In this document: positions 1-38,529 of the stretch, one piece after another
How the letters are laid out: every line of letters starts with the position of its first letter
Position numbering within the stretch: position 1 is the first letter of the stretch
Position numbers and translations under genes: made by a program
Origin: a virus
IMG/VR virus record: IMGVR_UViG_3300036985_003510
Span: 1-38,529 of that record
DNA length: 38,529 nucleotides
Strand: one strand, 5' to 3'
The notes under the pieces: generated by a model
What the model was told of the DNA's origin: nothing
The model's input: only the letters and a program-made list of their open reading frames with translations
Databases searched by the model: none

Positions 1-127
1 TGCTGCGCTTCCTCGCGTGCCCCGCCCTCCGCGTGCGCTTCCACGATGTCAGTCAACACCTTGTGGACATCGGCAGGCAACAGCCACGGCTCACAGCATA
101 GCGCGGTCATGCACCTGATCAATCTGG
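1..127. repeat. Terminal direct repeat, left copy (circular contig overlap)
   Basis: These 127 bases are identical to the last 127 of the window. An exact overlap of this length at contig ends is what de Bruijn assemblers leave when a molecule is circular or circularly permuted (127 is a common maximum k-mer). It contains the 5' end of the S49 protease gene a second time, so that gene should be counted once. A true 127-bp terminal repeat of a linear virion is a less likely alternative. Confidence 0.95.
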
Positions 128-129
128 TA

Positions 130-1638
130 TTACTTTGCATCTTCAACCTCTGGTTTCTTAGCAGGTGGTTCCGGTTGTTCCTGTGCGGGTTTTTCAATCG
201 CCCCGGTCTGGCCGGGAATCTGCATCTTGGAAAGTCGGTCACGGTTCACTCCTGTTTCAGTTGCAACGCCGTCAATCATCTTCTCTTCACGCGCCCGCTC
301 GCGTACCAGGTCTTCGATGTCAAGGCCGCGCCGTTTTGCCGCCCGCGTCAGTGTGCCAAGACCGCTCTGTATCTCCATCATGTCGGCCTGCATCGCCTCT
401 TGACGGTCAATCCAGACTTCCTCCGGTGGTTGCCATTCGACTTTATTCCATTCGCTGATTCCGTTCGCATCAACCGGAGCCGGGGGAATCTCGCCGTCCA
501 TCGCCATAGCCATGCGCCATGACCAAAGGGGCTGGAGGAATCGGTCAATGAGCCACTTCTTCCACGGACGGCAAGCGAAATTGACAAGCAACAGCATTCC
601 CTTCTGCCGGGAGAAATCCAGCCCGCTCAAGTCGAGGGTGAAAAACTCATAGGGCATCGAGAGCGCGGAGGAGCAAAGGGCAAGTTGCAGTTTCACGTAC
701 GGTATGTGTGTGGCGTTCGGAGTCGCCGGGGCCTTCATGTCAAGATCATCGCCGGGGAATCCTTCAAGGATTTCGCCCCAGTCGAAACGGAATGTCTGCC
801 GTGACCCCGCTGTCGGGTTGGTGCTGCCACGTTGTAGGGAGTTGAGACCGTTGCCGCCCTGCTTCTTGAGGAATCCAAGCACCATGCTCTGCCATTTGGT
901 CGAGTTCAGCATGTACTTGTTCATCTCGTGGATGTCTTGGAGAGTCGGGATAATCGGGGCAAAGTCGGGGATCTCCCGTACCATGTCAGGCCGCCAGGGT
1001 GGACGGATCACCGGAATGATGTTCTCTGCCTCAACATATTGCTCTGCGTGCTGCGAGGTAAAGCCGCCGTCATTGTCGCGGGAATGGACTAGATAGCCAC
1101 GAATGGTCCCGCCTGCCTTGTCTACCTTCACGCCCTCAACATACGGGGAAGGGTTAGGTGGCTTCTGCGGATCTCGTATGCGTTCGCATTCGATAGGTCG
1201 GATCGTGCCGTCTTCTAGTTTCTGGAAGTACATGCCGCCATGTGTCGGGCGAAGTGATACGGCCATGTTCTGAAAATCAAGGAGACTGCTACGGCCCCGG
1301 CTGTCACAGGTAGGAGCAAACTCATTCATCCAGAAATCTTCCGCTATCCGGTTCCACTCGTTGCTCCTTGTTCGGCATTGAGGGACAATCCCGCCCGCGC
1401 CTACACTGAACAGGGCCAGCCGATCGCATACCCCGGCAACCACGGCGTTATTCCTGCGGAGGTCGGCGGCCTTCTGGCGCATCGTGTTGCGGGTGTTGTC
1501 CTGTACCAGTGAGTCTTCGTCACGCGGGGTTGCCCGCCCCCAGCCAAGGTCTTTGCGGGTGCGAACAGAATCACCGGCGTCGTATCCAAGTGATAACGCT
1601 GTGTTTCCAAGTATCCGCGCTATGACTTCTTTAATCAT
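130..1638 (-). CDS. Lambda-type portal protein
   Basis: A 502-residue protein matching the lambda gpB portal family in length and layout. The portal forms the dodecameric ring at one head vertex through which DNA is packaged and to which the tail joins. The body carries portal-like segments such as KADLRRNNAVVAGVCDR-type helices near residues 58-75 and a C-terminal half ending in a Pro/Glu/Lys-rich disordered tail (about 470-502). Its ATG overlaps the last codons of the gpW-like gene, and across the circle junction the next gene is the S49 protease, exactly as in the lambda W-B-C order. No clear Shine-Dalgarno precedes the ATG, consistent with coupling to the upstream gene. Confidence 0.9.
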   Translation of the reverse strand: MIKEVIARILGNTALSLGYDAGDSVRTRKDLGWGRATPRDEDSLVQDNTRNTMRQKAADLRRNNAVVAGVCDRLALFSVGAGGIVPQCRTRSNEWNRIAEDFWMNEFAPTCDSRGRSSLLDFQNMAVSLRPTHGGMYFQKLEDGTIRPIECERIRDPQKPPNPSPYVEGVKVDKAGGTIRGYLVHSRDNDGGFTSQHAEQYVEAENIIPVIRPPWRPDMVREIPDFAPIIPTLQDIHEMNKYMLNSTKWQSMVLGFLKKQGGNGLNSLQRGSTNPTAGSRQTFRFDWGEILEGFPGDDLDMKAPATPNATHIPYVKLQLALCSSALSMPYEFFTLDLSGLDFSRQKGMLLLVNFACRPWKKWLIDRFLQPLWSWRMAMAMDGEIPPAPVDANGISEWNKVEWQPPEEVWIDRQEAMQADMMEIQSGLGTLTRAAKRRGLDIEDLVRERAREEKMIDGVATETGVNRDRLSKMQIPGQTGAIEKPAQEQPEPPAKKPEVEDAK

Positions 1639-1936
1639 AAAGGTTGGTTGTTGACCCGCGCAAATCGGCTAGCCCGCCCCCGCGTGTGTAGATCAGGGTT
1701 TCGACTTGCGCCTCCAATTCTGCTACCCGCCCCGCGTACTCATCCAGCCCGCGCCGGGAGACGCTACGCCCGCCGATTGAATAGGAGTTAATGTCAGTGG
1801 CGACCGCTTCATCAAGGGTCTTTGCCGCGTTGAACCATGTGGCTATGGCGCGGAGGGCTTTGAGGCGGTCCAGTGTGCCGGTTAGGGTCTTGGCGTCAGT
1901 GACATACTGGCTTTGCAGGTCAACTAAAGCAGACAT
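1631..1936 (-). CDS. gpW-like head-tail joining protein
   Basis: About 101 residues from an ATG preceded by AGGAG at good spacing. Upstream in-frame starts lack such a site, so I reject the longer reading. Its size, its mostly helical make-up (helices around residues 5-45 and 63-83) and its position directly before the portal match lambda gpW, which stabilises packaged DNA and forms part of the head-tail interface. It is the first gene of the head operon after the antisense unit at 2029-3118. The assignment rests mainly on synteny, since gpW proteins are short and diverge strongly. Confidence 0.65.
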   Translation of the reverse strand: MSALVDLQSQYVTDAKTLTGTLDRLKALRAIATWFNAAKTLDEAVATDINSYSIGGRSVSRRGLDEYAGRVAELEAQVETLIYTRGGGLADLRGSTTNLYD

Positions 1937-2028
1937 TTGACTCCTGTAGAGGCGGCGGGTTGTACTTCCCCGCGTTGTATATCCCTCTAATAGTGGGTAA
2001 AAAGGTATGACGAAAAGAGTCTTTTTTG

Positions 2029-2057
2029 TTGTAATCAGCAAACGGGCATGATACATG
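2029..2057 (+). promoter_or_regulatory. Rightward promoter PA (extended -10)
   Basis: TTGTAA at 2029-2034, a 17-nt spacer and TACATG at 2052-2057, with a TG at 2049-2050 that makes an extended -10. The predicted start is near 2064, two bases before the first helix of the structured RNA at 2066. The hexamers are weak matches to consensus, but the arrangement is the same as at four other rightward promoters in this genome. Confidence 0.6.
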
Positions 2058-2065
2058 AGGGGTAT

Positions 2066-2156
2066 GCAAGACAGAAAAAGGATTTGTCCCCGTGGTCGCC
2101 GGTCATCCGGTAATTCTTCCCGTCAGGGATAGTCTTGCAGGACTGCGGGGATTTTC
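2066..2156 (+). ncRNA. Pseudoknotted leader RNA, copy A
   Basis: Helix P1 pairs GCAAGAC (2066-2072) with GTCTTGC (2132-2138). Helix P2 pairs TCCCCG (2087-2092) with CGGGGA (2146-2151). Because the order is P1a-P2a-P1b-P2b, the fold is a pseudoknot. Inside lie hairpin A, GCCGG-UCAU-CCGGU (2098-2111), and hairpin B, UUCCC-GUCA-GGGAU (2117-2130). A TTTTC run follows P2, and the start codon of the next gene lies at 2174 after an AGGGAGG ribosome site. Copies at 10051 and 18373 keep every helix with different bases. Function is unknown; I infer a cis-acting leader. Confidence 0.85.
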
Positions 2157-2173
2157 TAAACAGGGAGGTGCGT

Positions 2174-2791
2174 ATGGGTACGGAGTCTAAACAGGATTCG
2201 GCACTGGTCGGGATCCAGCAGGTAGAATTGACATTGAGGGGGCGGCCCGGTTCCCCGCTTGTCATCCATGCCTTTGCTGAAAAGGCAAAGCAGGAGATAC
2301 GGGATAAGCAGCAGAAGAAGGCAAAGAAGGCCAAAGAACAGCGTGACCCCCATGCCGAGTTTCTGGCATCGCGGTACGTTGACGAACAGGGACGTGAATG
2401 TGCCCCTATAACAGCACTTAAGAAAAGCATTATCACGGCGGCGACGGCGTTTGAAGACGTGACTAAGGTCGGATTGCGTCAAGCCGTGTTCGTTGATTCG
2501 GTTGCCGTGCCGGGAGCGGCTCTTGTGCCTATCGAAAAGCATGACGGTACGCTTGCTGTAGGGGTCATGCGCGAGGATGCCGTTACTATCGGAATCAACA
2601 CGCGAGGTCTAACGTATCGGCCCGAGTACAAGGAATGGCAGTTGAGAATCAGGGTTGAGTTTAACCCGCGCATCGTGAGCAAGGAGCAGTTGCTTGCTCT
2701 GGTAGATCAGGCTGGCTGGGGTGTCGGCATTTGCGAAGGCAGGCCGGAACGGTCAAGCGCGTTGGGTTGGGGTCGGTTCATGAGGGTGTAG
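2174..2791 (+). CDS. Conserved phage protein of unknown function, single-gene rightward unit
   Basis: About 205 residues, starting at an ATG with an AGGGAGG site 4-5 bases upstream. A Lys/Gln-rich charged helix (about residues 35-60, many KAK and KKAK steps) is followed by a compact alpha/beta C-terminal part ending in a Gly-Arg-Phe motif. I recall similar phage proteins near recombination genes, but I cannot assign a biochemical role; a nucleic-acid-binding RAMP-like or annealing fold is only a guess. It has its own promoter, leader RNA, G-rich 3' region and terminator, and it is antisense to the leftward late genes, so it looks like a moron: an independently expressed added gene. Confidence 0.8.
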   Translation: MGTESKQDSALVGIQQVELTLRGRPGSPLVIHAFAEKAKQEIRDKQQKKAKKAKEQRDPHAEFLASRYVDEQGRECAPITALKKSIITAATAFEDVTKVGLRQAVFVDSVAVPGAALVPIEKHDGTLAVGVMREDAVTIGINTRGLTYRPEYKEWQLRIRVEFNPRIVSKEQLLALVDQAGWGVGICEGRPERSSALGWGRFMRV

Positions 2792-3084
2792 TTTTCGGCA
2801 GGTTGGGTGAAGTCTGGATTGTCCCAGCCGGGCACGGTACGGAAGGGTATGACAGGCATGGTCTGGCACAGCATGGATGGGAGAGGATTGGATGGGCGGG
2901 ACATGGCGTGGCACGGACATTCGGGTATGGAATGTTTTAGTGTGGCAGGCGCGGTGGGGCCTAGCGCGGACGGGCCAGGAGGGGCCGAGTGGGGATTGGC
3001 CAAGTGTGGCATGGCCGGCGTGGCGAGGCGTGATTGAGCACGGTATAGTTGGGTCAGGCGGTGAGTTGTAAGACAAGGCATGGT
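2792..3084 (+). other. G-rich, GGYAYGG-studded 3' tract with no credible gene
   Basis: From the stop of the 2174 gene to the terminator the plus strand is very rich in G and poor in C. The words GGCATGG, GGCACGG and GGTATGG recur irregularly about ten times. All frames stay open for 60-100 codons here, but the peptides are Gly/Trp/His/Arg low-complexity products of the base bias (WHG, GHG, GMA repeats), have no ribosome site, and I do not believe them. Several GGG and GG runs near 2877-2915 could form G-quadruplexes. The tract sits in the 3' untranslated part of the transcript. Confidence 0.6.
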
Positions 3085-3118
3085 TCAGGGGAGGACTAAC
3101 ACTCCCCTGATTTTCTTT
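3085..3118 (+). terminator. Rho-independent terminator of the 2174 unit
   Basis: A perfect 9-bp stem, TCAGGGGAG (3085-3093) with CTCCCCTGA (3102-3110), has an 8-base loop and is followed by TTTTCTTT. This is a classical intrinsic terminator for rightward transcription. There is no T-run on the other side, so leftward transcripts should pass. The left arm overlaps the stop codon of the leftward HTH gene. Confidence 0.92.
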
Positions 3119-3318
3119 GACCTGCTCTGAATTGTCCCCACAGGCACCCCCAGCACCTTACCCATGCGCTTGTAACCTATCCCGCTGTCATGGGATTTCA
3201 AGGCCAGTATCTGCAAATCGAGCCGGTCAAGTTTTCCATCAGCGGCGAGTCGAATAATCTGAACTGCTAGATTGCCGATCCCACCAGTAGTCAGGCCGCT
3301 GGCATGTGTTGTTGTCAT
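3085..3318 (-). CDS. Sigma-70 region 4-like helix-turn-helix protein
   Basis: 77 residues. Residues about 30-72 read as a helix-turn-helix of the sigma region 4 / LuxR type: a DLQILALK helix, then GYKRMGKVLGVPVGTIQSRS, in which VPVGTIQSR corresponds to the recognition helix seen in extracytoplasmic sigma factors. No region 2 is present, so this is not a full sigma factor. It could be a promoter-recognition partner, an anti-sigma-like modulator or simply a small DNA-binding protein. It lies between the large terminase and the head genes and overlaps the preceding Cys-rich ORF by about 80 bases, which is unusual and weakens one of the two calls slightly. Confidence 0.6.
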   Translation of the reverse strand: MTTTHASGLTTGGIGNLAVQIIRLAADGKLDRLDLQILALKSHDSGIGYKRMGKVLGVPVGTIQSRSKKIRGVLVLP

Positions 3319-3436
3319 TCTCCGGTTCCCATCGTTTACAGGTCGCGCAAGGCGTGTGTTGAAACTCCATTATGGTTAGGTCGTTCTTATTGGCTGCGGC
3401 GTGCCGGCAGGAGGAGCAGTCTTTCACTTCCCGCAT
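3239..3436 (-). CDS. Small Cys-rich (zinc-binding-like) protein
   Basis: 65 residues from ATG at 3436. Two Cys-x-x-Cys knuckles (CSSC near residue 7 and CATC near residue 30, followed by KRWEPEN) resemble the small zinc-binding proteins common in tailed phages. The longer reading starts at GTG 3466 without added domain features, so I prefer the ATG. It ends inside the next gene (overlap 3239-3318). No specific role can be given. Confidence 0.5.
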   Translation of the reverse strand: MREVKDCSSCRHAAANKNDLTIMEFQHTPCATCKRWEPENDNNTCQRPDYWWDRQSSSSDYSTRR

Positions 3437-3483
3437 CTCGCTTTGTGTTCGCACCACTGACACCACATCGGATCACATCTCAT
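3424..3483 (-). CDS. Possible 19-residue Cys-rich peptide coupled to the terminase
   Basis: An ATG overlaps the terminase stop as ATGA and opens a 19-codon frame with four cysteines arranged like a zinc knuckle (CDPMWCQWC, then a later C). The coupling is typical of real phage genes, but it is very short and overlaps the start of the next Cys-rich ORF. It may be a split or decayed version of that gene. Confidence 0.3.
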   Translation of the reverse strand: MRCDPMWCQWCEHKARCGK

Positions 3484-5210
3484 GGCTTTGTCTCCTGTTG
3501 TATCTCCTGCATTCTGAACACCTGGAACCGGATGGCCGCGAGCAAGCACAGGGCTTCGGCGTCCCATAGATGGTTCGGGCGGCCTGCGGGTATGGCAATC
3601 CACTTGCCGTTGACGTTCTTCTCCGCTGTCATCTGTGCCACGTACTTGGCATTTCCCGCGTATCCGGTCGGTATCAGCCACCGCTTGCTGCCCTGTCTGC
3701 GCTGAATCTGGTCTGCCAACATATCCTTGAGCAGGTCGGGGTCATGGGTTATCGCCTCAATGATCGCGCTGCCCTGTCCCTTCTTGCCTTCATCGGGGTC
3801 TTTGCTGCCCACTGTGAACATGCTACGCGCTCTCCTGCTAACGCCCTGACATGGGATGTATCCTACATGATACTTGCACCATTGGTCAACCTCGTATGTC
3901 CGGTATCGGTTATCAATGAAAACGTATTGCACCTTGAACTGATCGCACACCTTATCCATCGCTTCAAGGTCTGCAACCTCACCGGACCAGACAAGGGCGC
4001 TGTCGCCACCTGACATGAACTGCCTGACCACGGCAACCAGATACCCCTTCTGCACGTCCACCCCGGCGAATACGTGCTTGTCTGCATCCTTGTATTGCGT
4101 CTTGTACGGCTCCACATCGGCAAGGCATTGCCCCTCTTTGTACTGCCCTTCCAGTTCAGCAAATACCGCATCCTTGATATTGTTGTCATAGTGGATGAAC
4201 GGCTCGCCTAGTTCGCTGTTGATGAAATCTTGCAGCAGGTAGTTTGTGTTCTTCGCCACAAGGAACCGCGTCACAAGGTCTGGCAATTTCGTCCACGGCG
4301 CGTACAGGCTAGAAATGTGAAACGATACGTGTCCCTCGGTCTTCGCCTTCGCTGTCGCTCTCCATTCGCCCCGACCTACTGCGGCGTTCTTCTGTACGTC
4401 TGTCCACTTGACCCCGCACACCTCGCATTCGTACCGCACGGTTTTCCTGACATCATCGAGGGGCACGCCGCTATCGAACTTGACTTGCGCCCATTTGAGA
4501 TACTGCATTGCCCCGCACTTGTGGCAGGGGATATAGAACCGCCGTTGATCGCCGTCCATGTAAGCCTGGTTGATAACACCTTCCGGCGTGGTCGGCGTGC
4601 TTATCCGGTATATCTTACGGTTCCAGAATGTCTTCGTGCGCTGTTCGGCCAGACTGATCGGACTTGCCTCTGTCTGATTCTTGATCGGGTACTTGTCTGT
4701 TTCATCCTCCATGAGATACCTGATTGCCCTGCTTGCCAGATTCGCCGGGGAGTTGCTACCGACCCAGTTGACCGTACACCGGCGCATCACGTATTGCAGT
4801 TTTGTCCATTCGTCCCGGTCATCCGGCATCTGCTCTTTCAGTTTCGGGCTGTCCTCTATCATCGGCATCATGCGGGTTTCGCTCGCGCTACGTGCAAGGT
4901 CTTCTGTCGGGTAAACAAGCAGGACGGGCCCGGGGTCTTCTGCTATCGCGTAGGCAAGCCAGATATATCCGACCAGCGTCAATCCCGTCTGTGCGCCTTT
5001 CTCCACGCTGATTATCTGGATAGCAGGGTCTTGGAATGCCTCAAAGATACCGCGCACATAGGGCGTGAGTGCGGTACGATACAGGCCGGGGAAGCCCGTT
5101 GCCTGTCTTACGCTCAAGTACACATTCTTTTCTGCCCACTGCCATATGGTCAGCCGTTCGGCGGGCTTGAGGTTCGCCCAGTACAGGGATAATGGATCAG
5201 GTCTGGTCAT
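3480..5210 (-). CDS. Terminase large subunit, GpA family
   Basis: 576 residues, close to lambda gpA in type. It is the ATP-driven motor and nuclease that cuts and pumps DNA into the head. The N-terminal ATPase has a Walker A-like VEKGAQTGLT (about 69-78) and a Walker B YLMEDE (165-170) with the catalytic acid pair. A zinc-ribbon-like insertion carries Cys 229/232 and 262/265. The C-terminal nuclease shows Asp 385 in FAGVDV and Asp 433 in VFIDNR, as expected for the RNase H-like fold. A GpA-type terminase suggests cos-type end formation. The long plus-strand ORF across it is a shadow. Confidence 0.95.
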   Translation of the reverse strand: MTRPDPLSLYWANLKPAERLTIWQWAEKNVYLSVRQATGFPGLYRTALTPYVRGIFEAFQDPAIQIISVEKGAQTGLTLVGYIWLAYAIAEDPGPVLLVYPTEDLARSASETRMMPMIEDSPKLKEQMPDDRDEWTKLQYVMRRCTVNWVGSNSPANLASRAIRYLMEDETDKYPIKNQTEASPISLAEQRTKTFWNRKIYRISTPTTPEGVINQAYMDGDQRRFYIPCHKCGAMQYLKWAQVKFDSGVPLDDVRKTVRYECEVCGVKWTDVQKNAAVGRGEWRATAKAKTEGHVSFHISSLYAPWTKLPDLVTRFLVAKNTNYLLQDFINSELGEPFIHYDNNIKDAVFAELEGQYKEGQCLADVEPYKTQYKDADKHVFAGVDVQKGYLVAVVRQFMSGGDSALVWSGEVADLEAMDKVCDQFKVQYVFIDNRYRTYEVDQWCKYHVGYIPCQGVSRRARSMFTVGSKDPDEGKKGQGSAIIEAITHDPDLLKDMLADQIQRRQGSKRWLIPTGYAGNAKYVAQMTAEKNVNGKWIAIPAGRPNHLWDAEALCLLAAIRFQVFRMQEIQQETKP

Positions 5211-5319
5211 GTTTTATTCCTGCTACACAAGGACCGCTAATGAGTCTTTTGGCCAAGTCGCCCAATCTTACGGCACCATCTCTGGTGTATCCAGCCTTGC
5301 AACTAGACGACTTCCTCAT
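5197..5319 (-). CDS. Small ORF between the terminase subunits
   Basis: A 40-residue frame from ATG at 5319 to a TGA overlapping the start of the large terminase gene. It fills the gap between the terminase genes exactly, is basic, and contains a possible short helix (residues 18-28). There is no clear Shine-Dalgarno. I do not recognise it; it may be a small terminase accessory or only translational filler that couples the two genes. Confidence 0.4.
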   Translation of the reverse strand: MRKSSSCKAGYTRDGAVRLGDLAKRLISGPCVAGIKHDQT

Positions 5320-5329
5320 TTCGCGGCGT

Positions 5330-5929
5330 TTAAGTCTTGTCACTCAAATGCTCCAATGCCCTGTCAATTTCTGAACGCAGTATCTCTGAAATCTCCGCTG
5401 CCGTCTTGCCTTCGCACATTCCCGCCACCGCGTTCGGTATCGAGGTCAATCTTGTCTTGGTCATTAACGCTGCCTGTATGAACTTCCTGTTCACGTCGTC
5501 AATCGGCATGGTAAGGGTCTGGCTTAACTGGATCTCTGCAATATCTTTTTCCAATTTCCTGCGCTGCTCCGCAGCCTCCCTGTGTTGCGGCACTGCCCAC
5601 GGCAACTGACTACTGTTCGCGTTCTTCACAAGATCGAACATCACCATCTCTACATATCGGACCCGCTTCAAGAATGCGTTGAGGTCTTCTTCGTCACCTT
5701 TCTTGATCGGCGTCATCTTGACGTGTGCTGTTGACTCGGGATAGGTTGCGCTCAATCGTGAGGCGTGCTTAGCGCGATTGGTCTTCAGGAACCATGCGAT
5801 ACAGTCGCCGGGAACAAATCGTATCGGCCTGGACTTAGGGACACATGGCAGGCCTTCTTTGCGGAGTCGGTTGATTGCGTCCTGCCCGAGGCTTAGAGCC
5901 GCCGACATTTCTTTGAGACTGATTCTCAT
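5330..5929 (-). CDS. Terminase small subunit, Nu1-like
   Basis: 199 residues. The N-terminus (about 1-50) is a winged helix-turn-helix of the Nu1/MerR-like kind: ISLKEMSAALSLGQDAINRL followed by a wing and a VPGDCIAWFL helix. A charged linker and a helical C-terminal part (about 85-199) that would bind the large subunit follow. It recognises the packaging site and recruits the GpA subunit encoded just downstream. Domain order, length and position all fit lambda gpNu1. No strong ribosome site is visible before the ATG. Confidence 0.8.
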   Translation of the reverse strand: MRISLKEMSAALSLGQDAINRLRKEGLPCVPKSRPIRFVPGDCIAWFLKTNRAKHASRLSATYPESTAHVKMTPIKKGDEEDLNAFLKRVRYVEMVMFDLVKNANSSQLPWAVPQHREAAEQRRKLEKDIAEIQLSQTLTMPIDDVNRKFIQAALMTKTRLTSIPNAVAGMCEGKTAAEISEILRSEIDRALEHLSDKT

Positions 5930-6022
5930 GGTATGAATTGACTTTTCAAAACTTCAAGCGAGAGGAAAGAAGGCCTCGCGAACCTGCTTCCTTTTTTATC
6001 GTTCCGAGTACCTTGCCGGGCC

Positions 6023-6919
6023 TTAAGCACATATCTTGTTTCCCTTATTCATGTTCCCTATCTGCGTATCACCATGAGTTAAGGCAATGCCTGTTGTTGA
6101 CCATCGAGGCATTAGGTTATTCAATGACCATGCGTGCTTAATGAGTGTCATTGCATCTTCATGTTCATGTAGCGATAGAGGTACGATATGATCAATGTGC
6201 CATTCACTTCCATAGTTATCCCATGACATACCTGGTCTGAACTGTGATTCAAGATGTTGCTTGAGTGTATCGAATGTATAGCCTAAACACTTGATACTGA
6301 ACTTGCTCACGTATGGTCTACCATCACCCCGAAGATATGCGCTAAACCTTGTACTCACGTTCCTGGATATGCGCCCCCTGATACTCTTGCCCTTCTTGAC
6401 GTTGAGCGAACGCCACTGACAACGCATAGAGCAATACATTCTTTTGTTGCCGATTGGCATTTCTTTTCCACACACATGGCATGAGGTAATAATATTTGAC
6501 GGCTTTAACTGACTAATGATATGCACGGATTCAGCGTGAGATTGCTGTTTCCATTTACACATAAGAAAGTCTGGATTATCCCACTTTTTTTGCTTAGCGG
6601 TTTTCCTCCATGCCTTCCGAAGTTCTGATGCTCGCCCACTCTTATTAAATGACGTTCGTGCATTATATCGCACTATTAGGCGATGATCCTTAACACACCT
6701 TTTTTCTCCGCATGTCTTGGGCTCTTTTCCTCCTTTGATAAGCGTTCTGACGCTTACAGTTTTTCCACAATAAGGACACGTCATTTTAATGAACGGATTA
6801 ACAGGTGATCTTCCCCTCTTCCTTGCTCTCTGTGCGTTTTTCGAACATTGAAGCGAGCAATACAACTGCTGATCATTCTTCTCTTCAAACTCCGTGAGGC
6901 AGTATTTACACACTCTCAT
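6023..6919 (-). CDS. HNH homing endonuclease with several zinc knuckles
   Basis: 298 residues, preceded by GAAGGTG. The C-terminal HNH core reads WHIDHIVPLS (about 240-249) then SLNNLMPRW, the usual HNH arrangement with metal-binding histidines. The N-terminal half holds several Cys-x-x-Cys pairs (C4/C7, C21/C25, C48/C51, C147/C150) that look like small DNA-binding zinc ribbons. It starts inside the end of the glycosyltransferase gene. Free-standing HNH genes next to the terminase are common; some are selfish homing genes and some are needed for cos cleavage. Its A+T-richer sequence than its neighbours suggests a later arrival. Confidence 0.88.
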   Translation of the reverse strand: MRVCKYCLTEFEEKNDQQLYCSLQCSKNAQRARKRGRSPVNPFIKMTCPYCGKTVSVRTLIKGGKEPKTCGEKRCVKDHRLIVRYNARTSFNKSGRASELRKAWRKTAKQKKWDNPDFLMCKWKQQSHAESVHIISQLKPSNIITSCHVCGKEMPIGNKRMYCSMRCQWRSLNVKKGKSIRGRISRNVSTRFSAYLRGDGRPYVSKFSIKCLGYTFDTLKQHLESQFRPGMSWDNYGSEWHIDHIVPLSLHEHEDAMTLIKHAWSLNNLMPRWSTTGIALTHGDTQIGNMNKGNKICA

Positions 6920-8150
6920 ATTTCACCTTCTCCTCTTCTACATCATAACGTCCACTCATCTGTAGGCAATGCCCTATGCTCGCATATGTATCAACGCCTA
7001 TGCTTGCTCCTGCCTTGGCTGCATGATGACAGAAGCCGTAGTCCTCGCCATGATTGTCAATGTCAATGAACGGGCCACTAGACACTGCCTTGAGTACATC
7101 CTCAATCACCCATCTGCGTATGAGCGTGAAGGCAAGGCCGCATGTCTCTACTAGTATGGGCTTACCTGTCACATGATGCAGGCTGATGTCTGATGCTGTT
7201 GCGTTGATCATCCTGTCAAAACCCATGTCATATCGCACTAGAGCAATGGGGTTGTGTGGTGATCCTCCCGGTGATCCGTGCCTGCATACCGCAAGGCAGG
7301 AGAGCACGTCCATGTCAGTGTAGTGTGATCGCATCTTTTCCAGCGTGTCAGGCGGGAACACCATATCATCATCAATCATTAGGAGCGTGTTGCAATCTGT
7401 CTTGAGAAATTGTCCTGCCAGAAAGTTTGCTGCTGCTGCGTGTGGCATTGATTCGGCTGTCCTGATAATCGTGTCGCCTGTTCTGCGGCCTTGAGCAATC
7501 AAGCCTATCAGCGGCCATATGAATTGAACTGCTGGCTTCGATACCCTGATACCGATTGCGACTTTGCCCCATCCTATGCGTTCCTTCTGCCTCTTGATAT
7601 ATGTGCGCCGGTCTGCTGCCCACTTCTTTGCGTTGTATGCCCTGCGATAGTGCTTGTCAGATTTCAGGCCCTTGTGATTGTGGGTTATGACTTGCAGCGG
7701 TGTTATCGCAAAGCATCCTTGTTCCTTTGCGATGTCAACTAACTCAACATCAGAATAGCAGTGATGGTATGATTCAGAAAACACCTGCCCGTCCTTGAAT
7801 TGCCTGTAGAATGATCGGCTAATCATCCAATGAGTTGCAAAGGCTGTCCCGTACATTTGATCCTGTAGACCGATAAGCCCGCGCTTACCCTTCCTGAATT
7901 GCTCCATTGTGGCGAGTGCATCCGTGAAAATGTTTACATGGGGAATCACGTCATCGGCCAGGATCATCAGGTATTCGCCCTTTGCCATTCGCATGAGCCT
8001 GTTGCACATCATCGGGCCTGTGACGTGTTCGGGGTCAAGGTTGTGCTCACTGACAATCTCATAGGCGATGTCCCCGGCGTGCCGCTTCAGCAGTTTGATA
8101 CATCGCCTATATCCGACAGGGCGCAACCAGGGAATGATGACACTAATCAT
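6906..8150 (-). CDS. Tandem two-domain glycosyltransferase-like protein
   Basis: 414 residues with an AGGAGG site. Residues 1-190 look like a GT2-type (GT-A fold) domain: MISVIIPWLRP at the N-terminus, then LMILADD (62-67) as the nucleotide-sugar/metal motif. Residues about 195-400 start a second such unit, IGIRVSKPAV..., with LLMIDDD (257-262) as a second DxD-like motif. Two full GT-A units in one phage protein are unusual. Targets could be virion proteins, host surface glycans or modified DNA bases; nothing in the window decides this. It sits between a nuclease and the HNH gene in the leftward operon. Confidence 0.75.
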   Translation of the reverse strand: MISVIIPWLRPVGYRRCIKLLKRHAGDIAYEIVSEHNLDPEHVTGPMMCNRLMRMAKGEYLMILADDVIPHVNIFTDALATMEQFRKGKRGLIGLQDQMYGTAFATHWMISRSFYRQFKDGQVFSESYHHCYSDVELVDIAKEQGCFAITPLQVITHNHKGLKSDKHYRRAYNAKKWAADRRTYIKRQKERIGWGKVAIGIRVSKPAVQFIWPLIGLIAQGRRTGDTIIRTAESMPHAAAANFLAGQFLKTDCNTLLMIDDDMVFPPDTLEKMRSHYTDMDVLSCLAVCRHGSPGGSPHNPIALVRYDMGFDRMINATASDISLHHVTGKPILVETCGLAFTLIRRWVIEDVLKAVSSGPFIDIDNHGEDYGFCHHAAKAGASIGVDTYASIGHCLQMSGRYDVEEEKVKYESV

Positions 8151-8569
8151 GATCTAATCTCCTCCTTGAGTACGATCCTGCCCCCGTGTCCACGGACAAG
8201 CACGCGCAATGGTGCAGGGCCATAGACTGCCCACAGTTTGCGGATGATACAATAACGATCAGTCACAAACCCTTTCAGTTCCTCGTAGATCGGGCGCCCT
8301 GATTCGTGATAGGCAAAATCAGGATGATAACTGATCTCTGCATCTGTCAGCAACACCCGCGGCTGAAACACTAGTTGCGTTATCAGCCCAGCCCGCAGCA
8401 TGATGACCAATTCCCCAGCGCGGTCACGTTCCAACTTCGACGCGAAAGAGCGGCCTGCCAGTTCGGGCATGGGTGATTCCTTGCGCTCTGCCCCGTACTT
8501 ATTCGGTATATTCTCACTCCCCTTGACTATGCGGTTGAACTCATCGCGGGATATTAGGTTGGTAATCAT
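8147..8569 (-). CDS. PD-(D/E)XK endonuclease, DUF1064-like
   Basis: 140 residues. The active-site pattern of the PD-(D/E)XK fold is visible: Glu 47 in FASKLERDRAGEL, Asp 84 in YHPDFAY, and Glu 97-x-Lys 99 in YEELKG. This matches the DUF1064 family of small phage nucleases, proposed to act like Holliday junction or recombination endonucleases. Its stop overlaps the start of the glycosyltransferase, and its ATG overlaps the previous stop as ATGA, so it is part of a tight operon. Confidence 0.75.
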   Translation of the reverse strand: MITNLISRDEFNRIVKGSENIPNKYGAERKESPMPELAGRSFASKLERDRAGELVIMLRAGLITQLVFQPRVLLTDAEISYHPDFAYHESGRPIYEELKGFVTDRYCIIRKLWAVYGPAPLRVLVRGHGGRIVLKEEIRS

Positions 8570-8736
8570 GGTTGAATGAATGCCATCTTGACAGTAAGAA
8601 TTACAACCCCACGCCTCATCTCTTCTGACGTTTCTTGGATAATTGCCTTATGCTTCTTCACGGCATCTTTCAGGAAAGGATACTGGCGAAACAACCGCGT
8701 GTTGTATTCACATTCCCGCTGTGTGTCTTTTTTCAT
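8566..8736 (-). CDS. Small helical protein, 56 residues
   Basis: Too short for ordinary ORF cut-offs but well supported: its ATG overlaps the previous stop and its TGA overlaps the next ATG, both as ATGA. It is charged and helical throughout (residues 20-50), with no recognisable motif. I cannot name a function. Confidence 0.65.
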   Translation of the reverse strand: MKKDTQRECEYNTRLFRQYPFLKDAVKKHKAIIQETSEEMRRGVVILTVKMAFIQP

Positions 8737-8957
8737 AATGTCATGTGCGGATTGCCTGTCGGGATTTTCATGCTTCTGTATGTGGTTGCTGTTGCCGAGG
8801 GTTCAATTGGGTCCATGCTCCCGCATCGTTGACAATAAATCATTGCCTTATTTTCGCTTATCTTTACCGCCTGGAATTTATGCCCAAAGAGAACACATAA
8901 CCAATGCGGGTTCCATGTATATACAGGTGCACTGTATTCGGTCAGTCCGTTGTACAT
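8733..8957 (-). CDS. Small zinc-knuckle protein, 74 residues
   Basis: The centre reads WLCVLFGHKF, then YCQRCGS about 14 residues later. This Cys...Gly-His...CxxCG pattern recurs in small phage proteins and suggests one zinc site. It has a TGGAGGAAAC ribosome site and ends in an ATGA overlap with the next gene. Role unknown. Confidence 0.7.
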   Translation of the reverse strand: MYNGLTEYSAPVYTWNPHWLCVLFGHKFQAVKISENKAMIYCQRCGSMDPIEPSATATTYRSMKIPTGNPHMTL

Positions 8958-8970
8958 TGTTTCCTCCAGC

Positions 8971-9129
8971 TCATCTCTCCATCACGTCCCGTCTCTCATC
9001 GTGATTGTGTATATGCTGATTCCTTGGCAGGTACACGGCGAACGGATCAACTGATACCGTATTCGAGGCGATGGTGACGGCCTCATACTTCGGGCGCGGC
9101 TTGCGGGTTTTACGTTTGCGCTTGGTCAT
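8971..9129 (-). CDS. Small basic protein, 52 residues
   Basis: Begins with a very basic stretch (TKRKRKTRKPRPK) and continues with a mixed segment. Its ATG lies one base after the stop of the membrane-protein gene upstream, and an AAGGTG lies just before it. The basic tail suggests nucleic-acid binding, but this is only composition. Unrecognised. Confidence 0.55.
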   Translation of the reverse strand: MTKRKRKTRKPRPKYEAVTIASNTVSVDPFAVYLPRNQHIHNHDERRDVMER

Positions 9130-9130
9130 T

Positions 9131-9271
9131 TCACCTTCCAATCCAAAACAAATATGCCGTACTCAAACATAGACTTCCCATCACGTTCTGCCACCATGTT
9201 ATATCAAAGAAGACCTGCCAGAACATCATTGCGAGGACGAAGAAGCAAAGACCAAATACAAACCGGCTCAT
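9131..9271 (-). CDS. Small membrane protein, 46 residues
   Basis: Preceded by GGAAGGGAAG. Two hydrophobic segments (residues 4-21 and 30-44, rich in Phe, Leu and Trp) suggest a helical hairpin in the inner membrane. The size would suit a holin-like or superinfection-blocking protein, but the location among early leftward genes does not point to lysis. Unrecognised. Confidence 0.6.
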   Translation of the reverse strand: MSRFVFGLCFFVLAMMFWQVFFDITWWQNVMGSLCLSTAYLFWIGR

Positions 9272-9292
9272 TCTACTTCCCTTCCGGCGGCG

Positions 9293-9580
9293 TTACCATC
9301 TGCCTGCTGGCTTTTCGGCTGATCCCTTGCGTCCTTCTGCAACGTATCCATATTCGTAGTTGGGGCGAACCATCACGGGCTTCTTTCCGATAACGCGCAA
9401 CCTCTGCACGTCAAACCATCGTGAGTCTTCCTGCTTGCCAGCCTCACCCGCTTTGGGCGTTACTATAGCCTGAATGCATCCGTACAGGTCGAATGACACT
9501 GAGGAGACAACTCCGGTATACCCGGTCACCTGATCGCGCACTTTCATTCCCAGCAGTTCCATGTGTTTCTGCATGTTCAT
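9293..9580 (-). CDS. Conserved phage protein with a KVxDxVTGYTGVV motif
   Basis: 95 residues from the ATG at 9580, chosen because AAAGGAG lies just upstream; longer in-frame readings lack a site. Residues 8-60 form a small beta-barrel-like unit (KVRDQVTGYTGVVSSVSF, then GCIQAIVTP and WFDVQRL) that I recognise as a recurrent small phage protein resembling a KOW/SH3-type barrel. The function is not known to me. Confidence 0.7.
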   Translation of the reverse strand: MNMQKHMELLGMKVRDQVTGYTGVVSSVSFDLYGCIQAIVTPKAGEAGKQEDSRWFDVQRLRVIGKKPVMVRPNYEYGYVAEGRKGSAEKPAGRW

Positions 9581-9777
9581 CGTTCTCCTTTGTTTGGCTC
9601 CGTCCACCCTCGCTCTATCAGCGCGGCCCTATCACGGGCAACGATGTCGGCTGAGTTGTTTATTGACATCTGTAACCTCAACAGCAAAGTCTCCTGCGGG
9701 TTGGAGTCGCCCTCGCGCACCAGTTCCCGGAGTGCATCAGCCACCATGTCGCGGGCTATGTTCTCGGGGTTACTCAT
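9577..9777 (-). CDS. Small helical protein, 66 residues
   Basis: Start chosen at 9777, where the ATG overlaps the stop of the ribbon-helix-helix gene and an AGGA lies upstream. It is acidic and helical (residues 3-45), with an ALRELVREGD turn. The residue pattern resembles small phage proteins of unknown role. It ends overlapping the next gene. Confidence 0.6.
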   Translation of the reverse strand: MSNPENIARDMVADALRELVREGDSNPQETLLLRLQMSINNSADIVARDRAALIERGWTEPNKGER

Positions 9778-9946
9778 CGTCGTTCCTGCTATCAAGATCC
9801 CCATGAAGCAATCCAGTTGCCTTAGCAATCAAATTATTGACCCATGCACTTAGCGTCATCCTGCTGACTTCCGCATATTCTTCGGCGGCCTTGACGACAT
9901 CTTTATCCAGTGAAAACGATCTCACTTCCTTCGTACTCTTACTCAT
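9770..9946 (-). CDS. Ribbon-helix-helix regulator (Arc/MetJ-like)
   Basis: 58 residues. An N-terminal strand (EVRSFSLDKD) is followed by helix DVVKAAEEYAEVS and helix LSAWVNNLIAKA, the classic ribbon-helix-helix dimer pattern in which the strand contacts the DNA major groove. It is the first gene of the leftward arm and lies back-to-back with rightward promoter PB, so it is well placed to repress one or both arms and its own gene. It is the only regulator of this kind I see; there is no lambda CI-type repressor. Confidence 0.75.
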   Translation of the reverse strand: MSKSTKEVRSFSLDKDVVKAAEEYAEVSRMTLSAWVNNLIAKATGLLHGDLDSRNDDE

Positions 9947-10014
9947 GGAATATACAGTACTACACCTTGCGGAAGTTTGTCTACAAAAAACTATTCTTTT
10001 TTCATAAGAATTAC
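9947..10014. promoter_or_regulatory. Divergent control region between the two genome arms
   Basis: An A+T-rich gap between the ribbon-helix-helix gene and rightward promoter PB. It holds a near-palindrome around AGTACT (9955-9968) next to the leftward start codon, a plausible operator for that regulator. A leftward promoter must lie here; TTGTAG with an 18-base spacer to TAGTAC on the minus strand is possible but would give an almost leaderless transcript, so I do not assign it firmly. Confidence 0.4.
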
Positions 10015-10043
10015 TTGCACCTTTAACACACTTCTGCTAGTCT
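10015..10043 (+). promoter_or_regulatory. Rightward promoter PB (extended -10)
   Basis: TTGCAC at 10015-10020, a 17-nt spacer, TG at 10035-10036 and TAGTCT at 10038-10043. The predicted start near 10050 is one base before the first helix of leader RNA copy B. It should drive the recombination and replication operon. Confidence 0.7.
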
Positions 10044-10050
10044 CTCTCTT

Positions 10051-10147
10051 GTGCCACAGAAAAGAACAACATTGCCCCGCGTGGGTGCCGGTTATCCGGT
10101 CACCATTTCTCGTCCGAGGACTGTGGCACGCCTGCGCGGGGTCTTTC
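10051..10147 (+). ncRNA. Pseudoknotted leader RNA, copy B
   Basis: P1 pairs GTGCCACAG (10051-10059) with CTGTGGCAC (10121-10129), nine perfect pairs. P2 pairs CCCCGCG (10075-10081) with CGCGGGG (10135-10141), seven pairs. Hairpin A is GCCGG-UUAU-CCGGU (10087-10100) and hairpin B is UUCUC-GUCC-GAGGA (10107-10120). TCTTTC follows P2. The order and spacing equal copies A and C while P1 shares no sequence with them. It leads the main early operon; the next start codon is at 10162. Confidence 0.88.
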
Positions 10148-10161
10148 ATGAGGTAATCACA

Positions 10162-10245
10162 ATGACACTCTTCCGGCGTCGCAACAGGAGAACGGGCAGC
10201 AGGTTGCCTGTGTGGTTTTGGGAGAAACTCCTTGAACACGTTTGA
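10162..10245 (+). CDS. 27-residue basic leader peptide
   Basis: The first ORF after leader RNA copy B, with GAGG eight bases upstream. It is strongly basic at the N-terminus (FRRRNRRTG) and ends with aromatic residues (VWFWEKLLEH). Its 3' end overlaps the TTG start of the nuclease gene, so its translation probably feeds that gene. It may be a true small protein or only a coupling peptide. Confidence 0.5.
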   Translation: MTLFRRRNRRTGSRLPVWFWEKLLEHV

Positions 10246-10780
10246 CGAGGCGTCTCACACGTACACGATCACCGGGCGCAAGGTGCCGAGCGTGACCCAA
10301 ATCATCACGGCAGTTTTTGGCCCACCTCGTAACGCGGCGAGTGACTGGCACCTGGAGCGGGGCAGGGCTGTCCATGCGTGCTGCGCGATGATTGCGCGGG
10401 GGATCGAGTTTGACCACGATCCGGCGATTGACGGGCAGGTGCGGGCGTGCCGGAAGTTCTTCCGGGAGTTGAATCCGTGGGTGTCGATTGTCGAACGTCA
10501 GGGATACGACGAGACGCGAATGTACGCGGGTACCTGCGATGCTGTCGTGTTGCTCAACGACGCACGTATCGTCATTGACTGGAAATCGAGTCTCTCGGCA
10601 ACCGAGGGAATCCAGTTGGGAGGTTACGGGCAATTATTTAACGTGTCGAAAGGAATGTCAGTGGTGTTAGGTGATGATGGGCAATATCATTGCAGCAAGG
10701 TCTACGACTTGAAGCGATGGGTGTCGCGGTTCAATGCGTGCCTAACAGTGAACGGGATAAAAGAGGAGTTGGGAATATGA
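10232..10780 (+). CDS. Cas4/RecB-like PD-(D/E)XK exonuclease
   Basis: 182 residues starting at a TTG inside the leader peptide gene. The PD-(D/E)XK nuclease set is visible: His 48 in GRAVHACC, Asp 103 in AGTCDAVV, and Asp 116-x-Lys 118 in IDWKSS, followed by a QLGGYGQLF helix. The His before the core and the QxxxY-like helix are typical of the RecB/Cas4/lambda-exonuclease group. It probably resects DNA ends for single-strand annealing recombination together with the downstream genes. Its stop overlaps the next ATG. Confidence 0.85.
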   Translation: MNTFDEASHTYTITGRKVPSVTQIITAVFGPPRNAASDWHLERGRAVHACCAMIARGIEFDHDPAIDGQVRACRKFFRELNPWVSIVERQGYDETRMYAGTCDAVVLLNDARIVIDWKSSLSATEGIQLGGYGQLFNVSKGMSVVLGDDGQYHCSKVYDLKRWVSRFNACLTVNGIKEELGI

Positions 10781-11508
10781 ACGAGGTAATTGATATTGAA
10801 TTGGTAGTGAACGAAACTCAAGTCACAATCGAGGAGCCTATCAAGTTGGCCCTTGTCGGAGACCTGAAACCGATTGCGGATAGAATGGCCGCTTACCATC
10901 AGGAGGTAACTGAGGCTGTTATATCCACAGAGGGAGACGCCAAAGATGCCGCCGAATGTTGCGACAATATCGCGGCAGACATCAAGACGGTGAAAGACCA
11001 TGAAGTCCTGTCGCGAATCACTGACGGCCTTTTCAAACTGCATCGCCGATGGACAGGATTACGCGACGCCATAGTTGCGCCCCTTGAAGCCGACCGGAAG
11101 ACGCTCAAGAATAAGGTCATTGCGTGGCAGGAGAATGAACGAATGAAGGCCGAAGCGTTGCAAAGGAAACTCCAGGCTGACGCTGACGAGAAGGCGCGGC
11201 GTGAAAGGGAAGCGCTGGAAAAGAAAGCGGCGAGCGTAAAGAAGGTAGAGACTCGAGAGCGACACCTTGAAGCCGCCGCAGAAGTTGTCGCGCCTGTCGT
11301 CTATGTTGCGGCCCCGAAGTCGAGTCTTAGGGTGTCCCGCGTGTGGGCGGTGACATCCATCAATCAAGATGAGTTCTTTACGGCACTGGCAACACATCCC
11401 GAAATGAGGGGCTATGTTGAAATCAAGCAGGCATCTTTGCAGCGAAGCAAGGCGGCGAATCAGGCATTGACTGTGCCGGGGGTCAGGTTCGATCAGGTGG
11501 TTAGGTAG
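10777..11508 (+). CDS. Coiled-coil recombination-module protein
   Basis: 243 residues from an ATG overlapping the nuclease stop (ATGA). A long helical region (about residues 30-170) has heptad-like Leu/Ala spacing and a very charged EKARREREALEKK stretch; the C-terminal 70 residues look globular. I have seen proteins of this layout next to phage exonuclease and annealing genes, where a Gam-like or accessory role is often suspected. I cannot confirm a role. It is the second gene of the recombination operon. Confidence 0.7.
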   Translation: MNEVIDIELVVNETQVTIEEPIKLALVGDLKPIADRMAAYHQEVTEAVISTEGDAKDAAECCDNIAADIKTVKDHEVLSRITDGLFKLHRRWTGLRDAIVAPLEADRKTLKNKVIAWQENERMKAEALQRKLQADADEKARREREALEKKAASVKKVETRERHLEAAAEVVAPVVYVAAPKSSLRVSRVWAVTSINQDEFFTALATHPEMRGYVEIKQASLQRSKAANQALTVPGVRFDQVVR

Positions 11509-11548
11509 CAGAGTCTGGATTGAGCGTCAGGAAGTAGGGGAGGACAGA

Positions 11549-11749
11549 ATGAAGGTATCAATGATGGTTACGTACGGGGAAACGGAAATCAAGGAACTGC
11601 TGGCGAAACATCACCGGGACACGTTTGGAAATGCGCCGAATGGAATGCACTGGGTTGTCACGAAGTCATATTCGGAATGGGAGGTTGAGGCGGTCGAGGA
11701 TGACATTGACCAGCCGGAAAAGATTGAAGACGCAACGGCAGCGAAGTAA
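11549..11749 (+). CDS. Small protein, 66 residues
   Basis: Start supported by GGGGAGGACAGA before the ATG. The first 50 residues look like a small alpha/beta unit (EIKELLAKHH helix, then WVVTKSYSEWEVEAV strands), followed by an acidic tail. It lies between the coiled-coil and annealing genes with short gaps. Unrecognised. Confidence 0.7.
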   Translation: MKVSMMVTYGETEIKELLAKHHRDTFGNAPNGMHWVVTKSYSEWEVEAVEDDIDQPEKIEDATAAK

Positions 11750-11767
11750 ACCGAAAGGAATCAGAAT

Positions 11768-12613
11768 ATGAGTGAAGAACTACAGGTAGTCAACAGCGGC
11801 AGCATGAGTCTCAAGCAAATCGGGGATAGGGTCAACCTTGTCCACCAGGTACTTGAAAAGGTGCTCAAGAAAGGTACGCACTACGGAACATTGCCGGGGT
11901 GCGGAAACAAGATGGTGCTCCTCAAGCCGGGGGCCGACGTGCTTGCAATGACATTCAGACTCGCGCCGCAGTTCAAGATCGAACGGAGCGACATGGAGAA
12001 CGGTCACAGGGAATATGATGTTACCTGTTCCATGTACGGGTCTGACGGCTCGCTTCTCGGTCAGGGTGTAGGGAGTGCATCCACGATGGAGAAGAAGTAC
12101 CGTTACAGGAAGAACGAAAGCGGGGCAAAGATCGAAAATGAGGACATTGCCGACTGCTACAACACGGTTCTCAAAATGGCAAAGAAGCGGGCGCATGTTG
12201 ACGCCACCTTGACAGTCACAGGTGCCGGGGATCTCTTCACCCAGGACTTGATCGAGGATGAGGACGAACAACCTAAGCCCCCCGTCACCATGCCCACACC
12301 GAAGGCCGCGCCGGGAGCGTTTGTCCCCGAAGGCATGCCGGAGCATGATACGCGGTTGCCACTGTCCACGCCGGCAGACGGGAACATGGGCGACGTGACC
12401 GGGATGCTACAGGAAGTCAATGTCAAGGAAGGCACTGCGAAGAACGGGAAGCCGTGGACACGGTACGGCCTGATAGTGGATGGCGAGACGTACGGCACGT
12501 TTGACAAGAATCTCTACAATGGTGCCCTTGAACTGGTCAACCAGAAGGTGTGGCTTGAGGTGGAGACCAAGGGCAAGTTCAAGACGGTGATGAATCTGGG
12601 ACTCCAGAGATAG
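11768..12613 (+). CDS. Putative annealing/ssDNA-binding protein with C-terminal OB fold
   Basis: 281 residues with an AAAGGAA site. Residues 1-160 belong to a recurring phage family: GTHYGTLPG, then KPGADVLAMTFRL, TMEKKYRYR and VLKMAKKRAHVDA motifs. The KKYRYR and MAKKRA segments resemble Rad52/Erf-type annealing proteins in style, but I cannot prove homology. Residues about 205-281, after a Pro-rich linker, read as an OB-fold ssDNA-binding domain (GDVTGMLQEV ... WLEVETKG). With the exonuclease two genes upstream this looks like an exonuclease plus annealing system. Confidence 0.65.
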   Translation: MSEELQVVNSGSMSLKQIGDRVNLVHQVLEKVLKKGTHYGTLPGCGNKMVLLKPGADVLAMTFRLAPQFKIERSDMENGHREYDVTCSMYGSDGSLLGQGVGSASTMEKKYRYRKNESGAKIENEDIADCYNTVLKMAKKRAHVDATLTVTGAGDLFTQDLIEDEDEQPKPPVTMPTPKAAPGAFVPEGMPEHDTRLPLSTPADGNMGDVTGMLQEVNVKEGTAKNGKPWTRYGLIVDGETYGTFDKNLYNGALELVNQKVWLEVETKGKFKTVMNLGLQR

Positions 12614-12619
12614 CAAACG

Positions 12620-12683
12620 CCCCCAGCCGGTCCTTACCCTCTAAATGTGCTACCACACAACGAGCAGTCGGGACCGGCGGGGG
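12620..12683 (+). other. Intergenic long hairpin in the replication operon
   Basis: CCCCC-A-GCCGGTCC (12620-12633) pairs with GGACCGGC-GGGGG (12671-12683), thirteen pairs with one bulged A. The loop of 37 bases holds a smaller TGTG-CTAC-CACA hairpin. No T-run follows, so it is not a standard terminator. It ends about 11 bases before the start of the 12695 gene and may control that gene's translation or RNA processing between the two cistrons. Confidence 0.7.
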
Positions 12684-12694
12684 ATGGAGGGTGT

Positions 12695-12895
12695 ATGATC
12701 GTAATTCAAGATGATGTCTGGCGGGCTGAATGTATCGCAGGAATGGGATGGGATAGCGACTGCACGGTACAGGTCTACCCGATTGACTGTGCTGATTATG
12801 TGACGTATGAATACCCAAATCGAAACACTGCAATAAAACAATACAAGATCATTTTAGACGCGTGGCAACAAGAAATTGTGCGAATTGCGAGGTAA
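12695..12895 (+). CDS. Small protein, 66 residues
   Basis: ATG at 12695 after GGAGGGTGT; longer in-frame readings run through the intergenic hairpin and are rejected. It is mixed alpha/beta with an N-terminal strand (IVIQDD) and a C-terminal helix (residues 46-63). No motif is recognisable. It directly follows the hairpin at 12620-12683, which probably sets its expression. Confidence 0.6.
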   Translation: MIVIQDDVWRAECIAGMGWDSDCTVQVYPIDCADYVTYEYPNRNTAIKQYKIILDAWQQEIVRIAR

Positions 12896-12898
12896 GCC

Positions 12899-13258
12899 AT
12901 GAATGACGAATCCTGGCTAGTCGGGTTACTGAACAAGCGGCCCCTCGACTCAATCCGCGTGCTGCTGGATCTTGTCGGGGCAGGGCTGGCACGTGGCGAG
13001 TGCAGCGCGAATGACGTTGCATCGTATGTCAGCGAACCGAACACCATAGGCTGTGCATTCCGCGTCCTCAAGCGGTACGGGTTTGTCCAGTCAGATCGCC
13101 GCATCAAGCCTGTGGACAAGTGCAAGCATGGCCGCCCCTTGTACGTGTGGACCCTTGTAGACCGGGGGCAGGCCGAGGTGTTCTTGTCGGCCTTGCGCCG
13201 TGTGCTGGTGGTTAGGGAGCCGTCTGAGGGCGGCAGTCAGTTGTTGATGAGGATGTAG
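12899..13258 (+). CDS. Winged-helix DNA-binding-like protein
   Basis: 119 residues. The region 8-95 reads as a winged helix: DSIRVLLDLVGAGLARGE, SANDVASYVSEP, TIGCAFRVLKRYGFV as the three helices, then a basic wing (KHGRPLYVWTLVDRG). Likely a small regulator or a replication accessory that contacts DNA. The stop TAG is followed immediately by an ATG in the next reading frame used by the helicase ORF. Confidence 0.6.
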   Translation: MNDESWLVGLLNKRPLDSIRVLLDLVGAGLARGECSANDVASYVSEPNTIGCAFRVLKRYGFVQSDRRIKPVDKCKHGRPLYVWTLVDRGQAEVFLSALRRVLVVREPSEGGSQLLMRM

Positions 13259-14836
13259 ATGACCCCCACCCAACAGGCATACTCACGGGCACTGGATGAG
13301 GCGGTGAAGGTGATTGAGAGGGAGCGTCTTTCCCTGTCCTTGCCGACTTCCCGGACACGTCCTATAGGCGTATGTCCACCCACAGGGGCAAAGGATACGG
13401 CAGGGGCGGGGATTATAAACGAAAGGATGGAAATGAATTATCAAGAGTTCATAAAGGCCAAATCTCAAGCAGGAGAAAATCAGGGGTTCAATCCTCTATG
13501 GGTACCCGATTTTCTCTTCGACTTCCAAAAGAGTCTAGTCGAATGGGCAACACAGAAAGGGCGGGCGGCTATCTTTGCGGATTGTGGACTTGGCAAAACT
13601 CCAATGCAACTCGTATGGGCTGAGAACGTGTGCCGCAAAACTGACGGCAAGGTATTGATACTTACACCTCTAGCCGTATCAGGTCAGACAGTAAGAGAGG
13701 CCGAGAAGTTTGGGATTGATTGCAAGCAATCGAGAGACGGAAAGGTCATGCCGAGAATCACAGTGACGAACTATGAGAAACTTCATCTATTCAATTCAAC
13801 GGACTTCGCCGGATGCGTGTGCGATGAAAGCAGCATACTGAAAAACCCTGATGGTGTTACCAAATCAGAGGTGACGCACTTCATGCGTAAAATGCCGTTC
13901 CGATTATTGTGTACGGCTACTGCTGCGCCGAATGACTACATCGAACTTGGAACGTCAAGCGAGGCCATAGGTGATCTTGGTTTCGTAGATATGCTTGGAC
14001 GGTTCTTCAAGAATAATCAGAACACCATCCGTCCGTCCGTATATCGGCATAGAGGGCAAGACTTCTCCGCACTAGAGGAAGGGGCAAAGTGGAGATTCCG
14101 AGGACACGCAGAGAAGGAGTTTTGGCGGTGGATATGTTCCTGGGCGCGAGCGTGTCGCAATCCTTCCGACATGGGATTTGATGACGCTAGATTCATTTTG
14201 CCGCCACTTCAAATGAGGGAACATATCATCCGTGCGAGTAAGCCGCTTGAGGGTTATCTTTTTGACATGCCCGCAGTAGGACTGCAAGAGCAACGGTCAG
14301 AAAGGAGTCGAACCATTGACGAGCGAGTAGAACTAGCCGCAGACCTTGTGAACACTTCCGGTGCTCCGGCTATCTGTTGGGGGTATCTCAACACAGAATG
14401 CGACCTCCTAGAAAAGTTGATTCCTGATGCTGTCCAAGTATCAGGAAACGATAGCGACGAACAGAAAGAAGAATCATTCGCTGGATTCACTGACGGCAAA
14501 ATCAGGGTGCTTGTCACTAAGCCTGTGATCGGTTCATTTGGCATGAACTGGCAACACTGTTCGCATCAAACATTCTTCCCCTCGCATAGTTTTGAGCAAT
14601 TCTATCAAGCGGTTCGCCGCAGTTGGAGATTTGGCCAGACTAAGCCTGTGCGAATTGACATTATAGCGTCCGAGGGAGAACGGGGAGTCCTGAAAAGCAT
14701 TGAACGCAAGACCGCGCAAGCCGAGGTTATGTTTTCAAATCTAGTCGCGTTAATGAATAAAGAGTTGCGAATCGAGAAACGAAAAGACACAAACAACAAA
14801 ATGGAGGTGCCGTCATGGGTGTCAACAAACAAGTAG
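13259..14836 (+). CDS. SNF2-like DEAD/DEAH-superfamily helicase
   Basis: 525 residues from the ATG at 13259. Walker A FADCGLGKT (about 107-114), motif II CDESS (188-192), TATAAP (219-224) as motif III, and a C-terminal QAVRRSWRFGQ (motif VI) define a SNF2-type superfamily 2 ATPase. The homologous core begins at MNYQEF near residue 59. An internal ATG at 13433 with GAAAGG upstream may be the real start; the first 58 residues are open and also have a good ribosome site, so both starts are possible. It precedes a methyltransferase, a pairing seen in many phage replication modules, where it likely remodels DNA for replication or recombination. Confidence 0.88.
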   Translation: MTPTQQAYSRALDEAVKVIERERLSLSLPTSRTRPIGVCPPTGAKDTAGAGIINERMEMNYQEFIKAKSQAGENQGFNPLWVPDFLFDFQKSLVEWATQKGRAAIFADCGLGKTPMQLVWAENVCRKTDGKVLILTPLAVSGQTVREAEKFGIDCKQSRDGKVMPRITVTNYEKLHLFNSTDFAGCVCDESSILKNPDGVTKSEVTHFMRKMPFRLLCTATAAPNDYIELGTSSEAIGDLGFVDMLGRFFKNNQNTIRPSVYRHRGQDFSALEEGAKWRFRGHAEKEFWRWICSWARACRNPSDMGFDDARFILPPLQMREHIIRASKPLEGYLFDMPAVGLQEQRSERSRTIDERVELAADLVNTSGAPAICWGYLNTECDLLEKLIPDAVQVSGNDSDEQKEESFAGFTDGKIRVLVTKPVIGSFGMNWQHCSHQTFFPSHSFEQFYQAVRRSWRFGQTKPVRIDIIASEGERGVLKSIERKTAQAEVMFSNLVALMNKELRIEKRKDTNNKMEVPSWVSTNK

Positions 14837-15801
14837 TGACAGAGAAGTACGGGATATATAATGCGGATTGTATCGAGGTTATGCGTGATCTTCCCGCCGG
14901 GTCAGTTGACATGAGTATATATTCCCCGCCGTTTTGCGGTCTCTATAATTATTCGTCCGATGATCGGGACTTGTCAAACTGCCGGACGTATATGGAGTTT
15001 TTCGATCACTACGATTTTGTGATTGCCGAGATTGCGCGGGTCACAAAGCCGGGGAGAATATCGGGCGTTCATGTCATGGATGTTCCTGGCAAGGGCAACG
15101 GCGAAACAGCGCGTATGGGTTGCGGTGCGAATGTAGGAACGGGATTGATTGACTTCCCTGGGGATGTAATCCGCGCACACGAGAAACACGGCTTTGCTTT
15201 TTGCGGGAGACGAGCGATATGGAAAGAACCGCTTGGAGTTCGCAACAGGACAATGGCGAAGGGGCTTGCACATAAACAGATTGTTGATGATTCAACGCTG
15301 ACCGATGTTGCGAGTGCTGACTATCTGTTGATGTTCCGAAATAAGGGAGAGAACGCACAACCAGTGAGTCATCCGACCGGCCTGTTGAATTACGCCGGGG
15401 AACGTCAGATTCCCCATGACCTGCTCAGATACAAGGGATGGACCGGCAACCAGATAGAGAACCGATACTCACATTGGATCTGGCGTCAATACGCTTCTTC
15501 GGTATGGGATGATGTGCGCATTGACCGCGTGTTGCCGTTCAAGGATAGCAAAGAAGATGACGACGAGAAGCACGTCCACCCCCTCCAACTGGATGTAATC
15601 GAGCGTTGTGTGATACTATGGAGCAACCCCGGCGAGACTGTCCTGACCCCTTTTATGGGCGTCGGGTCGGAGGTATACGGGGCTGTCATCAACGGACGCC
15701 GGGGGATAGGTGTAGAGTTGAAGCCGTCATATTTCAAGCAAGCGGTCCTGAACATGAAGGACGCGGAGACGAAACACGAGCAGGATCACTTGTTGATATG
15801 A
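14815..15801 (+). CDS. DNA methyltransferase, SPPF-type (N4-cytosine/N6-adenine)
   Basis: 328 residues with GGAGG before the ATG, overlapping the helicase end by 22 bases. The catalytic motif IV is SPPF (37-40), typical of beta-class amino-methyltransferases. The SAM-binding motif I TPFMGVGSE lies near the C-terminus with the IGVEL motif after it, so the motif order (IV before I) is that of beta-class enzymes. It probably methylates phage DNA against host restriction. No cognate restriction enzyme is nearby. Confidence 0.88.
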   Translation: MGVNKQVVTEKYGIYNADCIEVMRDLPAGSVDMSIYSPPFCGLYNYSSDDRDLSNCRTYMEFFDHYDFVIAEIARVTKPGRISGVHVMDVPGKGNGETARMGCGANVGTGLIDFPGDVIRAHEKHGFAFCGRRAIWKEPLGVRNRTMAKGLAHKQIVDDSTLTDVASADYLLMFRNKGENAQPVSHPTGLLNYAGERQIPHDLLRYKGWTGNQIENRYSHWIWRQYASSVWDDVRIDRVLPFKDSKEDDDEKHVHPLQLDVIERCVILWSNPGETVLTPFMGVGSEVYGAVINGRRGIGVELKPSYFKQAVLNMKDAETKHEQDHLLI

Positions 15802-15809
15802 GGCAATAA

Positions 15810-16613
15810 ATGAACGCTGATTCATTCACAAAACTCTTCGGAACCATCCTGACATCCTCCATATGGAGCGAAGACGACAAAACCCGCATTATGTGGATCA
15901 CCCTGTTGGCCTGTGCCGATGCTGACGGATACTGTGCCGGTTCGGTTGTGGGCTTTGCGGTAATGGCCCGAATGAAACTGGAAGACGCTCAACAAGCCAT
16001 GGCGCGGCTTGAGTCGCCGGATCCACACTCCCGCACTACCGACCACGAGGGCAGGAGAATGTTGAAGGTTGACGGGGGATGGTTGCTTGTGAACTACACG
16101 AAATACAGGGAAATTGCCAAGAAAGAGGGTCGCCGGGAGTATTTGAGGATGAAACAGCGGGAGCATCGTTGTCAACAACTGTCAACAACTGTCAACAAAC
16201 CGTCAACAACTCCCTCTGCTTCTGTATCTGCTTCTTCTTCTGGCTCTTCTCTGGAAGGGGGATGCAAGGGGGTACCGACGCGGGATGAAGCAAAGGTGTA
16301 CGCGGCAGAATTGAAGTTTGAGGGATGGGAAGCGTGGTACGATCACTTCGAAAGCAACGGGTGGAAGGTATCGGGCAAGGCCCCCATGAAGGACTGGCGG
16401 GCCGCGATGAGGAATGGGAAGCGCATGGCGGGGCAGTTCACGGGCAAGACTGCCGGGGGTTCCAGGTTCCCTCCCAGCATCAAGGAACTGGTGGCGGTAC
16501 GCACACAACTACAGGCCGACCTTGCCTCGGCTGCCGATTGCGACAAACCCACCGATGAGATCCGCAAACGGATAGCAGACATCAACAGACAAATCAGCGA
16601 GGGGGGAAAATGA
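15810..16613 (+). CDS. Replication initiator-like protein with internal iterons
   Basis: 267 residues. Residues about 1-100 look like the winged-helix N-terminal domain of phage O/DnaD-type initiators (WITLLACADADGYCAGS, then AQQAMARLESPD and a GGWLLVNYTKYRE segment). A low-complexity Ser/Thr linker (about 122-152) separates it from a helical C-terminal part that could bind helicase loader or helicase (WEAWYDHFESNGW ... DWRAAMRNG). The linker DNA contains four GTCAACAA repeats, as lambda O contains its own origin. It lies downstream of helicase and methyltransferase in one operon. Confidence 0.7.
   Translation: MNADSFTKLFGTILTSSIWSEDDKTRIMWITLLACADADGYCAGSVVGFAVMARMKLEDAQQAMARLESPDPHSRTTDHEGRRMLKVDGGWLLVNYTKYREIAKKEGRREYLRMKQREHRCQQLSTTVNKPSTTPSASVSASSSGSSLEGGCKGVPTRDEAKVYAAELKFEGWEAWYDHFESNGWKVSGKAPMKDWRAAMRNGKRMAGQFTGKTAGGSRFPPSIKELVAVRTQLQADLASAADCDKPTDEIRKRIADINRQISEGGK
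16171..16209 (+). repeat. Four phased GTCAACAA iterons (candidate origin)
   Basis: GTCAACAA starts at 16171, 16181, 16191 and 16202, spaced 10, 10 and 11 bases, about one helical turn each. A pyrimidine-rich segment follows to about 16250. The position inside the initiator gene resembles lambda ori. The encoded Thr/Ser/Gln-rich linker could by itself produce such repetition, so an origin is inferred and not shown. Confidence 0.5.
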
Positions 16614-16885
16614 GCGAACACGTATCATCATGCGGGTTGTGTCGCCGGGGCTGGGTAGGCTTCTGGCCGCGTGAGAATCCACCGTACACGGCTGACCGGC
16701 TCATGGTAGGGCTGGCTGTAGACGTGCCGTGCCGGTGCAACCTGGGGCGCAACATGGGCCCGGACAAACATGGCAACAAGCCGGTGCCGGTTCCTGATTC
16801 TGTGTGGCGTGTGATCCAGAAACAGCACGCGGCATGGAGCGGGGCAGTCACGACACATAAGACGGTTGACGAGTGGGAGCCATGA
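16610..16885 (+). CDS. Small Cys-containing protein, 91 residues
   Basis: ATG overlaps the initiator stop (ATGA) after a strong GAGGGGGG. Cys residues in CGLCRRGW and PCRCNLG form a CxxC...CxC pattern compatible with one zinc site near the N-terminus. The C-terminal part (VWRVIQKQHAAW) is a helix. Position directly after the initiator suggests a replication accessory, but this is inference. Confidence 0.65.
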   Translation: MSEHVSSCGLCRRGWVGFWPRENPPYTADRLMVGLAVDVPCRCNLGRNMGPDKHGNKPVPVPDSVWRVIQKQHAAWSGAVTTHKTVDEWEP

Positions 16886-16944
16886 TCCCTGAAAACGGCC
16901 CTTTTCCGCGCCGAAAGAAAAAGATTCAGTTTTGACGATACCCC

Positions 16945-16973
16945 TTGCAGATATATAGGTATGCTGATAGTAT
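16945..16973 (+). promoter_or_regulatory. Rightward promoter PE (extended -10)
   Basis: TTGCAG at 16945-16950, a 17-nt spacer and TAGTAT at 16968-16973 with TG at 16965-16966. The predicted start is near 16980, just ahead of the gene at 17016. It belongs to the same TTG...TG-n-TA class as the other rightward promoters, but no pseudoknotted RNA follows. An overlapping TTGACG (16932) with TATAGG is an alternative. Confidence 0.55.
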
Positions 16974-17015
16974 ATCCCCATGAGTGAGAGACGAAACAAC
17001 GGGGAGGGCGAGAGA

Positions 17016-17294
17016 ATGAAACAGTGTGACATCCGTCCGAGTAATGGTGGGTTCGGTGAATGGGATTGCGGGGAACGGTGTACGGTGACCGAGGATGAGC
17101 TCGATGAAACCCTGTCGGAAAACACGGTTTACGAACTGGGAGTGGACACACTCCCCGAGGACTGTGAGGACATACGAGGACGTATCCACTATCAACCCTC
17201 CAGGGTGTTTGCGGTGGACTGTGGAGAGGAACCGAAAAATATCAACGGTGATATGGGCACACGATGGGAATATTTTGGAATAGATGAGGAATGA
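17016..17294 (+). CDS. Small acidic protein, 92 residues
   Basis: ATG at 17016 with a GGGGAGGG site; the earlier ATG at 16980 coincides with the predicted transcription start and has no site. It has several Cys residues (CDIRP, DCGERC, DCED) and many acidic residues. Mixed beta/helix, no known motif. Possibly an early host-takeover protein by position behind its own promoter; this is inference. Confidence 0.6.
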   Translation: MKQCDIRPSNGGFGEWDCGERCTVTEDELDETLSENTVYELGVDTLPEDCEDIRGRIHYQPSRVFAVDCGEEPKNINGDMGTRWEYFGIDEE

Positions 17295-17366
17295 CAACCA
17301 ACCCGCGCCGGGGCGGCTCCCCGGCAGAAACAAGGAAGCGGGGACAATAAACGACAAGGAGGCAAC

Positions 17367-17444
17367 ATGCTATTAACCCTCTCAATCCTATTCGCGGTCG
17401 GATGCTGGTGCGTGCTGACGGTGGTGACCAGGTGGACGGAGTAA
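17367..17444 (+). CDS. 25-residue single-pass membrane peptide
   Basis: An AAGGAGG site lies five bases before the ATG. Residues 2-20 are hydrophobic (LLTLSILFAVGCW...) and form one transmembrane helix, ending in RWTE. It lies just before promoter PD. The strong ribosome site argues that it is translated. Role unknown. Confidence 0.5.
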   Translation: MLLTLSILFAVGCWCVLTVVTRWTE

Positions 17445-17451
17445 ATAGGTG

Positions 17452-17481
17452 TTGACATAATGAATAACAATCTGCTAATGT
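17452..17481 (+). promoter_or_regulatory. Rightward promoter PD (near-consensus, extended -10)
   Basis: Consensus TTGACA at 17452-17457, an 18-nt spacer and TAATGT at 17476-17481, with TG at 17473-17474. Both hexamers are the same as in promoter PC at 18336. The predicted start is near 17488, followed by a GGAGG and the gene at 17512. Confidence 0.8.
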
Positions 17482-17511
17482 GTGCGTTGAAAGTGTTGGA
17501 GGAAAACCGAC

Positions 17512-17661
17512 ATGAACAAAAACTCATATCAGCAGTTCACCGCGAATGGACAAGTAATTTTGTCTCGCCCGGATTCCGCGCAAGCGGATCATGGACGCCG
17601 CCAGGTGTTCTGTGTTTTCCATCCGGGCGGGACTCTTTTCCCGCTATCGCTTTCCGTGTAA
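17512..17661 (+). CDS. 49-residue protein overlapping a structured RNA region
   Basis: ATG nine bases after GGAGG, behind promoter PD. No recognised motif; the C-terminal part is hydrophobic (FCVFHPGGTLFPLSL). The coding region also folds into strong RNA helices (17563-17644), so either the mRNA is structured on purpose or the frame is incidental. Confidence 0.5.
   Translation: MNKNSYQQFTANGQVILSRPDSAQADHGRRQVFCVFHPGGTLFPLSLSV
17546..17640 (+). ncRNA. Possible divergent fourth copy (D) of the pseudoknotted RNA
   Basis: P2-like helix: TCTCGCCCGG (17563-17572) with CCGGGCGGGA (17623-17632), ten pairs with one G-U. Inside lie hairpin A, UCCGC-GCAA-GCGGA (17575-17588), and hairpin B, GGACGCC-GCCA-GGUGUUC (17593-17610). 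CTCTTTTC follows, as after P2 in copies A-C. P1 is uncertain: ATGGA (17546-17550) with TCCAT (17618-17622), or GGAAAAC (17501-17507) with GTTTTCC (17614-17620), which would cover the ribosome site. The conserved UGG and UYAU bases are missing and it does not start at the promoter, so membership is tentative. Confidence 0.4.
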
Positions 17662-17798
17662 CCGCTGGAGATCGTCTAGGACGGGCCAGCAGGCGAAGGG
17701 ATGGGGCAAGACAGGTCAACCCAACTTGCTCAATACGTGACAGGCATCATACGCTGTCAGGGCATCCGGCAGACCACGTAAGCAGTCAAGGGCAGGCG

Positions 17799-17939
17799 AT
17801 GGCGACCATCACCCGAGGCCGGATAGAATGCGAGACGACGGGTAACTTTATACCGTGTCACGGCATACGCTCTCTAGAAATCTGTCTAGGGGGCGTATCG
17901 CTCAACTCAGGATTCATTACCCGTGTCGAGGAGAAATAA
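17799..17939 (+). CDS. Small protein, 46 residues
   Basis: ATG preceded by AAGGGCAGG, ending one base before the next ATG. Mixed hydrophobic/polar, beta-rich in feel (GNFIPCHGI, LEICLGGVSL). The longer reading from 17460 starts in promoter PD and is rejected. Unrecognised. Confidence 0.5.
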   Translation: MATITRGRIECETTGNFIPCHGIRSLEICLGGVSLNSGFITRVEEK

Positions 17940-17940
17940 C

Positions 17941-18120
17941 ATGACCCGCCTAATCAACCTAATCCGGCGCCTGACCTGCAACCGCTGCGGGTGGACGTGG
18001 TTCCCGCGCACGACGGGGAGGCCCGCGCACTGCCCGAAATGCAACAGCCCATATCACGACGTGCCCCGCACCCGCAAGTGTCCGCTGGGGAGGAGGGCGA
18101 GGAAACAAAATGACCGCTAA
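17941..18120 (+). CDS. Small zinc-ribbon protein
   Basis: 59 residues with a GAGGAG site. CNRCGWTWFPR and CPKCNSPY form a two-knuckle zinc ribbon of the type ending in SPY-x-D-x-PR that is common in phage and bacterial small proteins. Likely binds nucleic acid or a protein partner. Its stop lies inside the start of the next gene. Confidence 0.75.
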   Translation: MTRLINLIRRLTCNRCGWTWFPRTTGRPAHCPKCNSPYHDVPRTRKCPLGRRARKQNDR

Positions 18121-18304
18121 TCCCAGATACAAGGCGTTGATCGAGTTTGCGGAATCACAGGCATATTGCCCATGTTGTGAGGGGGTTTACAAGTGCGAGG
18201 ATGGATGCACAATGGAAGAGGATAGTCAGCATGGCGGCGGGGATTCGATAAGAAGATATAACACCATGCTCTATGCGCGTGAATGTCTGAACACGAAGGA
18301 GTAA
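18110..18304 (+). CDS. Small Cys-rich protein, 64 residues
   Basis: Begins inside the end of the zinc-ribbon gene. The centre holds CPCCEGVYKCEDGC, four closely spaced Cys suited to one metal site, followed by an acidic stretch. The C-terminal helix contains a further Cys. Unrecognised. Confidence 0.65.
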   Translation: MTANPRYKALIEFAESQAYCPCCEGVYKCEDGCTMEEDSQHGGGDSIRRYNTMLYARECLNTKE

Positions 18305-18335
18305 CCCATGAGACTGCTGAATAGCAAACATTGGG

Positions 18336-18364
18336 TTGACATCTACAGAAGGATTTGATAATGT
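18336..18364 (+). promoter_or_regulatory. Rightward promoter PC (near-consensus, extended -10)
   Basis: TTGACA at 18336-18341, a 17-nt spacer and TAATGT at 18359-18364, with TG at 18356-18357. The predicted start near 18371 lies two bases before the first helix of leader RNA copy C. Confidence 0.82.
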
Positions 18365-18372
18365 TCTCTCAT

Positions 18373-18468
18373 GCAATCAGAAATGAACAAGAAGTTTTCC
18401 CGCTGGCCGCTGGTTATCCAGCACTCTTTCCCGCATGGGAACTGATTGCAGGGCTGGCGGGATTTTTC
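18373..18468 (+). ncRNA. Pseudoknotted leader RNA, copy C
   Basis: P1 pairs GCAATCAG (18373-18380) with CTGATTGC (18442-18449). P2 pairs TCCCGC (18398-18403) with GCGGGA (18457-18462). Hairpin A is GCUGG-UUAU-CCAGC (18409-18422), where the C-G pairs of copies A and B are replaced by U-A and the G-U by G-C. Hairpin B is UUCCC-GCAU-GGGAA (18428-18441). TTTTTC follows. The start codon of the HNH gene is at 18481 after TTGGAG. This copy provides the clearest compensatory changes. Confidence 0.88.
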
Positions 18469-18480
18469 TTGGAGACGCTC

Positions 18481-19071
18481 ATGCGCATACTTAAAGAGTG
18501 TAAACAGTGCGGCAATACATTCTTGGCAGACTCTAGCGAGATAAAGCGGGGCAGAGGTTTATACTGCGGGCGTTATTGTGCGTTTATTTCTTTACGCAAA
18601 AACAATATACAGCCAATCTTTTCCGAAGAAGACCAAGACATGGGGAAGATTCACTGGCACGCAAACAGTGATGGGTACCCAATGATAAATGTTCAGACAG
18701 GAACAAACTACAAGACCAGAAAAGCAGTCAAGGCGCATCGTATTGTATTGTCGAGAATGCTGAATAGACAATTATCCACTTCTGATATTTGCGACCATAT
18801 TAATCATGATAAAATGGATAATCGAAGACAGAATCTGCGGCTTTGTTCTTGGCAAGAAAATTGCCTCAACAGAGATCCAGCGACTCATCCTAGTCGTGGT
18901 GCATCATATCATAAGTACAGGAGAAAGTGGCAGGCAAGATGTCGCGTAGGCAAAGAGGTATATTGTGGATTATGGGACACCAAAGAGGAAGCCATGAAAG
19001 CGTCTGAACAAAAAAGACAGGAACTTATCGCCTCTACGGCCCTTATGATCGTGGAGAAGGGGGGAGTATGA
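18481..19071 (+). CDS. HNH endonuclease with AP2-like DNA-binding domain
   Basis: 196 residues; the ORF continues upstream through the leader RNA, but TTGGAG points to the ATG at 18481. An N-terminal zinc knuckle (CKQCG ... CGRYC) is followed by the HNH core AHRIVLSRML ... CDHINHDKMDN (about 85-114) and NLRLCS. The C-terminus (about 145-185) resembles an AP2-type DNA-binding domain (KWQARCRVGKEVYCGLWDT). This layout is typical of free-standing phage homing endonucleases. It is expressed from its own promoter and leader RNA. Its A+T-richer sequence suggests separate acquisition. Confidence 0.88.
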   Translation: MRILKECKQCGNTFLADSSEIKRGRGLYCGRYCAFISLRKNNIQPIFSEEDQDMGKIHWHANSDGYPMINVQTGTNYKTRKAVKAHRIVLSRMLNRQLSTSDICDHINHDKMDNRRQNLRLCSWQENCLNRDPATHPSRGASYHKYRRKWQARCRVGKEVYCGLWDTKEEAMKASEQKRQELIASTALMIVEKGGV

Positions 19072-19298
19072 AAACGTATGTGTCTATCTGCGGAATGGGA
19101 AAACAAGAAGGCTACAAGTATGTCGTTCCTGTTGGATCATTCTATCTGAGCGCAAGCGAAACTCATCAACGGTGCTTCCTGAACATCATTGGAGAGCCGG
19201 ATAGCATTGAAATATCAGCATCCACATATTGCCAAGTGGAGTTGGACATTGGCTCGAAGATGTATGCTTATGACGGAACCAAAGATAAGGCAAGGTGA
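19068..19298 (+). CDS. Small protein, 76 residues
   Basis: ATG overlaps the HNH stop (ATGA), so it is co-translated. Beta-rich in appearance (VVPVGSFYLSAS, EISASTYCQVELDI). No motif recognised. Confidence 0.6.
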   Translation: MKTYVSICGMGKQEGYKYVVPVGSFYLSASETHQRCFLNIIGEPDSIEISASTYCQVELDIGSKMYAYDGTKDKAR

Positions 19299-19302
19299 CC
19301 CC

Positions 19303-19494
19303 ATGACCCCCGATCAATACGAACGCCTGCTCTCCTCCCGTGCCGCGACAGTGCGGTACCACGTCGGGCATATACGCACACTGCACCAAGCGGCTGAGAC
19401 TGCCCTGCTTATCGGTGACCTTGTAACGGTGAAGATGTGTTTGTCTGACAGCGCGAGGCATTTGAGGGAATTGGAGGAAACATGTTCTCGTTAA
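19303..19494 (+). CDS. Small helical protein, 63 residues
   Basis: ATG at 19303 with AAGG eight bases upstream; the longer reading from 19189 runs through the previous gene and is rejected. Almost wholly helical with His and Arg residues. It overlaps the next gene by 13 bases. Unrecognised. Confidence 0.6.
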   Translation: MTPDQYERLLSSRAATVRYHVGHIRTLHQAAETALLIGDLVTVKMCLSDSARHLRELEETCSR

Positions 19495-19736
19495 AACAAA
19501 AGCAAGAAATAGCCGAGAAGGTTCAACAGATATTGCGGGAGACAAACCACCCCGAACTTCCAAAAGGGGAGATAGCATTTCAGTTACACGTGGACGGTGC
19601 GGAGTCATGGTGCTGGGCCGACATTCGGAATAACGGGTTCTACACGGCTGCCAACAAGCCCACAGTCAATCCGTGGAATGAACGTCAGGACAAGCGGCAC
19701 CTGACCGCGATTGAGGAAACAAACAAGGGAGGGTAA
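19482..19736 (+). CDS. Small protein, 84 residues
   Basis: Preceded by GGAGGAAAC. An N-terminal helix (QKQEIAEKVQQILRE) is followed by strands (EIAFQLHVDG, WCWADIR). Such short alpha-beta proteins abound in early phage regions. No function assigned. Confidence 0.65.
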   Translation: MFSLKQKQEIAEKVQQILRETNHPELPKGEIAFQLHVDGAESWCWADIRNNGFYTAANKPTVNPWNERQDKRHLTAIEETNKGG

Positions 19737-19738
19737 GG

Positions 19739-20008
19739 ATGAAGGCAAGGAAGGTGTGGATCGGTGATATGTGTGCCACAGGAAGTGCCTGTGTTGACAA
19801 GCAACCTCACAAGAACTGTAAGGGTATGTGTCAGGCTGGCCGCTGGCTGTCGGAGGCTGACTACCGAGCACTGGCTAAACGGAAGCGGGATGAGCAGGCG
19901 GTGATACGGGCGGCAGTGAATCTAAAACTTGAGATGCTGTACGGGCAGGGATCGGGGCCGAACAATACGTTGGTCGAGGCACTAGCCAAGTTGAAGGAGG
20001 GAGAATGA
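19739..20008 (+). CDS. Small Cys-containing protein with duplicated 3' part
   Basis: 89 residues. The N-terminus has spaced Cys (CATGSAC, KNCKGMC); the C-terminal half is a helix (EQAVIRAAVNLKLEML). The DNA of this helix is partly repeated at 20442-20545. Its stop overlaps the next ATG. Confidence 0.65.
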   Translation: MKARKVWIGDMCATGSACVDKQPHKNCKGMCQAGRWLSEADYRALAKRKRDEQAVIRAAVNLKLEMLYGQGSGPNNTLVEALAKLKEGE

Positions 20009-20283
20009 AAACAAGGAAACACGTTAAGAAGTCCTGTGCAAATTGCCGATATGAGGACTTGAACGGAATAACAGTGTGCAAGGAACCAATATTCCAAAAA
20101 ACAGGAAGCATAACTTGTGCTGATTTTCGGGCATGGAAACCCAAGATCAAGATGGTTGAAGTGCCTGCCTCGAAGTACCGCCTAATCATGGCCGTGGTGA
20201 GGGCGGGGAAACGCGAGGTAGCGCAGGGGTGGGCAACGGAACGGATGAGGACTGCAATAGCCAAGTTGGAGGGCGGGAGATGA
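20005..20283 (+). CDS. Small zinc-knuckle protein, 92 residues
   Basis: ATGA overlap with the previous gene. CANCRYED and C-x4 spaced Cys (VCKEP, TCADF) form a four-Cys pattern as in small phage zinc proteins, followed by an R/K-rich helix. The ending (AIAKLEGG) resembles the end of the previous gene (ALAKLKEG), suggesting shared origin of these cassette-like genes. Unrecognised. Confidence 0.65.
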   Translation: MKTRKHVKKSCANCRYEDLNGITVCKEPIFQKTGSITCADFRAWKPKIKMVEVPASKYRLIMAVVRAGKREVAQGWATERMRTAIAKLEGGR

Positions 20284-20444
20284 ACATCATCATATTAGTA
20301 CAAGGCGATAACCCGCGCCTGACAATCAACGTGGAGGAGAGACAACGGGTTATTGACGTGGTGGCCGAGGAAGACAGAATCGAAACAGCGAGACGAAACG
20401 GATACCTGCGCCAACAGTCGAGTAGGTTGATTGCCGTGGGGTGA
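20280..20444 (+). CDS. Small protein, 54 residues
   Basis: ATG overlaps the previous stop and follows GGGCGGG. N-terminal strand (IIILVQGD), then a charged helix (EERQRVIDVVAEEDR). Unrecognised. Confidence 0.55.
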   Translation: MNIIILVQGDNPRLTINVEERQRVIDVVAEEDRIETARRNGYLRQQSSRLIAVG

Positions 20445-20553
20445 GCAGGCGGTGATACGGGCGGCGATTGCATGGCGTAAGAATGATACGTTCGATGAAG
20501 TTGTGGTGTTAATGGAGGCAATAGCCAACTTGAAGGAGGGGAAGAATGAGTGA
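20442..20553 (+). pseudogene. Truncated repeat of the 19739 gene's 3' half
   Basis: Bases 20442-20467 repeat 19890-19915 nearly exactly, and both segments end in a similar AAGTTGAAGGAGG-like stretch. From GTG at 20452 a 33-residue frame can be read that resembles the C-terminal helix of the 19739 protein (VIRAAIAWR versus VIRAAVNLK). Without the N-terminus it looks like a decayed copy; it may still serve as the ribosome site for the next gene. Confidence 0.5.
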
Positions 20554-21379
20554 GACACTGGGATGCAGAATCCGCAACATCAAGATAGCCTTTTCTGATA
20601 CTGGCAGAAAACAAGCGCTTGAAGAGTTGGCCGTTGCTACCGAGCAACTTGAACGTGAGAATACCGCGCTGAAGGCTCGCCTTGAAGTTCGAGAGCTCGC
20701 CCGTCATCAACTTTGCGGCTGTGTCGTCTGCATCTGCGAAGATGCAGAACAATGTCAGGGATGCGGAGCAAGGAATTGTGGGACCCACCCGCCCGGACAA
20801 ATGCCAAATCCAGTCTATAAGGACTCGGAGGTTTGTCCGTGCTCTGATTTCGGAAGCAGTTGTCACCATTTCGCCCGCGCAGAGACGCCAAAAACCAGTC
20901 AACTGCACGACGAATTTACGAGTGAAGGTTCAACGCTGACATGGAATCAATACGCCATGAAATTGCGAGACTTGTCGTGCGAACTCGAACGCTCCAACGC
21001 CGCGCTTGCCGCCGAGGTGGAGCGGCTGAGAGGGGAAGTGGCCGACATCAAATCCATGCAGTGCCGAGAGTGTGCCATGGTGGCCGCGCTGACGGCTGAG
21101 ATAGAGTCGTTTCGTGGACGGTGCGCTAATTGTGGTAACGCCGCGCTTGCCGCCGAGGTGGAGCGGCTGAAGGGGGACCTCAAGAACGTAGAACTGATGT
21201 TGTCTGAAATCACGAAGGAACGATGCGCGCTGAATGGTGAGATATTGCGCCTACACGACCTAATCACCCGAACACGGGCAATCATAAACTGCGCCTGCGA
21301 TGGGTGCGATGCCTGCGGCGGGGCTGGATGTTCGATGCAGCAGGATTGGTTCCATGACGCGGGGGAGGTGGAAACATGA
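20546..21379 (+). CDS. Coiled-coil protein with Cys clusters and an internal repeat
   Basis: 277 residues, GGAGG before the ATG. Long helices with heptad spacing (about 20-50, 140-160 and 195-235) alternate with Cys clusters (CGCVVCICEDAEQCQGCG near 57-75; CACDGCDACGGAGC near 250-263) that may bind zinc. The unit AALAAEVERL appears twice because 34 bases are exactly duplicated (20996-21029 and 21137-21170). Possibly a scaffold-type or DNA-associated early protein; I recognise no family. Confidence 0.65.
   Translation: MSETLGCRIRNIKIAFSDTGRKQALEELAVATEQLERENTALKARLEVRELARHQLCGCVVCICEDAEQCQGCGARNCGTHPPGQMPNPVYKDSEVCPCSDFGSSCHHFARAETPKTSQLHDEFTSEGSTLTWNQYAMKLRDLSCELERSNAALAAEVERLRGEVADIKSMQCRECAMVAALTAEIESFRGRCANCGNAALAAEVERLKGDLKNVELMLSEITKERCALNGEILRLHDLITRTRAIINCACDGCDACGGAGCSMQQDWFHDAGEVET
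20996..21029 (+). repeat. Intragenic 34-base direct repeat, first copy
   Basis: Exact match to 21137-21170, in the same reading frame, encoding NAALAAEVERL. It points to recent internal duplication or recombination within the coiled-coil gene. Confidence 0.9.
21137..21170 (+). repeat. Intragenic 34-base direct repeat, second copy
   Basis: Exact match to 20996-21029, 141 bases further on. The offset is a multiple of three, so copy number change would keep the frame. Confidence 0.9.
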
Positions 21380-21501
21380 TTGAAAGCATTCAGTGGTTTG
21401 TAATTGCTGCTATGTGCTTTTTGATGGTGCTGGTTTGTGATTATTGCGAGAAACTGGAACGCAGAATAGACAACCTCGAACGGAAGGGAGGAGGCAAGTG
21501 A
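21376..21501 (+). CDS. Small single-pass membrane protein, 41 residues
   Basis: ATG overlaps the previous stop (ATGA) after GGGGAGG. Residues 6-21 form one transmembrane helix, then a charged helix (EKLERRIDNLERK) faces the cytoplasm. The shape recalls spanin or holin-like accessories, but its place among early genes argues for another role. Confidence 0.6.
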   Translation: MIESIQWFVIAAMCFLMVLVCDYCEKLERRIDNLERKGGGK

Positions 21502-22109
21502 AAGACAACGGAATGAAAACCCTTGCAACTGAGATCATCGAAGCCTTGCGGGAAGCAAACCGCAAAACCATCAAACACTACTTCGAAGTCGGAGATCGGA
21601 TACTCCGCGCCGTGATCCGAACCGACATGAGCGAACGGGCGATCTGCCGGGAGATAGTCAGGTTGACACGCGATGAGGTAAGCGAGGCCACCCTGCGATA
21701 CTGTGCGCTCATGGCCCGTAAACTCCTGCCAGTCCAGCGGCGTAGTCTAATCGGTATCGGGGCAAACTATCGGCACTGCATCGCGTTGGCCCACAGTCAA
21801 TACGACCGGAATAGGAGCGATTTGGTCAATGAACTGAAATCTGGCAAGCGGCTTTTGAGGTCAATCACCTGCCCGAGTCAGGAGCGGGAACTGGAACGGC
21901 AACAGGGTATCGCACGGGGCAAACCTGACCATGACATCCACAAAGACCCGCGCACGGTGGTCATATACCCCGATGATCCAGCCAGCATAGAGAGCGGCCT
22001 TGCCCGTCTCATACAGGTTGTCGGCCCTAAAATAGCCGATTATATCGAATCTGCCCAGCGGCTAATTAACAGGGCCGAGGGCTGGAACCCCCGCAAGGTG
22101 TCAATTTGA
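21498..22109 (+). CDS. Conserved helical protein, last rightward gene
   Basis: About 203 residues. The GTG at 21498 overlaps the previous stop and has GGAGG upstream; an ATG at 21513 is the alternative. It is helical with a possible helix-turn-helix near residues 45-75 (SERAICREIVRL, EVSEATLRYCALMAR) and a second helical domain (about 160-195). It may bind DNA or regulate, but I do not recognise the family. It ends just before the convergence with the leftward genes. Confidence 0.6.
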   Translation: MKDNGMKTLATEIIEALREANRKTIKHYFEVGDRILRAVIRTDMSERAICREIVRLTRDEVSEATLRYCALMARKLLPVQRRSLIGIGANYRHCIALAHSQYDRNRSDLVNELKSGKRLLRSITCPSQERELERQQGIARGKPDHDIHKDPRTVVIYPDDPASIESGLARLIQVVGPKIADYIESAQRLINRAEGWNPRKVSI

Positions 22110-22121
22110 GGACGAATCAAG

Positions 22122-22199
22122 AGCCTTGGCACGTCAAGGGGGCTTTACATGGCTAGATGAGAGGTAAACCTCTAACCCCGCCTGAGCGATCCTAGAGGC
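22122..22199. terminator. Convergent intergenic region with weak terminator hairpins
   Basis: The two arms meet here. AGCCTTG (22122-22128) pairs with CAAGG...CT (22135-22144) around a three-G bulge and is followed by TTT, a weak rightward terminator. A second hairpin, AGAGG-TAAA-CCTCT (22160-22173), and complementary TAGAGG (near 22193) could form alternative stems. None has a long T-run, so the call is tentative. Confidence 0.4.
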
Positions 22200-22724
22200 T
22201 CACGCCATTTTTAGCGGAATGTCCAGTTTGAGGGGAGTTGGCACGGTATATGTACCGGATTGATACAGGAGTGGTGATTCCGTCAGGTCAACCGGGGAAA
22301 TCTGCCACGGCTCCCGGTTGTTGAGTAGCCGCCGGCCGGCCGCAAGGCACGCGGAGAATACCAACTCGGAGCAGAACCATTTATCTGTTGACTGCGACCG
22401 CCACCGCAGAAGGAATCCGAGGATGCCTTTGTAGTCGTACCCGCTGCCTTCTTCCTCGATGAGAAAAGCCGTGATCTGTTGCAGGTCGTCTTCCGTGATT
22501 GGCTGTATGAACTCGTACAGTTCGCACCGTGACCCCGGCTCTGCCAGCCAGCCAAGCGGCTTACCCTTGCACACCCCGCGCCCCGGCTTGCTTTGCCACT
22601 CCGTGCCATCTGGGAAAACGATTGAAGCGTGGTAATAGTTGCTCCATGAAAATCTGCCTATCATCCAGTCAACAGCGTTCGGACATGGTGGGGAGCGGTA
22701 CAGGGCAAGGCGAATTTTGTTCAT
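22200..22724 (-). CDS. Permuted NlpC/P60 (papain-like) peptidase, candidate endolysin
   Basis: 174 residues with AGGAGT before the ATG. His 32 in NYYHASIVFPDG comes before Cys 118 in KWFCSELV; this His-before-Cys order is that of circularly permuted NlpC/P60 enzymes of the YaeF/YiiX type. The later SPVDLTESP segment is also typical. These enzymes cleave amide or peptide bonds in peptidoglycan or lipids. As last gene of the late operon, after likely holins, it is the best lysis enzyme candidate in the genome. A virion-associated or host-directed amidase is also possible. Confidence 0.7.
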   Translation of the reverse strand: MNKIRLALYRSPPCPNAVDWMIGRFSWSNYYHASIVFPDGTEWQSKPGRGVCKGKPLGWLAEPGSRCELYEFIQPITEDDLQQITAFLIEEEGSGYDYKGILGFLLRWRSQSTDKWFCSELVFSACLAAGRRLLNNREPWQISPVDLTESPLLYQSGTYTVPTPLKLDIPLKMA

Positions 22725-22957
22725 GTGTTACTCCTGTAAAAAATGTCCCGTCTCAGTGATTCGATCTTGTCATCACGCTCTTGAATCTTTGCGTCCCGTT
22801 CTTTGATCTTCCGTTCGCTCCGTGCGTCGTGCTCATGGAATACTGCCATCTCCGCATTGATGTAGTGGTCAACAGCGTCATTGACATCGGGCCTTCGATG
22901 ATCGCACCGCATGTAGATATTTTCCAGTTTCTCAAGTAGTTCTTGCCGGGGTGTCAT
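22721..22957 (-). CDS. Small coiled-coil protein, 78 residues
   Basis: Helical from residue 3 on, with a heptad-rich C-terminal half (RKIKERDAKIQERDDKIESLRR). No membrane segment or signal. The position beside holin and peptidase candidates suggests a lysis accessory (Rz-like in shape only). Unrecognised. Confidence 0.6.
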   Translation of the reverse strand: MTPRQELLEKLENIYMRCDHRRPDVNDAVDHYINAEMAVFHEHDARSERKIKERDAKIQERDDKIESLRRDIFYRSNT

Positions 22958-22958
22958 C

Positions 22959-23246
22959 CTATAAACTGCCTTTTGATTTGAGATATTCGATCAGGCCGAC
23001 AAGTACCGTTGTGATTGCCGTGGTAATTGCTGTAGGAACCTTCCAGTGATCTTTTCGCGCCTTGGCTTGATGCTCAAGCGAAATGCACAACATCTCAACA
23101 AGAAGCGTTGTAGCCTCCGATTGATTCCGTGAATGCTGTTCACCGACCGGACACTTCGAGAAATCGGCTGGCGTCGTGGACATATTGCCTACAAGTGCCC
23201 GCGCCTTACCCACAACATACTTCAACGCATCATCACCATTGCTCAT
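22959..23246 (-). CDS. Holin-like membrane protein
   Basis: 95 residues from ATG at 23246 (AAAGGG upstream). One hydrophobic helix near the C-terminus (about 69-88, VPTAITTAITTVLVGLIEYL) flanked by Lys on both sides, after a soluble helical N-terminus. Similar one-helix proteins near lysis genes are often called holins. This rests on shape and position. Confidence 0.5.
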   Translation of the reverse strand: MSNGDDALKYVVGKARALVGNMSTTPADFSKCPVGEQHSRNQSEATTLLVEMLCISLEHQAKARKDHWKVPTAITTAITTVLVGLIEYLKSKGSL

Positions 23247-23259
23247 TGTCTTTTCCCTT

Positions 23260-23568
23260 TCACTCCCTAAACTCAATTTCCACAATACATCCCGTCATGC
23301 TCTTCGGCATTTTATCCCCGTCAATGATCGCGGGTGTTCCGTCTGCATGTCGCACGATACGGCACAAGGTCATTCTGTATCTGTCTATGATTTTCACCTG
23401 CCGCACCTCGTCGGGCAGTTCGGCTTTAAGTTGCCCTGCAAAGTCGCGCCACACCGGGAGTACCCGGAGGACGGGAACGCGATTGATTACTTTCGGGAAT
23501 ATCAAAGCGGTCATGTTCTGCGGATTGAACCATGACTTGTCAGGATAGGCTTTGTATTTGTCGAGCAT
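23260..23568 (-). CDS. Late-operon protein of unknown function, 102 residues
   Basis: Start at 23568 chosen because AAGGA lies six bases upstream. Beta-rich (NRVPVLRVLPVW, QVKIIDRYRMTLCRIV, GCIVEIEF). No signal peptide or recognised motif. It lies two bases after the previous gene. Confidence 0.6.
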   Translation of the reverse strand: MLDKYKAYPDKSWFNPQNMTALIFPKVINRVPVLRVLPVWRDFAGQLKAELPDEVRQVKIIDRYRMTLCRIVRHADGTPAIIDGDKMPKSMTGCIVEIEFRE

Positions 23569-23570
23569 CG

Positions 23571-24110
23571 TCAATCCTTTGCGTTTGCATCCTTGCTCAG
23601 TTCCCACTCAAACCAGTAGATGTTGCTGCGACTCTGCTTATCGGTGGAAAGGAAATACAACCCCACCTGATCGCCCTTCTGCGGCCTGTCGAAACGGAAC
23701 ATTCCATCCTTACCTTCGGGCGTCTTGTTTTGCATGATGTGTTTCCAGCCGTACCGATACGGGGACTGAATCGCCCGCCAGTCAAAATACCTGCCCTGCC
23801 TCTTCCAGTCGTGCATCCACGTGATCGCAATGAACCCATCGCACTTGCCATCGTATCGAGGCCATGCGGGATTACAGGTTGAGGTAATGCGCGGCCCACT
23901 CTTGGACATATCAACCTGCGTGATCTTGCAAGTCTCCTTCGTGTCAGTCCACTTGATGTTGCCCTTTGCCGTGCTGGTTAGTTCGGGATACTCGCCGGAT
24001 ACAGGTGGATCTACAGGATCGGGCTGCGGTATCGGTATAGGTGTCGGCGGTTTCGGTTCCTGCCAGTTCCATGTCTTCAGCCAAGTCAACAGTTTCTTAA
24101 ACCAGTTCAT
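23571..24110 (-). CDS. Protein with amphipathic N-terminus and Pro-rich linker
   Basis: 179 residues, TAAGGAG upstream. Residues 1-16 are an amphipathic Trp/Lys helix (WFKKLLTWLKTW), then a Pro-rich linker (about 19-37), then a Trp/Tyr-rich globular part with Cys 61, 79 and 89 (listing from the ATG). It looks like a membrane-tethered or cell-envelope-acting protein and could belong to lysis or adsorption. I do not recognise the fold. Confidence 0.6.
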   Translation of the reverse strand: MNWFKKLLTWLKTWNWQEPKPPTPIPIPQPDPVDPPVSGEYPELTSTAKGNIKWTDTKETCKITQVDMSKSGPRITSTCNPAWPRYDGKCDGFIAITWMHDWKRQGRYFDWRAIQSPYRYGWKHIMQNKTPEGKDGMFRFDRPQKGDQVGLYFLSTDKQSRSNIYWFEWELSKDANAKD

Positions 24111-24118
24111 AATTCTCC

Positions 24119-24367
24119 TTAGTGTTTTTCGTTATCGAACGCTTCCAGCGTTTCAAACTTGTTGCTGATTGAATTGAGCATCTGGTTAGTTGTGTACCCC
24201 TGCAATCCTGCATTGACGCGGAGTTTGTTTATCTCATCCAAAGTGACAAGGGAGATTGCCGAGATGCCGCGAGGCGAGAAAAAACCGGAAGCCACCTCTG
24301 ATATTTTCGCGGCCATACACGCGCACACAATCACGCCAAGCACAAAGCCTATGACAAGTTTTTTCAT
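24119..24367 (-). CDS. Small secreted or membrane-anchored protein, 82 residues
   Basis: ATG overlaps the previous stop (ATGA). A Lys-Lys start and hydrophobic residues 4-22 (LVIGFVLGVIVCACMAA) form a signal peptide or a membrane anchor. The remainder is helical (LDEINKLRVNAG). Cys in the hydrophobic stretch could suggest a lipoprotein, but no clean lipobox is present. Confidence 0.65.
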   Translation of the reverse strand: MKKLVIGFVLGVIVCACMAAKISEVASGFFSPRGISAISLVTLDEINKLRVNAGLQGYTTNQMLNSISNKFETLEAFDNEKH

Positions 24368-25611
24368 GGAGCCACCCACCATCCTTTGACTTTGATTCGC
24401 GCACCATCCATCCCCGATCCAATGTAATATCCAATGATGCCGTTGGTTGACGGGTAACAGCCGGACGCGCTGAATACCGATTGCCCCGATACCAGGATGT
24501 CCTGCTCCCCGCGCACCTGCGACGGGCTGGAAGTGTTTGTCGGCAGGACGCTCATGGAGTTGCCTACGGTGTTGTCATAGGACTGCACAAACAAATCCAC
24601 CATCCTGCACTTGCTGGGAACTCCGACGCCATTTGAGGACGTGTCAAGCGGTAGCCATGCCCCCGTCAACAGCCCGTTGGTCAATTCAAAATCGTAGGCA
24701 AACCCGTTATTGATTGTGCGCTGAACGTAGTAGTAAGCGTTTGTTTTTGTCCAGTCTATGACGCTGTTCGTTGCCGCGATTACGCTATCCACCCCGGCGA
24801 GGCCGTTGGTTGAGGTTGAGCCTACAGCGGGCGTCTGGTAGAAGATGGACGGTGTGCGGATGCTCGTGGACTTGCCGCCGCCACCATAGGTTGTGATGCT
24901 GCCGCTTGCACCGCCCGTGCGCTTGCCGTACCACAACACCGCAAGATAGGAGTTGGTTTTTACCAGATAATTCGTACTCGTGTGTGCCCGCGAGTCGTAT
25001 TCTGTCTCCGTTGTTGCGTCGGTAATGTCTTTAAGCGATGTCGTGTCAATGATGTTGGTGATGCTGCCGTTGGTCGAGATTGCCGCCAGTTTCCAGAATG
25101 CCTCAATGACGGGATTACCGAGGCCAGTAACTTTGACATGGTAGTGCCCCAGGTACTCGCCAGCGGGAACAAACATATCAGACTCACTCGCTGCCGTGTT
25201 GAGCATTTGTGTTGCGATGAAGCAGCCGAGATAATTTGTGCCAGCCGCAAGCGCCATGTTGGTGCTCCATGCCGCACCCTCTATCGAGTCAAGACTGCCG
25301 CAACCCGTCAACACCGGATGCGAGTTAGTTGTTCCGTAGAGTATCTGTGCGGAGTATTGTTGGAGCCGGAAGTCGAGGCGGTCAGAGGTCACGTACTCGG
25401 TAGGCCCATAGATGTTGTTCGTGTCGCCGCGATACCAGCGATAGGGGGTGTTTGTGGCCCATCCATACGCAAACCAGTTAGAGTCATTCGGATTATACAT
25501 TACCGGCTGATTCGTGTACTGGGCCTGCGCAGGTAACGCGAGCAGGATAGCAACAAGCACCGCACCGATGATTGCCGCGATACGGAAGCCCTGGATCAGT
25601 TGTCGTCTCAT
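24364..25611 (-). CDS. Secreted fibre-like protein, 415 residues
   Basis: Start at 25611 chosen from the GGAGG upstream; the longer reading is rejected. The N-terminus is a Sec signal peptide: basic MRRQ, hydrophobic residues about 13-28, then an ALPAQA cleavage site. The mature part is Thr/Asn/Ser-rich and beta-rich with many Tyr and Trp (NWFAYGWATNTPYRWYRG), like tail fibres or surface adhesins. It lies among tail genes, so a virion role is expected, yet a signal peptide on such a protein is odd. Confidence 0.7.
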   Translation of the reverse strand: MRRQLIQGFRIAAIIGAVLVAILLALPAQAQYTNQPVMYNPNDSNWFAYGWATNTPYRWYRGDTNNIYGPTEYVTSDRLDFRLQQYSAQILYGTTNSHPVLTGCGSLDSIEGAAWSTNMALAAGTNYLGCFIATQMLNTAASESDMFVPAGEYLGHYHVKVTGLGNPVIEAFWKLAAISTNGSITNIIDTTSLKDITDATTETEYDSRAHTSTNYLVKTNSYLAVLWYGKRTGGASGSITTYGGGGKSTSIRTPSIFYQTPAVGSTSTNGLAGVDSVIAATNSVIDWTKTNAYYYVQRTINNGFAYDFELTNGLLTGAWLPLDTSSNGVGVPSKCRMVDLFVQSYDNTVGNSMSVLPTNTSSPSQVRGEQDILVSGQSVFSASGCYPSTNGIIGYYIGSGMDGARIKVKGWWVAP

Positions 25612-25754
25612 CGTATCGCCTCCAGTGTCTGCCTGTACGGGCATCCTGTAGCCTCGCGCCGTGACTCGCAGTAAAGGATTGTGTAAACGAACATGAAAGC
25701 CGCTGCCAGCATGAGCGTGAGGAAGATGGCTTGTGTTGTTTGGTCTTGGGTCAT
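25608..25754 (-). CDS. Small membrane protein, 48 residues
   Basis: Overlaps both neighbours through ATGA junctions. Residues 9-28 form one transmembrane helix (AIFLTLMLAAAFMFVYTILY) followed by a charged tail with two Cys. A holin or membrane anchor is possible; nothing more can be said. Confidence 0.6.
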   Translation of the reverse strand: MTQDQTTQAIFLTLMLAAAFMFVYTILYCESRREATGCPYRQTLEAIR

Positions 25755-26695
25755 GGGTAGGCTCCTGCGGGGAGGCGGTTGCGCTTGTTAAGTGATGGAT
25801 GATTCGTGCTACCGCCCGCAATAGGGAATTGCAGTTTCTGGCAGCCGACATAGTAACTCAAGTTCGTGACTTCGAGGGCGGTTAGGTTGGTATTCATAAT
25901 ACTGACAAATGCTACACTGCCAGTCTCTAACTGCCCAAACGTACCGCCAACACCAACTCTAGCAGTAGTATTTGACGATCCGATATACGTGCCCAATACA
26001 GACACCGTAAATGGTGCAACTATACCATTGGTGTATGCTGTTATGTTTGTGGCTAAATTATTGACTAGGCTACCCGTCCACAGTACGAACGTCCAATCTC
26101 GCTGCGGAATAGTAGCAGATACCGTCATGGTTCTACTTTGAGCCGTATTCCCCTGCGCGTTTAACTGTAGTTTCGGCTGCCCCGAACTGATAGATGTTCC
26201 CCATTCGCGTGATCCTGCTGACCCCCACTTACTGCACACCGCCATATTGACGCCTATATAATATGGATTAACCCACGCGCAAATGGTAAACGGTACATCA
26301 TTTGAAATGTACGGAACCTTTGCAAATGTATGGTTATTGTTATCGTTTATCAGGAAATAATCATCGTCACCATCGAGACTCCATCCATATATCGCATCAC
26401 CCAATTCGTTAGTTCCAACGCACACATACAATGGGGCAGATTGATTACTTACAACGCAATGAGTTGGGGTTGCGGAAGTGTTGCCATTATCCAACATGCT
26501 TCCTGCGCTCCCATACTGTGGTGTTACAGAAGTGTTGGTTCCATAATCGGCTAGGAATACATAATTGGAAATGGGGTCTGTCCAGCCCTGACTCACAACA
26601 CTCCCCACGGCAACAGGCTTGTACTGCTGCATCCAGTTCCACGCCCCGCACGTCAGCACGCCGAGGGCAAGTAGGGTTATGGCGAGTTTTCTCAT
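25751..26695 (-). CDS. Secreted protein with LamG/concanavalin-like domain
   Basis: 314 residues from the ATG overlapping the previous stop at 26692. Signal-like N-terminus (MRKLAITLLALGVLTCGA). The region about 80-270 has the pattern of LamG/ConA-like jelly-roll lectins: SLDGDDDYFLI, FTICAWVNPYY, RDWTFVLWTG, AYTNG and a final FGQLETGSVAFVSIMNTNLTALEV. Such domains bind glycans and occur in phage fibres and cell-surface proteins. Probably a receptor-binding or fibre component; the signal peptide leaves open that it is exported by the host cell. Confidence 0.75.
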   Translation of the reverse strand: MRKLAITLLALGVLTCGAWNWMQQYKPVAVGSVVSQGWTDPISNYVFLADYGTNTSVTPQYGSAGSMLDNGNTSATPTHCVVSNQSAPLYVCVGTNELGDAIYGWSLDGDDDYFLINDNNNHTFAKVPYISNDVPFTICAWVNPYYIGVNMAVCSKWGSAGSREWGTSISSGQPKLQLNAQGNTAQSRTMTVSATIPQRDWTFVLWTGSLVNNLATNITAYTNGIVAPFTVSVLGTYIGSSNTTARVGVGGTFGQLETGSVAFVSIMNTNLTALEVTNLSYYVGCQKLQFPIAGGSTNHPSLNKRNRLPAGAYP

Positions 26696-27930
26696 TGTAA
26701 AACGTCCACGGAAAATACCACCTCTTGAGTTGAGCCGCCGGGGAAGGCGAGGCCGATCATGCTGTTGACGGGCACCGCCCACGAGAAATTGGACTGCGAG
26801 GATGCGCCTATGCAGGGCATGGTGCCCAACAGCGTCAGGTTGCCCCATCCGTTTGTCCAGTATTTGTAGTACACGTTCGCGGTCATGCCACCGCTGTACG
26901 CCTGTGCCGTGATGCGGGTGATTGTGCTGGCTGCTGTCACCATTGGCCCCCAGTTGGTTGTGGGCAGGGCGTATGTCCAGCACATTGTATTTGTCTGCGG
27001 TGCCGCCGCAATGCTGTTGTCAATGATTGTCTGGATGTTGGTGCCGTCAAGGGTAAGCCCGGTGCCAGATGCAAGATCAAGGCTGTCATCATCCCATGAC
27101 CATACCTGCATGGATGATGGCCCGTAGCCAGCCCTGCCGTCCCAATCGAGGCTGACGCTCGCATCAGTACACCACAACCGCCCATTTGCAAAGTCAATGC
27201 GCTGGCCTGTTGTAACAGTACCGACCGCCGCTATATTGGTGATGTTTCCCCCCTGCATGTCCAATGCTGGGAGTGCCGCGCTGTTTGTCCATGATTTTGG
27301 TAGTGCATTACCAGCGAGTGTACCCTGTGCCGCGGTTGCAAAGTCTGCCGTTCTGTTGGTTGAGGCGGTGCCGAGTCCGTTGGTAAGTGATCCAGCCGCC
27401 GTCAATACAGCATTACTGGTCAACCCGATCACCGCGCCCACCTTGGTCAGCAGGCCACCGGACACGCTCACGCCCGCGCCCCGTAGATCGAGGATACCTG
27501 AGGCCGATATGCCGCCGCTGTTCTTGACCGTGAGAGTGCCGCGCCCCCATTCGATTGTTTGCGTTGTGTTGGTCATCACCACGCCGCCGTAGAACGTGCC
27601 GTTGCTCCCGAACGTGTTGCTTGTGCACTGGAAGTCAATGTACGAATTAAGGGAAGTGAACACCCCGACAACACTTACCTTGCTTGTTGCATCCCAATCC
27701 GAGTTTGTGCCGTACCATAATTCGCCCGACCAGTCGGAAGAAGGAAACCACGCCTCACCGTTCTGCAACAGGTCAACACGGATCAATGGAGTTGCCCCGG
27801 CAAACGCGGTCAGTGTCCATGTTGCCGCTGGCTTCTGGCTGTCAACCGACCACTCTACTTGCGGAACAGCCGCCCTCGCATTACCCGCCGCGAAGATCAA
27901 ACACACAACCATCATTATTTTCAATTTCAT
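26692..27930 (-). CDS. Secreted tail-fibre-like protein with BppU/Ig-like N-terminus
   Basis: 412 residues with a GAGGAA site. A Sec signal peptide (residues 1-20, ending GNARAA) is followed by a beta domain (about 22-155) that is clearly related to the whole mature part of the neighbouring 27944 gene (WSGELWYGTNSDW versus WSGILWFGTNANW; YGGVVMTNTTQTIEWGRG versus YGGIVMTNGTRLIEWGQG). The rest is Thr/Asn/Gly-rich fibre with repeated short strands and a C-terminal beta domain. The N-domain resembles baseplate upper-protein style domains. Likely a receptor-binding fibre. Confidence 0.7.
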   Translation of the reverse strand: MKLKIMMVVCLIFAAGNARAAVPQVEWSVDSQKPAATWTLTAFAGATPLIRVDLLQNGEAWFPSSDWSGELWYGTNSDWDATSKVSVVGVFTSLNSYIDFQCTSNTFGSNGTFYGGVVMTNTTQTIEWGRGTLTVKNSGGISASGILDLRGAGVSVSGGLLTKVGAVIGLTSNAVLTAAGSLTNGLGTASTNRTADFATAAQGTLAGNALPKSWTNSAALPALDMQGGNITNIAAVGTVTTGQRIDFANGRLWCTDASVSLDWDGRAGYGPSSMQVWSWDDDSLDLASGTGLTLDGTNIQTIIDNSIAAAPQTNTMCWTYALPTTNWGPMVTAASTITRITAQAYSGGMTANVYYKYWTNGWGNLTLLGTMPCIGASSQSNFSWAVPVNSMIGLAFPGGSTQEVVFSVDVLQ

Positions 27931-27943
27931 ACGTTCCTCACTT

Positions 27944-28384
27944 TCAAAGAGTCAATACACACGTCGCAGTCACGCCCCCACTTGGTTGCACGGTTATAAC
28001 GCCCTGCCCCCACTCGATCAAGCGTGTGCCATTGGTCATCACGATGCCGCCGTACAGGGTTGCCGAGTTCGTGAAAGCGTTTGTACCGCATTGGAACGTC
28101 GCGTATGAATTGGTTGCGCTGAATACCCCGGTGACTGTTCCGCTTGTCGGGGCTTTCCAGTTTGCATTTGTGCCAAACCATAGAATACCAGACCACGATG
28201 AATCAGGAGTCCACGCGCTCCCCGCCTCAAGAAGATTGACGCGGAGTTTCGGGGCCGTCTTGACGTAGGCCGTCCATGTCCACTTGACGCCGGGATTCTG
28301 CACGTCGAGGGACACGGAGTACACGGGAGTTTCGGCCCGCGCATAGGTCACGCACAACAGCAAGACTATGAAAGCGTACTTCAT
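27944..28384 (-). CDS. Secreted single-domain paralogue of the fibre N-domain
   Basis: 146 residues: signal peptide (1-17, ending TYARA) plus one beta domain homologous to residues 22-155 of the 26692 protein. It lacks the fibre part, so it could cap or compete in the same assembly site, or be a truncated duplicate. ATG overlaps the previous stop (ATGA). Confidence 0.7.
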   Translation of the reverse strand: MKYAFIVLLLCVTYARAETPVYSVSLDVQNPGVKWTWTAYVKTAPKLRVNLLEAGSAWTPDSSWSGILWFGTNANWKAPTSGTVTGVFSATNSYATFQCGTNAFTNSATLYGGIVMTNGTRLIEWGQGVITVQPSGGVTATCVLTL

Positions 28385-28545
28385 TTCTTTGGTTCCGGCC
28401 GGACAATGAGTGTCTGCCTACATCCTTGATCGAGAGCCGCCACGAGTTGACTAAGCATCTGAGCCAGTTTCGCGGCTTGACTCACAGGGATGCTCACCGT
28501 AACTGTCGGCTCCTGCTGCGGTGCTGGCTGTTCTTGTTTCTTCAT
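28381..28545 (-). CDS. Small helical protein, 54 residues
   Basis: Preceded by AAAGGAG and ending in an ATGA overlap. Pro/Gln-rich start, a TVTVSIPVS strand, then a helix (QAAKLAQMLSQLVAALDQG). It may be a fibre assembly chaperone by position between two fibre genes. Unrecognised. Confidence 0.65.
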   Translation of the reverse strand: MKKQEQPAPQQEPTVTVSIPVSQAAKLAQMLSQLVAALDQGCRQTLIVRPEPKK

Positions 28546-28556
28546 GTGTCTCCTTT

Positions 28557-30134
28557 TCATGACTTTACCAGAATGGACACGGGGCCCGCAAGTGGTACTC
28601 CGTTGTTATCGTACAGGTACACGCCGGCCAGAAGGGAAAAGCCAGTGCCCGTGAATATCCCGCCGCTGAATGCTGACCCTACCGAATTGCCCGGAGTTCC
28701 ACCATGATAGTATGAACCCGTACCAACAACATTGATTCCATTTCCTGCCGTCACATTAATACCATAGTTAGCGTCACACATATCAACCGTCTGTGTTGCT
28801 GCAACGAGCCTTTGAAATCTGGCTGACAACGCTGCGGTAGTGTCCCCAAATGTGAAACTGTTAGTTGGAGAGATACAACCAGAGGTGTTGCCGAAGAATG
28901 CACCGCCTAGAACTTGAAATGCTCCTGTCGGAGTGCTGCCATTCCATACGGTTGTATCCTCGACGCGCACCTTTTTTACAAAACTTGCTCCTCCAACAAC
29001 AACAAGGCTTCCCAGCCCAAGGGCTGTATATGCTCCGATGTCAGTTGCATTGGAAATTTTCACCGTCCCAGCCGCTAGGAAATCCGTGAGTGCTGCCGCG
29101 TCAAAATCAACAAGAGCCGTCCCCGCGCCGTTACAGAGTTGGGAGTTATCGAGGTCAATGGCCTTGCTGTAATCGGCCCTTCCGATGCTGACAAATGCCG
29201 CCGCGCCGTAATGGGTTGTTGCATCGCCTGTGTATGTGCCGCCTATCTCGGAATACTGCTTAGAGTGTTGTCTGTTTGCCGTGCCAGTGTAAACCGTGGA
29301 AGCACTGGTCAGAAAATCAAGGTTCGCGTGTACGGTAGCCCCCGCAGCATTCCACGGGCCATTAGTGCCATTCCAGCCGCCGCCGCCACTCGCCGCTGCC
29401 GTGGTAAGACCCGTGGCCAGTTCAGTGATCGGGATGTATTTCCCCGCGCCCTTTGCCGTTGGCCGCGTAAACATCCCATCGCCGCTTGCCCACACTCCAT
29501 TGGCTAAGGTGTCCCATTGGAACGCTTGCGCCCTGTTCTTCGTTGTTCCTACCGTGGCGATGTAGTCGAGTGACACTCCATCAAGTACAGTCGGCTTGTC
29601 TGTGATGTCGCCGCCGTTCCAGAGTTGCTCCACTGCGGTTATCACGCCCGAGGTCACGGTGACTTTCCCAAATACCACTATCGGGCTTGTCGTGTACCTG
29701 CTTGGATAGGTCGCGCTCCAGGATGCCGTGAGTGTTGTGGGTTGCGTGCTGCCGGGGTTTGCCCCGCCCGTCAAGGTGCCAATGATGTAGCCGGATGCTG
29801 CGATACTGCCCACGATTGCGAAGTACTCGCCGTCGAAGCGGGGCGTGCCACCAGTACCGGGGCACAGCAAGCCGACATCGTACTCCGAGGTGCCTACGCA
29901 GACTGTCCAGATACCGGCACGGACACGGACTGAATCGCTGCTTAATTGCTCACATTCAAAATGATATGCAGGTGCAAGGTAAGGATTATCAATCCCTGAT
30001 ACCGAAAACCCGTCAGGCCATTGCGTCAAGCGTGTTCCGTGCCCCTGTTGCGGATATGTGCGAGAGGCAACGTCTATCAGTTTGTTGATAGGCCTGCTTC
30101 TAAATCCCTTAATTTTTGGAGGAATATCAAGCAC
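28557..30134 (-). CDS. Large tail-fibre or tail-tip protein
   Basis: About 525 residues from GTG at 30134, chosen because GGAGG lies just upstream; the frame is open further but overlaps the previous gene. Beta-rich, with Gly/Ala/Thr/Ser-rich repeats (SGGGGWNGTNGPWNAAG, VVVGGASFVKK, NYGINVTAGNGINV) that resemble beta-helical fibres. No signal peptide. It follows the 30146 tail gene, so it is likely part of the tail tip or side fibre. Confidence 0.65.
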   Translation of the reverse strand: MLDIPPKIKGFRSRPINKLIDVASRTYPQQGHGTRLTQWPDGFSVSGIDNPYLAPAYHFECEQLSSDSVRVRAGIWTVCVGTSEYDVGLLCPGTGGTPRFDGEYFAIVGSIAASGYIIGTLTGGANPGSTQPTTLTASWSATYPSRYTTSPIVVFGKVTVTSGVITAVEQLWNGGDITDKPTVLDGVSLDYIATVGTTKNRAQAFQWDTLANGVWASGDGMFTRPTAKGAGKYIPITELATGLTTAAASGGGGWNGTNGPWNAAGATVHANLDFLTSASTVYTGTANRQHSKQYSEIGGTYTGDATTHYGAAAFVSIGRADYSKAIDLDNSQLCNGAGTALVDFDAAALTDFLAAGTVKISNATDIGAYTALGLGSLVVVGGASFVKKVRVEDTTVWNGSTPTGAFQVLGGAFFGNTSGCISPTNSFTFGDTTAALSARFQRLVAATQTVDMCDANYGINVTAGNGINVVGTGSYYHGGTPGNSVGSAFSGGIFTGTGFSLLAGVYLYDNNGVPLAGPVSILVKS

Positions 30135-30145
30135 TCTTGCCTCCA

Positions 30146-31009
30146 CTAAACTACAGCCTGACCACCCTCGTAAAGCCTCTTCTGCCAACCACCTGTATTA
30201 CCTCGTCCGCCATCATATCCTACTGTTCCCCACCATTCATTGACGATCTGTACCCATTTTGTGCTGACGTTTCTAACTTGTGGCGGCATCTTTAGCCACT
30301 GCGTGACAGGTTCTACTGTTGCTGCATTGCCATCCCAAAACGTTACGAATGGCTGTGACCATTTTACTCGCTGGAAATCTGTGTGAGGGAAATCTTCAAT
30401 CCCTGGCCTGTTAGTTGCGCCGTCTCCATTGGTCGTGTAGTCAAACACATAAAATATATTTTCCATCGACGCTTTAACATCATCAGCCCGCGCTGTTGTC
30501 ATGGTGCGGCGTATCACCCAGTAATAGGCCAGATAACCATTGACCCCCATATTACGCAGCCTAACATATGTCTGGATATATAGTCCTGCGCCCTCCGAAA
30601 ACGTTGCAATTGCTGTCATGCCAGTCCCACGCCTTACGGCAACCTCAGCAGACTCTAGTTCTGTATCGCTTCCACTAGAGCCGTTGAATGCAGGATGTGT
30701 TCTTAAATCTTTATCAAGGCGCACGCCGTCAAGTTCCCATATAGCACTTTCCTTTGCATTCTCTTCTTCGTCGCCTTCATCCGGTGCGGAGGCTGTCGTG
30801 CTGAATGTTGCACTGATAACAGCATAAACCCCTTTTTCGACGTGGATGGTGTCAGGATCAAGAGTATCGGCAATAGTCTGTGCATAGGCGTCAGCCTTGT
30901 CTTGCGGCCCGTGCCAGGTGCGGGTAATGATCCAGCCCTCATCAGGTTTCCAGTCGCGCTGTTCCGGCTGCTCCGTGAAGGCGTCAACGCCTATGATTTG
31001 TTCAGGCAT
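30146..31009 (-). CDS. Tail protein of unknown class
   Basis: 287 residues, largely beta, without signal peptide. Segments such as VYAVISATFSTT and GMTAIATFSEGAGLYIQTYVRL suggest stacked beta strands as in distal tail or baseplate proteins. Its place between the tape-measure region and the fibre genes fits a distal tail protein (Dit-like) or hub, but I see no diagnostic motif. Confidence 0.55.
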   Translation of the reverse strand: MPEQIIGVDAFTEQPEQRDWKPDEGWIITRTWHGPQDKADAYAQTIADTLDPDTIHVEKGVYAVISATFSTTASAPDEGDEEENAKESAIWELDGVRLDKDLRTHPAFNGSSGSDTELESAEVAVRRGTGMTAIATFSEGAGLYIQTYVRLRNMGVNGYLAYYWVIRRTMTTARADDVKASMENIFYVFDYTTNGDGATNRPGIEDFPHTDFQRVKWSQPFVTFWDGNAATVEPVTQWLKMPPQVRNVSTKWVQIVNEWWGTVGYDGGRGNTGGWQKRLYEGGQAVV

Positions 31010-31016
31010 ACATCAC

Positions 31017-31445
31017 CTAGTTTTCGAGAACGGTAAATACGAAGTCTCCGGTAGCAACACACTTTATTGCCATGCTTGTAACTGCGTAAGTGGTTGTCAG
31101 TCGAAACATCTGATACTCTTCCGAGTTCAATGTGAGGTTCGTAGTTGTGCCACAATCGAAACTAATGAATATGGTTTTGTTCGTCGTGGCATTTTCAAGG
31201 AAGCACAGACCATGACCCGACACCGCGCCTTCACCGAGTGACTGCCAAGCATTTGTTGCGCTATACATGACGCTATAGAACCGCGTGCCCGTCCAGTCCA
31301 CCTGCAACGTGGCGGGACTGCGGTTGATCGTAGATCCGTTCTTGGTCGCCTTCAAATGAGCGTTCATCGTGATCTCATCGCCAGCGATACAAACAGCCGT
31401 TACGATCACGCCAATCAACATCCCTACAAGAAAAACCCTTTTCAT
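31017..31445 (-). CDS. Secreted small beta protein in the tail operon
   Basis: 142 residues. Signal peptide (MKRVFLVGMLIGVIVTAVCIAG, about 1-22) then a compact beta domain with NGSTINRSPATLQVDW and YAVTSMAIKCVA segments and a Cys pair (about 93 and 108) that could form a disulfide in the periplasm. It follows the tape measure directly, where a tail-tip protein is usually found. Exported function cannot be told. Confidence 0.65.
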   Translation of the reverse strand: MKRVFLVGMLIGVIVTAVCIAGDEITMNAHLKATKNGSTINRSPATLQVDWTGTRFYSVMYSATNAWQSLGEGAVSGHGLCFLENATTNKTIFISFDCGTTTNLTLNSEEYQMFRLTTTYAVTSMAIKCVATGDFVFTVLEN

Positions 31446-32539
31446 TATTCACCTGCCATTTCTTTTAGTTTCTGATTCATTTCTTTTGTCAATTCTGCTT
31501 GTTCTTTTGCAAACTCCGCGTTGATCTCTGTGGCTTTCGCTGTGCGCTCCATCGCGCCGATCATAGGATTGAGTTGCCCGCCTTGGAAACCACCGATACG
31601 GGCAAGGGAATCACCCTGCGCCTGACCCACGGTAATGCCGCCAATGGCTTTAGCGTTCTTTTCTCCAAGTGCAGTTAGCTTTTCAGTGTACTTTAATCGC
31701 AGTTCGGTTTCCTTGGCCTGCCTCTTAACTGCCTGCGCTTCTTCCTCTGCTGCAAGGCCCGCTTTCCGCATTGCCTCTAACTTTTTGCGGTCAGATTCAT
31801 CTTGCGCTATTTGGGCATTCACCTTTTTGCCGAGAGGATCTCCTAAAGCAAGATTGATGATATTACCGCGGGCTGAATAATATATCGCCATCTTGAAGAA
31901 ATCAGAAACCTTATCTTTCAATACCGTCCATGAGCGATTGGCAAGAGAAAGATGCGTAATGCTTTCGGTCATTGCTTTATTGATTCCCGGCATTCCTTTT
32001 TCTGCAATGTCTCGCAATGCTGAATAGTATTCGGCGGCGGCTCCCTTTCCCATTATGTTATTTAAATCACTAACGGCAGTACCGCTGGTCTGTGCGCCCT
32101 GTGCTACCCTGAGAAGTAACTGTTCGGGTGATAGTGTTGATAATTCAGAAATGGAAACACCTAAACGCATAAAGGAATCAATCATCTGCTTGTTGCCCTT
32201 AACGGCTTCTTCCTGAGAATCAACCATCTTTGCCATTTTCTGCTGGAAGCCTTCACCGCTTGCTCCGGTAGCCTCAACCATATCTCGTATGCCCTCAACC
32301 TTACCGCTGGACATTCCTAATATCTTTGCGGTTCTATCGAGCGATGCGGCTTCCTTCATTGATTCACCGACAAAACTTACCACTTTAGATATGGCTGCGA
32401 TAACAGCCGTAACAGCCGTGAACCTTCCGATAGCACTTGCCGCAAACGAGGATGCGCCCTGCTTCATTCGTGACAGGCCCGCTTCCCAGCCGGATGCGTC
32501 AAGTTTCGCTGTCCCTTTTATTTCTGCACGAGCGGCCAT
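31445..32539 (-). CDS. Short tape measure protein
   Basis: 364 residues, the position and make-up of a tape measure: it starts with KGTAKLDASGWEAGLSRMKQ, has a hydrophobic helix (about 38-60, AVIAAISKVVSFVG) and then long helices with KLEAMRKAGLAAEEEAQAVKRQ. Tape measures set tail length at roughly 1.5 angstrom per residue, which gives about 55 nm, short for a siphovirus. The C-terminal coiled coil ends QAELTKEMNQKLKEM. Confidence 0.8.
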   Translation of the reverse strand: MAARAEIKGTAKLDASGWEAGLSRMKQGASSFAASAIGRFTAVTAVIAAISKVVSFVGESMKEAASLDRTAKILGMSSGKVEGIRDMVEATGASGEGFQQKMAKMVDSQEEAVKGNKQMIDSFMRLGVSISELSTLSPEQLLLRVAQGAQTSGTAVSDLNNIMGKGAAAEYYSALRDIAEKGMPGINKAMTESITHLSLANRSWTVLKDKVSDFFKMAIYYSARGNIINLALGDPLGKKVNAQIAQDESDRKKLEAMRKAGLAAEEEAQAVKRQAKETELRLKYTEKLTALGEKNAKAIGGITVGQAQGDSLARIGGFQGGQLNPMIGAMERTAKATEINAEFAKEQAELTKEMNQKLKEMAGE

Positions 32540-32540
32540 A

Positions 32541-33098
32541 TTAAACTGCCTTCATTTGTTCGCGGTACTTTTTTGCGCGGTCAAGTATTTCCCAGTTCCA
32601 CTCACTTATCAGGGAGGTATCGCCCTTCAATTCGCCAAGCACACTGTTGATGCTCATTGCCATCGGCAGGGGCATATTCCATGCGCGTGATTCTCCGACC
32701 ACCTTCATCACGGACACGGCGACAAGCAACGGCCACGGATGCAATGAGCCCCGCGCCTGTGCGCTTGTCTCGCGTACGGGCATAGCAATATGATCGTGCC
32801 AGTACGATTCAAAGTGGATAGTCTCCTCTGCGAAATCCAACTTGCGACACTCACGCCGCCACTGTTTCCATTCTTCGGGATGATCTACGTCAAACGCGGC
32901 TTGCGCCTGTTCAAAGGTCTGGCTGCAAATGTTCACCGCAAAAACAAGATCCTCTAATTTCTTCTCTGTCCCGTAGAAGTACGGTGATTCAGCGGCTTGC
33001 AGAATGAATACATGCCCGCAACACAAGGGGAGCAGTTTCCGATTGAGGACAACCGGACGTGGGCTGTAAATTGCATTCCGAAAGCATTGCTGAATCAC
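32541..33098 (-). CDS. Tail assembly protein, chaperone position
   Basis: 185 residues from GTG with GGAG seven bases upstream. Trp/His-rich helical protein; nothing in it shows a frameshift pair like lambda gpG/gpGT. It lies directly before the tape measure, the usual place of the tail assembly chaperone. The assignment rests on position. Confidence 0.5.
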   Translation of the reverse strand: MIQQCFRNAIYSPRPVVLNRKLLPLCCGHVFILQAAESPYFYGTEKKLEDLVFAVNICSQTFEQAQAAFDVDHPEEWKQWRRECRKLDFAEETIHFESYWHDHIAMPVRETSAQARGSLHPWPLLVAVSVMKVVGESRAWNMPLPMAMSINSVLGELKGDTSLISEWNWEILDRAKKYREQMKAV

Positions 33099-33118
33099 CG
33101 TGATCTCCTTCGCGGTTA

Positions 33119-33463
33119 TCAGTAAGTCATGGAATCTTCTTTGCGTACGGTCACGGTCAGCACAGCCTCTTCACGCTGGAATGATATGCTGGATGCTGTT
33201 ACGCGGCCCGTGAACGTGCCGATATTCAGCACGGCAGAAATGGCCGGGGCTGCTATCACCGCGGCACCCAACACAATGCCCTTCAACGTGGCTTCTGTAT
33301 ACGGGTCAGCGGTCAACACGGTTTTCGTATCGCTGGACTGGTCAGCAATCGTCTTTACCACGTTCGCGCCCTTTGTTTCCTCAACTGATTCGAGAGTAAC
33401 TACGCTGTAAGAGTAGGTGCCGTATCCGACTAATACCGTCACGCCTTTTTGTGCTATGCTCAT
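33119..33463 (-). CDS. Putative tail tube or connector protein
   Basis: 114 residues, strong GAGGAG site. Beta-rich (GVTVLVGYGTYSYSVVTLESVEE, then PAISAVLNIGTFTGRVTASSI and EEAVLTVTVRKED). The layout fits a small tail tube or connector protein, and no other candidate for the tube is present in this operon. Family not recognised with certainty. Confidence 0.5.
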   Translation of the reverse strand: MSIAQKGVTVLVGYGTYSYSVVTLESVEETKGANVVKTIADQSSDTKTVLTADPYTEATLKGIVLGAAVIAAPAISAVLNIGTFTGRVTASSISFQREEAVLTVTVRKEDSMTY

Positions 33464-33475
33464 TTTTTGTCTCCT

Positions 33476-33916
33476 CTATTGCGGCATCATTTTGAGTGTG
33501 CCGGTTAGTTCCGTTATCACGCTGTGCTCTTCAACTCTGTTTGTTCGCGGCCCTGGCGTCCATAGCAGGGCAGTGAAATCTGTAACGCTAAAGTTGTTCA
33601 GGTCAGCGGCAAGTCCATCCACCATGAGCGCGTCTGATATGTGCGCTACATAATCATCATGGACACTGGCGTCCGTCCCGCGTGCGTAGTGGCTGCGTAC
33701 GGTGATCCTGACTGCGACATTCCAGTTTCCGAGAATGCTTGCGTGCCGCATGTCCGGTTCGGCAGTCTCACAGGCAATCTCGCAATACGGCTCAACCATC
33801 TCCACGTTCTCGAACCGTGTCCCGATAGTCAGGCCGGTCAGGGTAGACAACGCGCCAAGCAGGTCATGGAAGGCGTGCTCCGTCTTGCGTTCGGGTAGAT
33901 GATATGGTGCGCTCAT
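33476..33916 (-). CDS. Tail terminator-like protein (gpU position)
   Basis: 146 residues, overlapping the gene before it by 4 bases. N-terminal helix (EHAFHDLLGALSTLTG), then strands and a central helix (DDYVAHISDALM), the pattern of tail terminator/minor tail U-type proteins. The order connector - gp10-like - this protein - tube matches siphovirus head-tail modules. Confidence 0.55.
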   Translation of the reverse strand: MSAPYHLPERKTEHAFHDLLGALSTLTGLTIGTRFENVEMVEPYCEIACETAEPDMRHASILGNWNVAVRITVRSHYARGTDASVHDDYVAHISDALMVDGLAADLNNFSVTDFTALLWTPGPRTNRVEEHSVITELTGTLKMMPQ

Positions 33917-34650
33917 GTTCCGCTATGCTTTCTGCCGTGCGCCATCAACTGCTTTTGCGCATAAGCCATCATGTCCTGCGCTACAAAGTTAATGCCCTTC
34001 TGTAACGCGGCGTAGCCAATCCTTTCCTTCCCTGATGCGCACTGGCTATCGTTAGTCGGTAAGTTTTTCCGGTCTACCTTGAATGGAATAATGAACTCTG
34101 CATATGGATTTGTGTCGCGCTCTTTTGCCATTTTAGTAGCAACGCGCCAAAAGTTTTTTCCGCCTATTTTCGTAACTTTGTCGGGAATAAACTTGGCTGC
34201 AACCCATGAAAACACAGCCTTGAAAGATCCGACCGTAGCAACACGCCGAGCAATAATCCTTTTTGATACGCGCAATCTATCTTTCAAACTTGTTGACTGA
34301 CCCATTCCAACATCCCTGTTAGTTCCTATGCTCTTACGTCCGTGCATTACTTTGCCTGTGGCTGTGTCAATCCATGTTGCGTTGCGCTCTTCGCCTCTGG
34401 CCTTGCGCCGTCCATGCAGCGTGAAGCCTGTAGTTTTCAGCACCCTGCTTATATATTTAGGCCACCATTCTTTCTGCCACATGCTAGCCACTGCACCTTT
34501 TACCGCTTTGGCTACAAACTGCGCGGCACGTAAGGCCATATTGCCGCAAGCCCTGTTAGTGGTTTCCGCAAATGTTTTCTTACATGCAACAGAATATTCA
34601 AGCATTGCCTTGCTCAATTCTGAATAGTCAATTTTGATGGTTGCGCTCAC
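33913..34650 (-). CDS. Head-tail connector/minor tail protein, gp10-like position
   Basis: About 245 residues from GTG at 34650, which overlaps the previous stop and follows GGGGAG. Basic and helical, with conserved-looking KAMLEYSVACKKTFAETTNRACGNMALRAAQFVAKAV at the start, a region seen in HK97 gp10-type neck proteins that are usually shorter. The basic central part (KDRLRVSKRIIARRVATVG) could touch DNA or the head surface. Confidence 0.55.
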   Translation of the reverse strand: MSATIKIDYSELSKAMLEYSVACKKTFAETTNRACGNMALRAAQFVAKAVKGAVASMWQKEWWPKYISRVLKTTGFTLHGRRKARGEERNATWIDTATGKVMHGRKSIGTNRDVGMGQSTSLKDRLRVSKRIIARRVATVGSFKAVFSWVAAKFIPDKVTKIGGKNFWRVATKMAKERDTNPYAEFIIPFKVDRKNLPTNDSQCASGKERIGYAALQKGINFVAQDMMAYAQKQLMAHGRKHSGT

Positions 34651-34970
34651 TTGCTCAACTCCCCGCACTCAAGCCGCAACAGCGTATCACCCGTAACCGA
34701 CAAGACATTGATGATCCTGTAAGTGTCGCTGCCTATCGCCACTGTATTGCCGGGGACGGGAACTAATGTCGCAACATCAGCGGCCTTAACAACAACCTCC
34801 AGCGTAGCCGCTTCGTCATAGGCACTCATGCCCAAATCGTCATTGACGTTTAGTTCCTGCACTATCCCGGTACACTCGTCATTGCCCTGCACCGTGACCG
34901 CGCTGCCCCAGTCGCCGGTCATCACGGCAAAGTCTGCGTCGAGCATTGTGGTGCTGATAGTCATTGTCAT
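34647..34970 (-). CDS. Head completion protein, lambda FII-like position
   Basis: 107 residues. Beta-rich: GDWGSAVTV, ATLEVVVKAADV, GNTVAIGSDTYRIINVLSV. A short barrel with the phrase VxIGxxxYxIxxV is typical of FII/head-closure proteins at the head-tail interface. No ribosome site precedes the ATG; a second ATG lies two codons later. Confidence 0.6.
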   Translation of the reverse strand: MTMTISTTMLDADFAVMTGDWGSAVTVQGNDECTGIVQELNVNDDLGMSAYDEAATLEVVVKAADVATLVPVPGNTVAIGSDTYRIINVLSVTGDTLLRLECGELSK

Positions 34971-35028
34971 CTAGCAAAAGGGGCGGGCAGGTTATTCACT
35001 ACCCGCCCCCTTGGTTTTTCGCTTCCTG

Positions 35029-35277
35029 CTACTTCGAGCCCCTGCGCTTGCGTGGGGCATCCTGCGGTTCGCTCGGTGCCACTGGCCCTATTGATCCCTT
35101 GCGGAATGCGAAGTCATCCCGCATCACCCAGTATCGCGCACCCTGCACCGGCTGGCCGTTAAACACGCCAGACAGTTTCACCTCGTCAACAACGGCTAGC
35201 ATTGCTGACGCCGTATCACCCTGCGTGCCTATCATCTCCCCACTAGGCAGTCTGAATACTAATGCCGCTGCTTGCAT
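35029..35277 (-). CDS. Small protein after the capsid gene
   Basis: 82 residues with GGAGGAAAC before the ATG. Short strands (ALVFRLPSGEM), then a Pro/Lys/Arg-rich tail. The gene sits right after the capsid gene, where small head-completion or decoration proteins are frequent. Unrecognised. Confidence 0.6.
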   Translation of the reverse strand: MQAAALVFRLPSGEMIGTQGDTASAMLAVVDEVKLSGVFNGQPVQGARYWVMRDDFAFRKGSIGPVAPSEPQDAPRKRRGSK

Positions 35278-35286
35278 GTTTCCTCC

Positions 35287-36192
35287 TTAGGCCGTCACGA
35301 GACGAACCACGCTGTTCTGTACCTTCTTGACTCCGTACAGCAACAGGACTTCACCGGACAGCTTGCCGCCGCCATCGTAGAAGGTCTTGTAGAGTACCGA
35401 CAGGCCGCTCTCCGGCTCCGTTATGACGCGCTGGTCAACCAAGTTGCCCTCACCAACATCAGCAAGAGGCTCCGGAGGGGTCATCGCAATGGCTATTGCA
35501 TCACGCCCAAATACCGCACCAGCGAGATTCTCGCTGTTCGACGGCATCGCACCATAACTGATGGTATCCATGCCAATCAGTTTCGGCAGGACCGCGCTGG
35601 ACATGAAGTTCTGTCCGGCTGTCGCGAAGATCAGGCCCAGATTGCTCTCGCCCATGATTGCGGCAGAATATGCCGTGTTGAGGAGCAGTGTGCGTTTCCG
35701 TTCCTTGATCTTGGTCTCAGCATACTGCCACAGCAGCGCAAGTTTCTGCTGGTCGAAGTCGGCAACCGCACAGGTCAACTTGTCTGTGCCGTCGGTATTG
35801 CCGTAGTTGGCCCCGGTCACGAGCGCGAGGGCCGTGTCAACAACCTGTTTCGCCAGCGAGTAGGTAGCACCAGCGGCCTTGTCTGCCCAGTAGTTGGCCA
35901 GGAGCTGGCCGGCTATCTTGCCTTCCATAGCATCCCAGCCCGCGCCTTCGAACAGGTCCATCGTGACCTGCGTTCCGGCAACGGTTCCGGTTCCTGTCAA
36001 CGCTGTCCCTGCGGTTTTCGTGGCCACAGTCGGGTCAGTCGAAACAGGGACGTACACGGAGTTATCCTGCACAGCATCACCGACCGCAACGCGAAAACTA
36101 AACGCATTGAGGGCCGGGAGCATGTACTTGAGTGCTGAAATTACGCGACTGTCTACCAGCGCGCTGTTGATCGAACTTATTGTGCTTGCCAT
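35287..36192 (-). CDS. Major capsid protein (HK97-fold)
   Basis: 301 residues with an AAGGAG site. It follows protease and scaffold and lies before head-completion genes, and has the segments of coat proteins of this size: N-arm (1-45), a P-domain helix (DQQKLALLWQYAETKIKERK, about 149-168) and a C-terminal A-domain (GVKKVQNSVVRLV end). No long N-terminal delta domain is present because scaffold is separate. It should be the most abundant virion protein. Confidence 0.85.
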   Translation of the reverse strand: MASTISSINSALVDSRVISALKYMLPALNAFSFRVAVGDAVQDNSVYVPVSTDPTVATKTAGTALTGTGTVAGTQVTMDLFEGAGWDAMEGKIAGQLLANYWADKAAGATYSLAKQVVDTALALVTGANYGNTDGTDKLTCAVADFDQQKLALLWQYAETKIKERKRTLLLNTAYSAAIMGESNLGLIFATAGQNFMSSAVLPKLIGMDTISYGAMPSNSENLAGAVFGRDAIAIAMTPPEPLADVGEGNLVDQRVITEPESGLSVLYKTFYDGGGKLSGEVLLLYGVKKVQNSVVRLVTA

Positions 36193-36204
36193 TGTCGTTT
36201 CTCC

Positions 36205-36660
36205 TTATTTGATTCCGAGCACATCAGCGTGCTTGGTTCTGAACTCTTCACGTGCCTTCGCGCCCTGGACCTTATCGTATGCCGCCAGTGCTTCGGCCTT
36301 TGATGCAAACGTAGCGACATCCGCGCCAGCGGCTGCGCCTTCCTCAACTGCCTTCTTGCTTCCCGTCGCTGCGGCTGCGGCAAACGCCGGATTAGCAAGA
36401 GCCTTCTGCGCCTTCTCAAGTTCCGACTTGGTTGCCGCGTGCGCCTTCTGTTCCACGTCCATAGCACTTACCGCCTTGGCAACTGCTTCCGCATTCGCCT
36501 TCACCATGGACTCAGCCTGAGCCTTGAACTCATCGCGCTCTTTCGTGACCGCGAGGAAGGCTTCACCATTGGCCTTCATTGCGGCTTCTGCCTCAACCTT
36601 AGCCTTCTCCGCAAGTTCGGCCCGCGCCTTTGCTTCGATCAGTTCTTCTGCGATTGTCAT
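36205..36660 (-). CDS. Scaffold protein
   Basis: 151 residues, GGAGGACATA before the ATG. Highly charged Ala/Glu/Lys coiled coil (about 5-90), an Ala-rich hinge (about 92-115) and a short basic C-terminus that could bind the capsid. It lies between protease and capsid as in many phages and is likely digested by the S49 protease during maturation. Confidence 0.8.
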   Translation of the reverse strand: MTIAEELIEAKARAELAEKAKVEAEAAMKANGEAFLAVTKERDEFKAQAESMVKANAEAVAKAVSAMDVEQKAHAATKSELEKAQKALANPAFAAAAATGSKKAVEEGAAAGADVATFASKAEALAAYDKVQGAKAREEFRTKHADVLGIK

Positions 36661-36669
36661 TATGTCCTC

Positions 36670-37164
36670 CTACGGATTGTCGGTTGTGAAAATGCGGATC
36701 ACGTTTGTGCAGGTGTTGATGATTCCGACACCGTACAACTTGATCTTGAGGTTGCTGCCCACAAGAGCCTTCTCGTACTTGGCCTCAAGCACAGTAGTAG
36801 CAACGATGTTGGTTGATGCCAGTGTCGAGGATGCAGTTGCCCCGGCAATGTCAGTCCCCGCTGTGGTCGTGCCTATGAATCGCGGCCTGTAGACCTTCAC
36901 GGCAGTCGGCTGCGTGATCTGGTTTGTCACGTAAATGTCAGTGACCGTGGTTCCGCTCCACGTCCCAAGCATTACCATGTTAGTTGACAGGGCATCGCCC
37001 CCCGTCAGAACCACTTCCACCTTGTCCAAGTAGCCGCTTATCGGCAACTGGTCAGAGTATTCGCTTTCGCCGTTCGTGACTACCATCGTGGTTGTGTAAA
37101 CGTCGGCACTCGCCACGCCTATCACAAGCCCCATCGCCATGAGTCCGATCAATACTTTCTTCAT
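36670..37164 (-). CDS. Secreted paralogue 2 at the head decoration locus
   Basis: 164 residues with AGGAG upstream. A clear Sec signal peptide (MKKVLIGLMAMGLVIGVASA, 1-20) then a beta domain (YTTTMVVTNGE, YLDKVEVVLTGG, DIYVTNQIT, VIRIFTTDNP). It is about half identical to the 37184 neighbour, and 27 bases (36850-36876) are exactly shared with 37367-37393. Lambda has its decoration protein nearby. A decoration protein that carries a signal peptide would be very unusual. Confidence 0.75.
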   Translation of the reverse strand: MKKVLIGLMAMGLVIGVASADVYTTTMVVTNGESEYSDQLPISGYLDKVEVVLTGGDALSTNMVMLGTWSGTTVTDIYVTNQITQPTAVKVYRPRFIGTTTAGTDIAGATASSTLASTNIVATTVLEAKYEKALVGSNLKIKLYGVGIINTCTNVIRIFTTDNP

Positions 37165-37183
37165 GTCTTTCTCCTTCTCTCTG

Positions 37184-37672
37184 TTACCTGTCCTTGACCG
37201 TGAAGATCCTCACGGTGTTTGTTAGTGTTACGCCGCTGGCTACATTCCCGCCCCAGTACTTCAACTTGAAGTTACTTCCGACAGGGAGTCTTTCATAAAC
37301 ACCCTTAAGCAATGTGGTCGTGCATTCATTTGTTGACGTGCTTGCCGATGCTGTAACCGCTGCGAGGTCAGTCCCCGCTGTGGTCGTGCCTATCACGCGA
37401 GGGCGCACGATCTTTCTGACCGCCGTAACGTTGTTCGTCACGTAGATGTCAACTGCGGTTGTGCCGCTGAATGTAGCCAGCATGATACCGCCTGTAGACG
37501 TGGCCGCGCTCTGGGCAATTTCCACCTTATCCAGATATCCCGCCACGGGTATCGGGTCGGAGTATGCTGCCGTCTGGTTGTTTGTGATTGTTACCGTGAG
37601 CGTGTAAACATCAGCACGGGCCATACCTGCGGCCAGCGCGAGCATACACCCTATCGCCACCATTTTCTTCAT
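37184..37672 (-). CDS. Secreted paralogue 1 at the head decoration locus
   Basis: 162 residues with GAGGAGATAGG upstream. Signal peptide MKKMVAIGCMLALAAGMARA (1-20), then a beta domain (YTLTVTITNNQ, YLDKVEIAQS, DIYVTNNVT, TVRIFTVKD) matching paralogue 2. Placed directly after the S49 protease and before paralogue 2 and scaffold. Possible roles are head decoration, periplasmic superinfection blocking, or surface exposure on the host. The tandem and the shared 27-base block suggest recent duplication or conversion. Confidence 0.75.
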   Translation of the reverse strand: MKKMVAIGCMLALAAGMARADVYTLTVTITNNQTAAYSDPIPVAGYLDKVEIAQSAATSTGGIMLATFSGTTAVDIYVTNNVTAVRKIVRPRVIGTTTAGTDLAAVTASASTSTNECTTTLLKGVYERLPVGSNFKLKYWGGNVASGVTLTNTVRIFTVKDR

Positions 37673-37675
37673 AAC

Positions 37676-38512
37676 CTATCTCCTCTTTTTGCTTTTACCT
37701 AATCCCGCCGCGATTTCTAACGCGGTGTTGTAACTAGTAATTTCGTCTATCAATCCGTTCTCCTTCGCTTCGACTGCGCCGAAAGACTGCCCCTGCATTA
37801 CATCGTCCGAGATGTTGCGCCCCCGCCCCGCCCGCACCGCTGCCTTGAAGTCTGCGCCCATCTTGTTGATTCGCGCCTGCAACATGTCTTCCTGTTCCCG
37901 CGTCAATTCTGTCCCCGGCAATCCCATGCCCTTATGCTTGCCTGACTTAAACAGGTTGAGTTTTACGCCCTCCATTGCCATTTGCCGGGAGCGGTCGAGA
38001 ATCGCCATGTATGCCCCGATTGATCCGATGTCAGCGGAGGTCATCGCGTAGATCAGGTCACATTGACTGGCCATCCAGTAGGCCGCTGAACCGATAAGGC
38101 CATCACCATAGGCCACGGTATACTTCTTCTGCCCGGCTGACTTGATCGCGGCGGCTACTTCCGGTGTTCCCATTGCCATGCCGCCAGGGGAATCGAAGAC
38201 CAACATCAGGGAATCAACCTCGTCGTCATCGCCCGCCGCCCGCACCATGCGCTCTAGAATGTCGCTGGAGGTCACGCCGCTATCGTAGAGCATGTCTGAA
38301 AACTTGCGCCCAATAACGCCCTGAACCGGGATTATCGCCGTATTCCCTTGGAGGGTGAATTGCCGCTTGCCGGGATTGGCGGGCATAGACTTGGCAAGGG
38401 CGTGCTGCGCTTCCTCGCGTGCCCCGCCCTCCGCGTGCGCTTCCACGATGTCAGTCAACACCTTGTGGACATCGGCAGGCAACAGCCACGGCTCACAGCA
38501 TAGCGCGGTCAT
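37676..38512 (-). CDS. S49-family head maturation protease (gpC-like)
   Basis: About 278 residues from ATG at 38512; a TTG at 38524 is an alternative without a better ribosome site. The SppA/S49 fold shows SPGG (about 108-111), the catalytic Ser in GSAAYWMAS (about 142), and the Lys in LFKSGKHK (about 189-194) as the general base of the Ser-Lys dyad. It processes scaffold and portal during head maturation. Unlike lambda gpC, no scaffold is fused at the C-terminus. The gene start repeats at 1-127. Confidence 0.9.
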   Translation of the reverse strand: MTALCCEPWLLPADVHKVLTDIVEAHAEGGAREEAQHALAKSMPANPGKRQFTLQGNTAIIPVQGVIGRKFSDMLYDSGVTSSDILERMVRAAGDDDEVDSLMLVFDSPGGMAMGTPEVAAAIKSAGQKKYTVAYGDGLIGSAAYWMASQCDLIYAMTSADIGSIGAYMAILDRSRQMAMEGVKLNLFKSGKHKGMGLPGTELTREQEDMLQARINKMGADFKAAVRAGRGRNISDDVMQGQSFGAVEAKENGLIDEITSYNTALEIAAGLGKSKKRR

Positions 38513-38529
38513 GCACCTGATCAATCTGG
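38403..38529. repeat. Terminal direct repeat, right copy (circular contig overlap)
   Basis: Exact copy of bases 1-127. Joining the two makes a circle of about 38,402 bp and connects the portal gene (minus strand, ending at 130) directly to the S49 protease gene (starting at 38512), which is the lambda B-C order. The biological continuity of gene order across the join supports circularity rather than a chance repeat. Confidence 0.95.

Follow-up and report, generated by a model that had tools for sequence, protein, structure and literature searches.

A 38.5-kb IMG/VR virus record, analysed over its whole length and referred to here as the window, carries three plus-strand segments (copies A, B and C) in which a first-pass annotation recognised a single pseudoknotted architecture at the start of rightward transcripts. 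We asked whether these segments belong to an RNA family in their own right, and what such an RNA might do at the 5' end of a phage message. All three are present, at 2065-2152 (A), 10050-10142 (B) and 18372-18462 (C) after refinement of their ends, and they are the sole matches in the window to TGGNNGCYGGTYATCC at up to two mismatches.

Fold and membership of the RNA family

Each copy is built, from its 5' end, of P1a, an A-rich linker, P2a with a UGG core, hairpin A, hairpin B, P1b, and a CUG core with P2b. In copy A these parts lie at 2065-2072, 2073-2085, 2086-2097, 2098-2111, 2118-2129, 2132-2139 and 2141-2152; in copy B at 10050-10059, 10060-10073, 10074-10086, 10087-10100, 10107-10120, 10121-10129 and 10130-10142; and in copy C at 18372-18380, 18381-18397, 18398-18408, 18409-18422, 18428-18441, 18442-18450 and 18452-18462. 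The P1 helix reported earlier stands, with its lengths revised from 7, 9 and 8 pairs to 8, 9-10 and 9 in A, B and C, respectively.

A scan of IMG/VR viral contigs with TGGNNGCYGGTTATCCRG returned 67 loci, roughly the number expected by chance. Filtering these for structure (P1 of at least 6 pairs, P2 of at least 5 pairs, hairpin A and CUG) left seven additional distinct copies on six otherwise different phage contigs, namely L028, L033, L036, L038, L050 and L066, the last with two, giving ten copies on seven phages; the L033 element also occurs on L043 and L069 and was counted once. A general descriptor that places no demand on hairpin A sequence (P1 of at least 7 pairs, P2 of at least 5, and a paired UGG-N-Y/R-N'-CUG core) recovered the ten copies and no others from both strands of 4.48 Mb of DNA, and at equal stringency found zero matches in the reversed sequence. 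We also built a covariance model, R2, from P1, hairpin A and hairpin B. The ten copies score 49-78 bits with it (A 67.7, B 75.7 and C 76.1), compared with at most 28 bits for background loci preselected for the core motif. Copies at the promoters of other phages are an outcome that the first-pass annotation, with related phages in mind, had named as support.

Wider searches added no members. The whole records of the element-bearing contigs held no extra copies, and further motif variants in IMG/VR yielded none after filtering. Among the at least 118 matches listed for GTDB contigs with the core motif, all were background by R2 and by eye, as were all 12 matches in 388 Verrucomicrobiota genomes; R2 applied to 20 genomes, with no more than 150 candidates scored in each, gave no new member, a result of little weight. 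A short-core blast search of INPHARED found no match, with a query that was probably too short to be informative.

All ten copies share the interleaved P1 and P2, the paired UGG/CUG core and hairpin A, whose loop is UYAU in 10/10, as had been described for the window. Hairpin B is likewise present in 10/10; its GNNN loop, attributed to the family on the basis of A, B and C, holds in seven of the ten copies and fails in the rest. The UGG with the two bases that follow it, and the 5-7 nt ending in CUG, had been taken as unpaired. Instead, UGG-N-Y pairs with R-N'-CUG, so that P2 extends to 11-13 pairs. UGG pairs invariantly with CUG as U·G, G·U and G-C, the N-N' pair is C-G in five copies, G-C in three, and A-U and U-A in one each, and the next pair is Y-R. 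Hairpin A adjoins P2 without a linker and stacks directly on it, hairpin B abuts or nearly abuts P1b, and the linker preceding P2 is 50% A. The sequences of P1 and P2 are free to vary between copies, whereas hairpin A and the UGG/CUG core are conserved (UGGNYGCYGGUYAUCYRGY ... RN'CUG), which places the conserved centre of the RNA at the hairpin A/P2 core. The lowest-energy pseudoknot-free fold consists of P2 plus hairpin A in 10/10 leaders.

In a gapless alignment of the ten copies (A3), in which linker and loop lengths were trimmed or padded by hand, 99.4% of cells are standard pairs compared with 68% in shuffles, two-sided changes occur at 25 of the 32 pairs, and the covariation score is 0.89 against 0.24 when shuffled; sliding one strand by 1-3 columns reduces the score to 0.17 or less. 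Unedited sequences aligned by R2, which contains no P2 information (A4), gave 99.2% pairing for P2 alone and a covariation of 0.81 against 0.24. The covariation of P1 and P2 proposed from the window copies is thereby borne out, although it was partly selected for, because the filter that picked out the copies beyond the window required P1/P2 pairing and the UGG/CUG core. Independent of that first filter are the N-N' and Y-R core pairs (20/20 cells), hairpin B (10/10), the promoter position, the U-rich tract and the distance to the start codon. Given these features and the empty reversed control, we regard copies A, B and C and the seven others as a confirmed family of pseudoknotted RNAs of about 95 nt, as judged from their sequences. 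A function at the level of DNA, as a recombination hairpin, was rejected, since the G-U pairs, both invariant and variable, are meaningful only for RNA of one strand.

This RNA corresponds to no class that we could find, as had been suspected. Rfam 15 gave no match in the window at the gathering threshold and, in E-value mode, applied to six loci that carry seven copies, two weak unrelated matches that both lie outside the elements; the open-licence literature yielded no description of such a pseudoknotted RNA. The family is apparently undescribed. A lack of covariation, hits confined to a single site or a match to Rfam, each of which the annotation had held to speak against its proposal, was in no case what we found. 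HDV-like ribozymes resemble the element in having P1 at the 5' end, interleaved P1 and P2, and a hairpin stacked on P2. Their order, however, is P1-P2-P3-P1'-P4-P2', whereas the second hairpin of the element precedes P1b, its P1b-P2b gap is 0-1 nt, it has nothing upstream to cleave, and it has no Rfam match.

Promoters, the U-rich tract and downstream genes

Promoter-like -35 and -10 hexamers precede 10/10 copies, nine of them fair to good and one poor; out of a maximum of 13, eight copies score 8-11, copy B 7 and L038 6, with the hexamers 16-17 nt apart. In the window, where all three promoters are on the plus strand with a 17-nt spacer and TG before the -10, they read TTGTAA (2029-2034) and TACATG (2052-2057) for copy A, TTGCAC (10015-10020) and TAGTCT (10038-10043) for copy B, and TTGACA (18336-18341) and TAATGT (18359-18364) for copy C. 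Promoter-like sequences do lie directly upstream, as had been described, at an amended distance: the -10-like hexamer ends 5-8 nt, rather than 8-9 nt, before P1 in 10/10 copies. It follows that the predicted +1 lies within about 2 nt of P1, in agreement with the proposal that the RNA itself begins with P1.

The predicted transcripts start with an NUG triplet at about +1 (AUG in 5/10; 2064, 10049 and 18371 in the window), which is tied up in P1. A leaderless upstream ORF beginning there was considered and set aside: copy C and L033 have a peptide-like stretch in common, but other copies show a different frame, and we therefore take the triplet as a chance feature. The two elements of L066 (G006), at 9361 and 10983, have an identical 38-bp promoter, from TTGACA to TATG, with P1 and P2 almost completely different. 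Either the helices would be drifting fast, with compensation, or selection would be keeping copies in the same genome different.

Behind P2b, 57 of the 80 positions in the first 8 nt are U (71%), and this excess was reached by 0 of 200000 resamplings; other gene starts of six element phages carry, on average, 1.86 U per 8 nt. The tract occupies 2152-2159 in copy A, where a terminator-like match overlaps P2b, 10142-10149 in copy B and 18463-18470 (TTTTTCTT) in copy C, all on the plus strand; L050 has a weak tract, and A, B and L028 have a moderate one. A start codon follows 17-22 nt from the end of P2b in 10/10 copies. What the sequences themselves show is that the family exists, how it folds, that it is placed at promoters, that a U-rich tract lies behind it and how far away the start codon is.

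The genes behind the copies are unrelated to one another. Copy A precedes a Vipr-like gene, copy B an early operon with its first start codon at 10162 and an exonuclease-like gene near 10232, and copy C an HNH endonuclease gene at 18481-19071, in each case on the plus strand. HNH genes also follow L028 and the second L066 copy (L066b), whereas L033 precedes a replication initiation protein, L038 a probable replication protein (by resemblance only), L036 a Cas7-like gene, and L050 and L066a DNA methyltransferases. Elsewhere in the window, four copies of a tandem repeat of about 10 nt (TGTCAACAAC) lie within a coding region at 16170-16211. Across the seven element phages, no protein family is common to all, the widest, DNA methyltransferases, being found in four. 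This makes the element portable, with the same fold standing ahead of unrelated genes in phages that have few genes in common, and probably independent of any shared phage protein; a partner is more likely to be host-derived or a ligand. The protein neighbours of these phages belong to many different bacterial groups. Phages of several unrelated lineages appear to begin some of their early mRNAs with this RNA.

The VIPR-like unit behind copy A

VIPR systems, reported in 2026, consist of a Vipr protein and a vrRNA of GGY/NN repeats (PMC13142463). Behind copy A, on the plus strand, lie a Vipr-like (RAMP) gene encoding 205 aa (2174-2791; PHROG 4652), a G-rich vrRNA-like tract with GG every 5 nt (2792-3080, clearest at 2855-2987) and a strong intrinsic terminator hairpin that closes the unit (3085-3110) and is followed by TTTTCTTT. 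A stretch of 60 residues of the protein matches the solved Vipr protein of SUSP1 (36pp_D, E 2.5e-4). Along the tract of about 290 nt the Y position is often A or G, making the repeat GGNNN more than GGYNN. Positions 2174-3110 (+) are thus probably a VIPR locus, apparently of a divergent type. Decoding the tract by the 1-nt skip rule gave no targets with two or fewer mismatches in the sequences scanned, and AlphaFold models made without alignments had pLDDT values too low to use (38 for this protein, 33 for the Cas7-like protein of L036).

A unit of similar layout, and the same kind of locus, lies behind the L036 copy at 7705-6620 on the minus strand, where a 198-aa Cas7-like gene is followed by a G-rich tract with weaker 5-nt periodicity and a strong terminator, and where terminase and portal genes flank the unit on the opposite strand. 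Four Vipr-like relatives of the L036 gene occur in human gut phages (L264-L267); L264, the one inspected, likewise carries a G-rich tail.

Since copies A and L036 head Vipr-like or Cas7-like genes, the pseudoknotted RNA could itself be a VIPR component, either a vrRNA tail or a VIPR-specific regulator, and SUSP1 vrRNA tails do contain a pseudoknot (PMC13142463). The likeness extends to a phage RNA with a small pseudoknot and to VIPR-like genes behind 2/10 copies; the SUSP1 pseudoknot, however, is a short H-type one at the 3' end of the repeat RNA, and R2 scored at most 11 bits across the SUSP1 VIPR locus, with no match. Furthermore, the element itself has no YNNGG repeat tract, the other element phages checked have no GG-periodic tract as strong as that of the window, the four gut-phage relatives lack the pseudoknot leader, and eight copies stand before other genes. 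The SUSP1 result, the absence of tracts elsewhere and the element-free relatives largely refute a VIPR-specific RNA, and we consider this reading most improbable.

Possible roles of the leader

The leader probably controls expression of the gene behind it, whether that gene encodes a DNA enzyme, a protein that starts replication or an RNA-guided weapon against phages. As to how, we tentatively favour, at a little short of an even chance, the reading that the RNA works in cis as a structured 5' leader on early phage mRNAs and, like an attenuator, gates expression at the U-tract, because its parts follow a terminator- or pause-like order that is completed last in transcription. Transcription would start no more than about 2 nt from P1. 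The two hairpins, A and B, and P1 could form at first, and P2b, synthesised last, would pair back across P1, so that P2 (11-13 pairs, mostly GC-rich, on hairpin A) would close while RNA polymerase crosses the U-rich tract. The succession of A-rich linker, GC helix and U-tract is that of an intrinsic terminator or hairpin pause, into which a pseudoknot has been built. The U-tract would be the site of pausing or termination, the hairpin A/P2 core a putative site at which RNA polymerase, a host factor or a ligand is recognised, and the element would regulate how much transcription enters the gene that starts 17-22 nt downstream.

As in intrinsic terminators, a GC-rich helix has a U-rich tract directly behind it. 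Attenuators and riboswitch leaders likewise lie between promoter and ribosome site with a conserved core, a GC helix and a U-tract, but the element differs from them in that its last helix is the pseudoknot helix and its genes are not metabolic. What speaks against gating is that pseudoknot-free folding of the ten leaders revealed no conserved competing antiterminator helix, and hence no mutually exclusive pairing of the attenuator type; that the U-tract is weak in L050; that the A-rich linker pairs just slightly better with its own U-tract than with those of other copies, a weak complementarity (permutation P = 0.03); and that a U-rich stretch ahead of a ribosome site can also serve translation.

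In another reading, which we hold to be doubtful, the element protects the mRNA 5' end and/or serves as a platform for translation initiation. Here P1 (8-12 pairs, stacked within the fold) would sequester the first nucleotides and block 5'-end-dependent decay, while the U-tract and the fixed spacing would aid the ribosome. 5'-terminal stem-loops are known to stabilise the ompA, aprE and SP82 mRNAs, the folds are very stable, nearly all copies have their predicted start no more than about 2 nt from P1, and a ribosome-binding sequence and start codon follow within 17-22 nt of P2b. A plain hairpin would suffice for such a role, however, leaving the invariant UGG/CUG pairs and the conserved hairpin A unexplained. 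Considerably less probable still is a standalone small RNA that would end in the U-tract after about 100 nt and act in trans. It would have its own promoter and a tract like those of intrinsic terminators, but the constant distance of 17-22 nt to the start codon argues for a leader, and P1, P2, the linkers and the hairpin B loop have no common sequence, so that there is no common antisense region.

Two RNAs that act on RNA polymerase invite comparison. The EAR RNA of Bacillales is also cis-acting and pseudoknotted, and modifies RNA polymerase for processive antitermination; it sits inside bacterial polysaccharide operons, whereas the element is found at phage start sites, the two being compared in sequence by the Rfam scan. 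The put RNAs of phage HK022 bind directly to the beta' zinc-binding domain of RNA polymerase and cause terminator read-through. A put-like RNA, as suggested by the first-pass annotation, would bind the transcribing polymerase and make it ignore later pauses and terminators. Like put, the element sits at the start of early transcripts in more than one copy per phage, at several early promoters, with no phage protein common to all and a U-rich, pause-like tract directly behind it; put requires no phage protein, and putL works from the start of the PL transcript (PMC9378689). The folds are nevertheless different, put measuring about 70 nt and consisting of two stem-loops arranged as a V, with a short triple helix and no interleaved pseudoknot (PMC9378689). 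Conserved bases and topology also differ, putR lies 270 nt from the transcript start whereas the interleaved P1/P2 pseudoknot begins at +1, and R2 found no match in 12 kb of HK022. No strong intrinsic terminators were found inside the copy B-C operon on the plus strand, and we favour this role less because the A and L036 units are single-gene with their own terminators, where read-through would run antisense into late genes. We therefore consider a put-like function unlikely.

Returning to control at the nascent 5' end, we propose, as a possibility clearly short of probable, that the family represents a new class of start-site-locked pseudoknotted RNA with no kinship to any described family. 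With it, diverse phages would use the 5' end to control RNA polymerase or the ribosome, or to sense a host signal, and would do so simultaneously at several early promoters, among them those of VIPR-like genes. Structured leader RNAs are of a known kind in phages; within the reach of these tools, the family is new. The leader RNAs of phages have been little mapped, and pseudoknotted RNA families with this much covariation are uncommon. Since the same fold precedes unrelated genes in phages sharing few genes, its portability points to a general host target or signal and not to a gene-specific regulator. Should the element prove to act on RNA polymerase, phages would have a second solution besides put; should it prove to be a sensor, it would reveal what an infecting phage measures. 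Finally, its position at the head of Vipr-like units may offer a way of learning how these recently described weapons between phages are turned on.

Follow-up and report, generated by a model that had tools for sequence, protein, structure and literature searches.

Copy B, a leader element at positions 10051 to 10147 of a 38.4-kb phage genome, is, as judged from its nucleotides, a real member of a family of phage 5'-end leader RNAs that includes two further copies in the same genome (A and C) and a homolog, L254, in another, distant phage. The family is conserved and apparently undescribed. Its members are predicted to fold into a pseudoknot whose second helix abuts a U-rich tail, and we tentatively read copy B and its family as cis-acting pseudoknot attenuators in which this helix and tail would act as the terminator, a reading to which we give slightly less than an even chance.

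The leader element occurs three times in the genome

The window, which is the whole stretch of DNA that was analysed, corresponds to a virus record of 38,529 bases. It contains the leader element three times, always on the plus strand (Table 1). Copy B is 71% identical over 110 nt to the second copy (18365-18471), and a structural scan added the third copy, A. When the window was scanned with a descriptor that calls for two helices that cross, an internal hairpin and a T-rich tail, the three copies received the top ranks (B 25, C 25, and A 24), compared with at most 23 in ten dinucleotide shuffles. Both the alignment and the scan strengthen the claim of the first-pass annotation that a structured leader RNA is repeated in this genome. 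The reported RNA is thus real, but its description was incomplete, the pseudoknot, the 11-bp P2 and an invariant tandem wobble having been overlooked. The homolog in L254 is found in near-identical form in L255 and L258. Separately, the two 127-base ends of the window (1-127 and 38403-38529) are identical, and the genome is therefore likely to be complete, either circular or terminally redundant.

Table 1. Positions of the leader elements, their predicted parts, promoters and neighboring genes in the window, followed by the structural relatives in other phages
Feature	Position	Strand	Remarks
Promoter-like site, copy A	2029-2057	+	TTGTAA, 17 nt, TACATG; weak; TG before -10; read directly
Copy A	2065-2156	+	P1 2065-2072/2132-2139; P2 2087-2097/2141-2151; P3 2098-2111; P4 2117-2129; tail UUUUC
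Single rightward gene after copy A	2174-2791	+	phrog_4652, function not assigned
Sigma70-like promoter, copy B	10015-10043	+	TTGCAC 10015-10020, 17 nt, TAGTCT 10038-10043; read directly
Copy B, P1 5' strand	10051-10059	+	GUGCCACAG; P1 in minimum-energy fold of transcript to 10129
Copy B, junction J	10060-10074	+	A-rich (60% A)
Copy B, P2 5' strand	10075-10085	+	CCCCGCGUGGG; conserved UGG inside
Copy B, P3 hairpin	10086-10102	+	Around GCCGGUUAUCCGG; UYAU loop conserved in A, B, C, L254
Copy B, P4 hairpin	10107-10120	+	UUCUCGUCCGAGGA; abuts P1 3' strand
Copy B, P1 3' strand (P1')	10121-10129	+	CUGUGGCAC
Copy B, P2 3' strand (P2')	10131-10141	+	CCUGCGCGGGG; 1 nt past P1'
Copy B, U-rich tail	10142-10147	+	UCUUUC; abuts P2'
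27-residue ORF	10162-10245	+	MTLFRRRNRRTGSRLPVWFWEKLLEHV; overlaps nuclease ORF; not conserved with element
Exonuclease-like gene	10232-10780	+	phrog_298; first large gene of copy B operon
Rest of copy B operon	10777-16885	+	phrog_10477 exonuclease, phrog_10048 (RecT position), helicase, DNA methyltransferase, unknowns
Promoter, copy C	18336-18364	+	TTGACA, 17 nt, TAATGT
Copy C	18372-18468	+	P1 18372-18380/18442-18450; P2 18398-18408/18452-18462; P3 18409-18422; P4 18428-18441; tail UUUUUC
HNH endonuclease gene	18481-19071	+	Directly after copy C
Relative L101			Precedes gene-A homolog
Relatives L145, L036, L044, L057, L236, L248, L182			Precede helicase homologs; L057 267 nt upstream
Relative L039			Precedes replication-type ORF
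Relatives L072, L168, L049, L115			Further topology relatives

Copy B is predicted to form an H-type pseudoknot

In copy B, P1 consists of nine pairs and P2 of 11 contiguous pairs. Since P2 crosses P1, copy B is an H-type pseudoknot, with the P3 and P4 hairpins sitting between the P2 5' strand and P1'. This architecture extends to the whole family, in which P1 is 8-9 bp long and begins at approximately +1 with its 5' strand, P2 has 11-12 bp, P1' and P2' are separated by 0-1 nt, and J is 50-62% A. At the 3' end, the order is P2', U-rich tail, Shine-Dalgarno (SD) sequence and start codon, and AUUUUUAUUU is also found among the tails of the four-member family. The first-pass annotation had credited copy B with the strongest helices, a nine-pair P1 and a seven-pair P2. 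This is fair for P1, whose size was correct, but P2 has 11 pairs rather than seven and is about equally strong in all copies, with duplex energies of -19.0 (A), -21.6 (B), and -20.8 (C) kcal/mol.

For A, B and C, the minimum-free-energy (MFE) structure of the transcript ending at P1' consists of P1, P3 and P4, while in the full RNA nested folding favors P2, which is more stable once P2' is made. That the MFE structure of the full RNA contains P2 without P1 is because MFE folding cannot draw pseudoknots.

A homolog in a distant phage reveals covariation

L254 was retrieved by a pattern made from P3 and P4 only, and its P1 and P2 match the architecture with a different sequence. Its promoter (TTGACA-17-TAAAAT) is spaced such that P1 would start at +1, and its 3' part runs from a U5 tail through an SD to an ATG. 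P1 is paired in A, B, C and L254 although its sequence has diverged. When P2, P3 and P4 were aligned across these four sequences, standard pairs were found in 98.8% of the cells, with 13 double-change cells versus 4.8 in shuffles and a covariation score of 0.556 versus 0.236, neither value being equaled in any of 500 shuffles. In controls with slid partners, covariation drops to 0.06-0.14. One position in P2 even goes through AU, CG, GC and UA in the four sequences. With few sequences, three of which come from one genome, the covariation stems mainly from the comparison of B with C and from L254. Hence, P1 crosses P2 and both display compensatory changes, in addition to which the family is characterized by a P3 with a UYAU loop, P4, a U tail, and a tandem U.G/G.U in P2 that is invariant in the four sequences while neighboring pairs vary, with up to four types.

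Conservation of the P3 loop, P4 and the tandem U.G/G.U, in an element that directly precedes the SD and ATG, is what would be expected of a protein-bound translational operator, with a phage or host RNA-binding protein on P2/P3/P4 blocking ribosome loading at the adjacent start. There is a precedent in the gene 32 mRNA of T4 and T2, which has a coaxially stacked autoregulatory pseudoknot in its leader (PMC3014915). However, such an operator has no need for a U tail, unrelated genes follow the same RNA, no protein is pointed to, and the SD is outside the helices in A, B, C and L254, which together make this explanation quite improbable. Moreover, the gene 32 pseudoknot serves one gene, lying 67 nt ahead of its start and binding its product, whereas our element precedes several unrelated genes, with P1 at +1 and a U tail.

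Database and literature searches

A search of Rfam 15 gave no match over the whole window, and none at E<=5 for 10030-10170. The pattern CAGAAAN{8,26}TGGNNGCYGGTYATCCRG matched 14 times in IMG/VR and GTDB genomes, in no case with the anatomy of the element. When the B region and the L044, L168 and L254 elements were compared with phage records by DNA BLAST, no credible homolog was returned; one weak match in Enterococcus overlies a DUF1140 gene and was discarded. A covariance model scored highly only for A, B, C and L254 in approximately 2 Mb of phage loci, its three weak matches in approximately 800 bacterial genomes all lacking the anatomy. No strong element was found in four genomes of cultured phages that carry the helicase, and a literature search found no description of a phage pseudoknot attenuator. 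Since an energy-only general pseudoknot scan of 1.8 Mb barely separated real sequence from shuffles, it was not used alone. An HDV-like ribozyme, in which the strand order is similar, was set aside by reasoning since P1 is at the transcription start and nothing is left to be cleaved off.

The element is predicted to begin at the transcription start

The spacing of the sigma70-like promoter upstream of copy B predicts a start at approximately 10050-10051. Its -35 box is weak, with 3/6 matches to the consensus, and the promoter is absent from a stricter promoter scan. The -35 motif is nevertheless found 36 nt before P1 in B, C and L254 alike, with TTGTAA at the same place in A, which supports the idea, put forward in the first-pass annotation, that the repeated leader probably begins at a promoter. 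When the family and its structural relatives (see below) are taken together, TTG[AC] is present 34-37 nt before P1 in 12 of 17 elements, compared with 0-4 in other zones of similar width (binomial p ~5e-8), two of the 17 (L072 and L049) having been picked or read with promoters in view. A promoter-like site at 17454-17482 (TTGACA-17-TAATGT) has no pseudoknot leader, showing that the element is absent from some rightward promoter-like sites.

With a promoter at one end, a terminator-like tail at the other and both RNA ends locked in helices, the element is a complete unit, which might suggest a free trans-acting small RNA, a 95-nt pseudoknot for which the downstream genes are incidental. We find this highly improbable because the interval from the element to the next start codon has no evident promoter of its own, the strand is always that of the following gene, and the helix sequences are free to change, which leaves little for target pairing.

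The second helix resembles an intrinsic terminator

Promoter spacing, pseudoknot topology, covariation, U tail and placement before start codons are all legible in the sequence, from which the structure is predicted. A GC-rich helix against a U-rich tract is the signature of an intrinsic terminator. P2 fits this signature, being GC-rich (11 bp, -19 to -22 kcal/mol) and abutted by a U tract, UCUUUC in copy B, which is in line with the terminator-like 3' end predicted earlier at 10142-10147; the loop of this putative terminator is far larger than that of a canonical one. The simplest reading of this resemblance is that the leader is able to end transcription at approximately 10142-10147.

In the attenuator reading, transcription would start at or beside the first base of P1, and P1, P3 and P4 would fold before P2. 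The emerging P2 3' strand would then pair with the P2 5' strand inside the P1 loop, generating an 11-bp GC-rich helix flush with the U-rich tract. The contiguity of P1' and P2' allows the two helices to stack, which would place the 5' end of the RNA at their junction. Whenever P2 forms, transcription would terminate at approximately 10142-10147 and release an RNA of approximately 95 nt, while a delayed or blocked P2 would allow a full mRNA to extend into the recombination/replication genes, the frequency of termination being set by P1 and the conserved parts. We infer that termination would happen at the leader, and that it would be conditional, with a factor or ligand that may read the tandem U.G/G.U of P2, the UYAU loop of P3, and P4. 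Several findings go against attenuation or fit it no better than other functions. The U tails are short, and several of the structural relatives have none. The P1, P1', P2 and P2' strands are mutually non-overlapping, which leaves no room for a classic terminator/antiterminator switch, and the sequence offers no cue for conditionality. Finally, the three copies precede unrelated genes (an unknown gene, an exonuclease and an HNH endonuclease), which a general leader function fits as well as a switch does.

A covarying pseudoknot family at the transcription start, with a terminator-like tail and three occurrences in one phage, lends itself to an easy in vitro test. If true, the attenuator reading would show by what means uncultured phages that have no obvious N- or Q-like system regulate access to their replication genes.

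Copy B heads the recombination and replication operon

As initially proposed, copy B heads the longest rightward gene run, which encodes an exonuclease, a RecT-position protein, a helicase and a methyltransferase. The placement of such a leader at the head of a recombination/replication operon finds a parallel in the distant phage, where the L254 RNA precedes genes for replication-initiator-like, methyltransferase, YqaJ-like nuclease and RecT-like proteins (named by reading ORFs, without a family search). The proposal that a 27-residue peptide takes part in regulation fared less well. The ORF exists and overlaps the nuclease ORF (10232-10780), but a regulatory role is not supported since the A, C and L254 elements run directly into a full gene. 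A short ORF conserved with the element, as in leader-peptide attenuators, was therefore not found among the four, the 27-residue ORF being present after B only.

Antitermination had also been envisaged. The HK022 put RNA, which consists of two stem-loops in approximately 70 nt, is similarly a phage early-operon leader next to a promoter, with more than one copy per genome (PMC9378689). A put-like RNA, which would bind RNA polymerase and enable it to resist terminators further downstream, would explain why the element is promoter-proximal, repeated at several early units, near put in length and without an obvious partner. However, put is composed of two stem-loops acting on RNA polymerase, whereas P1 and P2 cross in our element, and a GC-rich helix abutting a U tail favors termination. 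Nor are there strong downstream terminators to suppress. Only three terminator-like sites were found on the plus strand between 8.5 and 23.5 kb, with no excess over shuffles, two of which (at 10192 and 17593) are near or in the B operon and none of which is strong. Copy A precedes a lone gene followed by a terminator-like site (3085-3110) approximately 300 nt further on. Antitermination is thus not supported by the sparse terminator-like sites of the B operon and the setting of copy A, and we consider a put-like function very unlikely.

The phrog_4652 protein encoded after copy A is the product of a gene that stands alone in pointing rightward, its neighbors being structural genes that point leftward. 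It has homologs in approximately 25 IMG/VR contigs (67-87% identity) and in mycobacteriophages (approximately 33%), and the element is missing from most gene-A homologs. On the minus strand, a short ORF at 9770-9946, divergent from B and ribbon-helix-helix-like by eye, is a possible early regulator.

Relation to known leader RNAs

To our knowledge, RNA-only control of phage early operons is limited to a few cases, such as put and some Rfam leaders. SAM-II and other H-type pseudoknot riboswitches resemble our element in being compact 5'-leader pseudoknots whose last strand is at the expression platform. In S. meliloti, for example, the predicted SAM-II leaders either have a terminator at their end or occlude the SD (PMC9373788). 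In contrast, the phage element contains a pair of internal hairpins, starts with P1 at +1, precedes phage early genes and has no known ligand, and Rfam does not match it even when the threshold is relaxed. The genes downstream of the leader family are not metabolic and suggest no candidate ligand. Cyanophages carry cis-regulatory RNAs as well (wcaG, manA, glnA and PhotoRC-II), which are similarly leader-type (PMC9964418). These, however, belong to known Rfam families, none of which matches the window.

Leaders with a similar topology in other phages

In loci fetched via the helicase, terminase, gene A and RecT-position proteins, we found 13 further phage leaders that share the topology of the family but are unrelated to it in sequence, most of them upstream of replication genes. 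Among 167 helicase leaders, 13 have a pseudoknot score <=-40, compared with 3.3 in shuffles (maximum 7). Since the covariance model does not recognize the 13 relatives, they are described as sharing a topology, with no claim of common descent. L145 has the J motif GAAAA.GAAC and a P4-like hairpin in common with the family, by eye. U residues are enriched after P2' in the 17 elements (Fisher p = 3e-20), a value that is descriptive only since several relatives were chosen after inspection; the U tail is missing in L036, L101 and L145, and weak in L168. It is possible, although we find it rather doubtful, that these leaders represent a widespread class defined by topology, with a pseudoknot at +1 whose second helix is a terminator, heading replication/recombination operons and acting as a co-transcriptional switch in which the 5'-anchored helix would control formation of the terminator helix. 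If such a class holds, it provides a search rule for leaders missed by sequence methods.

The relatives also bear on whether the pseudoknot might instead protect the 5' end, which would be stacked between P1 and P2 and shield early mRNAs from the 5'-end-dependent decay pathways of RppH/RNase E or RNase J while leaving the ribosome site free. A passage in PMC9373788 cites such a case, a Legionella guanidine riboswitch, a 5'-UTR pseudoknot reported to be an RNase E roadblock that stabilizes the mRNA. With P1 at approximately +1, and with 0-1 nt separating P1' from P2' in 11 of the 17 elements, a buried 5' end is predicted, and in all 17 the length of J suffices to bridge the stacked helices (estimated at 0.47 nt per base pair). 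P2' ends shortly upstream of the start codon, and the relatives without a U tail would fit as well. We nevertheless judge protection unlikely, because it leaves the U-tail enrichment, the invariant tandem wobble and the P3/P4 sequence unexplained, and because the gap is 4-8 nt in six relatives.

Other arrangements were seen in these loci. In L123 and L130 (approximately 2840-2960), related leaders before gene-A homologs show two compensatory changes in a P2-like helix that covers the SD. L182 apparently has, by eye, two linked pseudoknots (500-620) before its helicase homolog. Long AGGC/GGCNNGGC-like repeats lie directly upstream of gene-A homologs in L102, L111, L114, L115, L118 and L119, and L185 contains repeated, iteron-like GTGTGAACGAAGT/GTTACCGAA units at 14633-14760.

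Follow-up and report, generated by a model that had tools for sequence, protein, structure and literature searches.

Why would a tailed phage provide proteins of its tail and fibre operon with signals for export? To our knowledge, tailed phage assembly is held to be wholly cytoplasmic. The question is raised by a virus record of 38,529 bp (IMGVR_UViG_3300036985_003510), which was analysed at its full length and is called the window below. Its late genes form an operon of lambda type on the minus strand, with genes for the terminase (GpA ATPase and nuclease), portal, S49 protease, capsid, head closure and tape measure. TerL, portal and tape measure are all encoded in the window. If the record is circular, the operon would start at 5.9 kb, read down to position 1, and continue from 38.5 kb to its end at 22.2 kb.

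Predicted export signals in the late operon

Signals were called with our own rule-based scorer on hand-called genes, named here by their lower coordinate. Eight late genes of the window, all on the minus strand, were signal-bearing: 24119-24367, 24364-25611, 25751-26695, 26692-27930, 27944-28384, 31017-31445, 36670-37164, and 37184-37672. Their products display the Sec-type features, namely a positive n-region and a hydrophobic core. Most also have a signal-peptidase-I-like site with small residues at -3 and -1; 25751 and 24119 are without a clear cleavage site. A lipobox cysteine was called in none of the eight. The scorer also called an early plus-strand ORF (8576-9004), which was discounted; its hydrophobic stretch lies late.

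The original prediction had placed Sec-type signals on 31017, 27944, 26692, 25751, and 24364, with a possible anchor at 24119. All six were recovered, two of them with corrected starts, and the set of fibre-like proteins with export signals is not only upheld but extends to head proteins. The predicted range, 24119 to 31445, holds for these six genes; it also takes in two signal-free ones (30146-31009 and 28557-30146), and the two head genes at 36670-37164 and 37184-37672 lie outside it.

In-frame starts and upstream sequences were listed for nine genes of the original finding. The longest-ORF starts proved wrong for two genes: 25751 begins at 26695, not 26983, and 24364 begins at 25611, not 25851, with GGAGG 7 bases upstream. 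A Shine-Dalgarno match of at least four bases precedes 14 of 17 signal starts, the exceptions being 25751, 27944, and a LamG gene in the relative L173. Of the in-frame starts close to a cleavage site, one alone has a four-base match at plausible spacing, a GTG (codon 17 of 36670) that is not conserved. Better-conserved downstream starts had been named as evidence against the signals, and no conserved downstream start was found.

The core of the particle presents a different picture. No signal was called by the same scorer on the portal, the S49 head protease (37676-38524), the scaffold candidate, the major capsid protein (35287-36192, a homologue of an L002 protein), the connector, the tape measure, the 287-aa tail protein (30146-31009), or the 529-aa fibre (28557-30146), all on the minus strand. 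The last of these serves as a cytoplasmic contrast to the exported fibres, and its N-terminal relative in L183 is also without a signal, as are the L014, L183, and L002 homologues of the 287-aa tail protein. No relatives turned up among viral contigs when the tape measure, 30146, A1, and A6 were used as queries. Exported proteins in their mature form contain 12% charged residues versus 22% in the non-exported ones, and 29% T+N+S versus 18%. A low-charge, T+N+S-rich composition is common to fibres in general.

Relatives and control phages

Relatives of the window were reached through a TerL alignment, which led to L014 (44% identity), L175/L183 (51%), and L177/L185 (41%). L013, L014, and L176 apparently represent one virus, and L178 is too small to cover the module. 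Between its protease and scaffold genes, L014 encodes a signal-bearing homologue of 37184, and a homologue of 31017, likewise with a signal, precedes its tape measure gene. Downstream in the same virus (G003, comprising L014 and L173), signals are carried by a fibre of 446 aa and by a LamG protein but not by the 30146 homologue. L183 has a pair of signal-bearing proteins between protease and scaffold, one of which belongs to the 37184 family. A signal-bearing 31017 homologue precedes a tail protein gene there, and a signal-bearing fibre is cut by the contig end; relatives of 30146 and 28557 are signal-free.

Conservation of the signals in related phages had been proposed as a check, and within the clade no signal-free member was found in the 37184 family (4/4 with signals), the 31017 family (3/3), or the LamG family (2/2). 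The homologues of 31017 occupy three different operon positions. The signals have therefore persisted despite sequence identities of about 23-53% and despite the placement of one gene at three sites. Head-module proteins are signal-bearing in all four clade viruses, and the head modules examined contained no second, signal-free copy of the exported proteins. Signal-free homologues, which would count against the prediction, do exist in other phages (4/4 examined for phrog_1731, see below). The related phage L002 has a fibre without a signal and no such head gene. In the TerL tree, the window groups with L183 and L014 (98/97), L002 is their sister (90/89), and L185 falls outside with L186. Since L002 lies within the wider TerL group, the trait was perhaps lost in L002 or gained twice.

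The best 80 matches in a scan of genomes with TerL came from many phyla, at 29-39% identity, and none of the 80 bore a Kiritimatiellota or Lentisphaerota title. In an Omnitrophota assembly (L096), two signal-bearing proteins are encoded between terminase and portal, one of LamG type and the other fibre-like with 809 aa, and in another Omnitrophota contig (L197), a signal-bearing gene directly follows a capsid-like gene.

At a stricter cut-off, signals were called on 8/29 late genes of the window, 5/22 of G003, 4/25 of G028 (L183), and 1/11 of G030 (L185), which amounts to 18/87 for the clade, one of them lipoprotein-like. Seven control phages (lambda, B40-8, JBD25, HK97, CRP-406, FP_Epona, and Dulem virus 34) yielded calls on 6/162 genes. 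Four of these, Lom, Rz, Rz1, and Bor, are lambda proteins known to act in the envelope or in lysis; the other two, gp36 and gp49 of JBD25, may be false positives. The difference corresponds to a Fisher p of 4.8e-5, or of 5.6e-7 if the four lambda genes and the lipoprotein-like gene are removed (17/86 versus 2/158), with the reservation that genes are not independent. The gene lists behind these counts were picked by hand and leave out ORFs of very small size (for example, 25608-25754 and 28381-28560). We relied on them because gene calling was poor in an automatic survey of 101 loci, whose 54 flagged genes out of 1005 miss true cases and include false ones, for instance a start inside the tape measure gene of the window. 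At the level of sequence, the prediction of export signals on late-operon proteins is strongly supported. The export habit may be wider than the window's clade.

Virion-type families behind the signals

The identity of the proteins behind the signals provides insight into their possible roles. The 146-aa protein at 27944-28384 combines a predicted Sec signal (MKYAFIVLLLCVTYARA, followed by ETP) with a BppU-N-like domain. A model of its mature part (pLDDT 70.7, from a three-row alignment) matched the TP901-1 baseplate 4v96 (VIA Z 13.0, rmsd 5.8, 123 residues), the 80alpha baseplate 6v8i (Z 12.3, rmsd 2.6, 113 residues), and the N-terminal domain of TP901-1 ORF48, 3uh8 (Z 11.5, rmsd 2.7, 109 residues), whereas non-phage Ig folds reached a VIA Z of 7.9 or less. 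The top match in BFVD was a BppU domain protein (E 1.2e-8). As modelled, the mature domain is folded like BppU-N, which attaches receptor-binding proteins to baseplates. The adjacent 412-aa fibre (26692-27930; predicted signal ending in FAAGNARA before AVP) has a putative receptor part at its C-terminus, and its N-terminal domain is paralogous to 27944 (48% identity), this identity being its one link to the BppU-N fold. Pfam gave no family match to 27944 or 26692 at E up to 1.

The 314-aa protein at 25751-26695 is a LamG/concanavalin-like lectin with a Sec-type signal at the corrected start, and its signal-bearing L173 homologue is likewise a LamG protein that matches phrog_8510, a 'virion structural protein' (E 6e-11). 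Next to it, 24364-25611 encodes a Thr/Asn-rich, fibre-like protein of 415 aa (predicted signal ending in LALPAQA before QYT), and 24119-24367 encodes the weakest member of the set, an 82-aa protein with either a Sec signal or a membrane anchor. Upstream, the 142-aa protein at 31017-31445 has a predicted signal ending in AVCIAG before DEI. The L183 fibre matched phrog_1084 weakly (E 7e-4). Against 50,697 phage records, tblastn found no matches for 26692, 25751, 28557, the L183 fibre, or the L014 homologue of 31017, chance-level matches only for 31017 itself, and a single cyanophage (three records) for the L173 LamG protein.

Two further signal-bearing proteins belong to the head module. The products of 37184-37672 (162 aa; predicted signal MKKMVAIGCMLALAAGMARA before DVY) and its paralogue 36670-37164 (164 aa; MKKVLIGLMAMGLVIGVASA before DVY; 53% identity) are encoded between the head protease and scaffold genes. 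The model of 37184 is poor (pLDDT 59.2), and its top three PDB matches at this confidence are the KHP40 cement (VIA Z 9.2), a KHP30 capsid chain (9.0), and a Pam1 capsid chain (8.8), with unrelated proteins close behind (Z 8.4 and less). Based on this weak model and on the place beside the protease, 37184 is a likely candidate for a capsid cement. For 37184, no match was found among PHROGs or in Pfam, and nothing at E 1e-3 or better in BFVD; neither it nor its L183 homologue had tblastn matches in the 50,697 phage records, and the family was present in 0/384 Omnitrophota genomes. The phrog_1731 profile matched neither 37184 nor 36670, so these two were not assigned to that family.

The clearest case of a signal joined to a virion family comes from L185. 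There, the gene at 5926-6876 has that of a head protease (phrog_3244) on one side and that of a Mu-like gpT capsid protein (PF10124, E 1.1e-45) on the other, and its product matches phrog_1731, 'virion structural protein' (E 2.2e-27), with residues 20-151 aligned to positions 2-133 of the 135 in the profile. The match thus begins directly after the signal. Matches by tblastn occurred in 115 phage records, and four homologues were aligned (PaMx73_36, JBD25 gp37, ThpS-P1, and a gut phage; 38-40% identity). None of the four has a signal, and the L185 protein differs from them at the N-terminus by 19 extra residues, MKKAIIYAVAMFVSASAFA. Its predicted mature N-terminus, TALTAARNTP, coincides with the TALTTDRNTP that follows the initial M in PaMx73. 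Cleavage was put after residue 19 on the basis of an S-x-A-F-A motif and the alignment; the first acceptable site of the scorer was residue 15. Since the extension ends at the N-terminus of the homologues, a predicted Sec signal has been set precisely before a capsid protein, and the signal-free state of the homologues in other phages shows that it is an addition to a virion protein.

The gene order protease, phrog_1731 gene, gpT capsid is the same in L185 and PaMx73. In the PaMx73 report, the ORF h protein was detected in virions by mass spectrometry, and its gene, located between the protease-scaffold and major head genes, was proposed to encode a decoration protein (PMC4378225). We equate ORF h with PaMx73_36 because the latter's annotation (virion structural protein / accessory ORF) and place agree. 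Assignment of the L185 protein to the DUF2190 cement family had no Pfam support, and its identification with the JBD30 minor capsid protein was rejected, that protein being gp39, encoded after the capsid gene. By sequence, no solved structure was found for the L185 protein or JBD25 gp37. In Omnitrophota, phrog_1731 was present in 3/384 genomes, with a signal called on 0/3.

Proposed assembly outside the cytoplasm, rival readings and known systems

Collectively, the exported proteins look like virion parts. Based on these findings, we postulate a lineage of tailed phages whose core is built in the cytoplasm and whose cement and receptor-binding fibres are Sec-secreted, processed by host signal peptidase and added beyond the inner membrane on exit; we give this reading a probability of roughly 45%. 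The sequences themselves show conserved signals, signal-free core proteins and the virion-type identity of the L185 head protein and the 27944 domain; export itself, the arrival of the proteins in virions and the moment of docking are what we infer here. The outermost parts (cement or decoration proteins, together with fibres or receptor-binding proteins of BppU and LamG type) would be made with cleavable Sec signals, cross out of the cytoplasm and be trimmed by signal peptidase, while the core particle (capsid, portal, DNA, tail tube, and tip) would be assembled in the cytoplasm. The exported parts would be held in the periplasm or envelope until the holin or lysis opens the inner membrane, when they would dock in a two-compartment assembly that finishes on exit. 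We consider this mode of assembly, with docking last, on finished particles outside the cytoplasm and at or after membrane opening, slightly more likely than not. Parts of these kinds lend themselves to being added last. T4 Soc and Hoc reportedly bind defective heads in vitro. In JBD30, decoration sites form only on the expanded, matured head, which makes late docking feasible (PMC11445458). As a counterpoint, an exported cement is blocked from the capsid until the inner membrane opens. The signal-free fibre of the 28557 family in the window and L183 suggests that the exported fibres are perhaps dispensable for adsorption. Two candidate reasons for export were rejected: cysteines, as a sign of disulphide folding, were not enriched (26/3506 residues in exported versus 48/5528 in non-exported proteins), nor was D[ST][AILVMTC], which we take to be the Bacteroidetes-type O-glycosylation motif (11 versus 22).

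The main rival is that these virion-like proteins are not virion parts and are instead displayed on the surface of the infected cell as decoys or a coat, blocking receptors or shielding the cell, with a role in superinfection exclusion or adhesion. As receptor blockers, LamG and BppU-type receptor-binding proteins would be well suited, late-operon envelope proteins are known (lambda Lom, on which a signal was called here), and the signal-free 28557 fibre would be left for the virion. Yet a cement has no clear use on a cell surface, and head-module signals occur in all four viruses with no second, signal-free copy in the head modules; moreover, the predicted mature N-terminus of the L185 protein exactly matches its virion homologues, and the visible late region of G003 holds no other fibre candidate. 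We regard surface display as unlikely. Of the two roles originally proposed, a new assembly or release strategy and a host-surface coat, assembly fits better because the signals stand on virion families (phrog_1731/PaMx73 ORF h, the BppU fold) and the head modules lack a signal-free copy, and the coat is retained as the rival. A single exported pool that both coats the envelope during infection and decorates departing virions would draw on the same points as the two readings it joins; it needs both export and virion identity, and we consider it quite improbable.

Two other readings deny that the segments are working Sec signals. They could be hydrophobic pro-peptides that serve particle assembly and are cut off by an enzyme such as the S49-type head protease, whose gene adjoins; N-terminal targeting peptides are used by inner head proteins of T4-like phages. 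This is hard to reconcile with one type of signal on head, fibre, and lectin proteins alike, with signal-peptidase-type sites (A-x-A and variants) and retained positively charged starts, and with the envelope-like mature composition given above, and we assign it only a slight chance. Chance or wrong gene starts might be suspected, given rule-based scoring and two incorrect longest-ORF starts, but the excess over control phages (18/87 versus 6/162), the conservation in relatives and the ribosome-binding sites at signal starts make such an explanation very improbable.

If true, finishing outside the cytoplasm would be a new kind of assembly, in which a secretion step is added to that of dsDNA tailed phages. 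The two-compartment reading predicts bare particles inside the cell and dressed ones after release, and it would bear on the periplasm as an assembly space and on host protection and binding by uncultured phages. We know of no route by which exported particle parts join tailed phages late. No report of Sec signals on tailed-phage virion proteins was found in the literature searched, which lay mostly outside subscription journals.

Among the closest known counterparts is PaMx73 ORF h/phrog_1731, to which the L185 homologue is 38-40% identical and which likewise lies between protease and gpT-type capsid genes. The Sec signal is added in L185 and absent in the four relatives examined, and virion presence has been shown for PaMx73 only. 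The BppU N-terminal domain of TP901-1 ORF48 and 80alpha is reminiscent of the mature 27944 domain in fold, but the latter has a Sec signal in front, no Pfam match and about 5-15% identity in structural alignments. The low-confidence model of 37184 finds its best structural matches in the KHP30/KHP40 cement and the Pam1 capsid chain, but the 37184 sequence is unrelated to theirs and bears a signal; in its head-module position, 37184 resembles lambda gpD. Envelope morons such as lambda Lom and Bor, and those of Llp/Cor type, are likewise phage-coded exported proteins of the late region. Their products are not virion proteins, whereas virion-type domains and products of the head module occur among the window's exported proteins, and, unlike in the Llp/Cor-type superinfection-exclusion lipoproteins, a lipobox was called in none of the eight. 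Virion proteins that use Sec are known from filamentous phages, namely the coat proteins pIII and pVIII. Those phages are extruded through the membrane and are without terminase, portal, and tail, in contrast to the window, which encodes genes for all three. Both the protein families and the signals are already known; their combination in a tailed phage did not appear in the literature searched.

Conserved signal and variable gene order

The gene encoding the 142-aa protein 31017 (31017-31445) and its homologues in two relatives of this virus, L014 (14028-14453) and L183 (10628-11071), all carry a Sec-type N-terminal export signal. Gene order among the three relatives placed this gene 3′ of the tape measure gene in the window, ahead of the tape measure gene in L014, and ahead of a tail protein gene in L183. 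Thus, its position is mobile while its signal is constant.

The tape measure protein (31445-32539) has only 364 aa (342 in the related phage L002, 343 in L183), suggesting that the window phage has a short tail.

Other genes of the window

The head module displayed a paralogue pair (36670-37672), both with signals, beyond the originally predicted exported set (24119-31445). Adjoining the terminase genes, a Glycosyltransferase family 2-like protein (6906-8150; Pfam E 5.8e-5) might mediate virion or envelope modification. The gene at 22200-22724 matched phrog_1128 (E 9.8e-29); the name that PHROG gives this family, enoyl-CoA hydratase-like, seems questionable.

Omnitrophota loci

The Omnitrophota contig L197 encoded a signal-bearing protein (10926-11696) immediately 3′ of a capsid-like gene, and a phrog_1731 (virion structural protein) gene without signal. 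Locus L096 of an Omnitrophota assembly displayed three consecutive signal-bearing genes (10760-14482), encoding a 168-aa protein, a LamG protein, and an 809-aa fibre-like protein, flanked by terminase on one side and portal on the other.

Follow-up and report, generated by a model that had tools for sequence, protein, structure and literature searches.

The window analysed here spans 38,529 bases and is the whole of an IMG/VR virus record. It carries a 127-base direct repeat at its ends (1–127 and 38403–38529), by which the genome is probably complete. Its late genes lie on the minus strand and, in order of transcription, encode a portal, an S49-type head protease, two signal-peptide proteins (protein 2, then protein 1), a scaffold-like protein and the major capsid protein, followed by head-tail genes, the tape measure, and tail and fibre-like genes. 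The protease (37676–38524, minus) matches Peptidase_S49 (E = 4e-25) and phrog_53, head maturation protease (E = 3e-60). It flanks protein 2 (37184–37672, minus; 162 aa), which is followed by its tandem paralogue, protein 1 (36670–37164, minus; 164 aa). On the far side protein 1 is flanked by a coiled-coil protein (36205–36660, minus) with homologues in the related contigs L207 and L208; from its position and composition, rather than from a family match, we infer that it is the scaffold. The major capsid protein (35287–36192, minus) was assigned by position and homology and is 47–54% identical to those of the same two contigs. The scaffold gene sits between the signal-peptide genes and the capsid gene, and the pair lies within the head gene cluster. 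Protease, protein 2, protein 1 and scaffold genes are separated by only about 3, 19 and 9 bases, and no promoter-like site above chance was found in this region. The original observation of two tandem signal-peptide proteins between protease and scaffold holds, and its size of about 163 residues is corrected to 162 and 164.

Predicted Sec signal peptides occupy 37613–37672 in protein 2 (MKKMVAIGCMLALAAGMARA, then DVYT) and 37105–37164 in protein 1 (MKKVLIGLMAMGLVIGVASA, then DVYT), both on the minus strand. In each case the predicted cut falls after Ala20 and before D, leaving mature parts of 142 and 144 aa, respectively. Judged by a rule-based scorer, both proteins have the features expected for Sec and signal peptidase I: a charged n-region, a hydrophobic core of 12–14 residues (mean Kyte-Doolittle 2.45 and 2.67) and A-x-A before the cut, with no transmembrane or other hydrophobic anchor segment found further along either protein. 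The scorer is our own and not SignalP; seven classical E. coli signal peptides served as a check on it. For the Verrucomicrobia phage P8625 it agrees with the SignalP run of that phage's authors, who found a signal peptide in 0 of 52 proteins (PMC4642752). Both N-termini score in the range of OmpA, DsbA and PelB, and only 0.5% and 0.07% of composition-preserving shuffles reach their scores. Both ORFs begin with ATG behind a Shine-Dalgarno-like site (5 and 6 matched bases), and no strong internal start downstream of the signal, from which a cytoplasmic form could be made, was found in either. It is thus well supported at the sequence level that both proteins carry classical Sec/SPase I signal peptides, the textbook type first proposed for them, and they are predicted to be exported.

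The two proteins are 53–54% identical. Away from a shared block of 27 bases, synonymous positions have mostly diverged, and of 78 conserved residues just 30 share a codon, so the duplication is old, and the recent duplication that had been read from the block is rejected. The block itself is real: 37367–37393 (minus), coding for IGTTTAGTD, is identical to 36850–36876 (minus), and nine consecutive identical codons are not expected by chance (permutation P = 0.0006). The L207 homologue uses other synonymous codons at this place, so that constraint on the nucleotides is a poorer explanation than a short gene-conversion tract that arose in the lineage of the window. The sequences therefore suggest local gene conversion, the other explanation offered originally. 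Since the window copies are nearer to each other than either is to the L207 or L208 protein, the duplication postdates the split from these phages.

A profile of the paralogue pair matched a contig (L207) of a Candidatus Hydrogenedentes MAG (G016) at E = 2e-23. This contig is syntenic with the window (portal 50%, protease 51% and capsid 48% identical) and has one homologue of the signal-peptide proteins, located in the same slot between protease and scaffold. An IMG/VR contig found by the portal profile (L208; portal 51%, protease 55%, capsid 54%) shows the same arrangement, again with a single homologue. Mature parts across the homologues are 37–58% identical. The four signal regions have diverged to 26–58% identity, and all four keep the charged start, the hydrophobic core, A at –1, D at +1 and either A or V at –3. 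We favour export because the signal is conserved in both paralogues and in the two homologues despite this divergence. Among more distant relatives, a phage that shares its source metagenome with L208 (L209, found by portal alignment) carries in this slot a signal-peptide protein without detectable similarity to the window pair. No such protein was found in L003 and G114, and in L003 and L212 the protease is followed directly by the scaffold.

Conservation of this kind bears on the idea that the pair are decoration proteins that stay in the cytoplasm, with the signal-like N-terminus as a hydrophobic arm that is either retained or cut off by the head protease as the head is assembled. Gene position and a cement-like fold (see below) would suit such an arm, and known cement proteins do hold the capsid by extended N-terminal arms (PMC9698820). 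We nevertheless consider it improbable: a charged n-region, an uncharged core and small residues before the cut are maintained while the sequence around them changes, and the unrelated protein in the equivalent L209 slot has a signal peptide too.

No family in PHROG or Pfam matched the signal-peptide proteins significantly. Viral scans with a single protein, with the paralogue alignment and with the capsid protein returned no relatives, nor did a phage collection. Sampled genomes of Verrucomicrobiota (387) and Planctomycetota (392) yielded no homologue, and in 68 Hydrogenedentota genomes only the phage copy in L207 was found. The assignment of L207 to its MAG could be a binning error. One Verrucomicrobiota genome (G884) gave a weak match (E = 8e-4; L217 1743–2165, minus) on a short contig, to a signal-peptide protein that has phage-like genes as neighbours; given the number of genomes searched this value is not significant, and we did not accept the protein as a family member. 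These searches also weigh on the view that the pair are host-derived secreted genes that entered the late region by chance, as morons, and have no role in the particle. Single morons with signal peptides do occur in other phages, for example between terminase and portal in L068. We hold this origin to be very improbable here, as a homologue is kept in one slot across three diverged genomes and the bacterial genomes searched yielded no copy beyond the phage one.

The slot itself resembles that of decoration genes. In phage ZRG1 an annotated head decoration gene lies between the S49 protease and the capsid gene, the place of the lambda gpD type, and the assignment of the locus to head decoration is supported. 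The likeness to gpD ends with position, as gpD has a tulip fold (PMC9698820) and the window proteins have a signal peptide. The best fold matches are to the cement proteins of KHP30/KHP40, Pam1 and GP4, described as trimers of Ig-like type at three-fold and quasi-three-fold sites (PMC9698820). An AlphaFold2 model of the mature part, built on three sequences, is all-beta but weak, with a pLDDT of about 66 (66.5) and residues 73–105 unreliable. Its first-ranked Foldseek match in the PDB is the KHP40 cement protein (7dou, E = 0.002), and VIA gave Z scores of 9.3 for KHP30, 8.9 for KHP40, 8.7 for Pam1 and 7.4 for GP4, in a range (7–9) where Ig and jelly-roll matches are common. In sequence the proteins resemble no known cement protein, and a profile comparison with that of KHP30 gave no match either; the agreement in fold is therefore a lead and not a proof. 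Like these cement proteins and those of BPP-1 and epsilon15, the window proteins are encoded at a head-gene locus, are comparable in size (about 125–155 aa) and are predicted to be all-beta, with cement as the best structural match; unlike them, they come as two tandem copies ahead of the scaffold gene and with signal peptides. The KHP30 gene that we took as cement (126 aa, the length of the solved chain, adjoining the capsid gene) has no signal peptide according to our scorer, and the GP4 cement protein was traced from Ala2 (PMC9698820). From slot, gene packing and predicted fold, we ascribe a cement-like identity to the signal-peptide proteins with moderate confidence.

On the usual view, tailed phages assemble and decorate their heads inside the cytoplasm, and the proteins of the virion normally have no signal peptides. 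What looks unexpected, then, is an export signal on a cement-like protein amid capsid-building genes, in the window phage and in at least two relatives. In the open-licence literature we came across no account of decoration proteins with signal peptides. If the prediction is true, either the particle is completed in part after lysis, or the phage has turned a head-type protein to use in the envelope.

Our preferred reading, held tentatively and at somewhat less than even confidence, is that the pair are lineage-specific proteins of cement type, encoded in the head operon, which are exported, cleaved and probably meet capsids only at lysis. Ig-like or jelly-roll paralogues would be made alongside protease, scaffold and capsid protein, pass through Sec and be cut after Ala20 by signal peptidase I. 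Mature proteins of 14–15 kDa would then build up outside the cytoplasm, and finished capsids or released particles would most likely acquire them when the cell lyses. Position, co-directional packing, and the signal and its conservation are seen directly; the all-beta fold is predicted, and cleavage, location and attachment to the capsid are what we infer from these. Cement is favoured by the same protease-scaffold slot in three genomes together with the fold match. Against this reading is the fact that export parts the protein from head assembly.

The main rival reading is of proteins acting in the envelope, which would cover or obstruct the receptor at a late stage of infection and so exclude superinfecting phage or spare released progeny from binding to debris, with the head operon giving late timing only. 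Small lipoproteins that block the receptor or exclude superinfection, such as T5 Llp and phi80/N15 Cor, are encoded outside the head operon. The window pair are likewise small phage-encoded proteins predicted to use Sec, and their clean signal peptides, the lack of a cytoplasmic form and the tandem divergent copies, which suit exclusion or receptor interaction, all fit. Several further adhesin-like products of late genes in the window, one of them with a LamG domain, also have signal-peptide-like N-termini. However, the pair have neither a transmembrane anchor nor the lipobox cysteine with which signals of the Llp/Cor type end (all four homologues have A before the cut and D after it), their top fold matches are cement proteins, and in three genomes they keep the slot between protease and scaffold and are packed as head genes are, where a moron would have a promoter of its own. 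We regard an envelope role as rather unlikely and rank it behind late decoration. Of the two fates named at the outset, late decoration is thus favoured by position, packing and cement fold over superinfection exclusion, and neither is proven.

An unusual host cell plan had also been suggested as the source of the signal peptides. This is weakened by P8625, the one cultured verrucophage of related architecture, which is without signal peptides. P8625 resembles the window phage in its terminase, portal and capsid proteins, which are distant relatives, in gene order and in a LamG-type tail-region protein; it differs in that the slot is empty, and its LamG-annotated protein has no signal peptide by our scorer. 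A feature general to phages of Verrucomicrobia or the PVC group was accordingly rejected as a complete explanation, L003 and L212 also being without a slot gene.

Signal-peptide-like starts, unusual for tail genes, also occur in about six more late ORFs of the window (24119–31445, minus). These comprise an ORF with the tape measure gene on one side and the next tail gene on the other (31017–31445); a fibre-like ORF (26692–27930) and a paralogue of its N-terminal domain (27944–28384), 48% identical over the common domain; a LamG (concanavalin-like) protein (25751–26695; PF13385, E = 7e-9), if its start is at 26695; the ORF at 24364–25611; and a small ORF with a hydrophobic N-terminus (24119–24367), the weakest of the set. 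Above the scoring threshold are 7 of 57 ORFs in the window, versus 15 of 1149 in related phage loci, found mostly via terminase (Fisher exact test, P = 4e-5). In the head and tail regions of six phages, annotated or called, the scorer picks out 3 of 148 CDS, and no core virion gene is among them. Relatives of the mature part of the 31017 ORF and of the L209 protein were absent from the phage collection, and fibre-domain searches in Hydrogenedentota gave no match. One may ask whether this lineage exports its particle-surface proteins, of cement and fibre type, through Sec and finishes the virion outside the cytoplasm at lysis; we find so general a scheme doubtful.

Several minor observations concern other genes. 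The window shares a helicase region (58%) with Synechococcus phage S-H1, whose annotated head module looks different. A glycosyltransferase-like protein (window 6906–8150) recurs in L207 (3074–3739) and L208 (6897–7562), where its gene lies among the head-tail genes. The L068 protein (12274–13038; G007), from another phage, is 254 aa long, begins with a clean signal peptide and is possibly an outer-membrane barrel.
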